Source: an uncultured Sporosarcina sp.
GTDB lineage: Bacteria; Bacillota; Bacilli; Bacillales_A; Planococcaceae
Direction: 5' to 3'
Length of the DNA: 61,619 nt
Assembly (NCBI GenBank): GCA_948469885.1
Contig: CAOKMT010000011.1
Span: 1 to 61,619, forward strand
The notes below the pieces were generated by a model. It did no database searches and had not been told where the DNA came from. It saw only the letters and a program-made list of their open reading frames with translations. Positions 1-61,619 of the stretch are shown one piece after another. A program made the position numbers and the translations under genes. Within the stretch, counting starts at the first letter, position 1. Each line of letters begins with the position of its first letter.

Positions 1-229
1 GCCCAAAGCGAGGCATATCGCGCCTAAAGTTAGCGTATCTGCGCCCAAAGCGAGGCATATCGCGCCTAAAGTGGGCGTTCCTGCGCCTAAAGCGAGGCAT
101 ATCGCGCCTAAAGTGAGCGTATCTGCGCCCAAAGCGAGGCATATCGCGCCTAAAGTTAGCGTATCTGCGCCCAAAGCGAGGTGAATCGCGCCCAAAGTTC
201 TCATTCCTGCGCCTAAAGTATATGAATCC
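1..229. repeat. 21-bp tandem repeat array
   Basis: About eleven consecutive 21-bp units begin GCGCCTAAAG or GCGCCCAAAG, with unit starts at 20, 41, 62, 83, 104, 125, 146, 167, 188 and 209; the array continues off the left edge. Two unit types (ending GCATATC, and GCGTATCT or similar) alternate, giving a 42-bp higher-order period. The last two units are diverged. As 21 is a multiple of three, the plus strand is open in one frame (repeating Ala-Pro-Lys heptads) until a TGA at 182-184, and one minus frame is open too. No start or ribosome site is visible, so I read this as an intergenic minisatellite. A 6-bp hairpin (227-243) follows it. Confidence 0.9.
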
Positions 230-298
230 ACTCTCGAAGTGGAGTTGCGGCCGCCTAAGATGGTAAACTAAAGGCATATGAATTTTGGAGGAATCGGA

Positions 299-1669
299 AT
301 GTCTTTTATTGTAAATCGAAATGATCGTCTTATCGTCTCTGTGGAAGATTTGACGCATGACGGGTCAGGCGTTGCCAAAGTGGAAGGGTATCCGCTATTC
401 ATCCCGGGTGCACTGCCGGATGAGCGAGTTGAAATCGAAGTGACGAAAACGCTGAAAAAGTATGGCTTTGCGAAATTGCTCAATGTAAAGCAAGCATCGC
501 ACGATCGCGTGGATCCGCCTTGCCATGTGTTTCCTGAATGCGGAGGCTGCCAGTTGCAGCATTTGTCTTACGAAGGACAGTTGTTGCGAAAACGAAAAAC
601 GGTACGGGATGTTATCGATCGTATCGCAAAACTCCCCCACGTTCCGGTTCATCCGGTGAAGGGGATGGAGAATCCATGGCGCTATCGCAATAAATCGCAA
701 ATCCCGTTTGGGGAACGGGACGGAGAAGTCATTTCGGGTTTTTTCCGTTCCCGCACCCATCATATCGTTGACACGGATGTCTGTATTATTCAAAGTATAG
801 AAGCGGATCACTTGATGACGGCACTTAAACGAGAGATGGACGTTCTTGGTATTCAAGCATATGACGAAAAGACCCACAAAGGCATGTTGCGTCATTTAAT
901 CGTCCGGAAAGGGCGCGCAACAAACGAAATCATGGTCGTTTTCGTAACGCGGAAAAAGAAGTTTCCGCAAAAAGAGGCCGTCGTCGAATTAGTGAAACAT
1001 GTGATCCCGGAAGTGACCTCAATTATACAAAATGTAAATGATAAGAAAACGAATGTCATTTTCGGAGAAGAAACAATTGTCTTGCATGGTAAACCGTTCA
1101 TTGTTGATTCGATCGGTGATATCGATTTTGAAATATCTGCCCGTTCTTTTTATCAATTGAATCCGGAACAAACGGAAGTGCTCTATGGCCAAGCGCTTGA
1201 ATACGCGCAGTTGACAGGAAACGAATCGGTCATCGATGCTTATTGCGGCATTGGCACAATCTCCTTATTTCTCGCGCAAAAAGCGAAAGAGGTGTACGGT
1301 GTGGAGATTGTTCCGCAAGCGATTGAAGACGCGAAGCGAAACGCCGAATTGAACGGCATAGACAATGCGTATTTCGAGGCAGGGCCAGCAGAAGTCGTCA
1401 TTCCGAATTGGTACGCGGAAGGCAAGCGATTCGATGTCCTCGTCGTCGATCCCCCGCGTAAAGGTTGCGATGAGAAACTGCTGAACACGATTTTGGAATA
1501 TAAACCGAAGCGCATTGTCTATGTTTCCTGCAACCCTGCGACATTAGCGCGCGATTTACGGATATTGGAAGACGGTGGCTACCGCACACAGGAAGTCCAG
1601 CCAGTAGATATGTTTCCGCAGAGCAGTCATGTGGAATGTGTATCGTTGCTACAAAGAGAAACTATGTAG
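299..1669 (+). CDS. rlmCD: 23S rRNA (uracil-C5)-methyltransferase, RlmCD type
   Basis: SAM-dependent RNA m5U methyltransferase of the RlmD/TrmA family, 456 aa. An N-terminal TRAM domain (about residues 1-60) precedes an Fe-S cluster motif with the PECGGCQ signature near residue 83. The C-terminal Rossmann domain has the SAM motif [11 protein letters not shown], the VVDPPRKG motif and the catalytic-cysteine motif [11 protein letters not shown]. Length and domain order match Bacillus YefA/RlmCD, which methylates U747 and U1939 of 23S rRNA; the exact target uracils are inferred. The ATG at 299 is chosen over one at 278 because GGAGG (287-291) sits 7 nt upstream of it. Single gene, typical core GC, directly left of the AT-rich island. 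Confidence 0.9.
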
Positions 1670-1846
1670 AAATCCTTAGTTTTAAACACTTTCACAAGCA
1701 TTTCGTGTTTGTAGGAGAAGGTGAAAAAACAAGAAATAAAGTACTGAAAAACCACATTACCGTTTCGGTGGTAATTGATCTGGGGTGTGGGAACACAATA
1801 GAATAAATATAAAAATCATTAATTAAGAATTGGTGATGCTACTTTT

Positions 1847-1889
1847 AACAGCGATTGTAAGATAAGAAAATTTACAGTCGCTGTTTTTT
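1847..1889 (+). terminator. Rho-independent terminator-like hairpin
   Basis: AACAGCGATTGTAA (1847-1860) pairs with TTTACAGTCGCTGTT (1871-1885) with one G-T wobble, followed by a T run. It lies 180 nt beyond rlmCD with no gene between, so it may end read-through from rlmCD or be left from a lost gene. Confidence 0.7.
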
Positions 1890-2653
1890 ATATAAAAATG
1901 AATAGGTGGTTTATCGATTTGGAAACTGGTGGCGATAACAAATTGAATTATATTGCAGTAGGCATGTAATCAGGCGAAAATATCAAAGTGTCTCAAACAT
2001 AAAAGTCCTAATAATACCGTCTTATGAAGGATTTTAGGACAGCTGCTACTATTCCCATCCTGTTTTCCGTGTAAAGAATATAAAACAGAATGCGATAATA
2101 TCAGGTTTTTAGAACAATATAAGAAACAATAAAACACGATAAATAAAAATAATAGTGCAATTTTTGCACCTAATCATATCCTGTTTACAAATGGAAGTTA
2201 AATTCTAAATTCAATATTTTTTTAATGATGTTTGTAATGAGTGTCTAATCTTTTTACTAGAACATATTTTCAGTTTTTAGTATTAAATTTGATGAATGAA
2301 ATAGGTACATTTTATATATAAAATGGTGTAATATAATAAATTAAATTTTTTGAAGGCTTAATGATTTTGAAAATGGGAGATTAATGAAAGAATAGTTGGT
2401 AAATGAACTTTAGACAAAATCTGTATATGTGATTCTTTAAAATTCACTACTTTAAGCTTTACTAGCAATTGTGATGATTAGGTTATATTTAGGATTTAAA
2501 CGTAAGTTTTCAAAAACAATTGATTTCTTAGCTAGCTTTCATTACTTTGGAGCTAGTACTTAACGTTGCCATGCGAAAGGTTTGTCGTTAAATCAACTGT
2601 TCAAATAAACTTTTCTTATTTCTATTTTATAATAGTAAACATTTTAATTAATA

Positions 2654-2681
2654 TTGTCCCAATATATTCACTTTTGTCCCA
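2654..2681. promoter_or_regulatory. Direct repeat TTGTCCCA x2, possible operator
   Basis: The octamer TTGTCCCA occurs at 2654-2661 and 2674-2681, exactly 20 bp apart (about two helical turns, so the same face of DNA), 43 bp upstream of the first defence gene. That gene product ends in a helix-turn-helix-like segment, so autoregulation through these repeats is a reasonable inference. No matching -35/-10 pair could be placed with confidence. Confidence 0.4.
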
Positions 2682-2723
2682 CGATGTGTTATAGTTATGT
2701 TATTAAGGAAGGAGGTTCAAATC

Positions 2724-3791
2724 GTGAGAAAGCAAAATATTTTAAACTTAATTAAATATCACGTAGAAAAGAATGAAAATGCGTTTAGGAATGAGGCAAT
2801 AGAGATTGCCAAGCGATTTGACAGCATAGGTGATTATCAATTAGCTGAATACATTATGGGATTAATAGCAGAGTCTAACCTATATACTCCACAAGCAAGT
2901 GATTTTGAGAGTGATTTTCTTAAAACAATGGATACAAAGAATCTTTTACCATTAAATCTACCAGTTGATATCACGGAAGATATAAAAGGAATTATAAACG
3001 CAATCCACCATAATATAGGCATAAACAAGTTTCTTTTTGAAGGAGTTCCAGGAAGCGGAAAAACAGAAGCCGCTAAGCATATAGCAAGACTTCTAGAAAG
3101 AGTTTTATATTATGTTGACTTTGATAATTTGATTGACAGTAAACTTGGTCAAACAAATAAAAACATCTCTCGTGTTTTTCAAGAAATCAACAACCTGACG
3201 TATCCAGATAGAACAGTGATTCTTTTTGATGAGATTGATGTCATAGCTCTTGATAGAATAAATCAAAATGATGTACGTGAGATGGGACGAGTAACCTCAA
3301 CGATTCTTAGAGAGTTAGATCGTCTTACCGATTTGAATAAAGAAATTGTGTTGATTGCAACTACAAATTTATTTTCTAATTTTGATAAAGCTCTTTCAAG
3401 ACGTTTTGATGCAGTCATAAATTTTAATAGATATTCGAAACACGATTTAATTGAAGTAGGAGAACACTTCTTTTCCTCGTATATAAAAAGTTTTAAAAAC
3501 ATTTCAAAAGATGTTCGTTTATTTAGGAAAATCCTTACTATTTCACCTGACTTGCCATATCCGGGTGATTTAAAAAACATTATAAAAACATCGTTGGCAT
3601 TCAGTGATATCGACAATGGCTATGATTATTTAAGAAGACTTTATAATAATTTAATTGGTGATCTGGACAAAACGAATATCAATGAATTATATGAACAAGG
3701 GTTTACGGTTCGTGAAATTGAAAAGTTAACTGGTGAATCAAAAAGTAGTGTTTCTAGAAAGCTGACGGAGGAAAAAACAGATGGCAAATAA
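2724..3791 (+). CDS. AAA+ ATPase, IetA-like, with C-terminal HTH
   Basis: AAA+ ATPase of 355 aa. The P-loop GVPGSGKT is at residues 107-114, Walker B LFDEID has its acidic pair at D169/E170, and a sensor-1 segment IATTNLF is followed by an SRRFD arginine-finger stretch. The last 35 residues (GFTVREIEKLTGESKSSVSR) look like a helix-turn-helix, suggesting DNA binding. The GTG at 2724 is preferred over the ATG at 2697 because AAGGAGG (2709-2715) lies 8 nt upstream of it. The gene overlaps the following subtilase gene by 11 nt. AAA ATPase plus S8 protease is the architecture of IetAS, known from Ti plasmids and listed among anti-phage systems. Family assignment rests on architecture and motifs only. 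AT-rich, consistent with horizontal acquisition. Confidence 0.75.
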   Translation: MRKQNILNLIKYHVEKNENAFRNEAIEIAKRFDSIGDYQLAEYIMGLIAESNLYTPQASDFESDFLKTMDTKNLLPLNLPVDITEDIKGIINAIHHNIGINKFLFEGVPGSGKTEAAKHIARLLERVLYYVDFDNLIDSKLGQTNKNISRVFQEINNLTYPDRTVILFDEIDVIALDRINQNDVREMGRVTSTILRELDRLTDLNKEIVLIATTNLFSNFDKALSRRFDAVINFNRYSKHDLIEVGEHFFSSYIKSFKNISKDVRLFRKILTISPDLPYPGDLKNIIKTSLAFSDIDNGYDYLRRLYNNLIGDLDKTNINELYEQGFTVREIEKLTGESKSSVSRKLTEEKTDGK

Positions 3792-6021
3792 CGTTTTGGA
3801 ACTTAGAGGGAAACGGTTTGTTCAAGCTTCCAGAAATGGGAGACCAGCTGGTGCCAACATGAATAGACAACGGAATGTTACGGCTAGTGATTTGAGTAGA
3901 TTGCAAAGTAAAGTGGAACAGATTAAAAACTTTTGGCATGGAGAGTCTAGACCTTTTCAAGGTATTTTAATAAGTGTGCATTACTGCAAAATTGCTGCTA
4001 AAAGTAATCGCATTGCTGGATTACTGAAAGGAAAAGATTCTAATGAAGCAGTGGTAGGTGCTAAATTTAATACCGAAAAAACTAAACACATAATTACCTA
4101 TTATGTATCAAGTTCAGATCTAGATAAAACAATTAGATTGCTTGGGGACGCAAAAAACATTCTAAATAAACACTATGATGGATGCATAGATAAAGAAACT
4201 TTTGATAATAAAGCGAAGATAAGACGGATAAAGTTTGATAATTCTATTATTAGTATGTCCTTGTTTAAGCAAGTCCTTGCAGATGTGTCTTATATTGAAG
4301 ATTTTGAAGTGGATATAGCTGAAAAAGAGAGAAAAGAAAGTATCGTAACCCTTTTTGATACCAATATGAACGTCCGCGATCTTCTTAAAGGCTTAGGAAT
4401 TGATATTATTGGAGCCCGTGTTTTAGGCGATCAGACAGTTTTTTTGAGTGAAAATGAATTAAAACAGTTATATGAAAAAGCGCCATATTTAATTTCGATG
4501 GCAACTGCAGATTTATCTGAAATGTCTCCAAGTGATTTTAATGATGATTTTTCGGAACCAATAATGAGTATACCTGATCCTGATGTTGAACCAACCATTG
4601 GCGTAATAGATACTCTTTTTGATGAACGTGTTTACTTTAGCAATTGGGTTGATTATCATCAGTTGGTTGATTCTGAAATTCCAATTGAGCCCAAGGATTT
4701 TCGACATGGTACAGGTGTATCTTCTATCATCGTGGATGGACCAAGGTTAAATCCTTGGTTAGATGATGGTTGTGGACGATTTAAAGTTAGGCATTTTGGA
4801 ATTGCAACAGGTGGTAATTTTTCTTCCTTCACTATTATAAAAAAAATCAGAGAAGTTGTAGCATCAAATTCTGAAATTAAAGTATGGAATATCTCTCTTG
4901 GTAGTAATCAGGAAATAAATGATAATTTTATTTCCGCAGAAGCTGCAGTTTTAGATCAAATACAACATCAATATGATGTGATTTTTGTGATAGCTGGAAC
5001 TAACAAGACCCACCCTGATTTGGTAAAGGTGGGCTCACCTGCGGATTCAATAAATGGTATTGTTGTTAATTCTGTAACAAAGCAAGGATTGTCAACAACC
5101 TATTCGCGGAGAGGTATTGCATTATCCTTTTTTGCAAAACCGGATGTAGCCTACTATGGTGGGAGTGCTGAACAATATATTAAAGTTTGTGAACCATTAG
5201 GAGCAGCAGACGTAGCAGGTACCTCTTATGCTGCGCCTTGGATAGCAAGAAAGCTATCATATCTTATTGACATTTTAGGACTTAATCGAGAACTTGCCAA
5301 GGCAATGATTATTGATGCAGCAAAAGGTTGGAACTATAGACCTAATCCAGAGCAGGTTTCTTTATACGGACATGGAATAGTCCCTATTAGAATTGATGAT
5401 ATAGTCAAAACTGCTGATGATGAAATAAAGTTTCTTATAACTGATGTTAGCGAAAAATGGAATACTTATAGTTACAGTTTCCCAGTGCCTTTGAATGATG
5501 ACAAGTATCCTTACGTTGCAAGAGCGACAATGTGTTATTTTCCAACTTGTAATAGAGCCCAAGGTGTGGACTATACAAATACTGAGTTAAACATCCATTT
5601 TGGAAGAATCAAAGATGATGGTAAAATTTATACTATTAATGGTGACAGACAAAATGAAGAAGATAAACTATTTGAGGATAGGTTTTTGCTTCTTGAATCG
5701 GAAGCTAGAGCTAATTTTCGAAAATGGGATAATGTAAAATATATTGCAGAGATTCCTAAATCCGGTAATAAGGCAAAGAAGTCCTACGAAAATAATAAAA
5801 ATTGGGGTATGGAGGTGAAGACAACTAATCGATTAGATCCAAAGGATGGTGAAGGCCTTCGTTTTGGAGTTGTTGTTACACTTAAGGAAATTAATGGAAT
5901 TAACCGCATTGATGAGTTTATCCGAAATTGTAATTTAAACGGGTGGATTGTTAACGAGTTAGATATTCAAGTTAGAAAAGATATTCACCAAATTTTAAGT
6001 GAAGAAATAGAATTTGAATGA
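3781..6021 (+). CDS. Cytoplasmic subtilisin-like (S8) protease, IetS-like
   Basis: S8 serine peptidase of 746 aa with an intact catalytic triad: D277 (GVIDTLFD), H309 (HGTGVSS) and S482 (GTSYAAPW); the oxyanion asparagine is probably N408 (AGTN). There is no signal peptide or membrane segment, so it should act inside the cell, unlike secreted subtilases. About 270 residues precede the protease domain and 230 follow it; these probably sense or select substrate. Start ATG 3781 has GGAGG 9 nt upstream. Its 11-nt overlap with the AAA ATPase gene implies translational coupling and a shared complex. In IetAS systems the ATPase and protease form a conflict module; the substrate is unknown. Confidence 0.78.
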   Translation: MANNVLELRGKRFVQASRNGRPAGANMNRQRNVTASDLSRLQSKVEQIKNFWHGESRPFQGILISVHYCKIAAKSNRIAGLLKGKDSNEAVVGAKFNTEKTKHIITYYVSSSDLDKTIRLLGDAKNILNKHYDGCIDKETFDNKAKIRRIKFDNSIISMSLFKQVLADVSYIEDFEVDIAEKERKESIVTLFDTNMNVRDLLKGLGIDIIGARVLGDQTVFLSENELKQLYEKAPYLISMATADLSEMSPSDFNDDFSEPIMSIPDPDVEPTIGVIDTLFDERVYFSNWVDYHQLVDSEIPIEPKDFRHGTGVSSIIVDGPRLNPWLDDGCGRFKVRHFGIATGGNFSSFTIIKKIREVVASNSEIKVWNISLGSNQEINDNFISAEAAVLDQIQHQYDVIFVIAGTNKTHPDLVKVGSPADSINGIVVNSVTKQGLSTTYSRRGIALSFFAKPDVAYYGGSAEQYIKVCEPLGAADVAGTSYAAPWIARKLSYLIDILGLNRELAKAMIIDAAKGWNYRPNPEQVSLYGHGIVPIRIDDIVKTADDEIKFLITDVSEKWNTYSYSFPVPLNDDKYPYVARATMCYFPTCNRAQGVDYTNTELNIHFGRIKDDGKIYTINGDRQNEEDKLFEDRFLLLESEARANFRKWDNVKYIAEIPKSGNKAKKSYENNKNWGMEVKTTNRLDPKDGEGLRFGVVVTLKEINGINRIDEFIRNCNLNGWIVNELDIQVRKDIHQILSEEIEFE

Positions 6022-6118
6022 TTATATCTTTTAATGAGGTATTAATACGATTAATCTAAATTCGGAATGAAGTAGGTCGAAATTTTAAAAATGAGAAATT
6101 AAAGAAGGGGTGATATTA

Positions 6119-7498
6119 GTGTATGATTGCTCGAAAGAATTTAACAAATTTTACCGGACAAAAGTTGTACTTCCAGAAAAAGAAAAAAATGAACTAAGAA
6201 AAAAACGCAAACTAAATATAAAGAGATTAAAAGACGGCTTATTGGAATATAACGAAGAAAAGAGAAAAGAATATAAAATTGCAGAGGAAAGAATTCAAGG
6301 TAGTATGGCCATGCACACTATTACCCAAAATGACGAAAATGACTATGATATAGATGTCGGTATAGTATTTGAATCAGACAATCTGAATGATTTGGGACCT
6401 CTTGCTACTAGAAATATGGTGGCAGATGCGCTGGAAAGAAAAACTAAACAATTTGCAGAAGAACCAGATGTAAAAACAAGCTGTGTGCGTTTGAAGTATA
6501 TTTCTACAGGTTATCATGTAGATTTTGCTGTGTTCAAAAGATATAAAGAGTATTCATGGGATGATGAGTATACTTATGAACATGCTGGATCTGAATGGTC
6601 TGTTAGACATATAAAGGCGCTAGAAGAATGGTTTAACGATGAAATAAAGAATAAAGGAAATGATTTAAGGAAAGTCATAAGACTTTCTAAGATGTTTTGT
6701 AAATCAAGAGACTCGTGGAAAAATATGCCGAGTGGTTTAATTCAGACCATTGTGTGTAATGAAAAACTTACTACAACCTACTCACGATTGGATGAAATAT
6801 TCTATTATACAATGAAAGCTATTGTGAATCGTTTAAATTTTTATTTGGAGGTTGAAGCTCCAGTTGACAATGGAAGAGCGTTGGTAACTCGTGAAGTAGA
6901 CTACCAAAGAATGAGAAATTGGAAAAGTCGTCTTGAATCCAATCTACAAAATTTAGAGGTGTTATTTGATGAAGAATGTACTTATAAAGATGCTATAAAT
7001 GCTTGGAGGACATTCTTTAATCATTCTTATTGGGAAGAATTGGAACTATCGGCTATAAGTAAAAGATTCAGCGAGAATAAATTACAAGATTTTAATGATA
7101 CTGAAGAATTTATTGAAGATTTATATCCTATTCATGAACAATATGATGTAACAATTGATTGCAAGATATCTGGTAATGGGTTTTCAGTAATGCCGATTTT
7201 AGATTATTTAGATAAATTTGCACCACGTTTTAAAAAATTTATACCACATAATTTTTCTATTAAATGTAGAATTGGAAGTACCAACTGTCCGTCGTATGAT
7301 AAGGTATTATGGAAAGTTATAAATGTAGGAACTGAAGCTGAACGACGTAACGACATCCGTGGTCAAATTCAAGATAGAGGTAAGGAAATAACAGAGAATT
7401 CAAGTTTCCTCGGAGAACATTATATTGAATGTTATTTGATAAACAATGGTGTATGCGTGGCAATTGGTCATATAGATGTTCCAATTGGAGGAAATTGA
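6119..7498 (+). CDS. CBASS CD-NTase (cGAS/DncV-like nucleotidyltransferase)
   Basis: Nucleotidyltransferase of 459 aa from the SMODS/CD-NTase family, expected to make a cyclic oligonucleotide alarm signal on phage infection. The pol-beta active site is intact: GS at 61-62, the metal-binding pair D77/D79 in YDIDVGIVF, and a third acidic residue at D135 in YHVDFAVF. The GTG at 6119 is preferred to the GTG at 6110 because AAGAAGGGG (6102-6110) would otherwise overlap the start. It lies 97 nt after the subtilase gene with no terminator between and is followed 1 nt later by the effector gene. No Cap2/Cap3, HORMA or TRIP13 genes are present, so this would be a minimal (type I) CBASS. The nucleotide product cannot be told from sequence. 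Confidence 0.87.
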   Translation: MYDCSKEFNKFYRTKVVLPEKEKNELRKKRKLNIKRLKDGLLEYNEEKRKEYKIAEERIQGSMAMHTITQNDENDYDIDVGIVFESDNLNDLGPLATRNMVADALERKTKQFAEEPDVKTSCVRLKYISTGYHVDFAVFKRYKEYSWDDEYTYEHAGSEWSVRHIKALEEWFNDEIKNKGNDLRKVIRLSKMFCKSRDSWKNMPSGLIQTIVCNEKLTTTYSRLDEIFYYTMKAIVNRLNFYLEVEAPVDNGRALVTREVDYQRMRNWKSRLESNLQNLEVLFDEECTYKDAINAWRTFFNHSYWEELELSAISKRFSENKLQDFNDTEEFIEDLYPIHEQYDVTIDCKISGNGFSVMPILDYLDKFAPRFKKFIPHNFSIKCRIGSTNCPSYDKVLWKVINVGTEAERRNDIRGQIQDRGKEITENSSFLGEHYIECYLINNGVCVAIGHIDVPIGGN

Positions 7499-7499
7499 T

Positions 7500-8423
7500 T
7501 TGAGAGAATATAGTTACAAAATAAAAATGTTGAAAATGCTAGCATTTCTGATTGGCTCTATTATATGTGTAGGGAGTATAATTTATTTTGAAATAAATGC
7601 GATTTCTATAGGAGCAACTTTAGGAGGTTTAGTTGCAGGATTTCTACTCCCATATCTATTTCCAAGCATTGTTGATTTAAGTGATAATAAGAATTGGAAA
7701 TCCTCTCAGCGTAAATTAAAAAGAGCTGGTTTGCTACAAAATGATACGTTTATTAGAATTTCATTTGCGTACTTATTTAGAATGAAAATTGACGGGAGGT
7801 ATTTTTTAGTACAAAATACTAGAACAAAAAAGTATCAGCCAGTTGGTGGAGCGTATAAGTTTTATGAAGAAGAGGCAAATTATTTAGCAGATAATATTCC
7901 AGCTGAAAGTGATGATCGCATTCCAGTAAATAAGATTACGAAACAAGATTACAGATTATTGGTTAAGAGTAAAGACTTAAGAAGATTTGTTAGTAGATTT
8001 GATAAAACATTTTATAGAGAGAATATAACTGATCTTAGCAGAGAATTTGTTGAAGAGCTATTTAAAACAAATATTTTAGATGAAAGTACATTTGGTGATT
8101 TATCATACAAGTACTGTGGAAGGCATATGACAAATGTTGAGTATGGTAATGTGTTTAATCATTATGAATTACTTCTAGCAGATATTATTGAAGTTCAATT
8201 GACAACTAAACAGGAAGAGTTATTCAGAAAGCTCATGGAAAAGGATTGTAGCAAATATCATTTTGCACAAGCTGATGAAATCAAATCATATGGTGTTGTT
8301 GGGTATGGAACTGACAAACTTACAGACGATATTGCTAACCATACCCCTAAAATTCTAAGTGAAAACACAGATAAATTAATAATGAGAAACAAACATAAAG
8401 AAATAATCACTGTTCAACTCTAG
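7500..8423 (+). CDS. CBASS effector: two TM helices plus NUDIX-like domain (Cap16-like)
   Basis: Protein of 307 aa. Two membrane helices (about residues 12-31 and 33-55) are followed by a cytoplasmic domain resembling the SMODS-associated NUDIX domain: strand FLVQNTRTKKYQPVGG, then a degenerate Nudix box with REFVEEL near residues 181-187. In CBASS, such TM-NUDIX effectors bind the CD-NTase nucleotide and disrupt the membrane, killing the infected cell. The TTG at 7500 is chosen because GGAGG (7487-7491) is 8 nt upstream and it begins 1 nt after the CD-NTase stop; an ATG at 7476 would sit inside the previous gene without a ribosome site. The box is incomplete, so the domain may bind rather than hydrolyse nucleotides. 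Confidence 0.78.
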   Translation: MREYSYKIKMLKMLAFLIGSIICVGSIIYFEINAISIGATLGGLVAGFLLPYLFPSIVDLSDNKNWKSSQRKLKRAGLLQNDTFIRISFAYLFRMKIDGRYFLVQNTRTKKYQPVGGAYKFYEEEANYLADNIPAESDDRIPVNKITKQDYRLLVKSKDLRRFVSRFDKTFYRENITDLSREFVEELFKTNILDESTFGDLSYKYCGRHMTNVEYGNVFNHYELLLADIIEVQLTTKQEELFRKLMEKDCSKYHFAQADEIKSYGVVGYGTDKLTDDIANHTPKILSENTDKLIMRNKHKEIITVQL

Positions 8424-8516
8424 TAGATAATGTAAACTATCAAAATAACTCCCGTTTTAGAAGAAGGAAATAAATACAAAAATTTACTAAATATAAAATT
8501 GAATACATGAAAAAAT

Positions 8517-8548
8517 GACACTTCAAAAATGAGGTGTCTATTTTTTTC
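8517..8548 (+). terminator. Terminator of the defence cluster
   Basis: GACACTTCA (8517-8525) pairs with TGAGGTGTC (8530-8538) with one wobble, followed by TATTTTTTTC. It closes the IetAS-CBASS gene run 94 nt after the last stop codon. Confidence 0.85.
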
Positions 8549-8574
8549 ACTTAATTTAGAAAGGAAGTGAACCA

Positions 8575-8631
8575 ATGAAAAAAAGAAAAAACTGCATTAA
8601 AGGTCGGTCACCACCGACTAGAAAATTTTAA
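8575..8631 (+). CDS. Possible 18-residue leader peptide
   Basis: A short Lys/Arg-rich frame with a good ribosome site (AAAGGAAG, 7-8 nt upstream of the ATG). It contains the dyad GTCGGT/ACCGAC. It sits just upstream of a truncated ICE gene and could be a leader or attenuator peptide of that element. No homologue is recognised; low confidence. Confidence 0.25.
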   Translation: MKKRKNCIKGRSPPTRKF

Positions 8632-8675
8632 AAACAAGATTGATTTAACCATAAAAGTTAAAGGAGCGAAAACCT

Positions 8676-8741
8676 ATGGAATTAAAATATGTCATTCCAA
8701 ATATGGAAAAAACGTTTGGGAATTTAGAATATGCTGGTTGA
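8676..8741 (+). pseudogene. Truncated DUF961 (YdcP / Tn916 Orf23-like) gene
   Basis: An intact ribosome site (AAAGGAG) and ATG open a frame starting MELKYVIPNMEKTFGNLEYA, which I recognise as the N terminus of DUF961 proteins carried by Tn916/Tn1549-type conjugative elements (normally about 100-130 aa). It stops after 21 residues, exactly where unrelated, highly structured sequence begins. This marks a deletion or recombination junction in an ICE remnant. Identification rests on recall of the family N terminus. Confidence 0.6.
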
Positions 8742-9161
8742 TTACAGCCAATGGAATGTACCACCTCTGCCATCTTTCTTACCAGCGAATGACAAGCAGT
8801 TTACCATAGCCTTCATTTAATTAATTGCCCCTACATGGTAGACGTAGATATAGGATATACAATGGCTGGGGAAGGCTGCCGATACTTAAACTCACAACTT
8901 TACACCGAGTGACGGGCATGATAGCCTTGGCGGGGCAAGCCAGCGCGTGTTGCTGGTTTCCAGGCCTGGGACTCATGCCTGTGGAGGCTCGATGTAAAGT
9001 GTTAACTAGCGCATGCCGCTTTGTGATCATGCTGTTTAAGACCGCTAACTCCCCAGCAGGTGTGCATCTCAGTGTAATGGTACACGAAGGTGGCATTACG
9101 TGGTAAGTTTCTTGGCATTCAATGGTAAAAAAGATGTCACAAGTGGTAAAATTACGTGGCC
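8742..9161. other. Highly structured non-coding block in ICE remnant (ncRNA or oriT-like)
   Basis: This block is GC-richer than its surroundings and nests a series of stems: 8865-8872 with 9050-9057 (8 bp); 8897-8909 with 8988-9000 (13 bp, one mismatch); 8914-8921 with 8973-8980 (8 bp); 8924-8930 with 8960-8965 (one bulge); and 8937-8944 with 8952-8959 (8 bp, 7-nt loop). A separate hairpin GTGTA/TACAC is at 9072-9085. Long frames on both strands here (about 90 codons each) are by-products of the near-palindromic structure. It lies between a cut ICE gene and a cut recombinase gene. Candidates are a transfer origin, a structured RNA carried by the ICE, or part of a mobile RNA. The family is not identified. 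Confidence 0.6.
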
Positions 9162-10193
9162 GTAATCATCTTTTACTCAGGAAGAAAGCAAAAATATAAG
9201 CGAGAACGTTAAATGGGCGATAAAAAAGAAGTTTGAGCGAGGAGAACTCATGATAAACACTGAGAGGTTCCTCGGATACGATAAGGATGGACATGGAAAC
9301 TTAATCATAAATGAAGAGGAAGCAGAAATTGTTAGCCGGATCTTTATGGAATCCCTTCAAGGGAAAGGGGCTTTCACCATCGCAAGAAATTTAAAGGATT
9401 TAGGCATTGGCGTCATTTTTGAAAAAGAAAATATTAATACACTCGATGCCAAAGGGGAAGTATTGTTAAGCAACCTTTCCAGTCTTGCCCAGGACGAAAG
9501 AAGATCTATTTCTGAAAACTCGACATGGGGAATTCGGCGGCAATTCGAACAAGGAAAGGTCGCACTCAACCCTACAAAATTCATAGACTACGGTAAAGAT
9601 GATGATGGCAGCCTGATCATTAATGAACCACTAGCCAAAGTTGTCAGAAGGATTTTTATAGAATATCTTGACGGGAAAGGACCAAACCGAATCGCCAGAG
9701 GAAAAAAACTTCGCAGAAAAGCATGGTTTTTATAGGGTGGACTACGGAAGCAACGAAAACCCCTTCGCCGGAAAAGTGATATGCGGAGATTGCAACGGTG
9801 CTTTTGGCAGAAAGGTTTGGAATTCAAACGATGATAGGTTTAGAAGAAGAATCTGGAGGTGCAATAAAAATTATACTGAGAAAGAGAAAAGGGGCTGCAG
9901 CAATACGCACATTGAAGATAATGCCCTTACCAAACTTTCATCAATGTTTATAATGCCATCTTGGAAAACAAGGACTACCTTATGCAAAAGTGGCGTGAGA
10001 AGGAAGATAGTGAAAACCATCTCGAGAAATATAAAGCTAAGAAGTTTATTGAGATCATTATAAATGCCAAACCGATTGAACGTTTGACATGAATTTATTC
10101 TTTAAACTTGTCGAAAAGATGACGGTGTTTAAAGATAGCATAGTGATTGTATCTTTTCTCGATGGCACGGAAGTTGAGTGTCAAATTGAATAA
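9162..10193 (+). pseudogene. Mosaic, decayed large serine recombinase
   Basis: Pieces of at least two large serine recombinases are joined. The first starts mid-protein at a SSFTQEES motif (about 9162), runs through the SENVKW and FLGYDKDG regions, then at LKDLGIGV joins in frame to the catalytic-domain end of a second copy (EKENINTLDAKGE, then a second SISEN and YGKDDDG). The frame then shifts near 9715 into the zinc-ribbon region (CGDC at about 9784), shifts again near 9940 (YNAILENKDYLMQKW) and again near 10089. The N-terminal catalytic serine region is missing from the first copy, and the stretch before the zinc ribbon is deleted. It cannot encode a working recombinase; it probably mobilised parts of this island. 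Confidence 0.85.
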
Positions 10194-10220
10194 ACAGTTT
10201 ATCAAGGTGCAAGGAGTGAA

Positions 10221-10266
10221 CATACAATCAAAAACCAGGGATTGTCTCCAGGGTCTTGATTGTATG
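10221..10266. terminator. Perfect 11-bp inverted repeat hairpin
   Basis: CATACAATCAA (10221-10231) and TTGATTGTATG (10256-10266) are exact reverse complements around a 24-nt loop. It sits between the recombinase remnant and the end of the minus-strand sigma-factor gene. It may act as a terminator for converging transcripts or be an end structure of the lost element; no long T run follows. Confidence 0.45.
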
Positions 10267-10304
10267 CGATCTTAACTTTTTATAAAACTGATAATATTTA
10301 TAGG

Positions 10305-11489
10305 TCAGGGGACCAAGTCAAATTGATCAATTTTCTTATAGATTAATAGACTCCGCAATTTTGAAATGGCCCTTCCTTCAATCTGACGTATTCTTTCTCT
10401 AGTGACAGAATAGTCTTTCCCTATTTCCTCTAATGTTTTTGGCTCTCCATCTTCAAATCCCATGCGCTTTTTTATTATTTCTGCTTGTCTTTTAGGTAAT
10501 TCATCTATTAAGTCAAGTAAGGTGTTATATATATCGTTTTCAATTACTTGATCAATTGGATTCTTTAATTCTAATAGATTTATATTAAAATCCATATCCA
10601 TCGAAGGGATGACTAAATCTACTAAATCGGTATCGTCATTTTCATCAGATACGGTTATATTTAACGAACTAATATTGAGGAAAGAGTATTCAATATTTTT
10701 CAGTACGTAATACTTCTCGATAGTTATATCTAAGCTTGTGCTTACGAACTCGATGTTAATATGGCCCAGTGTTCTGAGTGAATCTCTCTCATAATTTCTT
10801 AGTTTATTTATTGTTTCGTGGAGGTGAACAGGAAGCCGAACTGTATATCCATTATCATTAATGTAACGCGTAATAGATTGGCGGATCCAAAAAGTAGCAT
10901 ATGTAGAGAATGAATACCCCAGTGATAAATCAAAACGGTCAATTGCTTTAATCATTCCGATAACACCCGTATTAACCAAATCATCAAAATCTAGTTTGTG
11001 TCCAATCCCCATGTATTTTTTTGCTATCTTTTTCACGAGTTTTAAGTTGGCTGTAATGAGTAATTCAAGAGCTAAATTATCTTCTGAAGACTTGACTTTC
11101 TCTAAGAGATCTTGATTGTCGTTGTAAGTTATATTAGAAATATCGATAGAGTCATTTTCAAGTTCATCTAGAAAATCGTTGGGATTAAACTTCGCTAGTA
11201 ATACACTAGTATTAGAATTTTTAATAGTATCAATGCCTAGGGGGGGAGGTTGAAAAATATTATTATCAAGGGATGAATGTCTTTTTTTCGCTACTGATTT
11301 TATTGGAGTCGTGCTTGACTTGAAATTATAATACCCCTTTTGTTTTAAATATGAGATAACTTCATCTGTGTTAATAATTTTTCCAGTTTCTAACCTGTAA
11401 AGATTACATAGCCAATCTACATTAATAACTGATTCAGAATTAAAGTTTAATAAACGGTGGTCAAAAATAGTTTTCATATTGTTGGACAT
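10305..11489 (-). CDS. Sigma-70-family RNA polymerase sigma factor
   Basis: Protein of 394 aa. Region 2 is clear (LDFDDLVNTGVIGMIKAIDR, then YSFSTYATFWIRQSITR), a region-3-like segment follows (TVRLPVHLHETINKL), and region 4 ends the protein (TLEEIGKDYSVTRERIRQIE). It resembles RpoD/group-2 sigmas rather than ECF sigmas, but the N-terminal 130 residues are unlike region 1. The ATG at 11489 is chosen because AGAGGG lies 9 nt upstream on the coding strand. It is divergent from the helicase gene across an 85-bp gap. AT-rich and inside the island, so not the housekeeping sigma. It may direct transcription of the helicase or of itself; that is inference. Confidence 0.85.
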   Translation of the reverse strand: MSNNMKTIFDHRLLNFNSESVINVDWLCNLYRLETGKIINTDEVISYLKQKGYYNFKSSTTPIKSVAKKRHSSLDNNIFQPPPLGIDTIKNSNTSVLLAKFNPNDFLDELENDSIDISNITYNDNQDLLEKVKSSEDNLALELLITANLKLVKKIAKKYMGIGHKLDFDDLVNTGVIGMIKAIDRFDLSLGYSFSTYATFWIRQSITRYINDNGYTVRLPVHLHETINKLRNYERDSLRTLGHINIEFVSTSLDITIEKYYVLKNIEYSFLNISSLNITVSDENDDTDLVDLVIPSMDMDFNINLLELKNPIDQVIENDIYNTLLDLIDELPKRQAEIIKKRMGFEDGEPKTLEEIGKDYSVTRERIRQIEGRAISKLRSLLIYKKIDQFDLVP

Positions 11490-11574
11490 TTTATAGCACC
11501 CTCTACGGAATGTACCAATATTTTTGTATATGTAATACAATGGTACCATATATATTTGTGTGGGAGGGAAACTA
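11490..11574. promoter_or_regulatory. Divergent sigma/helicase intergenic region with inverted repeat
   Basis: The 85-bp gap must hold both promoters. GTACCA (11512-11517) and TGGTAC (11541-11546) form an inverted repeat around an AT-rich centre containing TATATG/TAATAC-like boxes. This could be an operator or the recognition element of the linked sigma factor; not distinguishable here. Confidence 0.45.
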
Positions 11575-14500
11575 GTGCTGAAAAACATCTTTTTAAAAGA
11601 ATTTCAAAAACTAAGGGAACGGTATGCAAATGAAAAAAAGATAACTTTTGTATTCAAAGGATTTCCGCACGATTGGTTGAAAGTGTTAGAGCAGGATAAA
11701 TTATTACCAATTTCACTTGAAACACCTTTACATGAAGTAAATAACCAAAGGCAAAATTTGATTGTCCAATTTGTCACCACTATTTTGGAAGGTAACAATA
11801 AATGGCTTACATTCGAGGAATTTGCAACCATCCCATCGGATAACTTTCAAGCATTCACAAAAACAATTGTTGTAAATAACAATTTTTTTGATTCGTATTA
11901 CCCATTAGAGTATAGGATACCGCCACACCACATTGAAGAATATCAAAGAGAAGAAAAAAATAATCAAGACTCGGAATATGACTATTTAAGTGATTATTAT
12001 TCTAGCATGGAGATATCCAATAAAGGGAATTACTTTGTATCATATATAGATGAAGAAAAACATGAACAAATATCGTTATTTTCAAAAAGTGAAGTTCCGT
12101 TGGAGTGCGATTTGATAAATGCAGATGTTCCGTTTGTAGAAGTAGGAGCGGAAATGGCACTTGATTTTTATGATTTATTATCAAGTTTCCAAAAAGGTAT
12201 ACCTAAAGAAATTTACGTAAGCTGGATAGATTATAAGACTGCTAATTACACTGCTCAAATAAATCTAGATAAGATAAAGGTTTTAAAAAACTATTTACCA
12301 GATTTAAAGGTATATCGCGTATTAAAAGTTGTTCCCGAACAGTTAATTCCTTCTGAACGAGAACAGGAATATTTGGATATCTTAAAAAGATACTGGGGAT
12401 ATAATTCTTACAGAAATTTGCGTGTTTATAAGAATGTAGATTCCTTAACTGATAAAAAAGCAACAGTAGATATTTCACAGATGCAAATAATAGACTCGAT
12501 AGTGTTGCAGGCAGAACAGGCAAAAGGTTATGAAGATGTTCCGGATTTCAGGGATGTTTTTGTTACTGCTCCGACTGGTGCGGGTAAATCAGTAATGTTT
12601 CAAGTCCCAGCGATATATTTAGCGGAAAAATACAATTACTTGACCATTGTTATATCTCCGCTAATTGGTTTAATGAAAGACCAAGTTTATAATTTACAAG
12701 AAAAAAATGTAACTTTTTCAGCGACGATAAATTCTGAAATTTCACCCGTCGAGAAAGCTAATATTGCACAACGTATAGCTGATAAAGAAATATCTATACT
12801 ATATATTTCACCTGAAACGTTATTGAGCCGTGCGGATGTCACTGCCTTAATTGGTGAAAGGGAAATAGGATTATTTGTTATTGATGAAGCCCATATTGTA
12901 ACAACTTGGGGAAAAGCATTCCGTGCAGATTATTGGTATTTAGGAGACTACTTACAAAAAATACGTCGAGGAATACAATATAAAGATGGGAAGAGGATAG
13001 AAGAAACTACATCAAAACATCGCTTTCCAATTGCTACTTTTACAGCTACGGCAATTTATGGCGGAATTGAAGATATGTATGCAGAGACACGGGACAGTTT
13101 ATTGTTGAATAACCCAGTTAATTATTTTGGTTATGTGAAACGAGATAATATTCACATGAATATTAATAAAATAGATAAGGAAGCATCTACAGATAATGAG
13201 TATTTAAAGATAAAACATAAACTTTTATTAAAGAATATTGAATTTGAATTAATTTACGGTAGAAAAGTTTTGATTTATTTCCCGCTCGTAAAATCTATTT
13301 TTGACTTTAAGAATTATTTAGAGACCTATGCTGACCGAAACATAACAGGCCAGGTAAGTGAGTATTATGGGAAATTAAAGAAGGAAGAAAAAAATGAGAG
13401 TTTTTTACGTTTTAAGGATGGGAACTCTAAAGTAATGTTAGCTACAAAAGCTTTTGGAATGGGGATAGATATTCCAGATATTGATACGGTTATTCACTTT
13501 GCACCAACGGGAAACGTTTGCGACTATGTCCAGGAGATTGGAAGGGCTGCAAGGGATTCAAAAAAAGTGGGACAAGCATCTTTTTCATTTTTAAAGGAAG
13601 ACTTTAAACATGTCAATAGGCTTCATGGTATTAGTACGCTTAGAAAATCTCAGCTTATTCAAGTTATACAAAAAGTGTTAGAGTTGTATAAACTTAGGAG
13701 TGGTCAAAAAAATGCTCGTCACTTATTAGTGAGTGCAGAAGAGTTTTATTATATATTTCAAGGCAAAAAAGATGATGCTGGATCTGTAAATAGTGATCAA
13801 TTAGATAATCAGTTAAAAACCGCATTATTAATAATAGAAAAAGGCTTTATAAATTCGCCACTTAAATATTCTCCTATAGTTGCACGACCCAGAAGTATAT
13901 TTTCTGTCGAATATTTTAAGGTGCTTAAAGAACAAGAAAACCTGCTTAATCAACAGTATGGAAAATATATCGAAAAGCATTGCGAAATAATAGGAGAAAG
14001 GCATTCCAGTGTATACAAGCTATTCTTGGATGCAATGTGGAGAGATTTATATAGTCAAATATCATTTCCAAACTTTAAGAGATTGTTACACGAGAAAGCA
14101 GACGATTTAAATAATAAGGTGCTGACAAATTTAAATTCGATTTTTATTATTAACTTAAAGCTCAATAATAGAAATCAGGCTCAATTTTTACGAGATTTAG
14201 AGAGTTCATTAGAAAAAATAAATAAACTTTTTTCTACGTATATTATTAAGCGCAAAGTGTTTACAAATGGAGACATAGAAAGCGATTTGGTAAGAACGTT
14301 GGAATACTCATCTTATAAGGCAGAATCCTTTGTAATACAGTTGCTTGAGAGTGTAACCCAATATGAAAATATTATGAACTCCTCAAGCACACAGCGTACA
14401 AATATTTTAATAAAAAATGAATATCGGAATAAAACATCTTATAAGATATTACCCGCACTAAGCGGGTTTACAAAGTTTATTTTAAACGAGACAAATAAAA

Positions 14501-14952
14501 TCCTTCATAATTCAAAAGGGGGAAACCAAGAAAATTACTTGGAATATTTTATTCGTAAACAGGATAGGGTTGGCACTGCGAAACTATTTTTAGTCCTAGG
14601 AATGCTTGAAATGATGAATTTGGCTCTTTATGAAGTTAAAGGCGGTGACCATCCACAGATTTATATACGTGTTGGTTCACAGTATCAAATTGAAAAAGTG
14701 TTAAACGCCCCGAAGAGTTACAAAAATAGCATTCTAGAGAATGTACATGAACGACATAATACATCGGTTGAAATGTTGAAGTTTTTATTTGGGAATGAAA
14801 AGATGGAAACTGATGAGTTTTGGAATTATATTGAGGATTATTTTTTAGGAGAATTACCAAAAGAAGTGGAACAAGCGTTAGAGAAAAAGAAAATAGAAAG
14901 AATAGAAAAATACAGGAAAAAGAATTCCGGGACAAGTGAAACGAATATGTAA
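11575..14952 (+). CDS. RecQ-like superfamily 2 DNA helicase
   Basis: Protein of 1125 aa. Helicase motifs resemble RecQ: motif I TAPTGAGKSVMFQ near residue 332, the SPLIGLMKDQV motif, motif II VIDEAHIVTTWGKAFR near 435, motif III FTATA, and motif VI QEIGRAARDS near 653. About 320 residues precede the helicase core and 450 follow; neither part resembles RQC or HRDC domains, so this is not a housekeeping RecQ. The GTG at 11575 follows GGGAGGG by 6 nt. Divergent from the sigma-factor gene. In this setting a defence or plasmid/phage-conflict role is plausible but not shown. AT-rich like the rest of the island. Confidence 0.8.
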   Translation: MLKNIFLKEFQKLRERYANEKKITFVFKGFPHDWLKVLEQDKLLPISLETPLHEVNNQRQNLIVQFVTTILEGNNKWLTFEEFATIPSDNFQAFTKTIVVNNNFFDSYYPLEYRIPPHHIEEYQREEKNNQDSEYDYLSDYYSSMEISNKGNYFVSYIDEEKHEQISLFSKSEVPLECDLINADVPFVEVGAEMALDFYDLLSSFQKGIPKEIYVSWIDYKTANYTAQINLDKIKVLKNYLPDLKVYRVLKVVPEQLIPSEREQEYLDILKRYWGYNSYRNLRVYKNVDSLTDKKATVDISQMQIIDSIVLQAEQAKGYEDVPDFRDVFVTAPTGAGKSVMFQVPAIYLAEKYNYLTIVISPLIGLMKDQVYNLQEKNVTFSATINSEISPVEKANIAQRIADKEISILYISPETLLSRADVTALIGEREIGLFVIDEAHIVTTWGKAFRADYWYLGDYLQKIRRGIQYKDGKRIEETTSKHRFPIATFTATAIYGGIEDMYAETRDSLLLNNPVNYFGYVKRDNIHMNINKIDKEASTDNEYLKIKHKLLLKNIEFELIYGRKVLIYFPLVKSIFDFKNYLETYADRNITGQVSEYYGKLKKEEKNESFLRFKDGNSKVMLATKAFGMGIDIPDIDTVIHFAPTGNVCDYVQEIGRAARDSKKVGQASFSFLKEDFKHVNRLHGISTLRKSQLIQVIQKVLELYKLRSGQKNARHLLVSAEEFYYIFQGKKDDAGSVNSDQLDNQLKTALLIIEKGFINSPLKYSPIVARPRSIFSVEYFKVLKEQENLLNQQYGKYIEKHCEIIGERHSSVYKLFLDAMWRDLYSQISFPNFKRLLHEKADDLNNKVLTNLNSIFIINLKLNNRNQAQFLRDLESSLEKINKLFSTYIIKRKVFTNGDIESDLVRTLEYSSYKAESFVIQLLESVTQYENIMNSSSTQRTNILIKNEYRNKTSYKILPALSGFTKFILNETNKILHNSKGGNQENYLEYFIRKQDRVGTAKLFLVLGMLEMMNLALYEVKGGDHPQIYIRVGSQYQIEKVLNAPKSYKNSILENVHERHNTSVEMLKFLFGNEKMETDEFWNYIEDYFLGELPKEVEQALEKKKIERIEKYRKKNSGTSETNM

Positions 14953-15118
14953 AGAAGATCAAAATGATTTCGTATGTTTCAGTGCAAAGATAATGATGTT
15001 CAATTACTAAAATTCTAGAAAATATTGAGATAATGACCCATCAAAAGAATAGCGATTTGTCACTAATCAATACTTTTCAATTGATAAATTCTTATTTTAA
15101 ATTATCTCCTTAACAAAA

Positions 15119-15144
15119 AGCCTGGTACAAGTGATTACTAGGCT
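15119..15144 (+). terminator. Hairpin between helicase gene and broken HTH gene
   Basis: AGCCTGGTA (15119-15127) pairs with TACTAGGCT (15136-15144) with one wobble. No long T run follows. It is 167 nt past the helicase stop and could end that transcript. Confidence 0.4.
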
Positions 15145-15170
15145 ACCATTTGCCAAGGAGTGTTACGAAT

Positions 15171-15568
15171 ATGAATGATGAACAAAGAAAATAGATTAAG
15201 ATATTGAGGTATCAAGTCGTTGGCTATAAAAAATAACGGAAGCAATGGACTTATCTCGTGACGTGGTTAGAGGATATTGTAAAAGACATGGACTTAATGG
15301 CCTTGCATCGAAATTAGTGTTAAATCAAGATAAAGATGAAAAGTTCATAAGAGAAATAACCCATGTATACTGCTTAATTTGTGGTTTCAAATTGGAACAA
15401 AACCAAGGAAGAGGAGCAAAAAAGAAATACTGTTCAATCGACTGTTGCTACGTACGGGATAGGTTTTTCAAGGATGAAGAAGCAGCAGAAATTTTAGACA
15501 AAATTATGAAAAGAAAAAAGGTTGATTTTGTGGTTAGAAGACTTATTGCGTTCTTATTTAAAAATTGA
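15171..15568 (+). pseudogene. Broken HTH / zinc-finger gene
   Basis: An intact ribosome site (AAGGAG) and ATG at 15171 begin MNDEQRK, then a TAG stop interrupts. The frame continues IKILRYQVVGYKK to another stop, and loss of one A in the A-run near 15231 shifts into the frame that stays open from 15245 to 15568. The repaired protein would have an HTH (LSRDVVRGYCKRHGLNG) followed by a zinc-finger-like CLICG...KKYCSIDC motif. This layout is common in small mobile-element proteins annotated as sigma-70-like or transposase-associated. One nonsense mutation and one frameshift show decay; the downstream 107-codon frame is unlikely to be expressed alone. Confidence 0.7.
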
Positions 15569-16267
15569 TTGACTTTGAGTGGGGCTGTTACCATTAAAAG
15601 GGGTATGAAATTGACCATTATTTTTAAAGGCTAAATTATTAAGTCAATCGTGATAAAATAATATTGGTGTATTGAGCAGATTTCGCCCGTTTGATTCAAT
15701 CGTCATAATTAACGTACGCCCTGGTAAAATGCAAATTTAGGGGGGGGACACATCCACGCAAAATCATACTTATGCGGAAAACTATTCTAGTAAAATGATA
15801 ATGCGTCTGGAGTGTGTGGCGTTGTTAGAAGAAATATAAAAAGTTTGAAAAGCTCGTTTAAACATTCTTATTAGGCAAGCTTTTCGTATTGCTTTATTAA
15901 GGTAATTTAGATAATTGGTGAACTTGTTTTAATAGACATGTTAGAGGGTATAAAAGGACATGAGAAATACTTGGATTGTTCACTGAAGGAATAAGGAATA
16001 GGGTATACATCTAACGAGACAGGGAGAAGTAATTGGCTTTGACGGGTTAAAAATTCTAAATAATTTTACTACTGCTAGATGTAGAGTATCTAAAAAATGA
16101 TGAGAACTAGTTGGAAGTGCACGCTGGCAAAAAGACTGTATCAATATAAGAGAACAACCCATTTCATAATGAATTTGAGTAAAGAGATTCTGGAAAATGA
16201 TACAAATGATTTTTGAAACAGATTGCTTCTCCACCTACATCAAATTGAACTGAGTGGGGATGAAGTT
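15569..16267. other. Gene-free stretch at the right side of the island
   Basis: About 700 nt with no supported gene. Visible features are a run of eight Gs (15740-15747) and an inverted repeat GAAAAGCT/AGCTTTTC (about 15849-15892). Open frames are short and lack ribosome sites. Composition stays AT-rich, so the island edge probably lies here or just after. Confidence 0.4.
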
Positions 16268-16444
16268 TTGAGTTGTCGAATAAATGAATTAGAAAAAAGA
16301 ATTGAAGAAACAAGGGAGCGGTTGTATCAAGCGTATCAAGATAATTCTGATGCTGATCAAGTGCTCGCTATTTCACAAGAATTGGATATGCTTTTGAATG
16401 CATATAAATCTACAATAACGAAGGAAAAGAAAGTGGGCAAATAA
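16268..16444 (+). CDS. Spo0E-like aspartyl-phosphate phosphatase
   Basis: Small protein of 58 aa built as two helices, with the family motif SQELDMLLNAY in the second helix and a long charged first helix (CRINELEKRIEETRERLY). Spo0E-type proteins dephosphorylate Spo0A-P and delay sporulation. The TTG at 16268 is chosen because GTGGGGA is about 7 nt upstream and the result matches family size; a longer reading from a TTG at 16223 has no ribosome site. It has its own terminator. It suggests that the host can sporulate. Confidence 0.75.
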   Translation: MSCRINELEKRIEETRERLYQAYQDNSDADQVLAISQELDMLLNAYKSTITKEKKVGK

Positions 16445-16522
16445 TCCTGAGAAGTGAATTCTGCGACCTGACGTTACTAGGCCTGTGACTGATTTTCAGT
16501 TCCTCAATCCAACTATTCATCC

Positions 16523-16556
16523 GGACTGAATCCATTAAGAAGTTCAGTCCTTTTTT
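16523..16556 (+). terminator. Rho-independent terminator
   Basis: GGACTGAA (16523-16530) pairs with TTCAGTCC (16543-16550), followed by TTTTTTG. It is 80 nt beyond the Spo0E-like gene. Confidence 0.9.
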
Positions 16557-16580
16557 GTATGGTCACGAATAAATTAAGCA

Positions 16581-16721
16581 ATGGGTGAAGTTTGTTATGA
16601 ATCGGAATGCGGCAGTGTTGTCCGACCCTTAGCTAGTTCCGATGAAAGTGAAGATGATGAGGACACAATTGCAAAGTTTTCCCGAGTTTTATCAACTGGA
16701 GTGATGGGAATACTAAAATAA
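16581..16721 (+). CDS. Small hypothetical protein, 46 aa
   Basis: An ATG-initiated frame encodes an acidic 46-residue peptide with a CYESEC start and a Ser/Glu/Asp-rich middle. No clear ribosome site precedes it and no family is recognised. It may be a fragment of a lost gene. Confidence 0.2.
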   Translation: MGEVCYESECGSVVRPLASSDESEDDEDTIAKFSRVLSTGVMGILK

Positions 16722-16815
16722 ACGAAGTTTACCATCCAGTATATTTTGTTACTTTGGCTCGTGTTTGATCGGCAAGATAATGATGATAAGAACTTACTGT
16801 TTTGGAGGAATTGCG

Positions 16816-17478
16816 ATGAACGTGATAATCGAATGGCTATATAGGACGCCTAAGGGAGCGGAAACAGTTTTTCGCTCTGTGGAAATGACGGCGGCACAAG
16901 CGATGCTTCTTGCGGAAGATATGGAGAAGACGGGTCGTACGAAAAGTGTAAAGTTCATCGACCAATTTGACAGCTCATGGACAGTAAAAGAAATGAAAGG
17001 TTATTTGAAAGGGATCGAAACGGAGCCGCATAACGTTACGGTTTATTTTGACGGTGGCTTTGACCTTGAAACGAAGGCATCTGGTTTGGGATGCGTCATT
17101 TATTATGAGCAGAGTGGAAAGTCGTATAGACTCAGACAGAATGCTGCTTTTGGGGGGCTCACGTCCAATAACGAGGCGGAATATGCAGCCCTTCATCTGT
17201 GCTTGCAAGCGCTGGAAGTGTTGAATGTTCATCATCTTCCCGTCCGGTTTGTTGGGGATTCCCGAGTTGTTATCAATCATATGATGGAGGAGTGGCCGGT
17301 GATCGAACAAAACCTATATAGTTGGGCAGATCGGATTGAAGCAAAAGTGAAAGCACTTGGCATCGCACCCGAGTATGAGCTGGTGTCACGAAATGCGAAT
17401 AAGGAAGCGGACCGGCTAGCTACTCAAGCATTGAAGGGTATTGAAATATGTGCAACGGTTGAAAGAGAAGGAAATTGA
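16816..17478 (+). CDS. RNase HI-like protein (YpeP family)
   Basis: Protein of 220 aa. An N-terminal part of about 70 residues is followed by a ribonuclease H fold with all four catalytic acidic positions: D79 (YFDGGFD), Glu in NNEAEYAAL, Asp in VGDSRVVINH, and Asp in NKEADRLA. Such proteins cleave RNA in RNA-DNA hybrids, though activity of the YpeP branch is less well established. The ATG at 16816 has GGAGG 8 nt upstream. It appears to be a single-gene unit; an 85-nt gap separates it from the next gene. Confidence 0.82.
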   Translation: MNVIIEWLYRTPKGAETVFRSVEMTAAQAMLLAEDMEKTGRTKSVKFIDQFDSSWTVKEMKGYLKGIETEPHNVTVYFDGGFDLETKASGLGCVIYYEQSGKSYRLRQNAAFGGLTSNNEAEYAALHLCLQALEVLNVHHLPVRFVGDSRVVINHMMEEWPVIEQNLYSWADRIEAKVKALGIAPEYELVSRNANKEADRLATQALKGIEICATVEREGN

Positions 17479-17571
17479 TTGAGAAGGGCTAATACTGAAG
17501 ACTTCAATTTTATGTAGTTTCCAAAAGCGTTCAAATTCGGATTGTAAATCACTTTAGATGGGGTGGGAGTT

Positions 17572-18426
17572 ATGATTTTAGTGACAGGCGCGACGGGTCA
17601 AATTGGTAGGCTCGTTGTTAAGAATCTTTTAAAGATGGATGTGTCCGTTCGTGCATTCGTTCGAAATGAAGAGGCTTTTCATGACTTCGAAGATTCTTTA
17701 CTCGAGGTGGCGGTAGGCACATTTGAAGATACGAAGTCTATTGAAAAAGCAGTTGAAGGGGTAGAACAGCTTTTTTTAGTGGGACGGGATCACCCTGACC
17801 AAGTAATGCAACATGAGAATGTCATCGAAGTGGCAGAGCGGTGTGGCGTGAAGCATATTGTCAAATTATCGGCATTTGGTGCCACTCAAGAATCATCTAT
17901 CGATTTAATGCGTTGGCATGCGGAAACTGAAGAGCGATTGAAAAACTCGAAAATGAACTGGACATTCATCAGGCCGCACTTATATATGCATAATTTGTTG
18001 CGTTTCGGGGATAGGGTAGCGGAAAGTGGCATTTTTTCTGCCCCGATGGGTTCCGACAAATTCGCTTTAGTCGATGTCCGGGATATTGCAGAAGTGTCGG
18101 CAAAAGTTTTAAAAGATGGGGATCATGTGTCCAATATATACACGCTCACAGGGCCGACAGCAGTGACCTATGAAGAAATTGCCGAGCAACTCTCCGAAAT
18201 TTTAGGTCAACCGGTGAAGTATAACGCGGTACCGCCAAAAGAATTTTATGAAGAACTTTTGGAGAAAGGGACCCCTTCATGGCGAGCAAAGGACCTTGCT
18301 TACATCACAGAAGCCTATCCCGATGACAGAAAGAGTCTCATCACCAATGATATTAATACTTTGTTGAATCGCCCCGCTCGCAACATCACTGCCTTTCTAA
18401 GGGACTATCAAGCGGACTTTCGATAA
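17572..18426 (+). CDS. NmrA/SDR-type NAD(P)-binding oxidoreductase
   Basis: Atypical short-chain dehydrogenase of 284 aa. The NAD(P) motif TGATGQIG is at residues 5-12. The protein resembles NmrA/QOR2-type sugar-nucleotide-epimerase-like enzymes, with no YxxxK catalytic pair apparent. Substrate unknown. The ATG at 17572 follows a GGGG-rich ribosome site. It converges with the DNA methylase gene; a strong shared hairpin lies between. Confidence 0.8.
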   Translation: MILVTGATGQIGRLVVKNLLKMDVSVRAFVRNEEAFHDFEDSLLEVAVGTFEDTKSIEKAVEGVEQLFLVGRDHPDQVMQHENVIEVAERCGVKHIVKLSAFGATQESSIDLMRWHAETEERLKNSKMNWTFIRPHLYMHNLLRFGDRVAESGIFSAPMGSDKFALVDVRDIAEVSAKVLKDGDHVSNIYTLTGPTAVTYEEIAEQLSEILGQPVKYNAVPPKEFYEELLEKGTPSWRAKDLAYITEAYPDDRKSLITNDINTLLNRPARNITAFLRDYQADFR

Positions 18427-18496
18427 ATCAGACGAATACCAACGCCGGCTGGATTCACAATGGATTCGGCTTTTTTTGTTGAAGGATGTTCAAATC

Positions 18497-18541
18497 AAAA
18501 AAGTCAAAGCCAGCTTGAAACGGTGCCGGCTTTGACTTTTT
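18497..18541. terminator. Bidirectional terminator
   Basis: AAAAAGTCAAAGCCAGC (18497-18513) pairs with GCCGGCTTTGACTTTTT (18525-18541) with one mismatch. It has A-run and T-run flanks and can end the oxidoreductase transcript on plus and the methylase transcript on minus. Confidence 0.9.
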
Positions 18542-20471
18542 ATAATTTCAAATCATATTTATTTGTTAAAAACGCATCGATACAATCTTTTGCAGTCGTT
18601 TCTTTGAGGAAATTTAATTCTTCAGGACTGAATTCAGGAATTGTGAAACCGGAGATATATTTTTTTTGGTAACAATAATAACCGCCTGAAATCATATAAC
18701 TCGTTTGTTTTATATAATATTCCATAATACTCGAATTTAACACTTTCGTTAAGACATCCAGATCTATCTTATGATCATTAGACTTGAGTCCGAAAATGGC
18801 ATAGCCATTATTAAACAAAGCATGATCAGGAAAATAAGTGAAATTTGGTTTTGCAGAATTCGTTGGGAAAATGATTTTCGGTGCAAAGCTATTTAATGCT
18901 TGAGATCTCCCATATTCATACCAAATTTTAACCGTCGGCTTGCCATTATTTCTTTTCCCAAGTTCTTCTTTAATGGCTTGGAAATAGGCATATGTTTCAG
19001 GAAAGGATGTAGCCATTTCGCTTTCTGGAATCGTAAAAACTTTTTCACCTTCCACTTTGTAAGGGTAAATGATTCTATTGAATTCATAGAAGTTTGAGGA
19101 TTCGTCAATCTTTTTTTCTCCAGAACCTTTTATAATGGCGATTGTCATTTCTTTTTCTATTTTGTAGGCTTGGCCATTAAATTCTGTATAATAATAATGG
19201 TCATCTTCATTTCGATTCAATTCTTTGGTCGTATGAATTAAGTACAGAGTATCCTTTTGTGTCGCGATCCCAGTCATAATTTTTAACGCATGTTTTTGAC
19301 TTTCGATTTTTCTAATATTCAAGATGTCAGTCGGGCTTAGTAAGTTGATGGAATCACTATTGACATCTGTATAGGGGATTGTTTGAAGAGATTGGTCGGT
19401 AAGATAACTTGCCAATCGTTCGTTTTCAATTCGTGTATCCACTGTTTGATAAATGATCTCGGCCTTCAGTTGTTGATCGAAAAACATGATTGCTGAATAG
19501 GTCTGGGCATTTTCAAAAAGTTGGTTATCTTTAAAGTCAATCACTTTGTGGATATACTTATTTTTCAATAAAAAATCTCTTAGTGATTTGGCTGACTTCA
19601 TTTTAAGCAAATGATTCGGGATGATGTACCCGATTTTTCCATCTTCTTTTAAGTAACGGAAGCTCATTTCAATAAAAGCATAAAAAAGATTGAAATTACC
19701 CGATGAGCAAGTTTGATAATGTTCTCTTAGTATTTTTCGTTGTTGCATATTCAAGTGCTGTATTTTCACGTAGGGAGGATTCCCAACGATAAAGTCGAAT
19801 CCATTTAATGCTTTCTTTTGATTAAATAGTTCCAAACACCCTGGTAATGTACTATCCCCATGAACGATGTTGAAATCAATCACTTCTTGATCTTCGCCAT
19901 CTTTCAAAATTTGAAGAGACAAAAGTATTTTTGTCGACTCAACATTTTCGCTTAATAGATCAATGCCATAGAGGATGTTTTCTACGATATAAATTGAAGA
20001 AATATCAGGGAATTTCAACTTTAACTGCTTTAACGCAGAGATGAGAAATTCTCCGCCCCCGCAGGAAAGGTCACAAATGGTGATGTCATAAGGGCTTGTT
20101 AGATTTTTGAATAACTCATGATGAATATAGTCTGAAACTTCAGTAGGCGTAAAGATAATCCCGTTACTGTTTGTCGTTGTTTTATCGAAAAACGAATAAA
20201 AGATAAACTCCAAATCCTTCAATGTCCAATTTCTATCTAAGCGCATTAAATAATCATGAACTTGGCGATTGGAATAAGACAAGACATCATGAAGTAAAGT
20301 GTTTTTGATTGCGAATAAATCAAACCCATTGCTTTTTAAATATACTTTAATGAGTTCAGATTGCACTGCTTTTTTATCGGGAAATGATGATAAAGCTTTT
20401 ATGATCTCCTCATTTTTTTCTGTTAAAGACCGGTAATGAGGGGATATGTTTTTTTCTAAGTTAATCGCCAA
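18540..20471 (-). CDS. N6-adenine DNA methyltransferase (Eco57I/TaqI-like)
   Basis: Protein of 643 aa with a gamma-class amino-methyltransferase core: motif I CDLSCGGGEFL and motif IV VGNPPYVKI near residue 229. A helical N-terminal part of about 120 residues and a C-terminal region of about 300 residues, probably for target recognition, surround it. The TTG at 20471 has GGAGG 8 nt upstream. It lies divergent to a 292-aa protein that may be the matching endonuclease, so the pair looks like a type II system. No nuclease motif (PD-ExK) is obvious in this protein, arguing against a fused type IIG enzyme. The recognition site cannot be predicted. Confidence 0.85.
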   Translation of the reverse strand: MAINLEKNISPHYRSLTEKNEEIIKALSSFPDKKAVQSELIKVYLKSNGFDLFAIKNTLLHDVLSYSNRQVHDYLMRLDRNWTLKDLEFIFYSFFDKTTTNSNGIIFTPTEVSDYIHHELFKNLTSPYDITICDLSCGGGEFLISALKQLKLKFPDISSIYIVENILYGIDLLSENVESTKILLSLQILKDGEDQEVIDFNIVHGDSTLPGCLELFNQKKALNGFDFIVGNPPYVKIQHLNMQQRKILREHYQTCSSGNFNLFYAFIEMSFRYLKEDGKIGYIIPNHLLKMKSAKSLRDFLLKNKYIHKVIDFKDNQLFENAQTYSAIMFFDQQLKAEIIYQTVDTRIENERLASYLTDQSLQTIPYTDVNSDSINLLSPTDILNIRKIESQKHALKIMTGIATQKDTLYLIHTTKELNRNEDDHYYYTEFNGQAYKIEKEMTIAIIKGSGEKKIDESSNFYEFNRIIYPYKVEGEKVFTIPESEMATSFPETYAYFQAIKEELGKRNNGKPTVKIWYEYGRSQALNSFAPKIIFPTNSAKPNFTYFPDHALFNNGYAIFGLKSNDHKIDLDVLTKVLNSSIMEYYIKQTSYMISGGYYCYQKKYISGFTIPEFSPEELNFLKETTAKDCIDAFLTNKYDLKL

Positions 20472-20603
20472 AACAATATCCTCCTAAAAAATACTTCTTA
20501 TTATATTATAGCTTCGGACGGTATACGGAGCAAGGGGCTCTCCTTATGAGCAATATGAATGCAAAACTCGATTCACTAATCATCTATATCGGAGGAGAAG
20601 AAT

Positions 20604-21482
20604 ATGAACATTGAACAGGCTGCGAACTTAATAAAGAATGATATTGAAAATGCCATTACCCATTGTATGGTAAATGGCTCCAATCTAAGAAAAACGACAA
20701 AACAACCTTTTGCCAATGGATTGGAAGCGAAAACTTCGCTTATTCGATCCAGTACTTTAATTAATCATTTACATGAATATGTCAAACATGAATTTATAAG
20801 AAATGGTGTAAAGCCAAGCACGATCTTTCCACCGTTACATCATAGTAAGCCCGAATTGAAAATTACGGGGATGTACAAAAGGAAAGATCAGGACGTTTGT
20901 GTCAAACCGCCAAACATTGAGGCGGTTAAAACGCCGATCAATTGGGGACCGATGATCGATTCGGGACTATATTGTGACTACGGTTCAAAACTGACAGAAG
21001 AAATCATATCCGTTAACGTCAGAAGTCAGTTAAGTAGCTTAGCCAAAAATGCGGATACATTATTTGAACGTACTTTTGCAGAAACGTTAAATTTACATGA
21101 TTCCTATCCGAGAATGGTATTAGGTGAAGTGTATATGATCCCTGTCTTCGAATACGATGATGCGCCGATGGTGAGGAATAAAGTTGCGTTCAAAAAAAAG
21201 CAAACCGACTTGGAAAAGTATATAAGGTTTTTTCATTATTTAAGTGGCAGACCAAATGTAAATGAAGAAAAACATAAATATGAGAAATGTGCATTAGTCA
21301 TCATCGACTTTAATCAGCCGAATGCGAAAGTATATCAAAGCACTTCCGAATTGATTGCAGATGGGCTTGTGAAAGATACTTTCAAGCTTGAATTGGCAGA
21401 TGTCTCTTCGGAAGGATTTGTCGAATCACTCCTGGCCATACATAAGGAAAGATTTGGGAATGCATCAATCTTTGGTCAATGA
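20604..21482 (+). CDS. Putative type II restriction endonuclease
   Basis: Protein of 292 aa. I do not recognise a named family, but its size, its divergent placement 132 bp from a DNA methylase and its conserved-looking centre (IISVNVRSQLSSLAKN followed by LFERTFAETLNLH) fit the restriction partner of a type II system. A candidate acidic centre lies around SGLYCDYGSKLTEE. ATG 20604 has GGAGGAG upstream. If it is the nuclease, the shared intergenic region should control the timing of methylase before nuclease. No separate C-protein gene is seen. Confidence 0.55.
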   Translation: MNIEQAANLIKNDIENAITHCMVNGSNLRKTTKQPFANGLEAKTSLIRSSTLINHLHEYVKHEFIRNGVKPSTIFPPLHHSKPELKITGMYKRKDQDVCVKPPNIEAVKTPINWGPMIDSGLYCDYGSKLTEEIISVNVRSQLSSLAKNADTLFERTFAETLNLHDSYPRMVLGEVYMIPVFEYDDAPMVRNKVAFKKKQTDLEKYIRFFHYLSGRPNVNEEKHKYEKCALVIIDFNQPNAKVYQSTSELIADGLVKDTFKLELADVSSEGFVESLLAIHKERFGNASIFGQ

Positions 21483-21573
21483 GTCGTTTGGTGGAATAGT
21501 CTAAAAATACTGTGTTGAATCTTCTATTGTTCTTTATCCGTAAGGAAGAGAAGGATGAAAAGGGGATGAGGTT

Positions 21574-21912
21574 ATGTCGGTTCGAGATTTTACAGTTAGT
21601 GTTACGCCTCAAGAGGCGATGGATGCCATTGAGACGCATGTAGTCGAAGGGAATATTAGTGGAACACTCGTCGATCGGTATGTAAGAAGAAGTGGCGAAC
21701 ATGAGGTTCATGTTATTATTTTGGAGAAATTTTATATGCGCTCTAATAATCGGGCGTCTTTGACAGTGACCATCGATAATTTCGATGGAAAAACAATCGT
21801 CCATGCGGTTGCATCTGGTGGTTCGGAAGGTGTTTTTTTCCGTTTTGACTGGGGAGCGGGAAATAATTTTGCCAACAGCGTTGAAGCGGCTTTGCGACCT
21901 TATTTGATTTGA
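21574..21912 (+). CDS. DUF6054 family protein
   Basis: Protein of 112 aa that fits the DUF6054 family of Firmicutes: a basic/hydrophobic beta-rich protein with LEKFYMRSNNRASLTVT and a FFRFDWGAGNNFANS segment. No catalytic motif, signal peptide or membrane helix is seen; the function is unknown. ATG 21574 follows GGGGATGAGG. It is followed by its own terminator, so it is probably a single-gene unit, 91 nt after the putative endonuclease. Confidence 0.65.
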   Translation: MSVRDFTVSVTPQEAMDAIETHVVEGNISGTLVDRYVRRSGEHEVHVIILEKFYMRSNNRASLTVTIDNFDGKTIVHAVASGGSEGVFFRFDWGAGNNFANSVEAALRPYLI

Positions 21913-21977
21913 ACGCCGATTAGATGTTGTGTATCTGGTAAATCATATGAGCAAAAAAACGATATCAAATCCTACGA

Positions 21978-22022
21978 AAGGGAACTAAGTTGCCAAGGGC
22001 TGAGCGCTTAGTTTCCTTTTCT
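21978..22022 (+). terminator. Rho-independent terminator
   Basis: AAGGGAACTAAG (21978-21989) pairs with CTTAGTTTCCTT (22007-22018), ending in T-rich sequence, after the DUF6054 gene. Confidence 0.8.
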
Positions 22023-22063
22023 ATTTGAATCAATTTCATAATTGCTTATTTTAATATAAAACA

Positions 22064-22152
22064 CGAACATTATAATTATCTTTTAAAGGTCGCTCCGTTG
22101 ATTGGAGTGGAAGGCGACGCCTGAAACGGAAATCAACATTGTTCGGGTTTTT
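22064..22152. repeat. Degenerate dispersed intergenic repeat of Bacillaceae type
   Basis: Read on the minus strand it contains GTTGATTTCCGTTTCAGGCG, the core of an intergenic repeat I recognise from many Bacillaceae and Planococcaceae genomes. Outer arms CGAACAT (22064-22070) and ATTGTTCG (22138-22145) nearly pair, and a GGGTTTTT end gives terminator character. The rest of the 22023-22378 gap shows no other supported feature. Confidence 0.5.
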
Positions 22153-22378
22153 AAGGAGTATAGCTAATTATGAAATTAGCTCATTTTATAAACGTAATAT
22201 TTTTTATTTTTTGAAACAAAACGACTCCTACAAACGTTATATAGTACAATGGCACTTTTTTACAAAAAATAGATGGTAAATGCTATGAAAAAGAGGGGGT
22301 CCCGTAGGTACATAGATGTAAGGTGCCGTTTATTCATGAAAATAGAGAAGTTAGTGGGGAAAGTGAGAGGGAAGTTGG

Positions 22379-23566
22379 ATGAAAAAGAAGGTTTGGATTT
22401 GGGTTTTGAGCGTAATCGGCATTATCGTGATTGGAGCCATCGTTTTCTTTTTAACAATCGGTAAGACTTCAAATGAGTTCGGGAGCGAATTTGAAGAGAT
22501 GGGTGTCCTCGTTCAAAAAGTGAGTGAACAAGAACTTGGAGAATCGCTTCTTGTTACAGGGAAAGTAGTCCCAGAAGATGAGCAAAAGATATTTTTAGAA
22601 CCAGAATATGGTGATATACATGAATACTTAGTGGAAGAAAATCAAATTGTTAGCGCAGGAGATCCATTGTTCAAATACGATACGAGCAAAGTAGATGCCG
22701 AATTGAACAAGGCGGTAAGAGAAAGGGATTTAATTCAAAAAAGATTGAAAATAGAGCAAAACGAAATCGCGGCACTAGGCAAGCGAATTACAGAGATGCA
22801 GAAGAAAGTAAAGGGCAGCGATGAATTTACAGAAGAGGACGTAAACGTGCTTTCCAAGGAGAAAGTACAAATTGAAATGGAACTTGAAGGGACAAAAGCC
22901 GAAGTGACTTCGGCGCAAGAGGCGATCAATGAGTTGACGGTAACGAAGAAAAGTATGACGGTTGTCAGTAAAATCGATGGCATCGTTGTGAAGGTGAATA
23001 AAAATATAGAGAAGACAGAGACCGGCTCCAGTGAACCTGTTCTACATATTATCTCAAATGAACCTTTTAAAGTGATCGGCACGATGAGTGAATTTGACAC
23101 AGTGAAAATTCAACCGGAACAAGCTGTTATCGTACGCCCGAAAGTGTATAAGGATCAGGAGTGGAATGGTGTCGTCGAATCGGTCTCCCAATTCCCGGAC
23201 GGGGAAGATGGAGGAGATGATTTCGGGGGCGGCGGAAGCGTGACGATGTATCCTTTCAAAGTGGCGATCACAGATGACACGTCTGAACTTCGCCAAGGGT
23301 TCCATGTTTCATTGGAAATTAAACTTGACGGCGCGGGGCAGGTGATTGCAGTCCCTCACATGGCGCTCACGATGGATGAAGAAGGCCTTGAAGTCGTTTA
23401 TGTACTGATCGATGGCGTGTTAGAGAAACGAGTCGTACAACCCGGTGAAATGAATGATGAATTTGTTGAAATAGAAGGCGTCGCAGTGGATGAACTGGTT
23501 GTTATCAATCCAGATGAAAGCATGCATGATGGAATGGAAGTGGTTTCCTATGATGAAATTGAGTGA
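22379..23566 (+). CDS. Efflux membrane-fusion protein (MacA/YknX-like)
   Basis: HlyD/MacA-family adaptor of 395 aa. One N-terminal membrane helix (about residues 4-24) is followed by a split lipoyl/barrel-sandwich region around a coiled coil (about 100-190) and a beta-barrel domain ending in a C-terminal proximal domain. It should link the ABC transporter encoded by the next two genes to export of a peptide or small molecule across the cell envelope. It has a Gly-rich loop (DGGDDFGGGG near residue 280). The next gene starts 14 nt before its stop, indicating coupling. Resembles Bacillus YknX, whose system protects against the SdpC toxin; no YknW homologue is present. Confidence 0.85.
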   Translation: MKKKVWIWVLSVIGIIVIGAIVFFLTIGKTSNEFGSEFEEMGVLVQKVSEQELGESLLVTGKVVPEDEQKIFLEPEYGDIHEYLVEENQIVSAGDPLFKYDTSKVDAELNKAVRERDLIQKRLKIEQNEIAALGKRITEMQKKVKGSDEFTEEDVNVLSKEKVQIEMELEGTKAEVTSAQEAINELTVTKKSMTVVSKIDGIVVKVNKNIEKTETGSSEPVLHIISNEPFKVIGTMSEFDTVKIQPEQAVIVRPKVYKDQEWNGVVESVSQFPDGEDGGDDFGGGGSVTMYPFKVAITDDTSELRQGFHVSLEIKLDGAGQVIAVPHMALTMDEEGLEVVYVLIDGVLEKRVVQPGEMNDEFVEIEGVAVDELVVINPDESMHDGMEVVSYDEIE

Positions 23567-24230
23567 TATCAAAAAAGTGTATGGAAACGGTCCATTAGAA
23601 GTACCCGTGTTACATGGCATTGATTTGGAAATTGAAGACGGTGAATTTGTAGCCATTATGGGACCATCCGGATCAGGAAAATCGACGCTAATGAATATCA
23701 TCGGTTTTCTGGATTATCCATCCGAAGGAACATATGAGTTAAATGGTGAAAAAACCGGTTCGGTGAAGGAAAATAAATTGGCACGATTGCGAAATGAGCA
23801 TATCGGATTTGTATTTCAACAGTTTTTCCTGTTGCCACGTTTGAATGCACTGAAAAATGTGGAGTCGCCCCTTGTCTATGCCAATGTCCCGAAACGGGAG
23901 CGAACGGAACGAGCGAAGCAAATGTTGACGAAAGTCGGGCTGGAAGAACGGATGGGCCATTTGCCGAATGAGTTATCGGGTGGGCAGAAACAAAGGGTTG
24001 CGATTGCACGGGCACTTGTGAATAACCCGACAATCATTTTAGCTGACGAACCGACAGGTGCATTGGATTCAAAAACGAGTGCACAAATTATGGAACTGCT
24101 TGTCGAATTGAACAAAGAAGGAAAAACAGTCATCATCGTCACGCATGAAGAGGAGATTGCTGATTATACAAATAGGATCATCACATTAAGAGATGGGCGA
24201 ATAACTGATGATCGGAGGCGGACGTCTTGA
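23550..24230 (+). CDS. ABC transporter ATPase (MacB/YknY-like)
   Basis: ATPase of 226 aa of the LolD/MacB exporter group: Walker A GPSGSGKST, signature ELSGGQKQRVAIARAL, Walker B ILADEPTGALD, and switch histidine in VIIVTHEEE. Two adjacent ATGs (23550 and 23553) could start it; it overlaps the end of the fusion-protein gene by 17 nt. It should power the MacB-type permease encoded next, forming a mechanotransmission-type export complex with the adaptor. Confidence 0.88.
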   Translation: MMKLSDIKKVYGNGPLEVPVLHGIDLEIEDGEFVAIMGPSGSGKSTLMNIIGFLDYPSEGTYELNGEKTGSVKENKLARLRNEHIGFVFQQFFLLPRLNALKNVESPLVYANVPKRERTERAKQMLTKVGLEERMGHLPNELSGGQKQRVAIARALVNNPTIILADEPTGALDSKTSAQIMELLVELNKEGKTVIIVTHEEEIADYTNRIITLRDGRITDDRRRTS

Positions 24231-25441
24231 GTATTTGGGAAAGTTTCAAAGTCGCGCTGTCTTCGATTTGGAATCATAAAATACGCTCCATTTTGACGAT
24301 GCTTGGTATTATTATCGGTGTGGGCGCCGTTATTATTATTGTGGCCATTGGAGAAGGTGCAAAGAGGCAAATTGCCGATGATATGTTCAGTACGGATAAA
24401 AATGCGATCGAGTTGTATTATGAACCGATCATGACAGAGGACGGTTCGGATTCCATGTGGTGGGATTTTCCGGTAGTCACAGGTGAGGATATAGAAGCGC
24501 TTCAAGACTTACCCGGGGTTAAATCTGTTCTAGGCACAAACCAAGGATGGGCACAGATGACACATAATGAAGAGCAATCCGAACTGACAATCACCGGCGT
24601 CGATCACTATTATTTTGCAGCAAAAGATATAACAATTATCGAAGGCAGGCCTTTTAACGCCAGAGATAATGACAGTATGAATCGGGTCGCGATGATTGAC
24701 TCGGTTACAAGGGACAAGTTCTTTCAAGAGGGAGAAAGTGTAATCGGCGAAATTATAGAAGTGGCCGATAATCCGTATAAAGTCGTTGGCGTCTATAAAT
24801 CAACAATTCCTGAAGAATGGATCCAACAAGGTTTTGCAGAAGGTGAAATGCTCATGCCACGAGCACTCATTTCTATGATGTTCGGTAATGAAGAAATCGA
24901 AAATATCTCGGTGATTGCCGATTCACCCGACATGGTTTCAGAAACGGGACAATTGGCTGCTGATACGCTGACAGAAGTGAAGAAGTTGGAAGACGGCATG
25001 TATATAACCAATGACTTTTCCGACTATGAAGAGGAACTGGAAGGGTTCTATACGACGATTACCTTGTTCATCGGCAGTATCGCAGGCATTTCACTTTTAG
25101 TCGGGGGCATCGGCGTGATGAATATTATGCTCGTCTCTGTCACGGAACGTACGCGGGAAATCGGTTTGAGAAAAGCGATGGGCGCAACAAGAGGTAGAAT
25201 TTTGTTACAGTTTTTGATTGAATCCGTTACGTTAACTTCCTTAGGTGGACTTATTGGGATAGGCTTCGCGGCGGGGGCTACTTTCGTTGCTTCACAACTA
25301 TTGCCTTTCCAAGCAGTTATTAGTCCATTAGTCGTTCTGATCGGATTTTGTTTCTCTGCCTTTATCGGCATTGTGTTCGGAATTCTCCCTGCGAATAAAG
25401 CTTCAAAACTGAGTCCGATTGATGCTTTAAGATATGAATAA
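24227..25441 (+). CDS. MacB/YknZ-like ABC permease
   Basis: Permease of 404 aa in the MacB topology: one membrane helix near the N terminus (IRSILTMLGIIIGVGAVIII), a large extracytoplasmic MacB_PCD domain (about 45-270), and three C-terminal helices in an FtsX domain that includes GGIGVMNIMLVSVTERTREIG. The TTG at 24227 overlaps the ATPase stop (TTGA) and has GGAGG upstream. It completes the three-gene efflux unit. The substrate is unknown; antimicrobial peptides are typical. Confidence 0.88.
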   Translation: MSIWESFKVALSSIWNHKIRSILTMLGIIIGVGAVIIIVAIGEGAKRQIADDMFSTDKNAIELYYEPIMTEDGSDSMWWDFPVVTGEDIEALQDLPGVKSVLGTNQGWAQMTHNEEQSELTITGVDHYYFAAKDITIIEGRPFNARDNDSMNRVAMIDSVTRDKFFQEGESVIGEIIEVADNPYKVVGVYKSTIPEEWIQQGFAEGEMLMPRALISMMFGNEEIENISVIADSPDMVSETGQLAADTLTEVKKLEDGMYITNDFSDYEEELEGFYTTITLFIGSIAGISLLVGGIGVMNIMLVSVTERTREIGLRKAMGATRGRILLQFLIESVTLTSLGGLIGIGFAAGATFVASQLLPFQAVISPLVVLIGFCFSAFIGIVFGILPANKASKLSPIDALRYE

Positions 25442-25463
25442 TCGTATGATTTGAGTAAAGATG

Positions 25464-25490
25464 CCGGGTGCCCAATTATTGGGCATCCGG
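25464..25490. terminator. Strong hairpin after the efflux operon
   Basis: A near-perfect palindrome: CCGGGTGCCCAA pairs with TTGGGCATCCGG across a 2-4 nt loop. There is no T run, so termination efficiency is uncertain, but it lies 22 nt past the permease stop. Confidence 0.55.
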
Positions 25491-25601
25491 TCCCTCATAG
25501 TATTCCGATTCACTTAACCTCATGGATCTTGGAAACTGTATCCTCCACTACAAACTCAACTTCTCGATACTGCTGTAACGACTAGACTTGACATCGAAAT
25601 A

Positions 25602-26723
25602 TCAAGGTTTGATCAGCAGTCCTGCATTGATTTCACTTAAGGAACGTACACCGGCAAGCGTCATGGAAACTTCAAGTTCATGGAGAATGTTTTCGATGAT
25701 ACGCTTAGCGCCGGCTTCTCCGTCGACAGCGAGGCCATAAATGTATGGGCGGCCGAGTAAAACAGCATCAGCACCAAGCGCGATCGCTTTAAAAACATCG
25801 ACTCCACTACGGATACCGCTATCCAGGAGGACGGGGATACGGCCATTTACAACTTGGCAAATATCGGGTAGTGCGTCCAATGAGGAGATGCAATGATCTA
25901 ATTGCCGTCCCCCATGATTGGAAACGACGATGCCGTCCACACCGTATTCGAGTGCAAGTTGGGCGTCTTCCGGATGTAAGATCCCTTTTAGTAAAATCGG
26001 CAACTTGGTATAGGAGCGAATTTCGCTTAATATGTCCCAATCGAGCGTGTGGCGGTCCATCAATTCAGATTGCTTTATCAAAGCGGCTTCCATGTCTTCG
26101 GATGGTGACTTTTCCAAAAGTCCGCAAAATGCGGCGTCCGAAAGGTAGTTGCCACACCCGTTCCCTTCGGCAAGGGGAGAATAGTTATTGCTATGGTCGG
26201 ATTTTCGAATCCCCAATTGCGGCGTATCGACTGTGATTACAATTGCTGAATAGCCGTTTTGCTCTGCGCGTTTAACAAGGCTTTCTGTAACACTATTCTC
26301 AGGGGAACAGTAAAGCTGGAACCAACGCGTGTTGTTTCCCGAGGCTTCAGCAATTTCATCCATCGAATAGGATGAGACGCTACTGATGACGAAAGGGACG
26401 CCTAAAGATTTCGCGGCACCCGCTGAAGCGAGTTCCCCATTTGGATGGGCAATTCGTTGAACTCCGATTGGAGCCAATAGAATTGGTGTTTTCTGAGTCG
26501 TGCCAAATAGTGAAGTGGTTAAATCCCGCTTAGACACATCCCGCAAAACACGTGGACGAATTTTCCATTTATCAAAAGCGCTTAGATTTTCTTGCATTGT
26601 CGCTTCATCGCCCGCACCCCTGGCAATATAATCAAATGCTTCTTTTCGGATTTTCTCGTATGCTTGTGCTTCCAAGTCGCTTTCGAATTTTGGTAATGTT
26701 TCATTAGTGATACGTAAAGTCAT
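25602..26723 (-). CDS. FMN-dependent alpha-hydroxy-acid oxidase / lactate monooxygenase-like
   Basis: FMN enzyme of 373 aa in the 2-hydroxyacid dehydrogenase (LldD/GOX/LMO) family, oxidising an L-2-hydroxy acid such as lactate. Visible motifs: N-terminal DYIARGAGDEAT, FMN-site LLAPIGVQ, WFQLYCSPEN, ITVDTPQLG, catalytic SNHGGRQLD (His/Arg pair), and the phosphate-binding LDSGIRSG and ALGADAVLLGRP. The long insert before the catalytic His (about 175-225) resembles lactate 2-monooxygenases. Start ATG 26723 is followed by the TLRITNET sequence. It is separate from its neighbours; the 290-bp gap on its left-hand neighbour's side (26724-27013) shows no other supported feature. Confidence 0.85.
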   Translation of the reverse strand: MTLRITNETLPKFESDLEAQAYEKIRKEAFDYIARGAGDEATMQENLSAFDKWKIRPRVLRDVSKRDLTTSLFGTTQKTPILLAPIGVQRIAHPNGELASAGAAKSLGVPFVISSVSSYSMDEIAEASGNNTRWFQLYCSPENSVTESLVKRAEQNGYSAIVITVDTPQLGIRKSDHSNNYSPLAEGNGCGNYLSDAAFCGLLEKSPSEDMEAALIKQSELMDRHTLDWDILSEIRSYTKLPILLKGILHPEDAQLALEYGVDGIVVSNHGGRQLDHCISSLDALPDICQVVNGRIPVLLDSGIRSGVDVFKAIALGADAVLLGRPYIYGLAVDGEAGAKRIIENILHELEVSMTLAGVRSLSEINAGLLIKP

Positions 26724-27013
26724 TCTTTTTCCCGCCTTATCTTAGTTATAATTTATTTGTGTAGTGCTAGAAATGAACTAAAAAAATGAGTTTTTCAAGG
26801 GGACCGAGCCTCTGAAATTCATATCTCATCATTTGTATTTGTAATAATAATTAGAAAATAAAGATTCTAACATTAGTTTATAACACGAGGAAATAGATTG
26901 GCAAGTTAATATTCACTTTTCCTCTGAAAGACAGACAATGAAGTAGAAAGAATCGAATGTCTGGGAAAACGGGGAAGTGAAGAGCTATATATTGAAAGTT
27001 GGAGGGCAAGGCG

Positions 27014-27898
27014 CTAACATTCCTTTCCTTTTTTGGCCTCTCTATACTTTCTAGGGGTGAGATGAAAAACTTGTTTGAACTTTTCGATGAAGTAACTAAC
27101 ACTGGAAAATCCACATTCCATCGCAATTTCAGTTATGCTACTTCTTGTTCCGATGAGTAAGTCGACGCTGCGTTCTAGCCGATAGTCAAGAATATAGGTA
27201 AAGGGAGTTCGTCCGACATGTCTTTTGAATACCCTTATCGTTTCAGCTTTACTTAAATGAACTGATTCGGCAAGTGTTTCCAATGTTATCGGTTCTTTAT
27301 AGTGTGTGTGGATATACGCTAGAATAGTTTTGATTCTTTGGTCGTAAATCGGATACCTATTGCTTGAGTGAAGAGCGATCCCAGGAAGCAATTCGTTTAG
27401 ACATATTAGATATTGAATGGTGATGACTAGTTCATAACCGTTTTCTTTTTTTAAGAATGTGTCAAAACTCTTCAATATCGCTTGAATCATGTGCTGATGC
27501 TTTGCATTGGAAGAAGTAAGTATAACAAAAGGCGTATTCTGTTCCTGAATTAAAGGAATAATGTATTTAGATTGAATGTGCTTATCGAATAATGAAATAC
27601 CTACATTCCAGCAAATATACGTAGCATTTACGGTCGTTGCGTGAATTTCATGAACAACTCCGGAATTGATAAAAAAGCCGTTCCCCTCACATATACTTAT
27701 TTTATCTCCCAAAATATGAAGCTCGATTGTTCCTTTCTTCACAACTACGAATTGTAACTCCTCATGCCAGTGTAGTGGGATATACCCTAAGAGCGTCTCC
27801 GAAATATTTATGTATTCCATTGAGTGCAACCAAGCTGGTTCGACATAAGGAATAATCTCTTCATTTAATGAATTTAAGATAATATTTCTTGTCTTCAC
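27014..27898 (-). CDS. AraC-family transcriptional regulator
   Basis: Regulator of 294 aa. An N-terminal cupin-like sensor domain (about 30-110, with PLHWHEELQFV) is followed by two helix-turn-helix motifs at the C terminus (ETLAESVHLSKAETIRVFKR and ITEIAMECGFSSVSYFIEKF). The GTG at 27898 has GAGGTGAT upstream. It is divergent from the DMT transporter gene with 102 bp between, so it very likely controls that exporter in response to a small ligand. Confidence 0.88.
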   Translation of the reverse strand: MKTRNIILNSLNEEIIPYVEPAWLHSMEYINISETLLGYIPLHWHEELQFVVVKKGTIELHILGDKISICEGNGFFINSGVVHEIHATTVNATYICWNVGISLFDKHIQSKYIIPLIQEQNTPFVILTSSNAKHQHMIQAILKSFDTFLKKENGYELVITIQYLICLNELLPGIALHSSNRYPIYDQRIKTILAYIHTHYKEPITLETLAESVHLSKAETIRVFKRHVGRTPFTYILDYRLERSVDLLIGTRSSITEIAMECGFSSVSYFIEKFKQVFHLTPRKYREAKKGKEC

Positions 27899-28000
27899 TG
27901 TATCACCTCAATATCTATATATTTTTGGACTGTATTTGTATATGATTATGCATTTTTTTAAGCTATATTATTCATATCTTAATATTATAGGTGATAGAGG

Positions 28001-28903
28001 ATGAAGAATACAAACAGTCGTACAGTAGGAATCATTTTTGTCCTTTTAGGGGCAAGTTTTTGGGGGATAGGAGGAACTGCAGCTGACTATTTATTTGAAA
28101 AAGCTACTATTAATGTAAATTGGTATGTATCAACAAGGCTCGTAATTAGTGGAGTACTATTATTAGGCGTCCAAATGCTTCTAGCAGGGAAACAAGCCGT
28201 CTTTTCTATATGGAAAGATTCAAAGAGCAGAATCTCTCTCATTATTTTTAGTCTATTTGGGATGTTATTGGTTCAATATTCTTTTATGGCTTCTATTGAA
28301 GCGGGGAATGCGGCGGTTGCGACGCTATTACAGTACTTAGCACCAATTTATATTCTAATATGGTTAATTGTTAGAGGGCATCAAAAATTACAAATCGGAG
28401 ACGTCATCGCCATTTTATTTACGTTGGTCGGGACTTATCTTTTGTTGACAAATGGTTTGTTTGCGGGGATAACAGTTCCAGGTAACGCACTGATTTGGGG
28501 CGTGATTTCAGGTATATCGTTGGCATTTTATACACTTTATGCACGAAGGTTGCTTGACTTCTATTCGTCAGTAACCGTTGTTGGATGGGCAATGCTAATT
28601 GCAGGGGCGTGTATGAACGTCATTCATCCCATTTGGCGAGTTGAAACACAGGAGTGGACAATATCAGTTGTCGGCGTTTTGGGCTTTACGATCGTATTTG
28701 GTACAACTTTAGCTTTTTGGATGTTTATCAAGAGTTTAGCGTATTTGGAAGCGAAGGAAACGACATTATTGGGGACTGTCGAGCCTTTAACCGCAGTTAT
28801 AAGTTGTGTAATTTGGTTAAATCTCCCGTTTGGTTCTTGGCAGGTTGTAGGTATGATTATGATTTTAGTGCTGGTGGTTTATTTGTCGATAGCGAAGAAA
28901 TAG
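28001..28903 (+). CDS. EamA/DMT-family transporter
   Basis: Inner-membrane protein of 300 aa with about ten hydrophobic helices and two EamA repeats. Typical of drug/metabolite exporters for amino acids, amines or carboxylates. The start ATG 28001 has GGTGATAGAGG upstream. A terminator follows. Divergently paired with an AraC regulator, which suggests induction by its substrate. The substrate is not predictable. Confidence 0.85.
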   Translation: MKNTNSRTVGIIFVLLGASFWGIGGTAADYLFEKATINVNWYVSTRLVISGVLLLGVQMLLAGKQAVFSIWKDSKSRISLIIFSLFGMLLVQYSFMASIEAGNAAVATLLQYLAPIYILIWLIVRGHQKLQIGDVIAILFTLVGTYLLLTNGLFAGITVPGNALIWGVISGISLAFYTLYARRLLDFYSSVTVVGWAMLIAGACMNVIHPIWRVETQEWTISVVGVLGFTIVFGTTLAFWMFIKSLAYLEAKETTLLGTVEPLTAVISCVIWLNLPFGSWQVVGMIMILVLVVYLSIAKK

Positions 28904-28934
28904 CTATGAAGCTACATAACTTCTAAACAACAGA

Positions 28935-28967
28935 AAAAACATCATCTTTTAAAGGATGATGTTTTTT
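28935..28967. terminator. Bidirectional terminator
   Basis: AAAAACATCATC (28935-28946) pairs with GATGATGTTTTTT (about 28956-28967) around TTTTAAAG, with A and T runs on either side. Confidence 0.88.
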
Positions 28968-29002
28968 GTATACCCACATTTACCGAGGGTTCATTTTTAT
29001 CG

Positions 29003-29072
29003 TCTTGGAGAGGCTCGATCCCACAGTCCTCTACCTTGTCGAGGTAGTACTCTCCGAGTGAGCTACGGAACC
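29003..29072 (-). pseudogene. Decayed tRNA-like segment (tRNA-Val-like)
   Basis: Read on the minus strand from 29072 it gives GGTTCCGTAGCTCACTCGG, like a tRNA-Val acceptor and D-arm, then an anticodon arm CTACC-TCGACAA-GGTAG (anticodon GAC in place). Position 33 is C instead of the invariant U, the T-arm is disrupted (GATCGAG), and the 3' acceptor strand and CCA are missing. It is therefore a remnant, not a working tRNA. tRNA 5' ends left over like this can mark past integration or recombination events. Confidence 0.55.
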
Positions 29073-29223
29073 GGTATTGTTTTGCTTCTTCTTTTAAGTA
29101 TTCTCGGAGCTATTTCCATACCTATTGGGAAATTAAGAGAAAAACGCTTTTCATTGCCAAGCGATTATAATTTAGAATGGTTTTTTCCATCTGAAAAGGG
29201 TAAGTATAGTTGGAAGGCTTTAT

Positions 29224-29247
29224 ATTTCCGAATTTAAATTCGGAAAT
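29224..29247. repeat. Perfect 24-bp palindrome
   Basis: ATTTCCGAATTT followed directly by AAATTCGGAAAT forms an uninterrupted palindrome, 150 bp upstream of the DUF4256 gene. No T run follows, so it is more like a protein-binding site or cruciform than a terminator. The surrounding 29073-29396 shows only a short frame with a hydrophobic segment and no ribosome site. Confidence 0.6.
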
Positions 29248-29396
29248 CAAGTGGAATCAGTCTATAATTATTAAGTATGGCACATTTATTATCCGTGGTA
29301 GCTTGGCGGAAATAAGGCAACATGAACATACATTTCTTAGTGAACATAGACAGGGACGTTTAGGAAACAGGGCGTCTTTGATGAGGAGGAGCAAAT

Positions 29397-29963
29397 ATGA
29401 CAATGGCAGATAGGAAGTTGTCGGCGGAACAAAGTGAAACATTAATGGGGATATTAAAAGCACGTTTTGAGAAAAATATGGAACGACATGAAGGGATTGA
29501 ATGGGCTGACGTACAAGCAAAACTACAAGCCGATATTGGAAAGCTATGGTCGTTGAATGAAATGGAAAGAACCGAAGGCGAACCGGATGTGATCGGGTAC
29601 GATTCAGAGAACGACGAATACATTTTTTATGATTGTTCGACGGAAAGTCCTAAAGGTCGTAGAAGTGTCTGTTACGACCGTGAAGCGTTGGAATCGAGGA
29701 AAAAACATAAGCCCGAAAACAGTGCCATTGAAATGGCTGATGATATGGGTATTGAGATGTTAACGGAGGAACAATACCGGCAGTTGCAGGAACTTGGAAA
29801 CTTTGATAGGAAAACGTCGAGCTGGGTAAAAACCCCTGCGAATATTAGAAAGCTCGGTGGGGCTCTCTTTTGCGACCGTCGCTACGACACCGTTTTTGTC
29901 TACCATAATGGAGCAGATTCTTACTATGCTGCAAGAGGTTTTCGCGGTTTGCTAAGGATTTAA
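29397..29963 (+). CDS. DUF4256 family protein
   Basis: Soluble protein of 188 aa that fits DUF4256: N-terminal helix LMGILKARFEKNMERHEGIEW, then DVIGYDSENDEYIFYDCSTESP, and a C-terminal YHNGADSYYAARGFRG segment. The function is unknown. ATG 29397 follows GAGGAGG. It lies 71 nt upstream of a VOC-family gene in the same direction and could share a transcript with it. Confidence 0.75.
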   Translation: MTMADRKLSAEQSETLMGILKARFEKNMERHEGIEWADVQAKLQADIGKLWSLNEMERTEGEPDVIGYDSENDEYIFYDCSTESPKGRRSVCYDREALESRKKHKPENSAIEMADDMGIEMLTEEQYRQLQELGNFDRKTSSWVKTPANIRKLGGALFCDRRYDTVFVYHNGADSYYAARGFRGLLRI

Positions 29964-30034
29964 GTGAATGTAATTTTTACTATTCAAATACGGAAAAATC
30001 GGTAGTTAAAAACGGTTAAAGGAGTTAATCAATT

Positions 30035-30433
30035 ATGGAGAAAGTTATACCTTTCTTAATGTTCCAAGAGGGCAAGGCGGAAGAAGCGATGAAGTTTTAC
30101 ACATCGCTCATTGAGGATTCGGAAATTACAAGCATTACCCGGTACGGGGCGAATGAATCGGGTGATGAAGGTACAGTGATGCAAGCTACATTCACTTTGA
30201 AAGGGCAAGAATTTATGTGCATTGATAGCAATGTGAAACATCAGTTTGACTTCACACCTTCTTTCTCTATTTATGTCACTTGTGATACAGAGGATGAACT
30301 CGATCATCTTTATGGGGAGCTGAACGAAGGTGGACAAGCGCTTATGCCCCTTGGCGATTACAGGTTCAGCAAGAAGTTTGGCTGGTTAAATGATAAATTT
30401 GGCGTTTCATGGCAACTAAACCTTCTTAAATGA
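30035..30433 (+). CDS. VOC-superfamily protein (PhnB-like)
   Basis: Protein of 132 aa with the glyoxalase/VOC fold in the PhnB/YjdN style: opening IPFLMFQEGKAEEAMKFYTS and closing FGWLNDKFGVSWQLN. Members bind a metal or small ligand, but most of this subgroup have no assigned reaction. ATG 30035 has AAAGGAG upstream. A terminator follows 92 nt later. Confidence 0.8.
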   Translation: MEKVIPFLMFQEGKAEEAMKFYTSLIEDSEITSITRYGANESGDEGTVMQATFTLKGQEFMCIDSNVKHQFDFTPSFSIYVTCDTEDELDHLYGELNEGGQALMPLGDYRFSKKFGWLNDKFGVSWQLNLLK

Positions 30434-30524
30434 AATTGTATAGATTTGTGAGTTTTTCTTTCGTAATCATTGAAAAAAATGTAGTTTTCAAGTGTACTTG
30501 AGGTTAGAAAACGAAGGGAAAATC

Positions 30525-30577
30525 GGTACCAGGCACCCATTGAATGTTGAATGGTTTGAGTGCTTGGTACTTTTTTA
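30525..30577 (+). terminator. Rho-independent terminator
   Basis: GGTACCAGGCAC (30525-30536) pairs with GTGCTTGGTAC around a 24-nt loop, followed by TTTTTTA. Confidence 0.8.
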
Positions 30578-30583
30578 TTTCTA

Positions 30584-30649
30584 CTACCTTGTAATGAACA
30601 GTACTGTGTGTTAAATTATTGTTAGTAGGTACTGTTCATTGCAAGGTAG
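30584..30649. promoter_or_regulatory. Long inverted-repeat operator ahead of padR operon
   Basis: Arms 30584-30604 (CTACCTTGTAATGAACAGTAC) and 30629-30649 are reverse complements in 20 of 21 positions, with a 24-bp AT-rich spacer. The right arm ends 26 bp before the padR start codon. PadR-type repressors bind extended dyads, so autoregulation of the operon is the likely role. The spacer presumably holds part of the promoter. Confidence 0.7.
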
Positions 30650-30674
30650 TGGTGATAAGAATGGAGTGACAACA

Positions 30675-30998
30675 ATGAACGTTCAATTTAAAAAAGGGAT
30701 ACTGGAAATTTGTGTACTCGTCTTGCTGGATAACAAGGATTGCTACGGGTATGAGTTAGTGCAGAAAGTATCAGACAAAATTGAAATCTCTGAAGGATCC
30801 ATGTATCCACTTTTGAGAAGGTTAACAAAGGAAGGTTATTTTACAACGTATTTTCAGGAATCTTCAGAAGGACCTGCCCGAAAATATTATAGGATGACGG
30901 ATAAAGGAAGAGACTATCTTCATGAACAGATAAAGGAATGGAAGGATTTTTCAAACGCGGTGAATGAATTAATAGAGGAAGGTGTCAATCTTGAATAA
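30675..30998 (+). CDS. PadR-family transcriptional regulator
   Basis: Winged-helix repressor of 107 aa: [20 protein letters not shown], the wing helix region [18 protein letters not shown], and [14 protein letters not shown], followed by a C-terminal dimerisation helix. ATG 30675 follows GGAGTGA. It overlaps the next gene by 8 nt. The gene trio PadR, HAAS/DUF1700 and DUF4097 is a common Firmicute unit linked to envelope stress; the long inverted repeat upstream is the probable operator. Confidence 0.9.
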
Positions 30999-31551
30999 AG
31001 AACAGTTTTTAAAGACTCTTGAAAAATTGTTGGAAAAACTTCCCGTAGCTGAACGCAAAGATATTCTGATTGATTTCGAAGAACATTTTACTTTTGGTAT
31101 CGAAGAAGGTAAAACAGAGGAAGAAATTTCTGCTTCACTTGGGTTGCCTGAGAAGATTGCGAAAGAGTTGCTTGCTACGTATCATTTGGAAAAGGTGGAG
31201 AAGACGGCGTCTACGGGCAATATCTTCCGTGCGGTATGGGCTGTCGTTGGTCTCGGATTTTTTAATTTGGTCATCGTACTAGGGCCTTTTATTGCACTTA
31301 CAGGAATTGTTTTGGGGGGATGGGCCGTAGCAACTGCATTTGTTTTGTCGCCAATTTTGGTTCTAGTTAACTTAGGACTCTATCCAGAAACATTTGCATT
31401 TTTTGACTTATTCTTTTCTTTGATGCTAGCCGGAGCAGGAATATTTATCGCGATTGGCATGTTTTTTGCGACGCGTTTATTCGGCAAAGGATTTGTCCGT
31501 TACCTGCAATATAATGTGAGACTTGTAAAAGGAGGTTTGAAACATGATTAA
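30991..31551 (+). CDS. HAAS/DUF1700-domain membrane protein
   Basis: Protein of 186 aa. The N-terminal HAAS domain (about 1-65: [18 protein letters not shown], then [14 protein letters not shown]) is followed by about four membrane helices. The TTG at 30991 is chosen because it gives the family-typical start and AGGAAGG is 8 nt upstream; it overlaps the padR end. It overlaps the DUF4097 gene by 8 nt, so the three are translated together. HAAS is thought to bind PadR-type regulators, which would make this a membrane sensor; that is inference from the family. Confidence 0.85.
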
Positions 31552-32386
31552 GCGTATTGCAATCGTTGGGCTAGTCCTTTTATTAATTGGAATAGCGGGA
31601 AGTATCTTCACTTTAAAATCAAAAAATGAAGCGAAAGATCTCACTCAACAAGAAGTGGAAATTCAGGATGCCTTCAATGCAATAGAGATTATGTCGAATG
31701 AGGCGAGAGTGGAAGTGCTACCAACAAGCGACTCAGTCGCGAAAATAGAGCTCACAGGGGCGTACTCGAATTATCATTTGGCAGCTGATGTGGAAGGATC
31801 TACACTTAAAGTAAATGTCGGTTACCAACAGAAAAAACTGTTTAATTTTGACTTTACTGCATCGCTTTTATCGTTAAAGGTATATGTTCCCGAAAAAGAA
31901 TATGCGTCACTTCAAATAGAAAGTGGCAATGGGCGTGTCTTAGTTGAAAATTTACAAGCAAAAGATCTTCGTGTGAAAACAGATAATGGTCATATAAAGT
32001 TGGCGCATATTGAGGGGGGGAAGGTCGTTGCCAAAGCTGATAATGGAACGGTTGATATGGAAAATGTAAAAGCTGTAACCGTCGATGCAAACGCGGATAA
32101 TGGGCAAGTTATTTTAGACGATGTCGAAGGTAAGCTTATTGGTCAAACGAATAATGGCAGCATTTCACTTAAAACGCATGATATAGATCGTGCTATTGAT
32201 TTTGAAACGGATAATGGAAAAGTAACCATTCAAACAGAAAAAGCGCCAACAAATGTAATCATTGACGCCAAAGCAGAAAATGGGAAAGTGACCGTCTTTG
32301 GAAGATCCGATTGGGATACGGTCATTGGCGATGGAGAAAACTTGATTAAAATCACAGCGAAAAACGGAACAATTACGATAAAATAG
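31544..32386 (+). CDS. DUF4097-type beta-repeat protein
   Basis: Protein of 280 aa. An N-terminal membrane helix or signal anchor (about 5-24) precedes a right-handed beta-solenoid-like region of repeats containing D-N-G turns (TDNGHIKL, ADNGTVDME, ADNGQVIL, TNNGSISL, TDNGKVTI, AENGKVTV). DUF4097 proteins are often labelled putative adhesins; the true role is unknown. Probably exported and membrane-tethered. Last gene of the padR operon. Confidence 0.85.
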   Translation: MIKRIAIVGLVLLLIGIAGSIFTLKSKNEAKDLTQQEVEIQDAFNAIEIMSNEARVEVLPTSDSVAKIELTGAYSNYHLAADVEGSTLKVNVGYQQKKLFNFDFTASLLSLKVYVPEKEYASLQIESGNGRVLVENLQAKDLRVKTDNGHIKLAHIEGGKVVAKADNGTVDMENVKAVTVDANADNGQVILDDVEGKLIGQTNNGSISLKTHDIDRAIDFETDNGKVTIQTEKAPTNVIIDAKAENGKVTVFGRSDWDTVIGDGENLIKITAKNGTITIK

Positions 32387-32439
32387 GAAGCGATACAGAG
32401 GTTTGGGGCGCTTTCAACAGAATATATAGGTTTAACTTA

Positions 32440-32486
32440 AAAATGTCGAGTGGGGGAATTTAGGCATCCCCACACTCGACATTTAT
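32440..32486. terminator. Bidirectional terminator
   Basis: AAATGTCGAGTGGGGG (32441-32456) pairs with CCCCACACTCGACATTT (about 32468-32484) with one bulge, flanked by A and T runs. It separates converging operons. Confidence 0.9.
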
Positions 32487-32510
32487 TTATTTTTCCTAAT
32501 GGAAAATCTA

Positions 32511-33866
32511 TTATTTAATATTGACTGCTCCAAGTGTATGCTCTTGGATAAACCCTTTCAACACATTGTTTAAATTCACATCGCCCATTTCATCCAAATC
32601 ATAGTGGACACGTGTGCAAGGTTTATTGATCGAAATGACACGCGTTAAATCGATCGGCGTTCCGATAATTACGGCGTCACAGTCCGTTTTATTGATCGTT
32701 TCTTCCAGGTCTTTCAATTGTTGTTCGCCGTATCCCATCGCAGGAAGGACGTTGCCAATATGTTGATAAGCATTCAAGGTTTCTTTTAATGTGCCGACTG
32801 CGAATGGACGTGGGTCCACGATTTCCTTCGCGCCTATACGTTCAGCCGCGACTGTTCCCGCACCAAGCTTCATCTCGCCATGTGTCAATGTCGGCCCGTC
32901 TTCAACAATCAATACACGTTTTCCTTCAATACGTTCTGGGTGATCGACCGTGATTTTTGATTCGGCTTTAATAATCGTGCTCGTCGGGCTTGCTAGTTTA
33001 ATATTGTTTTCCACGATTTGAACAGCTTCTGCTGGTGCACTATCAATTTTGTTAATGATGGCAACGTCGGCCGTTCTTAAACAAACTTCGCCAGGGTAGT
33101 ATTTCAACTCGTGACCCGGACGATGTGGGTCTAATACCGTAATCGCTAAATCAGGCTCGAAGAAAGAGAAATCATTATTTCCGCCGTCCCATAGAATGAC
33201 ATCACAGCCATCTGGATCATTTTCAGCTGCCGCTAAAATTTCTGCATAATCCACACCTGCATATACAATATTCCCGCGTGCCACATGTGGTTCGTACTCT
33301 TCCAATTCCTCAATTGTACAATTATGCTTTTTCAAGTCTTCGACTGTCGCAAAGCGCTGAACACGTTGCGCAGCGATATCTCCATAAGGCATCGGATGTC
33401 TAACGACAATAACTTTTAAATCTTGCTCAAGTAATTCTTCGATCACTTTTCGGGATGTTTGGCTTTTACCTGTTCCGGTTCTTACTGCGCAAACAGAAAT
33501 GACGGGTTTATTACTTTTCAACTGTGTGCTTTTCGGTCCAAGTAGTGTGAAGTCAGCGCCTGCTGCATTCACGATCGCGCCCACACCCATCAGTTCCTCG
33601 TATCCGAGATCACTATAAGCGAATACACATTCGTCTACTTCCAACGCTTGGATCAGTTCTGGTAACTGATCTTGTGAATGGATCGGGATTCCTTCTGGGT
33701 ATAGTTTGCCAGCCAATTCACTTGGGTATTTACGTCCATCTATATCAGGAATTTGTGCTGCTGTGAAAGCAACAACATTATAAGATTCGTCGTCACGATA
33801 AACGGTATTGAAATTGTGAAAGTCTCTTCCAGCAGCACCGATAATCAAAATATTTTTTCTTTTCAT
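32511..33866 (-). CDS. Cyclic 2,3-diphosphoglycerate synthetase-like P-loop protein
   Basis: Protein of 451 aa resembling archaeal cyclic 2,3-diphosphoglycerate synthetase. It has an N-terminal dinucleotide-fold-like opening (ILIIGAAGRDFHNFN), a central P-loop CAVRTGTGKSQTSR near residue 152, an ILWDGGNNDFSF segment, and a GTPase-like INKID motif. Bacterial members are common but their reaction is not firmly known; a P-loop phosphotransferase or GTPase is all the sequence supports. ATG 33866 follows GGAGGG. Single gene between terminators. Confidence 0.75.
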   Translation of the reverse strand: MKRKNILIIGAAGRDFHNFNTVYRDDESYNVVAFTAAQIPDIDGRKYPSELAGKLYPEGIPIHSQDQLPELIQALEVDECVFAYSDLGYEELMGVGAIVNAAGADFTLLGPKSTQLKSNKPVISVCAVRTGTGKSQTSRKVIEELLEQDLKVIVVRHPMPYGDIAAQRVQRFATVEDLKKHNCTIEELEEYEPHVARGNIVYAGVDYAEILAAAENDPDGCDVILWDGGNNDFSFFEPDLAITVLDPHRPGHELKYYPGEVCLRTADVAIINKIDSAPAEAVQIVENNIKLASPTSTIIKAESKITVDHPERIEGKRVLIVEDGPTLTHGEMKLGAGTVAAERIGAKEIVDPRPFAVGTLKETLNAYQHIGNVLPAMGYGEQQLKDLEETINKTDCDAVIIGTPIDLTRVISINKPCTRVHYDLDEMGDVNLNNVLKGFIQEHTLGAVNIK

Positions 33867-34012
33867 GTTATTCCCTCCTGAAGTTCTAGTAAGTAATTAT
33901 AATTATAACTGTTGATGTATTTTAATACAAGTAGATTTATAAAATTCCTTTAAAAGAATTCACTAAAATATTCGAATAGGTGCTGCGGCAATTATACCGG
34001 TAGAAAGATAAA

Positions 34013-34102
34013 GAAGTGAACAATGTAGTGCCCCAGTAAGGGCAGTGGGGAATCTTCAATATAAGCGCAAGGTTTGGGACAGCGTTATAAGCAGTTCACT
34101 TC
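34013..34102. other. 90-nt stem-closed element
   Basis: GAAGTGAAC (34013-34021) and GTTCACTTC (34094-34102) are perfect 9-bp reverse complements. Between them is a CCCC/GGGG hairpin (34031-34050). It may be a small structured RNA or a MITE-like insert. The remainder of the 33867-34246 gap has no other supported gene. Confidence 0.4.
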
Positions 34103-34122
34103 AACGAAACATATAGATAGAA

Positions 34123-34170
34123 AAAGAAGGTAGTTCCTCAAAGACATGCGAAAAGGGACTGCCTTTTCTG
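34123..34170 (+). terminator. Terminator-like hairpin
   Basis: AAAGAAGGTAGTTCC pairs with GGGACTGCCTTTTCT (one or two wobbles), ending in a T-rich tail just upstream of the AlbA-domain gene. Confidence 0.7.
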
Positions 34171-34246
34171 TATAAGGTAGGCTGAAAGATAACTATATGG
34201 TATTCGATAAATAATAAATAAATTGGCATGAAAGGAGGGATTTTTA

Positions 34247-34699
34247 ATGAAAAGTAAAAGTGAAATCATGGCACTTATCCAACAATTGGATCATCTAATT
34301 GCCGATGATTTAGAAGGGCAGGACTTGGATTTTAAACAATGGAATGACCAAAGCCCAGAAGAAAATATAAAAAAGATGATTAAATATGCCGTTTGTATGG
34401 CAAATGGCGGTGGGGGTAGCGTTGTGTTTGGAGTTGCTGACAGAGTCCAAGGCATCGACAATGTTTTAAAAGGTGTGCCATTTGATATAGACATTTACAC
34501 GTTGCAAAAACGAATCTACGATCATACAACCCCTCATATCATCCCTTTCTTCGATGAACTATTTTACAAAGATCATTCCATTCGGATTTTAATCATGCAT
34601 GTTTATCCCGGCAACACAACTTATACAACGATAGATGGTACCGCATCGATTAGGCGGGGGAAAGCGTGTCTGCCGTTTAGACAAGATCATGACGAGTGA
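34247..34699 (+). CDS. Short AlbA_2/Schlafen-type DNA-binding domain protein
   Basis: Protein of 150 aa that is essentially one AlbA_2 (Schlafen) domain: LDFKQWN, a Gly-rich MANGGGGSVVFGV turn, and a C-terminal TASIRRGKACLP motif. Family members of 350-550 aa carry further HTH and ATPase-like parts; here translation stops right after the domain, and the next 30 codons in the same frame show no continuation. It may be a naturally short form or a truncated remnant. Start ATG 34247 has AAAGGAGGGA upstream. Terminator follows. Confidence 0.75.
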   Translation: MKSKSEIMALIQQLDHLIADDLEGQDLDFKQWNDQSPEENIKKMIKYAVCMANGGGGSVVFGVADRVQGIDNVLKGVPFDIDIYTLQKRIYDHTTPHIIPFFDELFYKDHSIRILIMHVYPGNTTYTTIDGTASIRRGKACLPFRQDHDE

Positions 34700-34740
34700 T
34701 AGAAAGGGCAGGGATGACTCAGCTAATAGCAATCAAAAAC

Positions 34741-34784
34741 AGCTACTGAACGTCGGCTTTGTGCAATGTCCAGTAGCTATTTTG
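34741..34784 (+). terminator. Rho-independent terminator
   Basis: AGCTACTG (34741-34748) pairs with CAGTAGCT (34771-34778), followed by ATTTTG. Confidence 0.7.
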
Positions 34785-35031
34785 TTGTTGAATAAGAAAT
34801 AATTTGTTTCCTGAGAGAAATGAAATTGCTTAAGTGATGTGGCCTAATTTCTTGTAAAATGGTTAGGTTCATCGTCTGATAATCATGTACAGCGATCTTG
34901 CGAAAACCAACCATTGCTTTCACGGTGAAGGCAGTTTTGGTGGGATCACTTGATTGTCGTCAAGATCAGGTTGAAATTTTGGATCGAGAAAATCACGGGT
35001 AGAGGGAAAAATACTGTAATGGAAGAAAAGA

Positions 35032-35202
35032 GTGCGTGAATCGCTGTTGTCTGAAAAAGGACAAGTGGTTGCACATGTATTTCCGTCCGATGGTGAAGGA
35101 TATGAAGTACATATCTTATGTGCCGGAGAAGATGAGGTAGAGAAACGCCATCATTTACAACTCCCCTATACTGGGAAAAGTAAATTGGCAACGGATGCAT
35201 AA
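35032..35202 (+). CDS. Small hypothetical protein or gene remnant, 56 aa
   Basis: A GTG-initiated frame encodes 56 residues including VVAHVFPSDGEGYEVHIL and a charged EDEVEKRHH stretch, with a codon pattern that looks coding. A weak ribosome site (GGAAG) precedes it. It may be the C-terminal end of a lost protein. No family is recognised. Confidence 0.25.
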   Translation: MRESLLSEKGQVVAHVFPSDGEGYEVHILCAGEDEVEKRHHLQLPYTGKSKLATDA

Positions 35203-35213
35203 TTCGACATCCG

Positions 35214-35546
35214 TCATTTTGAAGTTTCTTGAAATTCAATATTCGTCACTTGTTCAGTTGCAGTCGTATACTCGATGCTTACGAAGACACCGAATTCTTT
35301 TGTGTCTTCTTTCAACCAAAGTTTAAATTTCTCAATTGTCGAGTTACCTTGAACCGCACTTCCTTCATGTAAATAGTCAATGATATTGGCATTCGGGTAT
35401 TTGGCATGGACTTCTTTCATCGCGAGTCGCCCCCACTTCGCATAGGAAGGGATTTCCTGTTGGGCGGGCGCAAGCGTCGGAACGTAGGTAGGTGCTACGT
35501 GCATGGCTATGATGGTGCCCAGTGCAACCACTATTTTTTTCAACAT
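35214..35546 (-). CDS. DUF3889 secreted protein
   Basis: Protein of 110 aa with an N-terminal signal peptide (about 1-28) and the DUF3889 core: PSYAKWGRLAMKEVHAKYPN, then IIDYLHEGS and FKLWLKEDTKEFGVFVSIEY. Typical of Bacillales and probably exported or cell-surface; role unknown. ATG 35546 has AAAAGGAGTG upstream. Single gene. Confidence 0.8.
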   Translation of the reverse strand: MLKKIVVALGTIIAMHVAPTYVPTLAPAQQEIPSYAKWGRLAMKEVHAKYPNANIIDYLHEGSAVQGNSTIEKFKLWLKEDTKEFGVFVSIEYTTATEQVTNIEFQETSK

Positions 35547-35668
35547 CGTACGACACTCCTTTTTAGAATAGGATGTGTCAATCAGCTCAAATCATTCAGA
35601 CAGACAACTTGAGCATCGTATGAAATCCAAGTGACGCCACACGCGCCAGTCACGCCGCACGGAATGCA

Positions 35669-36337
35669 TTACCTAAACAATTGATCAATTTGCTTTCGGT
35701 CATAATCCAATATCCATTCATTGCTGTCTTCATAAAGTGGGCGTAAACGCTCTTTATCCGATGCAATGACATCACAACCACGATCATCATAAAGGTGATA
35801 AATCATTTTTTTCGTCGCATTTATAAAATAAATATCGTAACCGGCTGAAAAGTGGTGTTTCAAAATCGTTGTTGGATGATTAAAGTCTTCATAACTGATG
35901 GCGGACAATAATTGTCGGTAGCGTATGTCGGATTTTGTACATGGAAGGACAAACCGATGCGTCACCATATTGTGAAAATCTTCATCCTCTTCGTCCCATG
36001 TCAAACAAGGCAAAATGGTATGCGATAACTTTTTTCTTAATTTACTGCTCTTCACATATTTCAAGTAGACGTTTGCCGGGTGCTTTTGTAAGTAAGGATC
36101 CTTTTTCTCACAATGGATATCAGTGATCAGCAATAATTCATCACTATCTCCAAAGACTTGATCGAAAATGGTTGTGCTTCTTTCTTTAATTTGTCGAAGA
36201 TTCTCCACATCATAAAAACTTGCTTCGGGCAAGTCAATTTCAAAGCGGATCCCGAATGGTGCTGAATAGAATAACGGCGGTTGTAATAGTAGATTGTTGA
36301 AGTGAGTTTTCATGAAGTCATTGATAATTGTCGACAT
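35669..36337 (-). CDS. DUF3885 family protein
   Basis: Protein of 222 aa matching DUF3885: an N-terminal APFGIRFEI segment, LLITDIHCEKKDPYL in the middle, and the C-terminal IYHLYDDRGCDVIASDKERLRPLYE signature. Soluble, function unknown; the family is related to immunity-like proteins found near polymorphic toxins, but no toxin gene is nearby. The ATG at 36337 is chosen because GGAGG lies 8 nt upstream; longer readings lack a ribosome site. Confidence 0.8.
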   Translation of the reverse strand: MSTIINDFMKTHFNNLLLQPPLFYSAPFGIRFEIDLPEASFYDVENLRQIKERSTTIFDQVFGDSDELLLITDIHCEKKDPYLQKHPANVYLKYVKSSKLRKKLSHTILPCLTWDEEDEDFHNMVTHRFVLPCTKSDIRYRQLLSAISYEDFNHPTTILKHHFSAGYDIYFINATKKMIYHLYDDRGCDVIASDKERLRPLYEDSNEWILDYDRKQIDQLFR

Positions 36338-36391
36338 CGTTAGCCTCCAGATAAGAAGTATATAAAAATGATGATACTTGGTATCCAAAAT

Positions 36392-36424
36392 AAAAACAGT
36401 GGGGAAGTCTTTCCCCACTGTTTC
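36392..36424 (-). terminator. Rho-independent terminator
   Basis: AAACAGTGGGGAA (36394-36406) pairs with TTCCCCACTGTTT (36411-36423) around 4 nt; on minus it ends in TTTTTA, closing the SLH-protein gene. Confidence 0.9.
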
Positions 36425-36431
36425 GTGATAC

Positions 36432-38075
36432 TTACAGCTCTGAATCCTCTAAGTCTTCCCAGTCTTCCCAGTCTTCATCTCCAAACATATCGTCGAACAA
36501 ATCTTCCAGCTCTTCCATTGTAAGGACATCTTCTTTATTTGGGATGCCGATTGTGAACGTTACATCTTCATTGATTCCGGATTTCTCCATATCATAGAAT
36601 AGTTTGATGCCGAACGTTTCTTCTTCGACTGTGAAGTCTATATCCATATCCATGACATCATATGCGATGAAATCATTTTGGTCGATGACGATATACTCTT
36701 CGAAAGTATTGATCGTCAATACATTTTTGATCTCTTGAAGGATTTCATCGAGATTTTCATTGATTTCTGCAATACCTTCTTGTGCCATTTCAATGTCTTC
36801 GGCAGTCAGCCCTAGTGCTTCAGCATACTTAGGCTCTTGTACCAATTCAAAGAATTGAGGTAAGAAGCCTGTCATTAGTTTTTCGACGAACGGTTGTAAA
36901 GTCTCGTTAGTCAGCTCGAATTTCACGACTTTTTGAACATCGATTTCGTTCGGTGTTTGGATCTCGTCGCTTTCAACGAAATTGTAAAAGTCGTCCGCAA
37001 ATTGATCTACGAACAAGTTGTTGATCGCTAGCGCAAGTTCAGTTTGTAAATCGAGATCCATTGAACCTGTTGGTTGCCCTTCAAGCTCTTGTAATTCTTC
37101 CAAGTCGAACTCGATAAACTTACCTTCCAATTCTTCAGGCAAAGGTGCGAGTGGGGAATTTGGAAGTTTGAACCACATTTTCTCTTCCGTCATAACGATT
37201 GGCATTTCCATCGTCATTCCGATTTCACCGGATAGTGTCAATTTGACATTTGCTTCCATTAACATTGGGTCTTTTTGATAAGCACCAGAAATGTCGACTT
37301 TAATATCTTCTAACATATCTGTAAACAATTCGAGTTCTTCCGATTTCAAGGACTCCGGCAATGTTAGACCGAAATTGACGTTCGAACCGAATGTATAAGA
37401 ATCAATTTTTTGTTCATTTGCATATGCTTTTTTCAAAAGTTCAGCGACAGCTGATTCTGTTGGTTCTTCAGGAGTTGGTTCTTCATCCATAGCACGTGCT
37501 AGGAAAGCTGCAAAATGTGCACGTGTTGTTGGTTCGTTTGGCTTGAATGTACCATTTGCATAACCTGCTGTAATACCGTTGGCAAAGATTGCGTCAATAT
37601 GCTCGTAAGCATAAAAATCTTTAGCTACGTCTTTGAAAGAAGACTTTTTGTTTCCTTCTAAGTCAAAAGCATTCGTTAACACGACTGCCATTTGTGCACG
37701 TGTTAATGGTTTGTTCGGCTTGAACTTTCCATCGCTACCTTGCATAATGCCTGCGTCTGTAACGGCTGCAATTTTATCATACGCAGAAGAGGTTTTCTTA
37801 ACGTCCTTGTAGTTGACAGATGTTGCATTTTCAGTATCTAATTGTAGAGCACCTGCTAAAATAACTGCTGCTTGTGCCCGCGTTACGGGCTGATTCGGAC
37901 GGAATGTACCGTCTTCATACCCGCGAATGACCTCTAAATCAGTAAATTGATAAATGTCTTCTGCGGCCCAAAAATCTTGAGGAACATCTGAAAACGTCGT
38001 GGTAGCATTTGCATTCATCGGAATGAATAGAACGAATGCAACTAAAAAAGCTGCTAAAAACTTTACTAATCTCAT
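36432..38075 (-). CDS. Surface protein with three SLH domains
   Basis: Exported protein of 547 aa. A signal peptide (about 1-24, ending ANA) is followed by three SLH repeats (about 27-70, 88-130, 148-190) with motifs FSDVPQDFWAAEDIY, GYEDGTFRPNQPVTRAQ and GYANGTFKPNEPTTRAHF, which anchor to pyruvylated wall polymer. Residues 205-530 form a beta-rich region with NVNFGLTLPES and KMWFKLPNS that resembles lipoprotein folds of the LppX/DUF6612 kind. The tail is strongly acidic (DWEDWEDLEDSEL). ATG 38075 has GGAGGAG upstream. It has its own terminator. Confidence 0.88.
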   Translation of the reverse strand: MRLVKFLAAFLVAFVLFIPMNANATTTFSDVPQDFWAAEDIYQFTDLEVIRGYEDGTFRPNQPVTRAQAAVILAGALQLDTENATSVNYKDVKKTSSAYDKIAAVTDAGIMQGSDGKFKPNKPLTRAQMAVVLTNAFDLEGNKKSSFKDVAKDFYAYEHIDAIFANGITAGYANGTFKPNEPTTRAHFAAFLARAMDEEPTPEEPTESAVAELLKKAYANEQKIDSYTFGSNVNFGLTLPESLKSEELELFTDMLEDIKVDISGAYQKDPMLMEANVKLTLSGEIGMTMEMPIVMTEEKMWFKLPNSPLAPLPEELEGKFIEFDLEELQELEGQPTGSMDLDLQTELALAINNLFVDQFADDFYNFVESDEIQTPNEIDVQKVVKFELTNETLQPFVEKLMTGFLPQFFELVQEPKYAEALGLTAEDIEMAQEGIAEINENLDEILQEIKNVLTINTFEEYIVIDQNDFIAYDVMDMDIDFTVEEETFGIKLFYDMEKSGINEDVTFTIGIPNKEDVLTMEELEDLFDDMFGDEDWEDWEDLEDSEL

Positions 38076-38213
38076 GTTTCTCCTCCTTTTTTTATGCAGC
38101 TATCATAATAATTGGAAAAGTATAACTGCATATGAAAACTATAACATTATTTAAGAGAAAGTTAAACTCACAACAGAAGATTGAAAGAGTTGAACAGATA
38201 GGGGGATTTTTTA

Positions 38214-38834
38214 ATGAAGCCAAGAAATGCAAAAGAATATGATCGACTGTTACAAATACATACGATGAGTGTTGCGGAGCAACCGACTCAAAATGCGCAT
38301 TATCATCATTATGAAGCGACGCCTTATGGGATATTGGATGCGCTTTTTGAAAGTTATACATTGAAAAAGACGGATGGGTTCGTTGACATTGGTTGCGGGA
38401 AAGGGCGCGTATTGTTCTATGTTCACCATCATTATCATTGTTCAGTGACCGGTATTGAAATGAATGAACAACTATATCGTATGGCGCTTGACAATGTCTC
38501 GAATTATTTGCAGAAAGTGAACGTAAAGAAAAGTGGTTCGATCCGGATTGAATGTTGCTTGGCCGAGGCTTATGAAGTGGAAAATAATGAAAACCGCTTT
38601 TTCTTCTTCAATCCTTTTTCCATTGAAATTTTTAGGAGAGTAATTGACAATATTGTGAACTCCGTTGAACAGTACAAACGCGAAGTGGAGGTCATCCTTT
38701 ATTATCCAAGTGCGGAATATATGGAATTTCTTCAAACGCACACGCCATTTGAATTTGTGCAAGAAGTGAAAGTGCCTGGCTTGCATGACATTAACCCGAG
38801 TGAACGTTTTGCGATTTTCCGGTATGGAGAATGA
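38214..38834 (+). CDS. SAM-dependent methyltransferase
   Basis: Class I methyltransferase of 206 aa. SAM motif I is FVDIGCGKGRVLFY, with an acidic strand-2 end in VTGIEMNEQLY and FFFNPFSIEIF as motif IV. Small YrrT-size enzyme; substrate unknown. ATG 38214 follows GGGGGA. Divergent from the SLH gene with 138 bp between. Confidence 0.8.
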   Translation: MKPRNAKEYDRLLQIHTMSVAEQPTQNAHYHHYEATPYGILDALFESYTLKKTDGFVDIGCGKGRVLFYVHHHYHCSVTGIEMNEQLYRMALDNVSNYLQKVNVKKSGSIRIECCLAEAYEVENNENRFFFFNPFSIEIFRRVIDNIVNSVEQYKREVEVILYYPSAEYMEFLQTHTPFEFVQEVKVPGLHDINPSERFAIFRYGE

Positions 38835-39024
38835 CAAGACCGATGTCGATAGAGAGACAATAGCAGTAGTTCTACTTTCCCTTTGTTGAACTTATACTAT
38901 ATAAGTTGAAGTAAATAATGCGGCATCTTGTTGATTGGCGTGCAGGGCGCGACTTCAGCGGGATTTTAAGTGTAACTCTTTTGTTCAACGAATATAGTAA
39001 CAATGCCGAAAAAAGGAGAGGTTG

Positions 39025-39930
39025 ATGGTGTTAATCGATGGGGTTTTTTCGGGCGGGGGATTGAAAGGTTTTGCGTTGGTCGGCGCTTACCAAGTGTTGG
39101 AACAGGAAGGGTTCCAATTCCAACGTGTAGCCGGTACGAGTGCGGGGGCGATCATTGCAAGTTTCATAGCGGCAGGCTATACGGGGGTGGAAATCGAAGA
39201 GATGTTGCAAGAACAAGATTTCTATGAGTTGCTCGATCCCCGCAGAACGATCATTCCGTTGCCTATCATGAAGTGGCTTCTTCTGTACAGACGGCTCGGT
39301 TTATATGAAGGGACAGCGTTGGAAAATTGGTTCAGTGATAAGCTTGCAGAAAAAGGGTTGTACACGTTTGGCGACGTGCCGGAGGGAACATTAAAGCTTG
39401 TCGTTTCGGATTTGACGAATGGTAAAATGATCGTGCTTCCCGATGATTTAAAGGATTATGGTATCCCGGCAGAACATTTTCCGATTGCCCGAGCGTTGCG
39501 TATGAGTTGTAGCATTCCTTTTTTCTTTGAACCGGTGAAATTGAGAACACTCGCAGGAGAAACGATCATTGTCGATGGGGGCGTACTAAGCAATTTTCCG
39601 ATGTGGATTTTCAATGGGGAAAATGGAGATAAAGAAAGACCGGTGATTGGCATGAAATTAAGCCGTCGTCAAGATGAAATACCCGCCCGGAAAATCAAAA
39701 ATGGCTTACAGTTATTTGAAGCACTTTTTTCGACGATGAAAAATGCGCATGATAAAAAATATATTTCCCGAAAAGATGAAAATGATATCATTTTCATCCC
39801 CGTCGATGACTATAGTGCAACGCAGTTCGATCTGGATGAAGAACAAAAAGACGCCCTTATGGAAGAAGGGCGTATCCGTGCGATTCAATTTCTAAGGAAA
39901 AGGAATTTTTCCCATTTGAGAGTTATATAA
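39025..39930 (+). CDS. Patatin-like phospholipase
   Basis: Cytoplasmic patatin of 301 aa. The oxyanion loop FSGGGLKGFA is at the N terminus, the nucleophile is S39 in GTSAG, and the catalytic Asp is D184 in VDGGVLSNFP, so the Ser-Asp dyad is intact. Expected to cut acyl chains from membrane lipids. There is no signal peptide. The ATG at 39025 follows AAAGGAGAGG; a TTG one codon earlier is possible. It converges with glpD at a shared terminator. No cyclase gene is adjacent, so a CBASS CapV role is not indicated. Confidence 0.87.
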   Translation: MVLIDGVFSGGGLKGFALVGAYQVLEQEGFQFQRVAGTSAGAIIASFIAAGYTGVEIEEMLQEQDFYELLDPRRTIIPLPIMKWLLLYRRLGLYEGTALENWFSDKLAEKGLYTFGDVPEGTLKLVVSDLTNGKMIVLPDDLKDYGIPAEHFPIARALRMSCSIPFFFEPVKLRTLAGETIIVDGGVLSNFPMWIFNGENGDKERPVIGMKLSRRQDEIPARKIKNGLQLFEALFSTMKNAHDKKYISRKDENDIIFIPVDDYSATQFDLDEEQKDALMEEGRIRAIQFLRKRNFSHLRVI

Positions 39931-39940
39931 GAAAAGGGAC

Positions 39941-39974
39941 GTGCTGGCATCTCGAAGCATCGGAGTGCCAGCAC
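39941..39974. terminator. Bidirectional terminator
   Basis: GTGCTGGCA (39941-39949) pairs with TGCCAGCAC (39966-39974) in the 46-bp gap between converging genes. Confidence 0.8.
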
Positions 39975-39976
39975 AT

Positions 39977-41641
39977 TTATTGGACTGGAGCGGTCACGTC
40001 GTGTAAATGTTTTTCAAGTTCCATAGTGAAGCGTTCTTGTTCTTCTTCACGCCAACCGAGTTTTTCGCTCATTAATGCAGTTACAGCTGTTTTCCACGTT
40101 TGTACCCAGTCAATGTCAAACAGCAATGCACCTGTACGACGCCAAAAGAAGTCCACCAAAGTGCAGACGAATTCCTCGGTGATGGCATACATTACTTGCG
40201 CATAAACTTCGACAGGCAGTCCAAATTTAGTTGCTTCCTCTTTCTCATTTTGAATGATTTCATACAGTTTATCAATATTGGAACCATATTTTTTGACGAG
40301 CCTATAAGCTATATCTCTGTGCAAACCAAGGGCGACGCCTTGTTCAATTTTACTTTTCATGAAAGTTTTAAACTTTTTTGAGCCGCCAACATGCCCACCT
40401 GAAATCGGCATGTTTTTCGTATGACAGGAGGCGAAATTTTGGCCGGATTGTGCTTGTAGTTTAGAAGCGATCAAATCGACGATCGTTTCCGCCATTTTCC
40501 GGTACCCAGTCAATTTACCGCCAGCAATGGTGACAAGCCCAGAAGAGGATTCCCAAATTTCATCTTTTCGTGAAATTTCGGATAAACCTTTGTCGACTTC
40601 ATGGATGAGCGGTCTTAAACCTGCCCAGCTGGATTCGATATCACTTGCCTGAATTTGTAAGTTTGGAAAAATGTAATTGATGGCTCCGATGACGTAGTCT
40701 AGGTCTTCGACAGTCATTCTTGGATGTGTCAAATCTTTGTCGTAATCAGTATCTGTCGTGCCAACGTACGTTTTGCCGTCGCGAGGGATGGCAATGACCA
40801 TTCGTCCATCAGGGGTATCAAAGTAAATGGATTGCCTTAATGGAAAGACGCTTTGATCAAAGATCAGGTGGACACCTTTCGTCAAATGCATTTGCTTCTG
40901 ATCCAGGGAGTTGTCTTTTTCCCTTAATGTGTCTACCCAAGGGCCGGCAGCATTGACGATTTTTTTTGCGTGGATCTCTATTGTTTGATCGTTCAGTTGA
41001 TCGTTTGCCGAAACACCGATGACTTGTCCGGCTTCATCGTATATGAAAGCATTCACTTTTGTGTAATTGAGGACAGTTGCGCCGTGGGCAGCTGCTTCTT
41101 TCATCACCTCAATCGTCAAGCGTGCGTCATCCGATCGATATTCGACAAAACGACCGCCCCCTAGCAATCCTTCTTGTTTGAATTTCGGCTCCATCTGTAA
41201 TGTTTTATCTTTGGATAACATGCTTTTTCTTTCGCCTTTTTTGACTCGCGCCAAAAAATCGTAAAGGCTTAGCCCAATGGACGTTGTAAATTTTCCCATT
41301 GAACCATTTTTGTAAATCGGTAAAATCATCCATTCAGGGGTGGTCACATGAGGGCCATTTTCATGGACGATTGCTCTTTCCCTGCCTACTTGTGCGACTA
41401 ACCTAATCTCCATGTTTTTTAAGTATCGAAGACCGCCGTGAATCATTTTGGAAGAACGGCTGGAAGTACCAGCCGCAAAATCTTGCATTTCTACGAGAGC
41501 GGTTTTAATGCCGCGACTTGCTGCATCCAAAGCGATTCCAGCCCCTGTAATCCCACCACCAACAATTAACAAGTCAAATTGTTCAGCTTGCAATTTCGCA
41601 AGTGTTTCATGTCTATTTAAACTGGAACATCTACTATCCAT
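39977..41641 (-). CDS. glpD: Aerobic glycerol-3-phosphate dehydrogenase
   Basis: FAD enzyme of 554 aa converting sn-glycerol 3-phosphate to dihydroxyacetone phosphate and feeding electrons to menaquinone at the membrane. The FAD-binding motif VGGGITGAGIALDAASRG is near residue 30, followed by SSRSSKMIHGGLRYLK. The C-terminal helical domain is complete and the length fits the family. The ATG at 41641 has GGAGG 8 nt upstream; an ATG five codons earlier would overlap the ribosome site. No glpF, glpK or glpP is adjacent. Confidence 0.92.
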   Translation of the reverse strand: MDSRCSSLNRHETLAKLQAEQFDLLIVGGGITGAGIALDAASRGIKTALVEMQDFAAGTSSRSSKMIHGGLRYLKNMEIRLVAQVGRERAIVHENGPHVTTPEWMILPIYKNGSMGKFTTSIGLSLYDFLARVKKGERKSMLSKDKTLQMEPKFKQEGLLGGGRFVEYRSDDARLTIEVMKEAAAHGATVLNYTKVNAFIYDEAGQVIGVSANDQLNDQTIEIHAKKIVNAAGPWVDTLREKDNSLDQKQMHLTKGVHLIFDQSVFPLRQSIYFDTPDGRMVIAIPRDGKTYVGTTDTDYDKDLTHPRMTVEDLDYVIGAINYIFPNLQIQASDIESSWAGLRPLIHEVDKGLSEISRKDEIWESSSGLVTIAGGKLTGYRKMAETIVDLIASKLQAQSGQNFASCHTKNMPISGGHVGGSKKFKTFMKSKIEQGVALGLHRDIAYRLVKKYGSNIDKLYEIIQNEKEEATKFGLPVEVYAQVMYAITEEFVCTLVDFFWRRTGALLFDIDWVQTWKTAVTALMSEKLGWREEEQERFTMELEKHLHDVTAPVQ

Positions 41642-41743
41642 ACTGTGTACCTCCATGGTGAAAAACTGCCTTTCTTTTTAAGTATACGACGGGCATGTCA
41701 TTTTTAATTGTTAAATGATTATTTAAAACGTTTTTGTCGGTAT

Positions 41744-43780
41744 CTAGATCGGCTCCACATTGACGCGCCCTGAATAAAAGGTTGCACCGCCTCCCATGTC
41801 AGCCACTCTGTCGGGCGTTAGTACGTTCAATAAACGTTTCTTACCACCTTCATCTGCCCAAAGCCCTTGACTGACGACGACACCGGGCAGCACTTGGTTG
41901 CCGACCGTGACGGTTAGTTCACATTCGCCCCGACTGTTCCATATACGAACCATGTGGCCGTCTTCAATTCCCCGATGTGCCGCGTCTTCTTCATGCATGA
42001 AAAGTTTCGGTTCTTTTTCCAGTTTAATATGTTTTTCATTATTCGAAAAGGTGGAATTCATAAAGTTGTGGTTTGGAGCGGATACAAAAAGAAACGGACA
42101 GTCAGGCTCTTCTACCAATGGCATATGGGTGGGAAGAGGAGGGAGTCCAATCGTTTCCAAACTTTCACAATACAATTCAATTTTGCCGCTTGGCGTTTCC
42201 ATATGATCTAAATATTGGGCCGTTTTTTGCGCCTTTATAAATCGTTTCTGCTTCAACTCTTCGTAAGTCACTTCTGGAAAATAGCGATTTGGGACATCGC
42301 TGATCGATTGTTTGACCAATGTTTCATCCGAATCTTTAAATGCTTGCTCCTTAAATCCCATTGCTTCTGCCAGCAATCTGAAAACCTCATTATTCGGCTT
42401 ACTTTCGCCGTACGGAGGGATGACGGGTTCGTGCAAATGTAAGTAGTAATGCCAAGAGGCTGCATAAAAATCAACATTTTCAAAAGCGGACGTAGCTGGC
42501 AATACAATGTCCGCGAACTTGGCGGTTTCAGTTAAGAAAAGATCATGGACAACTGTAAATAAATCCTCGCGAGCCAACCCTTGACGTACTTTGTTGACAT
42601 TGGGTGCTACGATTGCGGGATTGGAACCATACACAAATAAAGAACGGATCGGTTTCTCTTTTTCCAGCAATGCTTGCCCGATGAGGTTCATATTAATTAT
42701 TCTTGTTTCCTGTTTTCTCAAGTCAGGTCGTTGTAGTGCTTCTTTATTGTAAACGAGAAACCCAGAACTTGATTTGACAGCACCGCCTCCTTGTAGGAGC
42801 CATTGACCTGTCAAAGCGGGTAAACAGGAAATAGTACGAACGATCATGCCACCATTATCATGATGTTGCAATCCGTTTCCGATTCGGATCATAGAAGGAC
42901 TTGTCGTTCCATACAGCCTTGCGAGCGAGTAAATGTCCTCCACAGGAATGCCTGTCAATTCGGATACTGTTTGAGGGTCATAATCCTCGACATGCGCTTC
43001 GAGTTCTTCGTGGCCGATCGTATAGTTTTCTAGAAATGGCCGTTCTACAAGATTTTCTTTAAAAAGGATATGCATCATACCGAGTGCAAGGGCAGCGTCC
43101 GTACCCGGTCGAATAGGGATAAACCAATCCGCCATACGACCTGTTTGGTTTTTGTGTACGTCGATGACAACTATTTTAGCACCTTTTTTTCTCGCTTTTT
43201 GGGCGATCATCATTTGGTGCATATTCGTACTGACGGCATTGATGCCCCACATGATAAACAACTTTGTTTCGGACATATCTTCCGGGTCTGTGCCAAAACT
43301 GCCACCCATCGTGTAACGGAAACCTGTGGAACCCGCCACTGAACAAATTGTGCGATCCAGTTGACTTGCGCCAAGTCGGTTAAAGAAGCGGCGATCCATC
43401 CCTTCTGCTTGAATTTTGCCCATATTCCCGTAAAAGCTGTATGGCAAAATGGACTCAGCCCCATCCTCCGCAATGAGCTCATTCCAACGTTCGGTTATTT
43501 CGTTGATCGCTTCTTGCCAACTGATTGGGACGAACTTCCCTTCACCTTTTTTGCCAATCCGTTTTAAAGGCGTTGATAAGCGCTTTTCATCGTAAATTCT
43601 TGCACCCATATGTCGAACTTTGTTACAAATACTCCCTTGTGTAACGGGATGATCGGGATCACCTTCGATTTTGACAATCTTCCCTTCTTTTTTATGAATG
43701 AGTAAACCACATTGATCGGGGCAATCAAGGGAACAGACGGAAGGGACAATTCCGTTTTCAACCTCAGTATATGAATGCAT
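41744..43780 (-). CDS. Molybdopterin oxidoreductase (YoaE-like)
   Basis: Mo-bisMGD oxidoreductase of 678 aa in the DMSO reductase superfamily. A 4Fe-4S site is formed by C16, C20, C24 and C52; the P-loop-like WGINAVSTNMHQM and the TCSVAG-type segment follow, and a C-terminal dinucleotide-binding domain ends the protein. It resembles Bacillus YoaE, labelled a putative formate dehydrogenase; the electron partner and substrate are unknown. No Tat signal is visible, so it is probably cytoplasmic. ATG 43780 has GGAAG upstream. Single gene. Confidence 0.85.
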   Translation of the reverse strand: MHSYTEVENGIVPSVCSLDCPDQCGLLIHKKEGKIVKIEGDPDHPVTQGSICNKVRHMGARIYDEKRLSTPLKRIGKKGEGKFVPISWQEAINEITERWNELIAEDGAESILPYSFYGNMGKIQAEGMDRRFFNRLGASQLDRTICSVAGSTGFRYTMGGSFGTDPEDMSETKLFIMWGINAVSTNMHQMMIAQKARKKGAKIVVIDVHKNQTGRMADWFIPIRPGTDAALALGMMHILFKENLVERPFLENYTIGHEELEAHVEDYDPQTVSELTGIPVEDIYSLARLYGTTSPSMIRIGNGLQHHDNGGMIVRTISCLPALTGQWLLQGGGAVKSSSGFLVYNKEALQRPDLRKQETRIINMNLIGQALLEKEKPIRSLFVYGSNPAIVAPNVNKVRQGLAREDLFTVVHDLFLTETAKFADIVLPATSAFENVDFYAASWHYYLHLHEPVIPPYGESKPNNEVFRLLAEAMGFKEQAFKDSDETLVKQSISDVPNRYFPEVTYEELKQKRFIKAQKTAQYLDHMETPSGKIELYCESLETIGLPPLPTHMPLVEEPDCPFLFVSAPNHNFMNSTFSNNEKHIKLEKEPKLFMHEEDAAHRGIEDGHMVRIWNSRGECELTVTVGNQVLPGVVVSQGLWADEGGKKRLLNVLTPDRVADMGGGATFYSGRVNVEPI

Positions 43781-43995
43781 GCGTAACTTCCTTCCATGAT
43801 AAATAATTATTCGGAATTATACCATATATAGTTATTGTTTAGAAGGTTGAGAGAATGGATGGAGGAGGTCTCTCGGATTAAAATGATAAAATTATCGACA
43901 AATTCCATTGATTTGCAACAATATAATAAAAGGATTGACAAGAATCATGACATATGGCATAGTATGACTATGTGAATGATTGAACAATCAAATAA

Positions 43996-44141
43996 ACTCT
44001 TATCAAGAGCAGGCGGAGGGATGAGCCCTATGAAGCCCGGCAACCGGCTAGTTTAAAGTACGGTGCTAATTCTTACAACAATCATGTTGACAGATAAGAA
44101 GTCGTTTTTTTGAAAACTCTTCTTATTTGAAGGGTTTTTTT
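43996..44141 (+). promoter_or_regulatory. S-box (SAM-I) riboswitch and terminator
   Basis: The aptamer shows the S-box core: CTCTTATCAAGAGC, then GGCGGAGGGATGAGCCCTAT and GAAGCCCGGCAACC, closed by TCTTATC at the 5' end with GATAAGA near 44093-44099. A terminator hairpin (AAAACTCTTC/GAAGGGTTTT, about 44113-44137) with a T run follows. SAM binding should favour the terminator and switch off the mtn operon 63 nt downstream when methionine is plentiful. Confidence 0.95.
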
Positions 44142-44203
44142 GTTTTATTGAAATAGGGAATAGACAGCCTCCTATGTATTATTTTGAAAGAAGGGATACG
44201 ATC

Positions 44204-44869
44204 TTGAAAAAGCCAGTTATATTTTGTGACTTCGATGGGACGGTGACGATGAAAGACAATATCGTCAGCATTATGGAGAACTTTGCACCGCCCGAATGGG
44301 AAAAGTTGAAGGATGGGGTGCTTTCAAGGTCCATAAGTATTCAAGAAGGTGTTGGCAAGATGTTCAGCCTTCTACCATCGACGCAGAAAGAAGAAATTAT
44401 CCGTTTTGTTTTGGAAACAGCGAAGGTGAGAGAAGGCTTTAGTGAATTTGTTCAATATACAAAAGAACATAGCATTCCTCTTTACATCGTCAGTGGCGGG
44501 ATCGACTTTTTTGTCCATCCGATGTTGGAGAGATATGGTTCGTTTGACGGAATTTATTGTAATGAGGCGAACTTTGAAGGGACAAACATTCAGATTAATT
44601 GGCCGCATAGCTGTGATGCGGAGTGTGTCAACCAAAACTGCGGTTGCTGTAAACCAACGATTATTCGGGAACTTTCGGATAACGATACACATTCAATCGT
44701 CATCGGTGACTCAGTGACCGATTTGGAAGCTGCCAAAATAGCAGATACAGTCATTTCAAGAGATTACCTGTCAGACCAATGTGAAGAACTTGGCATTCCA
44801 TATAAGCCATTTCATACTTTTTATGATTGCATTGATATTTTGGAAAGCTTACAGCCTGTGAATAAATAA
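44204..44869 (+). CDS. mtnX: HK-MTPenyl-1-P phosphatase (methionine salvage)
   Basis: HAD-family phosphatase of 221 aa that removes phosphate from 2-hydroxy-3-keto-5-methylthiopentenyl-1-phosphate. The nucleophile motif is FCDFDGTVT (D9, D11), and later motifs are YIVSGGIDFFVHP and VIGDSVTDLEAA. The TTG at 44204 is chosen since GAAAGAAGGGA lies about 8 nt upstream and the result begins as in Bacillus MtnX. First gene under the S-box. mtnD follows after 39 nt; mtnB, which usually lies between them, is missing. Confidence 0.9.
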   Translation: MKKPVIFCDFDGTVTMKDNIVSIMENFAPPEWEKLKDGVLSRSISIQEGVGKMFSLLPSTQKEEIIRFVLETAKVREGFSEFVQYTKEHSIPLYIVSGGIDFFVHPMLERYGSFDGIYCNEANFEGTNIQINWPHSCDAECVNQNCGCCKPTIIRELSDNDTHSIVIGDSVTDLEAAKIADTVISRDYLSDQCEELGIPYKPFHTFYDCIDILESLQPVNK

Positions 44870-44908
44870 AAGAATCAAAATCTTATAAATGGTGAGGAGA
44901 ATGAAAAA

Positions 44909-45439
44909 ATGACAACGATTAAAATCCAAGGAACAGATGAAGTTATTGAAAACCAAGAAGAAGTGATCGCATTTTTAGAGCGACAAGAAGTGATCTACGA
45001 AAACTGGGACATTTCGAAACTACCGGCACATTTGGAAGAGAAATATGTACTCAGTGAAGAAGAGCAACAAGAAGTTTTAGATGCATTCGAAGTTGAGATT
45101 AAAGACATTTCTGAAAGACGCGGTTATAAGGCGTGGGATGTTATTTCACTAGCAGACCATACACCAAATCTCGAAGAGTTATTGAAAAATTTCCAGCGTG
45201 AGCACCATCATACAGACGATGAAGTTCGTTTTATCGTAAGTGGCCATGGTGTGTTCGTCATCCAAGGAAAAGATGGCCGTTTTTTTGAAGTCCATTTAAA
45301 TCCAGGCGATCTCATTTCTGTCCCAGTAGGCGTGCGGCATTATTTCACATTAGCGGAAGACCGGAAAGTGGTGGCGGTCCGTATTTTCGTTACGACGGAA
45401 GGTTGGGTACCTGTTTTCGAAGAAGAAACTGCTCAGTAA
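44909..45439 (+). CDS. mtnD: Acireductone dioxygenase
   Basis: Cupin metalloenzyme of 176 aa that oxidises the acireductone made by MtnX to 2-keto-4-methylthiobutyrate and formate (Fe form). Metal ligands are visible in the cupin motif EHHHTDDEVRFIVSG and in VGVRHYF. Length fits the family. ATG 44909 has GAGGAG upstream. Followed by a 238-bp gap that contains an inverted-repeat element rather than a gene. Confidence 0.93.
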   Translation: MTTIKIQGTDEVIENQEEVIAFLERQEVIYENWDISKLPAHLEEKYVLSEEEQQEVLDAFEVEIKDISERRGYKAWDVISLADHTPNLEELLKNFQREHHHTDDEVRFIVSGHGVFVIQGKDGRFFEVHLNPGDLISVPVGVRHYFTLAEDRKVVAVRIFVTTEGWVPVFEEETAQ

Positions 45440-45507
45440 GTAAAATGTGAAGGTCGTGCATACTTTCAGTTTCGAAATCGATCTTTAGCGACCAGCACGG
45501 GGGAGGA

Positions 45508-45615
45508 CACTGAAAAACTCATATTGGCCAGTTGACCGTTGATCTTTGGCGGATTTCTTGGATCGAAGAGGAAGCCAACAAAATTCAAAGCTGACATAAT
45601 CGGAGTTTTTCAGTG
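45508..45615. repeat. MITE-like element with 13-bp terminal inverted repeats
   Basis: CACTGAAAAACTC (45508-45520) and GAGTTTTTCAGTG (45603-45615) are exact reverse complements bounding a 108-bp segment. It has no gene. It lies between mtnD and mtnK, where the other gaps of the operon are under 60 bp. It resembles short dispersed repeats in Planococcaceae intergenic regions and may also act as an RNA hairpin affecting expression of the downstream genes. Confidence 0.6.
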
Positions 45616-45677
45616 ACCTATCGCTAGAGCGAATTATTTTCCGGCTTGGCATCAGGAAGAAAGAGAGGGAAATTAAA

Positions 45678-46862
45678 ATGGGTTTATTCATGGCAAAAGA
45701 AGAGGCCAATGATCAGTATACATTTTTGAAAGAAAATGAAATTGTGGAATACGTCAAAAAATATGGGCTTTTTCAACCACAAGAACAAGTGACTGTGACG
45801 GAAGTGAGCGACGGGAAAATCAATCATGTGTATCGATTAGCTGGAACTGAAAAGACCGTCATTTACAAGCAGGCTGTGCCTTATGCGAGAACGGTGGGCG
45901 AATCGATGCCATTACCGATTGACAGAGTAAGAATTGAAGCGAAGGTGTTGGAAGAATATGATCGTATTCTGCCCGGTTCCGCGCCTAAAGTGTTACATCT
46001 CGACGAAAAGATGGCAATCGCTGTCACGGAAGACTTATCACCGATGGAAGTGGCGCGGGGAGCATTTTTAAAAGGTGCGGAGTCAGATCGATTCGCAGCG
46101 GATGTCGGCGCATTTAGTGCAAAAACACTTTTTTACACGTCAGATTATTATCTTGATTCAATTACGAAAAAAGAGAAGAAAACTTATTTTAGTAACGCAG
46201 GCATGCAACAATTGACGGAAGAATTAGTATTCGATCGCCCGTTTGCCTTCCATGATAGTAATTTCTTCGAAGAAGAGCTCAGAAAAGATGTCTTGATGTT
46301 GAGTCAAGATGACCGGCTGCGGTTGGAAGTGGCGAAATTAAAACATAAGTTCATGACGAAAACTGATGCGCTCATTCATAGTGATTTACATAGTGGAAGT
46401 ATTTTCGTAGATGACAAGAAAACGGTCGTTTTTGACACGGAATTTGCCTGTTTTGGTCCTTTTGGCTTCGACTTGGGACAATTTATTGCGAATTTATACT
46501 TAAGTGGAATCGGTACGCCGGCATATGAAAAGAAACGGTTCGACGAGTCTCTGGAAACATGGTATGCGTTTAGACAGACCTTTTCCCACTTGTGGAAAAC
46601 GGAATCAAGTGAGCGATATACAGAAGTGGACGGCTACTTGACTGCTGTACTGGATGAAATATTTTCCGATTTGCTCGGCTATGCGGGATGTGAATTAATC
46701 CGCCGTTCTATCGGTATTGCCCAAATTGAAGACTTGAACTATGAACAAGATGATAAGGCACGCGCTGTGAGAAGGAGAAAGTGTGTGGATCTTGGCAAGT
46801 ACTTGATCAAGGAACGCCATAATATCCATTCGCTGGAACAACTAGAAGATTGGTTTGTATAA
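45678..46862 (+). CDS. mtnK: 5-Methylthioribose kinase
   Basis: Kinase of 394 aa that phosphorylates 5-methylthioribose to its 1-phosphate, the entry to the salvage pathway. The APH-like fold is seen in the catalytic loop LIHSDLHSGS (near residue 233) and the metal motif FDTEFACFGPFGFDLG. Length matches Bacillus MtnK. ATG 45678 follows AGAGAGGGA. mtnA, its usual neighbour and the next enzyme of the pathway, is not here. Confidence 0.93.
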   Translation: MGLFMAKEEANDQYTFLKENEIVEYVKKYGLFQPQEQVTVTEVSDGKINHVYRLAGTEKTVIYKQAVPYARTVGESMPLPIDRVRIEAKVLEEYDRILPGSAPKVLHLDEKMAIAVTEDLSPMEVARGAFLKGAESDRFAADVGAFSAKTLFYTSDYYLDSITKKEKKTYFSNAGMQQLTEELVFDRPFAFHDSNFFEEELRKDVLMLSQDDRLRLEVAKLKHKFMTKTDALIHSDLHSGSIFVDDKKTVVFDTEFACFGPFGFDLGQFIANLYLSGIGTPAYEKKRFDESLETWYAFRQTFSHLWKTESSERYTEVDGYLTAVLDEIFSDLLGYAGCELIRRSIGIAQIEDLNYEQDDKARAVRRRKCVDLGKYLIKERHNIHSLEQLEDWFV

Positions 46863-46923
46863 CTGAATATTGGGATAATGTCGGTCGAAAGACAGGGCAT
46901 TGTTGAAACTGGAGGTTCTCTCT

Positions 46924-48069
46924 GTGAGGAAATTATTAACGATATTGCTCGTTGCCATGCTATTTGTGCTGGCTGCATGTACGAATGAACAACCATCTCG
47001 TTCAAGCGAGCCGGAGGTAACTTCTCAAGAAACTGAAGTGAAAGCCGCGGTGAAGGAAGTAGATCCTGCTAAGGCGGATCGTGTGGAAAGCGACGAAATT
47101 CCGGCAAGTTTGGAAGAACCTGTGGAAATTGCGCTTGTTATGCAAATGACGGCAGGTTCTTTTTACACAACACAAATAAAAGGCATTCAAGAGCAAGTGG
47201 CCGCGTTTGGTGGAAAAGTGAAAATTTACGATTCGCAAAATGACTTGGCCAAAATGGCTTCCAATATTGAATTGGCTGTCACTGAAAAAGTCGATGGCAT
47301 TCTCGTCAGTCACGGAAGAGCGGATGCATTGAATGCAAGTATTCAAAGAGCTTTAGTTGCCGAAATTCCGGTCGTCGCTTTTGATAGCGATATCCAATTA
47401 CCTGGTGTTACCGTTTTGGATCAGGATGACCATTTACTCGCTTGGAAAATTTTAAGGAAAATTGCGGAAGATTTGCGTGGGTCGGGAAATTTGGCAACGA
47501 TTTGGGTGGCAGGCTTTGCGCCTATGGAAAAACGTCAAGTGATGATCGAGGCGTTCCATGGTCGTTTTAATCATATTAAAGAAGTTGCCAGATTTGGCTC
47601 TGTGACAAGTAACACGCCTTTGGATACGCAGGCACAAGTTGAAGCGTTGCTTACGAAAAATCCTAATGAAGGTGAAATAGATGCAATCTTCAGTACGTGG
47701 AATGAGTTTACGCGTGGTGCGGTAAAAGCGCTTGAACATTCCGGTAGGACGGATGTGCAACTTTACGGAATCGACTTGACCGACGAAGACCTTCCTCTGA
47801 TGCAGCAAGAAGGGAGTCCATTGGTTGCCGTTGCGACAATCGACCCCGCTGAAGTGGGCAGAGTACAGGCACGATTGCTGTATCAAAAGGTCGGAGGCGT
47901 CGATGTATCGGATATTGTGTTGATGGAACCGGCACTTGTGAAGCGGGAAGACTTGCCGGCTGAACCGGTGAAATTGGATCAGCTGGATGAATACGTACCC
48001 GGGTGGGGGAGAACGAATATCGGTGTCTCACCATGGATGAAAAAGTTGGAAGAGCGTGGAAAACAATGA
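46924..48069 (+). CDS. Sugar ABC transporter substrate-binding lipoprotein
   Basis: Lipoprotein of 381 aa with lipobox LAAC (C19) after a hydrophobic signal, then a Ser/Glu linker and a ribose-binding-protein fold (IALVMQMTAGSFYTTQIKGI, then VDGILVSHGRADALN). It should capture a sugar outside the membrane for the next two gene products. The GTG at 46924 has GGAGG 8 nt upstream. Its place between mtnK and mtnW points to methylthioribose or a relative as ligand; that is inferred from context. Confidence 0.85.
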   Translation: MRKLLTILLVAMLFVLAACTNEQPSRSSEPEVTSQETEVKAAVKEVDPAKADRVESDEIPASLEEPVEIALVMQMTAGSFYTTQIKGIQEQVAAFGGKVKIYDSQNDLAKMASNIELAVTEKVDGILVSHGRADALNASIQRALVAEIPVVAFDSDIQLPGVTVLDQDDHLLAWKILRKIAEDLRGSGNLATIWVAGFAPMEKRQVMIEAFHGRFNHIKEVARFGSVTSNTPLDTQAQVEALLTKNPNEGEIDAIFSTWNEFTRGAVKALEHSGRTDVQLYGIDLTDEDLPLMQQEGSPLVAVATIDPAEVGRVQARLLYQKVGGVDVSDIVLMEPALVKREDLPAEPVKLDQLDEYVPGWGRTNIGVSPWMKKLEERGKQ

Positions 48070-49550
48070 CACTTAACTTAAATGACTTGGAACATTCATT
48101 TGGCACAAATCATGTGATAAAAGGAATCGACTTTTCGATTGAACGAGGAGAAGTACATGCTTTGATGGGAATGAACGGTGCAGGAAAAAGCACCGTTCTT
48201 CAAATTATCGCGGGCATCCATCGTCCAAGTAAAGGGACAATTTCAATTGATGGGCAACAAGTGAAGTTTCATTCACCATCAGATGCACTCCAACATGGCA
48301 TCGCGTTTTTATCGCAAGAAGTGGACCGTGGACTTGTGCCGAATTTGACTGTGCATGAAAATTTCATGATGTCGTTATGGGGAAAAGAAAGGAAAGTCAT
48401 TTTCAATAGAAGAGAAAATCGCCGCCGTGTGGCTGGTGTCTTTCAACAATACGGAATCGAATTGGATGTGGATAAGCTTATCGCTGATTGTTCCATTTAC
48501 GAGAAACAAATCATTTCTATTATCCGGGCGATTTCACACGACAGTAAATATATCTTGTTGGACGAGCCCACAGCGGCGCTCGATTATCGGGAAGCGGAAA
48601 GGCTTCAAAGCATTGTTGAGAAATTGAAAAAAGAAGGAATTGGCTTTGTCTTCATTTCACATCGAATGAAAGAAGTTTTCGCCATGTCTGACCGGGTGAC
48701 TGTACTGCGGAACGGGAAAACCACGCTTAGTAAAAAAGTGGAGGAAACAACGATAGACGAAGTCGTACATATGATGACGGGGGATGTGCAAGTCACCGCA
48801 AAACGGAAACAAGAGGGCCGGGAAAAAAGCGATCACTTTTTTAAGGTGACGAATGTCAAGCTGTTCGAGCAAACAGCTCCGATTTCATGTGAAATCCATG
48901 CAGGTGAGATCGTTGTTATTTTTGGGTTACTCGGTAGTGGAAAAACACGTTTTGCCGAAACATTATTCGGTGCACGTCGTAAGTATGAACTGAATGACAG
49001 TGGAACGAAAAAGGTGATTGATTCGCCTGTAAGAGCGGTGAATGAAGGGATTGCTTTCATTCCCGAGGAGCGGGCGAAGCAAGGGATTTGGAGAGCGTAC
49101 GATATTCGAACGCACTTATCCCTCTCTTTTAATGGGATGATTGCTAAGAAAAAAGAGCAATCTGCAAGCCGTAAGCTTATCGACTTGTTCGCGGTAGAAC
49201 CGCGAAATCCTGATTATGAAGTGGGTTCGCTTAGTGGTGGGAACCAGCAAAAAGTGGCGATTGCCAAATGGTTCAATCGAAATCCGCATTTCATCATTTT
49301 GGATGAGCCCATGAAAGGTGTCGACGTTTCTGCGAAAGAAACGATATTCCAAAGAATTGAAGGTTTTGCAGATGAGGGAGCGGCTGTATTGTATTTCACT
49401 TCGGAACCGGATGAAGCAATTCGGATAGCCGATCGGATTTTAATATTTTCGCAATGTGAGATTGTTGAAGAAGTAAATCCCGATCATATAAGTATGGAGC
49501 AGTTGCTTGATTTAGCAGAAAGGCGGAAAGGGCATGCAGCCAACGATTAA
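48066..49550 (+). CDS. Sugar ABC transporter ATPase (RbsA-like, two domains)
   Basis: Protein of 494 aa with two ABC domains. The first has Walker A GMNGAGKST and Walker B ILLDEPTAALD, but its signature CSIYEKQIISI is poor. The second has GLLGSGKTR, signature SLSGGNQQKVAIAKW and Walker B IILDEPMKGVD. This paired, unequal layout is typical of RbsA/XylG. The ATG overlaps the previous stop (ATGA), so translation is coupled. Partner of the binding protein and permease on either side. Confidence 0.9.
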   Translation: MTLNLNDLEHSFGTNHVIKGIDFSIERGEVHALMGMNGAGKSTVLQIIAGIHRPSKGTISIDGQQVKFHSPSDALQHGIAFLSQEVDRGLVPNLTVHENFMMSLWGKERKVIFNRRENRRRVAGVFQQYGIELDVDKLIADCSIYEKQIISIIRAISHDSKYILLDEPTAALDYREAERLQSIVEKLKKEGIGFVFISHRMKEVFAMSDRVTVLRNGKTTLSKKVEETTIDEVVHMMTGDVQVTAKRKQEGREKSDHFFKVTNVKLFEQTAPISCEIHAGEIVVIFGLLGSGKTRFAETLFGARRKYELNDSGTKKVIDSPVRAVNEGIAFIPEERAKQGIWRAYDIRTHLSLSFNGMIAKKKEQSASRKLIDLFAVEPRNPDYEVGSLSGGNQQKVAIAKWFNRNPHFIILDEPMKGVDVSAKETIFQRIEGFADEGAAVLYFTSEPDEAIRIADRILIFSQCEIVEEVNPDHISMEQLLDLAERRKGHAAND

Positions 49551-50541
49551 CAAGAAAGAAAAAGCATCGGGGTTTTCATTGTATTCATTTTTTACCCGTT
49601 ATGGGGCCATTTTAACAATTGTGGCGGTCGTCATTTTCTTTTCAATTATTAATGATAACTTTTTTTCTTATCAAAATGTCAGTGATATTTTTCGATCTGT
49701 TGCCATTACAGCATTTTTGGCACTTGGGGTCACCTTTAGTCTTGTTGTCGATGGACTCGATTTGTCGGTTGGTTCAACAACGAGTTTAGCGACGATGGCA
49801 GCAGCTTCGGCGCTTGTGTTACATAGCCAAGAATTGCTTGTCGTTTTAATCGTCCCGTTATTATTCGGGGTTATTATTGGTTTGTTCAATGCATTTTTAA
49901 TTATTAAAGTGAGACTGCCAGATTTACTGGCGACATTAGGTGTCATGTATGTTGTCAATGGTATTCAGATGACCTATACAAAAGGGTATTCGGTTTACGA
50001 AGGAATGCCTGATACAATAGGTGTCGGAGAACCGGTTGGGATATTTATCCCTTCGTTTACATTCATCGGTCAAGGTGAATGGTTAGGCATTCCGTTTCCC
50101 GTATTTCTATTGTTGATTTTTACGGCTGTGTCCTATATTTTCTTGGAACATACAACGTGGGGAAGAAAAATGTATATGGTCGGCAGCAATCAAGAAGCGG
50201 CTCGTCTGTACGGTATTCGCATTAATTTTTATAAAACATTGGCGTATGTCATCAGTGCTTTGTTTGCGACTATCGGTGGTATTATTTTGGCAAGTCGTAT
50301 CGGGACAGGGCAAATTTCCGCGGGGGCGCCATTGATGATGGATGCTGTGGCAGCGGCGTTTATCGGTTTGGCGTTGTTTGGAGGAAAGCGTGCCAGTGTT
50401 ATAGGCGCAGTACTTGGTGCCGTTTTAATTGGCACATTGTTAAACGGTCTCACGATGATGAATGTTCCTTATTATGCACAAGACATTGTGAAAGGTTTAA
50501 TTTTAATTTTTGCGCTTGCTTTTTCATTTTTAAGAAAGTAA
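49534..50541 (+). CDS. Sugar ABC transporter permease (RbsC-like)
   Basis: Membrane protein of 335 aa with about 8-10 helices and the BPD_transp_2 pattern: VVDGLDLSVGSTTSLATM near residue 75 and GGKRASVIGAVLGAVLIGTL towards the end. It forms the channel for the ribose-type importer of this operon. It overlaps the ATPase gene by 17 nt. Probable substrate is methylthioribose, by context only. Confidence 0.9.
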   Translation: MQPTINKKEKASGFSLYSFFTRYGAILTIVAVVIFFSIINDNFFSYQNVSDIFRSVAITAFLALGVTFSLVVDGLDLSVGSTTSLATMAAASALVLHSQELLVVLIVPLLFGVIIGLFNAFLIIKVRLPDLLATLGVMYVVNGIQMTYTKGYSVYEGMPDTIGVGEPVGIFIPSFTFIGQGEWLGIPFPVFLLLIFTAVSYIFLEHTTWGRKMYMVGSNQEAARLYGIRINFYKTLAYVISALFATIGGIILASRIGTGQISAGAPLMMDAVAAAFIGLALFGGKRASVIGAVLGAVLIGTLLNGLTMMNVPYYAQDIVKGLILIFALAFSFLRK

Positions 50542-50565
50542 AGGAATTAAAAGGAGGAGTTATTC

Positions 50566-51762
50566 ATGGGCGTTATTGCAACTTATTTATTTCCAACACA
50601 TCCAGACCAACAAGCGATTGCGGAGCAACATGCGCTTGGATTGACAGTCGGATCTTGGACGGATATTCCCCATTTGGAACAAGAACAATTAAGGAAAAAT
50701 AAAGGGGAAGTGCTATCTGTTGAAAAAGGTGAAGAGAAGGACAGAGTGAGAATTCATTATCCTTCAGCGAACTTTACTGCGGACTTACCGGCGATTTTGA
50801 CGACCGTATATGGAAAGTTATCATTTTTCGAAGGACATGAACTGGTCGACTTAACATTTGATGATGAGTTACTTGCTCAATTTCCTGGACCTCGATTTGG
50901 TGTGAAAGGCATTCGAGAGCAGCTTGGTGTAGCGGATCGTCCATTATTAAAAGCGATTTTCAAAGGTGTGTTAGGAAGAGATTTATCATTTTTCGCTGAC
51001 CAACTTGAAGATTTGGTCGCTGGCGGAATTGATTTGATTAAAGACGATGAAATTTTATTTGAAAATGATTTAACGCCTTTCACGAAAAGAATTACAACGG
51101 CAAAAGAAATTTTGGATCGTCATTATGAGAAGACAGGTCACCGTGTGTTATATGCAGTGAACTTGTCCGGGAAGACGAACGAACTTCATGACAAGGCTGA
51201 ACGGGCTGCGGAATTGGGCGCCAATGCATTACTGTTCAATGTGCATGCATACGGTTTAGATGCACTTCAAACGTTGCGTGAAAATAATAATATCGGTTTG
51301 CCGCTCGTTGCGCATTCCGCATTATCAGGTGTGTTATCAGGACAGACGGGAAGTGGTTACCCGTATGCGTTGACCGTTGGAAAATTGACGCGTTTGGTCG
51401 GCGGTGATTTCTCCTTGTTCCCGAGCCCTTATGGAAATGTATCGATTTCCTTAGCCGATGCTCTTGCCATCAATAAAACACTAACGGAAGAAAAGCCATT
51501 TGAACAAACTTTTGCGGTTCCTTCGGCAGGCGTCCATCCAGGCATGGTGCCGCAACTGTTGCAAGATTTCGGAGACAACCTTGTCGTTAATGCAGGCGGT
51601 GGTATTTTCGGTCATCCGGATGGTCCGATTAAGGGGGCGCAAGCTTTCCGGGCTGCCATCGATGCAAGTGTGAAAGGAATCTCTTTGGAAGAAGCGGCTC
51701 AGACGAATGAACCTTTAAAGCGTGCAATCGATATATGGGGGACTGTGGGCACGTCCTCGTAA
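50566..51762 (+). CDS. mtnW: RuBisCO-like DK-MTP-1-P enolase
   Basis: RuBisCO-like protein of 398 aa that tautomerises 2,3-diketo-5-methylthiopentyl-1-phosphate for MtnX to dephosphorylate. The lysine that is carbamylated in the family lies in [10 protein letters not shown], and loop [11 protein letters not shown] near the C terminus binds phosphate. Length fits MtnW. ATG 50566 has AAAGGAGGAG upstream. Its distance from mtnX, across the importer, differs from the mtnWXBD order of B. subtilis. Confidence 0.95.
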
Positions 51763-51796
51763 TACCAATCATGTGAAATGAAAGGTGTTGGACTCA

Positions 51797-52327
51797 ATGA
51801 CTGGGAATCGGTTTGAAAAAGCGGCATTTGCAGGTGGATGCTTTTGGTGCATGGTGAAGCCGTTTAAAGAATGGGCTGGCGTCGAGGACGTCGTATCTGG
51901 TTATATGGGTGGACATGTCGTCAATCCCACTTATGAAGAAGTATGTAAAGGCGAATCGGGTCATTTGGAAGTAGTGGAAATCACTTTTGATCCAGAAGTT
52001 TTCCCTTATGAAAAGCTGCTCGACGTCTATTGGCGGCAAATCGATCCGACTGATGATGGTGGTCAGTTCCACGACCGGGGATCTTCCTATACGACAGCGA
52101 TTTTTCATTACAATGAAGAACAACGTAAAATGGCAGAGCAATCTAAAAAGCAGCTAGGGGAAAGTGGGAAATTCAATGATCCGATTGTGACCGCAATCCG
52201 TCCGGCTGAACCATTTTACCGCGCTGAAGAGTACCATCAAGATTATTATAGAAAATCAGAAGAGCATTACGTCGATAACCGGGCACGTTCTGGTCGCGAT
52301 GAATTTATCACCCGAAATTGGATGTAA
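51797..52327 (+). CDS. msrA: Peptide methionine-(S)-S-oxide reductase
   Basis: MsrA of 176 aa. The catalytic motif AGGCFWC has nucleophile C15 and C18; later family motifs [28 protein letters not shown] and [13 protein letters not shown] are intact. It repairs oxidised methionine using thioredoxin. It lies 34 nt after mtnW and has a terminator, so it is probably the last gene of the S-box operon. The ATG at 51797 is used; a GTG four codons earlier is possible. No msrB is fused or adjacent. Confidence 0.93.
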
Positions 52328-52334
52328 GGATTGG

Positions 52335-52377
52335 AAAGATGGGAGTTGGACATAGTGTCCGGCTCCCATCTTTTTTG
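52335..52377 (+). terminator. Rho-independent terminator of the mtn operon
   Basis: GATGGGAGTTGGACA (52338-52352) pairs with TGTCCGGCTCCCATC (52356-52370), followed by TTTTTT. Confidence 0.95.
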
Positions 52378-52553
52378 TGATATTGTTTTGAAAATGTAAA
52401 CGGTCTCACTTGAAGTTTTCTAGCGAGAGATTCATGCCTGATTTGTTTATTTACAGATAACTCTGTGTAATTAGAGGAAGTTATGATTAAATCTCGTATA
52501 TGGCTATATAGGAACGAATGACGTGGTGAAAGTGAATCGGGAGGGAATAGACT

Positions 52554-53603
52554 TTGGAAAATGTCGATCATCCGCTAATTTCCATATTCAATCCAAACAT
52601 TGGTGAGCGAGAACTCATGCAAACCATGGAGGATCTCGCTTTCCTTTCAGGTGTGCTTAATGAATTGAGAATCGATCCTTCATTTCAAAATCCGATTGCG
52701 ATCCTTCGCTGTCTACGAATAATCCAATTGCTTAACGAGGAAGCATTGGGACAGAGTGAGCCCCTCGAAAATACAGAAGCCATCCATCATCGCTATCAAG
52801 AGCGGTATGTGGATGACGAACCGCCGTCGAAAAAAAGAATTGAAGCCATTGTCGATGTGCTGATCCATCAGGAATGGCTAGGTAAACAATCAGATCAACT
52901 GAAAATGCGAGAGCGTGGAAAAAGATTGATGGGCGCGTTGATTCGGGTGGCAAATGAGTCTCTCACCCATTACTCGTTGCATGATAGGGAAAGAAGTAGT
53001 GAAGAACAGAAACAACGTACTTCAGCTATATCCCCCAACAAAATCCAAACTTATATTACCCAAATGTTCGATCCGCCAAGTGATAGGCAAGATGTGCACG
53101 AAATATTTAGTTTCATGGAACAAAATAAGTATCCAGGTGAAGCGATGGATGGTTTATGGGTGCCTGTCAAAGTTGCTTCCCCTCTTTCCCCGATTGCCAT
53201 CGATGACGCACTCACCTATCTGGAGACGTACGAGCCGATTGTCGATTCGACCACGCCAAATGTGAAGACAATGGAATACGTTGCAAAAGAGATCGCTGAT
53301 GATAACATTGCCACAGTTATGAAAGAAGTGGACGAGTTTTTTACATCATCGATGATTGAGCCAGCGTCTCTTGCGCCTCATGTTCAAACGAATGAACAAG
53401 TAGATGTCGAAGAACTTGTCATTTCTTCCGCATGGGGCGAAGCGATTGCAGGCTTAACAGCCGTCGCAGCGCAGGAAGGTATAGAAAAAATCAAATTAAA
53501 AAAATCTCATACTGGACATGAACAAAACTATGAAAAAGAGTGGGAGTGGGCGAATGATGGCGATGGTGAATACAACATTCGTAAACATAAAATCGACGAA
53601 TGA
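52554..53603 (+). CDS. MksF/JetA-like kleisin-type subunit
   Basis: Protein of 349 aa, helical at both ends, in the position held by MksF/JetA in condensin-like operons. A wHTH-like part (ERELMQTMEDLAFLSG to about 130) and a negatively charged C-terminal region are seen; no enzyme motif. The TTG at 52554 has GGGAGGGA about 8 nt upstream. It overlaps the next gene by 50 nt, and the third gene follows directly, so the three form one operon. The assignment rests mainly on gene order and the SMC-like third gene; the sequence itself is not strongly diagnostic. Confidence 0.6.
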   Translation: MENVDHPLISIFNPNIGERELMQTMEDLAFLSGVLNELRIDPSFQNPIAILRCLRIIQLLNEEALGQSEPLENTEAIHHRYQERYVDDEPPSKKRIEAIVDVLIHQEWLGKQSDQLKMRERGKRLMGALIRVANESLTHYSLHDRERSSEEQKQRTSAISPNKIQTYITQMFDPPSDRQDVHEIFSFMEQNKYPGEAMDGLWVPVKVASPLSPIAIDDALTYLETYEPIVDSTTPNVKTMEYVAKEIADDNIATVMKEVDEFFTSSMIEPASLAPHVQTNEQVDVEELVISSAWGEAIAGLTAVAAQEGIEKIKLKKSHTGHEQNYEKEWEWANDGDGEYNIRKHKIDE

Positions 53604-54273
53604 AAGGCAGTTTGAAAAAGAAATCAATGTCAATCCATTACATGTCATGAACTCATTACGGGGCGTTCTAACCGAATCGGAGGAAATCGCCTTTATGCAT
53701 ATATTATATTCGTCTTCCGCCACAATCCGAGGCGGAAATTTCGGTTTACCGCGTCAAGAAGTGGAACGATTGATCGGTATTATAGATGACGAAGAGCGAT
53801 TTCATTCATTTTTGTTGCGCTTGAATCAAGCGGTCAGCCGGTACTATAAAATTATTTATGACGAAAAACGTGACCAAGTGATTGCGATGATGAGAGTGCC
53901 CGCCCGAGCTGCCAAGTCGACATTGACGAAAGAGAGTTTGTCCATATTGCTTTATATGTTTTTTCAACAAGAAGTGCTCGGACATGCCTGTACTGCATTT
54001 GACCAATTGCTGGAAGCTTTCGGCCATGAGTCGACAAAAGCGAATCAGCGCTTGCTTGTGAATATCGATCCGTTGAAAAGAATTGGAGCGATCGAAGAAG
54101 AACAAGCGAATACAGGTGAAAAAGAATATACGCTTACTGCGATTGGTGCTCACATGTTTTCCGACTCATTTCTTAGGCGCACGGCTGAATTCAGTCATTC
54201 GAATCAGTTAAGTAAAGAGGAAGTTTTACAGTTTTTCAATCGCAATAATTTAGATACCGAGGGAGGCAGCTGA
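53554..54273 (+). CDS. MksE/JetB-like subunit
   Basis: Protein of 239 aa (DUF4194/MksE-like): winged-helix segments RGVLTESEEIAFMHILYSS and LTKESLSILLYMFFQQEVLG, then QRLLVNIDPLKRIGAIEE. In MukBEF/MksBEF systems this subunit bridges kleisin and SMC. The ATG at 53554 is favoured by GGGAGTGGG upstream. It overlaps the previous gene, and its stop codon directly adjoins the ATG of the SMC-like gene. Confidence 0.65.
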   Translation: MMAMVNTTFVNIKSTNERQFEKEINVNPLHVMNSLRGVLTESEEIAFMHILYSSSATIRGGNFGLPRQEVERLIGIIDDEERFHSFLLRLNQAVSRYYKIIYDEKRDQVIAMMRVPARAAKSTLTKESLSILLYMFFQQEVLGHACTAFDQLLEAFGHESTKANQRLLVNIDPLKRIGAIEEEQANTGEKEYTLTAIGAHMFSDSFLRRTAEFSHSNQLSKEEVLQFFNRNNLDTEGGS

Positions 54274-57200
54274 ATGATTCCGTGGCAATTGAAGTTTTCA
54301 GGGATTCGGGATTATGGCCCGACTTTGATGAATTTTGACGATGATGAGCATGTCATCATTTCGGGTTCGAACGGTTCGGGGAAATCGACGATCACTTTTT
54401 GTTTCGGGGCCGTTCTGTGTTCTGCAAAGGTAGATGTGGCGGGATTGAGACCTCGGAATCTGCCTGCAAGTGAAACGTGGCATGCCGAAATTTCACTCCT
54501 TCTTAAAAATGATGGTGTTCATCAAATAGATGCACCTCTGTTTGTACGATTTTCGTTATTTATCGTACAACGACCGAACGAACCGATCAAAAAAGAATAT
54601 CGTGTGTTGGCGGGGCATCAGTTGGAGGAACTTGACCAAGTAGCGACTTATCGCTCAGGAGATCCTTTCTACAATTTTTCACGATACAAAAAAGATTTAC
54701 GTTTTAAATATAAAGTTGACCCGGATGCATTTTATTCAATATGGTATCAACAAGAAGCGAGCCAATTCGCCATGATGAATCCGGAAGAAAGATTTCGGGT
54801 ATTCAGTGAAATGTATGGGATCGATAAAACAAAGCGAGATTGGGAACTGAAAGCGGCACAAGTAAAAGAAGCACAACGAACTTTAAAGACAGTGGAAGCC
54901 GAGTTGCAACTTGAGCAAATGGAAATGGATATGATGAAAAATGCAGTGCACCGATATGAAGACCATAAAAAAAGATTGGAAACGAATGGAACCCTGTATA
55001 TCCAATCTCTGTTGCATTTGGAAAATTATTATGCGTTGTCTAAACAAGAACAAGAACATTTAGTTCAATCATTGACAGTTCAACTTGAAAGTGAAGAAAG
55101 TGATTTAGCAATATACCGCAAGGAAAAGGGGCAACTCCAAGAGAAGCTTGAACAGTTGAAGTTGGGAAAGATAAAGATTCAGGAACAAATGGATTTGGTT
55201 CAGCAACAGTTGAAAGAAGATTGGAAAATGGTTGAAAGGCTCAATGAACGGATAGATCGATTGGAAAAGGAGTTGGAGTCTAAAGAAATTGACAAAAATA
55301 AGCTGGTAATGCCACAGGGAAAAGTGGAGCGATTGCTGATCGAGACAAACGAACAATTGGAAGCCATAATGTCCGAACACGCATACGAAACGGAAAGGTA
55401 TGAAGAGCGGCTGCAACAATGGGAAACACTTGTGCAAAGCATCGAGAGGGTGACAGTAAAAATAGAGCTTGCTTCCAAAGAAGAGAAGCAGTCCGAACGA
55501 TTGTTAGCAACGTATAAAAGTAGTCATCAGATGAAGAAGCAACTGAAAACGTTGGAGATTGCACGACAAAGTGAGTACTATGCATTGAATGACGTTTTGC
55601 AAGAACAACAGATATTGCGGCAGGAACTGGAATTATTCAAAAAAAGAGAGTTCCTTTCCAAACGTCAGCGACAATCGCTACGCTTCTGTCGACAAAATGG
55701 CATCCGTGCATTTCCATTCCAAGCATTGCTACAACTGGAGGAGTCGGCGAGTATACAAGATGAGCGAAAGGTCAATGCGATCAAGTATACGATTTTCTTC
55801 GTTGGCAAACATATTGAACCGCCGAATGATTTGTACCATGTACCACTTCAAAAAGTGGTCCCTGAGCGGGGGATTACGGCATTGACAAGCCTTCATCTCA
55901 AAATAAAAGAAGGGCTTCAAGACCAACACGTCGCCTATGCGATGAAAGCATTATGGTGGGTGGAGCAACTCTTTCTTGGAAAAGATATTCAAAATGGCGT
56001 GTTAACCGACGGATATGGTTTAAGAGGAAGTGAGGACGCAGAGGCTTTTTTTCTTAATGAAAAAGCATACCGACGGATGGAAAATAAGGTTCAACGCCAG
56101 CTCGATAAATTGGTAATCGAAGAAAAAATTTTGCTTCAGAAAAAGGAAGCGTCTGCCCGCGAATGCGATCTTTTAAATAGCGAGTTTCAGAAAGTAGAAG
56201 AAGCGGAGGCGTTCATGAAAGGGTCGAATGAACGACTTAAACAATTAAGGGGATTAGAGCGATTAGAGAAAGAGAAAGTGTTGAATGAGGCGGACCGCGC
56301 GCAGCAACTAAAACAGCTCGATGCTTTAAGAAAGCGTAAAGTTGAGCAAAGTGCACGGTATGAAGATTTGAAGAAAAAATTGGAACTGTATCTTCAGCTA
56401 GGGGATTCACAAACAGCAATCAAAGAGCTGGACAAGAACAAAATCGAAAAAGCCAAAAGGTGGAAAGACGTAAAAGAAAGGACCCGTCAGTTGGAGAAGC
56501 TGGAAGACAAGAGACGACAACAGGCGGAAATCATTTGGATGCACCATCGTAAAATTGAAGAGCTTTCCGAATGTCTTCTTAGAACACAAAAAACGTCTAA
56601 ACAGTTAACGGAGCAAAAAGAAAGTACGCTCGGAAAGTTAGATCAACTTAAACGGGAACGAATCGAAATGCGGAAAACATTGACGGATTTACAACGGGAA
56701 GTGCCCGATCTTTACGATAAAGTATGTGCGATCGAAGAAGTAACACCTTCTTCGATGACGAATATAAAGCATGCGTTGGAAGAAGCAAAAGTCCGATTTG
56801 AGCATGCGCGTCGTGAAGAAGGAGTTGATCCGGCTGCACCCGCAAACTACGCGGCAATCCAGCAGAACTATACTTTTAAAAAAGAAAGGTATCAAGAATC
56901 GAAATTACTTCTTGAACAGTATACGGAACGACTTAAAAAGTTGGAGGGGTTGCTTGAAACGACGATCAATACAAGAGTGCAAACAATTCAACAGAAATTC
57001 AGAGCTTATATGAAGCAATTCCAGCTTGAAGGGGAGATTAGATGGCATCGTCATATCGATCGAAATGATCGGGTGAAGTTCAAATTGCTCATTCAAATTA
57101 AGAAAGAGGGGCATGAAGGTGCACGGATGGATGTCGGTCTACCTGCACGTGGTGGAAAGGTCGGACAAGGCGTGTCGGGCGGAGAAGAATCATTAGGTTC

Positions 57201-57495
57201 TCTTCTTTTTGCATTAGCGCTTTTGCGGAACCTTCAAACTTCACCGAACTTCATCATCTTGGATGAGTTTGATAGTGCACTCGATGAGCAACGTAAAGGA
57301 CAAGTCTTTGATTTGTATGCAAGCGAGTTGAAAAGAAAGCTAATCATCCTTTCGCCGAAGTCTCATGAAAGCACCTATTACGATAAGTTTTCAAGAGCGT
57401 TCATCGTCAAGCATACCGATGCAATCCCGCAAAGTGAAATAATCGCTATTAAAAAAGTAAAACCAGCAATGCATCTAACGCCATCTGTTCACTAA
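54274..57495 (+). CDS. SMC/MukB-like ATPase (MksB/JetC-like)
   Basis: Protein of 1073 aa with SMC layout: N-terminal ATPase half with Walker A GSNGSGKST (about 32-40), a first long coiled coil (about 190-450), a hinge-like globular part (about 470-620), a second coiled coil (about 620-910), and a C-terminal ABC half with signature VSGGEESLGSLLFALALL and Walker B FIILDEFDSALDE. It should entrap and move DNA. The gene starts immediately after the previous stop. No JetD nuclease gene follows; the next gene is a convergent carboxypeptidase. This suits chromosome organisation (MksBEF) or an incomplete Wadjet. Confidence 0.82.
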   Translation: MIPWQLKFSGIRDYGPTLMNFDDDEHVIISGSNGSGKSTITFCFGAVLCSAKVDVAGLRPRNLPASETWHAEISLLLKNDGVHQIDAPLFVRFSLFIVQRPNEPIKKEYRVLAGHQLEELDQVATYRSGDPFYNFSRYKKDLRFKYKVDPDAFYSIWYQQEASQFAMMNPEERFRVFSEMYGIDKTKRDWELKAAQVKEAQRTLKTVEAELQLEQMEMDMMKNAVHRYEDHKKRLETNGTLYIQSLLHLENYYALSKQEQEHLVQSLTVQLESEESDLAIYRKEKGQLQEKLEQLKLGKIKIQEQMDLVQQQLKEDWKMVERLNERIDRLEKELESKEIDKNKLVMPQGKVERLLIETNEQLEAIMSEHAYETERYEERLQQWETLVQSIERVTVKIELASKEEKQSERLLATYKSSHQMKKQLKTLEIARQSEYYALNDVLQEQQILRQELELFKKREFLSKRQRQSLRFCRQNGIRAFPFQALLQLEESASIQDERKVNAIKYTIFFVGKHIEPPNDLYHVPLQKVVPERGITALTSLHLKIKEGLQDQHVAYAMKALWWVEQLFLGKDIQNGVLTDGYGLRGSEDAEAFFLNEKAYRRMENKVQRQLDKLVIEEKILLQKKEASARECDLLNSEFQKVEEAEAFMKGSNERLKQLRGLERLEKEKVLNEADRAQQLKQLDALRKRKVEQSARYEDLKKKLELYLQLGDSQTAIKELDKNKIEKAKRWKDVKERTRQLEKLEDKRRQQAEIIWMHHRKIEELSECLLRTQKTSKQLTEQKESTLGKLDQLKRERIEMRKTLTDLQREVPDLYDKVCAIEEVTPSSMTNIKHALEEAKVRFEHARREEGVDPAAPANYAAIQQNYTFKKERYQESKLLLEQYTERLKKLEGLLETTINTRVQTIQQKFRAYMKQFQLEGEIRWHRHIDRNDRVKFKLLIQIKKEGHEGARMDVGLPARGGKVGQGVSGGEESLGSLLFALALLRNLQTSPNFIILDEFDSALDEQRKGQVFDLYASELKRKLIILSPKSHESTYYDKFSRAFIVKHTDAIPQSEIIAIKKVKPAMHLTPSVH

Positions 57496-57535
57496 AAAGC
57501 TTGCTGACGGGATTTCCCGAAAGCAAGCTTTCTTG
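57496..57535. terminator. Rho-independent terminator
   Basis: AAAGCTTGCT (57496-57505) pairs with AGCAAGCTTT (57522-57531), 10 bp perfect, in the gap between converging genes. Confidence 0.88.
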
Positions 57536-57590
57536 AAAATGCTTTTGAGTCAAGCCCATTCGATCAAAATTTCATTTTTCATGTCGCCAA

Positions 57591-58514
57591 TTAAGGGCTG
57601 ACGACCGGTTCCATGACGGTCAAAGTCCGGTTGAATGTGTTCATTTGAACTTGTGCGCCTATCGGGATTGTCGCTTTATATGTACCATGTGCAGTCGCAA
57701 GGTTCGTCATAAGCGGTTTTCCTAGAGGAACCAAAAATTCGGTGACGACGTCTTCGAATGTTTTTCCGTAGGCTGGGATACAATTGGTGCATTCTCCGAT
57801 GATAATACCTGCGCAATCATCAAATTTTTTCGCCAGCAACAGGTGGTTCAAATATCTATACACGGTATTGATCGGCTCATGCGTTTCTTCGAGCACTAAG
57901 ATTTTCCCTTCGGTATTGAGTTCGAATGGCGTGCCTAACGCGCCTACATACGATGTCAGGTTACCGCCGATGATAGGTCCCGTGACATTCCCAGGAACTT
58001 TACTTTCTAAAGGCATGCCGGGAGGATTTTGGATCTCCCATGGAGCGGTCAGCGTTGAAGTAGCGTGGAAAAATTGGTTGAAATTATAGACGGGCGTTCT
58101 TGGGTTGAAATCAATAAGCAGAAGACTTTGGAAAGTAATCAAGTTCGCATATTCGTAAAATACGTTCAGGAGTACAGTCAAGTCGCTGTATCCCGAAATG
58201 ATTTTCGGATTTTGGGAAATTGTGGGGAAATCGAGGAATGGTAAAATGCTGGCCACGCCGACTCCACCCCTTGTTGGTAAAATCCACTTCACTTCAGGGT
58301 TTACGAACATTTTCATTAGATCGGCTGCCATTTCCCGAGGGGGGGCAGCAAGAAATCCATCTGTACCGTAAACATGATCCCCGACGATAACTTTCAAGCC
58401 CATTCTTTCCAGCGTGGCAATACCTTCCGCGATTCGACTCGCAGCTAAGGGACTTCCCAATGTGACGATTCCAACAGTATCACCCGACTGTAACTGGGGA
58501 GGTTTGATAACCAT
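57591..58514 (-). CDS. LD-carboxypeptidase (S66 family)
   Basis: Serine peptidase of 307 aa in the LdcA/MccF family. The nucleophile is S110 in ISGYSDLT; the catalytic Glu is in LVLEETHEPI and the His in TAHGTYKATI. It trims the terminal D-Ala of peptidoglycan tetrapeptides, or, if MccF-like, cleaves microcin C-like amide bonds. Which branch is not clear. ATG 58514 follows AAGGAGTCG. No signal peptide; cytoplasmic. Confidence 0.87.
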   Translation of the reverse strand: MVIKPPQLQSGDTVGIVTLGSPLAASRIAEGIATLERMGLKVIVGDHVYGTDGFLAAPPREMAADLMKMFVNPEVKWILPTRGGVGVASILPFLDFPTISQNPKIISGYSDLTVLLNVFYEYANLITFQSLLLIDFNPRTPVYNFNQFFHATSTLTAPWEIQNPPGMPLESKVPGNVTGPIIGGNLTSYVGALGTPFELNTEGKILVLEETHEPINTVYRYLNHLLLAKKFDDCAGIIIGECTNCIPAYGKTFEDVVTEFLVPLGKPLMTNLATAHGTYKATIPIGAQVQMNTFNRTLTVMEPVVSP

Positions 58515-58683
58515 GAGACGACTCCTTCCTAAAAAAACATAACCCCGTTAGTTACTGTATTCAAAGAAGATGACAGTTATGTCGATGGGCATTTTGACGA
58601 GGAAACGAGCCGTAGCATTCCTTTATATGATAAAGTGGCAAGAGGTGATTCGTAAGGAAAATTTTCGAAAGGGAGTTACTGTA

Positions 58684-59355
58684 TTGAAAATACCGATATT
58701 GTATGAAGATAATCATTTACTTGTGGTTGAGAAGCCGGTCAATGTGCCTGTACAAGAAGATAACAGTAAAGATAAGGACTTGCTCACGATATTAAAGGAA
58801 GATATTAAAGTGCGTTACAATAAACCTGGCAATGTGTACCTGGGGCTTGTGCACCGTTTGGATCGTCCGGTTGGTGGGGTGATGGTCTTTGCCAAAACAT
58901 CCAAAGCGGCTTCTAGGTTGTCAGATGTCATTCGTAGAAATGAACTTGAGCGGAAGTATTTGGCGGTTGTGAGAGGCGTCCCAGAAAAGAAGCAAGGAAC
59001 GCTGACTCATTATTTATATAAAGATACGAAGAAGAATAAAGTGCATGCTGTCCAAGCTAGCCATGCACAAGCGAAAAAGGCGGTTTTGGATTATGAAACG
59101 GTTGGAAGTGCGGAACAGCTGAGTTTGTTATCCGTTCGTTTACATACAGGACGCTCGCATCAAATTCGTGTCCAGCTTGCGACATCAGGATGGCCGCTTT
59201 ATGGAGATCAGAAGTACGGCCAGCACGTCAATCGACCTGGGCAACAAATTGCTTTATGGGCATCTACGCTTGAATTTCCTCATCCGACGACAAAAGAGAT
59301 AATCAAAGTTGAATCGATGCCGCCGAAAGAGTATCCGTGGGAACTTTGGAACTAA
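58684..59355 (+). CDS. RluA-family rRNA/tRNA pseudouridine synthase
   Basis: Enzyme of 223 aa that isomerises uridine in RNA. The catalytic Asp is in LVHRLDRPVGGVMVFAKT; LHTGRSHQIRVQLA and ARKYLAVVRG-type segments confirm the family. It lacks the N-terminal S4 domain of RluD, so a short RluA/YhcT-like form. The TTG at 58684 has GGGAG 8 nt upstream; longer readings from 58570 have no ribosome site. Single gene with its own terminator; target site unknown. Confidence 0.9.
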   Translation: MKIPILYEDNHLLVVEKPVNVPVQEDNSKDKDLLTILKEDIKVRYNKPGNVYLGLVHRLDRPVGGVMVFAKTSKAASRLSDVIRRNELERKYLAVVRGVPEKKQGTLTHYLYKDTKKNKVHAVQASHAQAKKAVLDYETVGSAEQLSLLSVRLHTGRSHQIRVQLATSGWPLYGDQKYGQHVNRPGQQIALWASTLEFPHPTTKEIIKVESMPPKEYPWELWN

Positions 59356-59366
59356 AGGATATAAGT

Positions 59367-59408
59367 AGATCCGGCGATGTGGTTAAGCCACAACGCCGGA
59401 TCTTTTTA
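59367..59408 (+). terminator. Rho-independent terminator
   Basis: AGATCCGGCG pairs with CGCCGGATCT (10 bp perfect, inner GTGG/CCAC adds pairs), followed by TTTTT. Confidence 0.92.
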
Positions 59409-59570
59409 TGCCGTTCGCGTCTAAGCGGCGCCTTCCGCTTTTCTATCTGTCCAGTCTTCAGGCGCCAACCGCTCGGGTCATAAGTCAATCCGACGCTGTG
59501 GCAAAGGACGCCATAGCGCTGGCTTGTCTTATGCCGTTCGCGTCTAAACGGGCGCCTTCCGCTTTTCTTT
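59408..59570. repeat. Dispersed intergenic repeat of Bacillaceae type
   Basis: Two imperfect direct copies of a 36-38 bp segment (59408-59444 and 59530-59567), each running from ATGCCGTTCGCGTCTAA to GCGCCTTCCGCTTTTCT, flank a middle part containing CTTCAGGCGCCAACCGCTCG and GGTCATAAGTCAATCCGACG. I recognise this composite from intergenic regions of many Bacillus-related genomes. It includes GGCGCC palindromes. It abuts the 3' end of the Rieske gene. Its function is unknown. Confidence 0.7.
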
Positions 59571-59572
59571 TT

Positions 59573-60547
59573 TTACGCTGTTCCGAATTTTACGCCAAGC
59601 TCAGTCAAGTACTGGCGGTAGGCGATGCTCATACGGTCGGAAACGAGTGAAAGTTCGACTTGAAGATCAAGCGGAAGCTCTTCAGGCTTTTGATTTTCAA
59701 CAATTGGTTTGTCTTGGGTGAAAATTTCGTCTTGGAACTTGATGACTTCTTCATCGGAAATTCCTGTATCGTAGTTGAAAGACATAATGCCATAAGCGAC
59801 TGATCTTTCATCGTCTATGGGGCGGACTGTCAATAAAATGGTCATCAACGTATCATTTTCATCGTCTCTTTTTGTGAAGCTGACGGTGAATGGTCGATGG
59901 ATCTCATACGTGTAGTAGACATATTTAGGCACGCCTGAACCGTCGGGATCGGGTTGGAAAATGGCAATTTCGTCGGAGAAAATCCGCCCATCTTCTCGGT
60001 TTACTTTATAATCTCCGACTTCCCGGTGACTTTCGTCTCCCAAAAATCCTTGGTGTACGACGGCTAAATGACCGACGTCCAAGAAATTTTCAACAACACG
60101 TGGTGGCTTTGCAACAACTTCTTGCGGCCCCCACACAATATGATGGAAACTGTCGTCTGTCATCGGTGTATGTTTGAAAAATTCGGGATTATTGCCCGCC
60201 AAATTCACCCAAATTAACCCGTACTTCTCAATGCAACCGTAAGCGATTGCCTTCGCTTTTTTCGGAATCCGTCTTCCTTCAGGCAATTGTGGAATATGAA
60301 CACAAGCCCCTTGATCGTCATACTCCCATGCATGGTAAGGACAAACTAAGCAATCGTTTTTCACTTCTCCTAACGATAGCGCAGCTCCCCTATGAATACA
60401 TAAATCTTTGAAAGCGTGGACGCCTTTACTATTTCTGAAGATGGCGAGTCTTTCCCCCATAAGAACAACTTGAATTGGTTTTTCTTGAACATCTACCGAA
60501 CGACAGGCGACGAGCCAATCTTCAAGTAGTACTTGGTCTTGTAACAT
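59573..60547 (-). CDS. Rieske 2Fe-2S ring-hydroxylating oxygenase
   Basis: Oxygenase alpha-subunit-type protein of 324 aa. The Rieske cluster is ligated by C50-x-H52 and C69-x2-H72 (CIH and CPYH). The non-haem iron site is in VENFLDVGHLAVVHQGF. It resembles small vanillate O-demethylase or phthalate-type oxygenases. The reductase partner is not adjacent. The ATG at 60547 has GGAGG 8 nt upstream. It is divergent from an NCS2 purine permease, so an N-heterocycle substrate is possible, but this is inference. Confidence 0.85.
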   Translation of the reverse strand: MLQDQVLLEDWLVACRSVDVQEKPIQVVLMGERLAIFRNSKGVHAFKDLCIHRGAALSLGEVKNDCLVCPYHAWEYDDQGACVHIPQLPEGRRIPKKAKAIAYGCIEKYGLIWVNLAGNNPEFFKHTPMTDDSFHHIVWGPQEVVAKPPRVVENFLDVGHLAVVHQGFLGDESHREVGDYKVNREDGRIFSDEIAIFQPDPDGSGVPKYVYYTYEIHRPFTVSFTKRDDENDTLMTILLTVRPIDDERSVAYGIMSFNYDTGISDEEVIKFQDEIFTQDKPIVENQKPEELPLDLQVELSLVSDRMSIAYRQYLTELGVKFGTA

Positions 60548-60663
60548 TGTAAGTTCCTCCCCGAGTAAGTATATGTACCTGTATTTTAGATTACTTTCCC
60601 CCATCAAGTCAATACAAAACCGAACTATTTTTAATTGTGGATGAAAAACATTCGGTTTTTAGG

Positions 60664-60692
60664 TGTACAACTGGAAGAAATCAGTATATAAT
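60664..60692 (+). promoter_or_regulatory. Sigma-A-type promoter of the permease gene
   Basis: TGTACA (60664-60669) and TATAAT (60687-60692) are separated by exactly 17 bp, 35 bp upstream of the start codon. Just before it an inverted repeat AAAACCGAA/TTCGGTTTT (about 60617-60661) might serve as operator or attenuator. Confidence 0.65.
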
Positions 60693-60727
60693 AAATTTAA
60701 TTTTTTATCTGAGAGGGGAAAAGACAG

Positions 60728-61619
60728 GTGGACAATCAAAAAGGAGAAAATGGTCTAATCGTTGGTGTTAATGACAAAGTAAGTTATCCGAAGGCATTCG
60801 TGCTAGGTCTCCAACATGTGCTGGCGATGGATTTATATATTGCCCCGATCATTATCGCGGGCCTTCTTTCGTTAACGATGGAAAATACCGCGTTTTTTGT
60901 GCAAATGTGCTTTTTGGCAACAGGCATTGCGACCTTGATTCAGACAGGGGCAGGCATCAAATTACCTGTTGTCCAAGGACCGTCATACGTTCCGATTGGA
61001 GCCATTGCGGCGATCGGAAGCAAACTCGGTTTAGGTGCGATTGCAGGGAGTTTAATTCCAGGTGCGATTATCATCACGCTACTCGGTTATCCATTGAAGT
61101 GGTTTGCTAAAGCGGTCAGGAAAGTGATTCCGCCGCTTGTCGGAGGGACAGTCATTATTATTATTGGGATTGCGCTCATGCCGATCGGTTTGAATAATAT
61201 TTTCTTAGCGGAAGGCGATGTCGGTGAAAATATTATTGTGGCAGCTGTATCTGCCATTGTTCTAATGGTTTGTATGCTCCTTGGTCGTCGTGTGCGTGGT
61301 GTGGGGACGTTTTTCCGAATTGTTTCCGTTATTCTGGCAATCGTTATTGGAACCGTAACGGCTAGTATTTTTGGTGGTGTCGATTTTTCGCCTGTGAAAG
61401 AAGCAAGTTGGTTTTCATTACCCGGATTTTTCCCATTTGGTCCACCTGTCTTTAACATTGGCGCAATTTTAACAATCGTTTTTGTCTATTTAATCATTTT
61501 AATTGAGACGACAGGCACATGGTTTGTGATTTCTTCCATTACCGGGGAGGAATTAGATGAAAAGCGATTGAACCGGGCATCCGTTGGAGAAGGTGTCGGG
61601 TGTTTCATCAGTTCTTTGT
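60728..61619 (+). CDS. NCS2-family purine (xanthine/urate) permease, 3' end outside window
   Basis: The first 297 residues of a nucleobase:cation symporter, cut by the right edge. Start GTG 60728 follows GAGGGGAAAAG. Many hydrophobic helices and NCS2 motifs are visible: FVLGLQHVLAMDLYIAPIII, IQTGAGIKLPVVQGPSYVP (the conserved Q and signature), and LIETTGTWFVISSITG. Xanthine/urate permeases of the PbuX/PucJK type share this pattern. Likely proton-driven uptake of a purine. A good promoter lies upstream. Confidence 0.88.
   Translation, partial: MDNQKGENGLIVGVNDKVSYPKAFVLGLQHVLAMDLYIAPIIIAGLLSLTMENTAFFVQMCFLATGIATLIQTGAGIKLPVVQGPSYVPIGAIAAIGSKLGLGAIAGSLIPGAIIITLLGYPLKWFAKAVRKVIPPLVGGTVIIIIGIALMPIGLNNIFLAEGDVGENIIVAAVSAIVLMVCMLLGRRVRGVGTFFRIVSVILAIVIGTVTASIFGGVDFSPVKEASWFSLPGFFPFGPPVFNIGAILTIVFVYLIILIETTGTWFVISSITGEELDEKRLNRASVGEGVGCFISSL

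What the first reader, a model, noticed from the sequence alone, without database searches (positions are those of the whole stretch)
2654..8548. IetAS-like pair and minimal CBASS in one co-directional cluster
An AAA+ ATPase with intact P-loop, a cytoplasmic subtilase with intact Asp277/His309/Ser482, a CD-NTase with intact GS...DxD...D and a TM-NUDIX effector follow each other with an 11-nt overlap, a 97-nt gap and a 1-nt gap, ended by one terminator. Each half is known as a separate defence system. The tight linkage raises the idea that the protease/ATPase pair acts as a sensor or regulator of the CD-NTase, as ancillary proteases do in other immune systems. The alternative is simple island clustering.
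Basis: partly seen in the sequence, partly recalled or inferred. Interest (0 to 1): 0.82.

Follow-up and report, generated by a model that had tools for sequence, protein, structure and literature searches.

The report
Two phage-defence cassettes joined side by side
Two bacterial anti-phage gene pairs that travel separately in related bacteria lie end to end here, and the second may have come under the control switch of the first; that switch, a repeated DNA word in front of the first pair, was found in most of the relatives examined.

Summary
The genes are as described: IetA-like AAA+ ATPase, IetS-like subtilase, CD-NTase, 2TM-NUDIX effector, with intact catalytic residues and the stated spacing. 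One four-gene system is not supported. Window 2599-6088 (IetAS) is 95.7% identical to a Bacillus locus without CBASS; 6089-8737 (CBASS plus the start of an ICE gene) is 79.5% identical to an rlmD-linked ICE without IetAS: two cassettes meet within about 10 nt. In the DNA held around 80 IetS loci no close relative of this CBASS was found. Three of the 80 have a different NUDIX CBASS right behind ietS; they are one lineage, and four relatives have unrelated sequence in that slot. No terminator-like site separates the cassettes and the stretch upstream of CBASS in relatives is missing, so read-through from the ietA promoter is plausible but rests on weak promoter predictions. That promoter carries a tandem TTTGTCCC repeat (20-21 nt period) around the -35 box; two GTCCC copies are present in 74 of 87 loci, and the two loci with a changed C-terminal HTH in IetA lack it. 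This suggests autoregulation by IetA, of which I found no report in the papers opened. Coupling, if real, would be transcriptional rather than a protease sensing the CD-NTase.

The parts
2654..2680 (+). tandem direct repeat TTGTCCC-N13-TTGTCCC (GTCCC at 2656 and 2676), proposed operator of the ietA promoter
   Evidence: 1 match in the window, 0 in 100 shuffles; conserved before ietA in most relatives; 40 of 46 exact matches in 80 IetAS genomes lie before ietA
2667..2695 (+). promoter-like site TTCACT-17-TATAGT with TG before the second hexamer; the second repeat lies in the spacer
   Evidence: 9 of 12; pattern only; similar placement in relatives
2724..3791 (+). IetA-like AAA+ ATPase (355 aa from GTG 2724; ORF open from ATG 2697) with C-terminal HTH (three helices, residues 319-353)
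3781..6021 (+). IetS-like S8 subtilase, Asp277/His309/Ser482
2599..6088 (+). IetAS cassette: stretch 95.7% identical to L046 (Bacillus sp. HF117_J1_D), where no CBASS gene is found
   Evidence: the genome of L046 has no AGS_C match (G657)
6089..8737 (+). CBASS plus start of an ICE gene: stretch 79.5% identical to L148 (rlmD-linked ICE without IetAS)
   Evidence: that genome (G483) is not among the IetS matches
6119..7498 (+). CD-NTase (DncV-like NTFase plus AGS_C), GTG start
7500..8423 (+). 2TM-NUDIX effector (Sa_NUDIX, REFVEE), TTG start
8517..8538 (+). terminator-like stem-loop with T run
   Evidence: pattern only
1670..1798 (+). stretch just behind rlmD that matches the same place in L148; read as the left end of the ICE-like element (inference)
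   Evidence: match 1127-1798, 65%, includes the rlmD 3' part
8677..8737 (+). first codons of a DUF961-type (ICE) gene; similarity to the ICE stops here

Best explanation
Two complete, separately inherited defence cassettes have been stacked in the cargo region of a decayed Tn916-like ICE behind rlmD. The first is a divergent IetAS pair: AAA+ IetA (antitoxin/controller type) and subtilase IetS (toxin/effector type). The second is a minimal two-gene CBASS: CD-NTase, cyclic nucleotide, 2TM-NUDIX membrane effector (steps from family knowledge, inferred). Each is expected to sense and act by itself. No terminator-like site separates them and the stretch upstream of CBASS in relatives is missing, so the CBASS genes are probably read from the ietA promoter. 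That promoter carries a tandem TTTGTCCC operator which IetA most likely binds through its C-terminal HTH, in the manner of toxin-antitoxin autoregulation. Shown by sequence: joints, families, conservation of the repeat, its link with the HTH. Inferred: binding, repression, read-through, phage defence. My odds by part: stacking of separate cassettes 0.9, binding of the repeat by IetA 0.7, CBASS read from the ietA promoter 0.55. The overall figure was lowered from 0.8 when I noted that the promoter sites predicted in the relatives are also at chance level.
For: Joint: L046 match 2599-6088, L148 match 6089-8737, L005 match 6101-8402. Separate occurrence: in the DNA held around 80 genome IetS loci no close CD-NTase or NUDIX relative is found (70 of the 80 have at least 1.5 kb and 55 at least 5 kb behind ietS); the 40 plasmid records with a NUDIX match and the 30 with an IetS match share no accession (compared by eye); in 397 Bacilli genomes other than the window's, IetS in 3, AGS_C in 15, both in 0. 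Slot: 7 related loci share IetAS at 89-97.5% nt; 3 have CBASS behind ietS, 4 have unrelated sequence there. CBASS without a promoter of its own elsewhere: in L006 it overlaps the end of a recombinase gene. Repeat: two GTCCC, 20 or 21 nt apart, in 74 of 87 loci and 26 of 33 representatives, 0.1 expected; the two loci with a changed HTH lack it.
Against: A different NUDIX CBASS lies behind ietS in a second lineage, and both cases are of the NUDIX kind, which is rare (Sa_NUDIX in 6 of 398 Bacilli genomes); pure chance would make that unlikely. But the window was chosen for this feature, so only the second lineage is independent, and it is one event. That second CBASS type was not seen on its own: no close relative turned up in plasmids or viral contigs. 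Promoter predictions are weak everywhere: L148 3 sites found, 2.3 expected; L005 1 found, 1.9 expected; window gap 1 found, 1.4 expected. Of the 80 loci, 10 have under 1.5 kb behind ietS. No expression or binding data exist for this locus.
Confidence: 0.7

Rival explanations
1. IetAS is a regulator or sensor of the CD-NTase: the protease or the ATPase acts on the cyclase, like ancillary proteins in other CBASS types, so the four genes are one system.
For: Tight co-directional linkage; a second lineage with a different CD-NTase and NUDIX effector right behind ietS; IetA also hits the TRIP13 profile (3e-18).
Against: Each pair stands alone in close relatives; joints at the cassette edges; genome co-occurrence not raised; other defence genes fill the same slot. 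The two CD-NTases are only distantly alike, so a shared interface is not obvious.
Confidence: 0.07
2. Plain island clustering with no coupling of any kind: CBASS has a promoter of its own within ietS or the gap.
For: A weak promoter-like site at 5984-6013; IetAS has many kinds of neighbours; 16 of 78 next genes point the other way; promoter-like sites in the relatives are no better than chance in number.
Against: The 5984-6013 site is at chance level (1 found, 1.4 expected); no terminator-like site in the gap; the stretch upstream of CBASS in L148 is missing.
Confidence: 0.4
3. The tandem TTTGTCCC repeat is bound by a host regulator rather than by IetA.
For: No binding data; I do not know of an AAA+ antitoxin proven to be a repressor.
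Against: The repeat follows ietA across very different hosts together with the HTH; exact matches elsewhere in the same 80 genomes (6) are near the reversed-pattern control (5); the two loci with a changed HTH lack it.
Confidence: 0.2

Closest known systems
IetAS (PADLOC IetA PDLC02196, IetS PDLC02197); AAA+/subtilase toxin-antitoxin pairs: ietAS of pTiC58 (as cited in other papers), sgiAT of SGI1 (PMC5006074), TA132/133 of Mycoplasma mycoides (PMC8562856)
   Same: Same two protein kinds in the same order, ATPase first; mobile; lengths like the mycoplasma pair (353/757 aa).
   Different: Far below the NCBIfam IteA/IteS cut-offs. Tandem TTTGTCCC repeat and matching HTH, which the passages that I read of those papers do not mention.
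Two-gene CBASS with 2TM-NUDIX effector (Cap16 type; PMC10419184, passages)
   Same: CD-NTase with AGS_C plus an Sa_NUDIX effector with N-terminal membrane segment; the same pair at 55-82% identity on Mammaliicoccus, Enterococcus and Lactiplantibacillus plasmids.
   Different: Of the window-type pairs seen, only this one follows ietAS.
ICE cargo behind rlmD (L148)
   Same: rlmD, then CBASS, then DUF961, FtsK-like, Rep_trans and AAA_10 genes (the Tn916-like label is recalled).
   Different: In the window the ICE breaks off after the first codons of the DUF961 gene, and IetAS lies between the ICE end and CBASS.

Membership tests
IetAS | AAA+ ATPase with Walker A/B followed by S8 subtilase, overlapping genes | tested here: met
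   motifs present, 11-nt overlap
IetAS | intact Asp/His/Ser triad | tested here: met
   D277, H309, S482, invariant in 32 sequences
IetAS | NCBIfam equivalog cut-offs for IteA and IteS | tested here: not met
   100 vs 510 and 157.6 vs 900 bits; hence called IetAS-like, a divergent relative
IetAS | phage defence | not testable with these tools
   needs phage assays
AAA+/subtilase toxin-antitoxin module | toxic subtilase neutralised by the ATPase | not testable with these tools
   shown for relatives in papers (passages of PMC5006074 and PMC8562856)
AAA+/subtilase toxin-antitoxin module | antitoxin with DNA-binding domain and operator in its own promoter (a common feature of such modules, recalled) | tested here: inconclusive
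   sequence signs; binding not tested
CBASS type I | CD-NTase with GS...DxD...D | tested here: met
CBASS type I | effector gene next to it, no recognised ancillary Cap gene | tested here: met
   Sa_NUDIX 2TM effector 1 nt on; of the four proteins only IetA has a match to an ancillary family (TRIP13, weaker than IetA)
CBASS type I | cyclic nucleotide made and sensed by the effector | not testable with these tools
   enzyme assay needed
CBASS type III (HORMA/TRIP13) | HORMA protein plus TRIP13 | tested here: not met
   no HORMA hit in the four proteins; IetA profile scores better than TRIP13 (1.7e-37 vs 3e-18)

The most novel reading that the evidence does not exclude
IetA is an AAA+ antitoxin that also represses its own promoter through a C-terminal HTH and a tandem TTTGTCCC operator. 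The promoter is a relay: whatever disables or occupies IetA during infection raises expression of IetAS and of the cargo plugged in behind ietS, here a whole CBASS. One infection-responsive switch would then arm a second, unrelated system.
Probability: 0.3. Interest if true: 0.78.

Novelty: new variant of a known kind. Interest (0 to 1): 0.5.

Why it matters
A defence cluster that reads like one operon turns out to be a join of two mobile cassettes, located to about ten bases, a caution against reading operons as systems. The repeat gives a concrete, cheap test of how IetAS is controlled, and suggests that stacked systems can be coupled by promoter capture without any protein contact.

Tried and rejected
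Four-gene system: rejected for the reasons given. A wider CBASS link of IetAS: looked for in genomes, not found. Repeat as a genome-wide regulon: rejected. Of 46 exact matches in 80 genomes, 40 lie before ietA (38 by exact string, one further upstream in L016, one at a second ietAS copy in G679 found through the motif alone) and 6 lie elsewhere, against 5 for the reversed pattern. My first genome scan used the wrong spacer (periods 19-20 instead of 20-21): 22 matches in 41 genomes, 20 before ietA by my reading of the places, and 32 matches in 31 of 299 Bacilli genomes against 21 for the reversed pattern by my count. Three viral contigs with the pattern carry GTCCCGTTTTGGGAC palindromes and no IetA match. 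Rfam: nothing in 1660-10300. Viral scans with the two CD-NTase alignments: no relatives. Distant IetA loci L094-L113 show no GTCCC pair upstream in a rough search. Fold searches gave proteasome/Vps4-type AAA+ motors for IetA and ordinary subtilases for IetS, so nothing on the partner. Subtilase-CD-NTase interface modelling could not be run (single chains only). Literature searches. One search (the repeat as a string) returned 2,722 papers, of which 12 were listed, and told nothing. Of the papers listed I opened PMC5006074, PMC8562856, PMC10954446 and PMC3874152 (passages only); PMC7256200 and PMC11878078 were not opened. The 2009 pTiC58 paper is not held, so whether it reports autoregulation is not known to me.

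Rows dropped: the PADLOC neighbour survey used 128 of 257 downstream ORFs (one search lists 257; near-duplicate lineages, short and further ORFs left out, L041 standing for L039 and L042), and its output shows only the 25 commonest families. The 176 upstream ORFs listed were not scanned as a set (one, from L042, was). Of the 24 next genes within 100 nt, 19 were scanned and L041; L039, L042, L069 (near copies) and L038 were not. L060 was not searched. Operator table: 93 IetAS loci considered, 87 counted; L009, L050, L090 (cut ietA), L089 (no upstream DNA), L055 and L062 (alignment starts at residue 5) left out; on a later look L055 and L062 both have the pair, in L055 about 170 nt upstream. Near-duplicate loci are in the 87; the 33 representatives correct for that. 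AGS_C finds only CD-NTases with that domain.

Full report
Observation. Two starts need shifting: IetA to GTG 2724 and the CD-NTase to GTG 6119, the latter matching the starts annotated in plasmid relatives. IetA and IetS are well below NCBIfam's cut-offs and belong to a divergent branch that includes a Mesomycoplasma hyorhinis pair (50% and 42% identity).

Joints. The stretch 2599-6088 matches L046 (Bacillus sp. HF117_J1_D) at 95.7% over 3490 bases. There other genes follow, no CD-NTase or NUDIX match is found in the locus, and the whole genome has no AGS_C match (G657). The stretch 6101-8402 matches the Mammaliicoccus sciuri plasmid locus L005 at 81.8%. The stretch 6089-8737 matches L148 at 79.5%. 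L148 reads rlmD, CD-NTase, NUDIX, then DUF961, FtsK-like, Rep_trans and AAA_10 genes, a Tn916-like ICE set by recall; IetAS is not in the 12 kb taken, and its genome G483 is not among the IetS matches. The window shares the rlmD 3' part and about 130 bases after it with L148 (1127-1798, 65%). It then has 1799-6088 where L148 has 133 bases, and rejoins L148 at 6089. By alignment the similarity to L046 fades at about 6082-6088, so the joint is placed within about 10 nt. The window's ICE breaks off after the first codons of the DUF961 gene.

How often do the pairs meet? A scan of one genome per species gave 160 IetS relatives, of which the best 80 were returned. Behind ietS, 70 of these 80 have at least 1.5 kb of DNA and 55 at least 5 kb. 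In the DNA held, no close CD-NTase or NUDIX relative is found. Three loci (L039 Granulicatella, L041 Peptoniphilus, L042 Gemella) have a distant NUDIX and CD-NTase directly after ietS: a 235-aa 2TM-NUDIX, a CD-NTase of about 490 aa with SMODS and AGS_C, and a membrane protein of unknown family. L039 and L042 are 95% and 89% identical to L041 at DNA level, so the three count as one event. Four further loci (L033, L034, L040, L045) share their IetAS with L041 at 94-97.5% up to two bases after the ietS stop, then differ completely, then share the membrane-protein gene again. The place behind ietS is thus a swap site. Among 87 loci with IetS (85 plus two plasmids, near-duplicates included), 78 have a next gene of at least 90 aa: 62 on the same strand, 16 opposite, 24 within 100 nt on the same strand. 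Of 19 of those close neighbours scanned, 8 have a PADLOC match: methyltransferases (2), AbiTii, AbiH, dGTPase, a TIR protein, PDC-S34 and a weak Shedu-like match; 11 have none. The NUDIX gene of L041 is a further one.

From the other side, 40 plasmid records hold a NUDIX relative and 30 an IetS relative, and no record is in both lists (compared by eye). In 398 Bacilli genomes (by the handles, the same draw in each call) Sa_NUDIX is in 6, AGS_C in 16 and IetS in 4; only the window's own genome has both IetS and AGS_C. Of 79 genomes with IetAS that could be searched, 5 have AGS_C: the 3 linked ones and 2 on other contigs (G620, G629). In G620 both contigs are short or cut, so the real distance is unknown; in G629 the other contig carries a window-type CD-NTase and NUDIX pair (66% and 54%). 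Against 15 of 397 Bacilli this is no excess (p 0.35; without the three linked, 2 of 76, p 1.0). The two sets are not matched by taxonomy.

Transcription. L148 and L005 each have a 10-of-12 promoter-like site upstream of the CD-NTase, in DNA that the window does not share, but the numbers of sites are at chance level there too (3 found, 2.3 expected; 1 found, 1.9 expected). The window has only a 9-of-12 site inside ietS (1 found, 1.4 expected) and no terminator-like site in the gap. The ietA promoter-like site at 2667-2695 is therefore the likeliest source of CBASS transcripts, an inference from pattern scans. In two of the three loci of the L041 lineage the NUDIX gene starts 22 nt after ietS, in the third 28 nt. 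In L006 the CBASS pair overlaps the end of a recombinase gene, so it can perhaps live without a promoter of its own.

The operator. While checking the ietA promoter I found a tandem TTTGTCCC repeat. In the window it is 2654-2680 (none in 100 shuffles). Of 87 loci with enough upstream DNA, 74 have two exact GTCCC copies within 120 nt, always 20 or 21 nt apart; 10 have one and 3 none. Among 33 representatives at 80% IetA identity it is 26, with 0.1 expected from shuffles. Counting inexact copies, the table over 87 loci is: strong pair and HTH motif 68; weaker pair and HTH motif 13; no pair and changed HTH 2 (L004, L008); no pair but HTH motif 2 (L016, whose pair lies about 190 nt upstream, and L065, which has two GTCCC with other flanks); strong pair but motif missed 2 (L066 with a split IetA, L071 with a one-residue variant). 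Among the 26 representatives with two exact copies, a -10 box with 5 or 6 of 6 matches follows the second copy in 24, and a hexamer with at least 4 of 6 matches to TTGACA lies between the copies in 19. The HTH consensus is GFTVREIEILTGISKSQVSRELK at the C-terminus of IetA, modelled as three helices, residues 319-353, mean pLDDT of the model 84.8. In 80 IetAS genomes, 40 of 46 exact matches lie before ietA, one of them at a second ietAS copy found only through the motif. Matches elsewhere (6) are near the reversed-pattern control (5). In these genomes the exact motif thus marks ietA.

Meaning. AAA+/subtilase pairs are established toxin-antitoxin modules in SGI1 and mycoplasmas (PMC5006074, PMC8562856; passages read), and autoregulation by the antitoxin is common in such modules (recalled). 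The passages that I read of these and of PMC10954446 and PMC3874152 mention no repression by the ATPase. PMC5006074 even suggests that sgiAT needs positive activation for expression, which does not speak for simple repression in that relative. I could not read the 2009 pTiC58 paper. The 2TM-NUDIX effector resembles Cap16, said to act by membrane damage, with a NUDIX mutant still toxic (PMC10419184, passages). PMC13427033 (passages) discusses IetAS with Zorya II and Kiwa; CBASS does not occur in its main text. PMC11811056 (passages) lists both IetAS and CBASS in Bacillus cereus without linking them in what I saw.

Verdict. Two known kinds of system, joined by recombination in ICE cargo; no support for a protein-level link; a possible transcriptional link; and a widely kept repeat-HTH pair in this IetAS branch that deserves a bench test.

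Noticed in passing
window 10305-11588 (-) and 11560-14952 (+): Divergent overlapping pair: sigma-70-region protein with a PADLOC MzaA match (4.9e-41) and a large DEAD helicase (PADLOC C3a193 1.5e-151, DpdF-like); may be another defence system.
   Followed up: partly
window 18540-20471 (-) and 20604-21482 (+): Type II methyltransferase and restriction enzyme matches, divergent: a likely restriction-modification system in the same region.
   Followed up: partly
window 1-230: Degenerate tandem array of a short GC-rich unit (gcgcccaaagcgaggcatatc-like) before rlmD (seen).
   Followed up: no
L041 14473-15294 and homologues in L033, L034, L039, L040, L042, L045: Multi-membrane-segment protein of about 275 aa, kept behind the slot whether or not CBASS is there; the two copies scanned (L041, L033) have no Pfam or PADLOC match.
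   Followed up: partly
L158, L159, L160: Related viral contigs with repeated TTGTCCCGTTTTGGGACA palindromes near a TATAAT; no IetA match, but operator-like.
   Followed up: no
L174 (G679:C106): A second ietAS (IetA 78% identical to the window's) with its own repeat, in a genome that already has one.
   Followed up: yes
L066 8967-9990: IetA is split into two pieces in a Saccharibacteria genome although the repeat is perfect.
   Followed up: no
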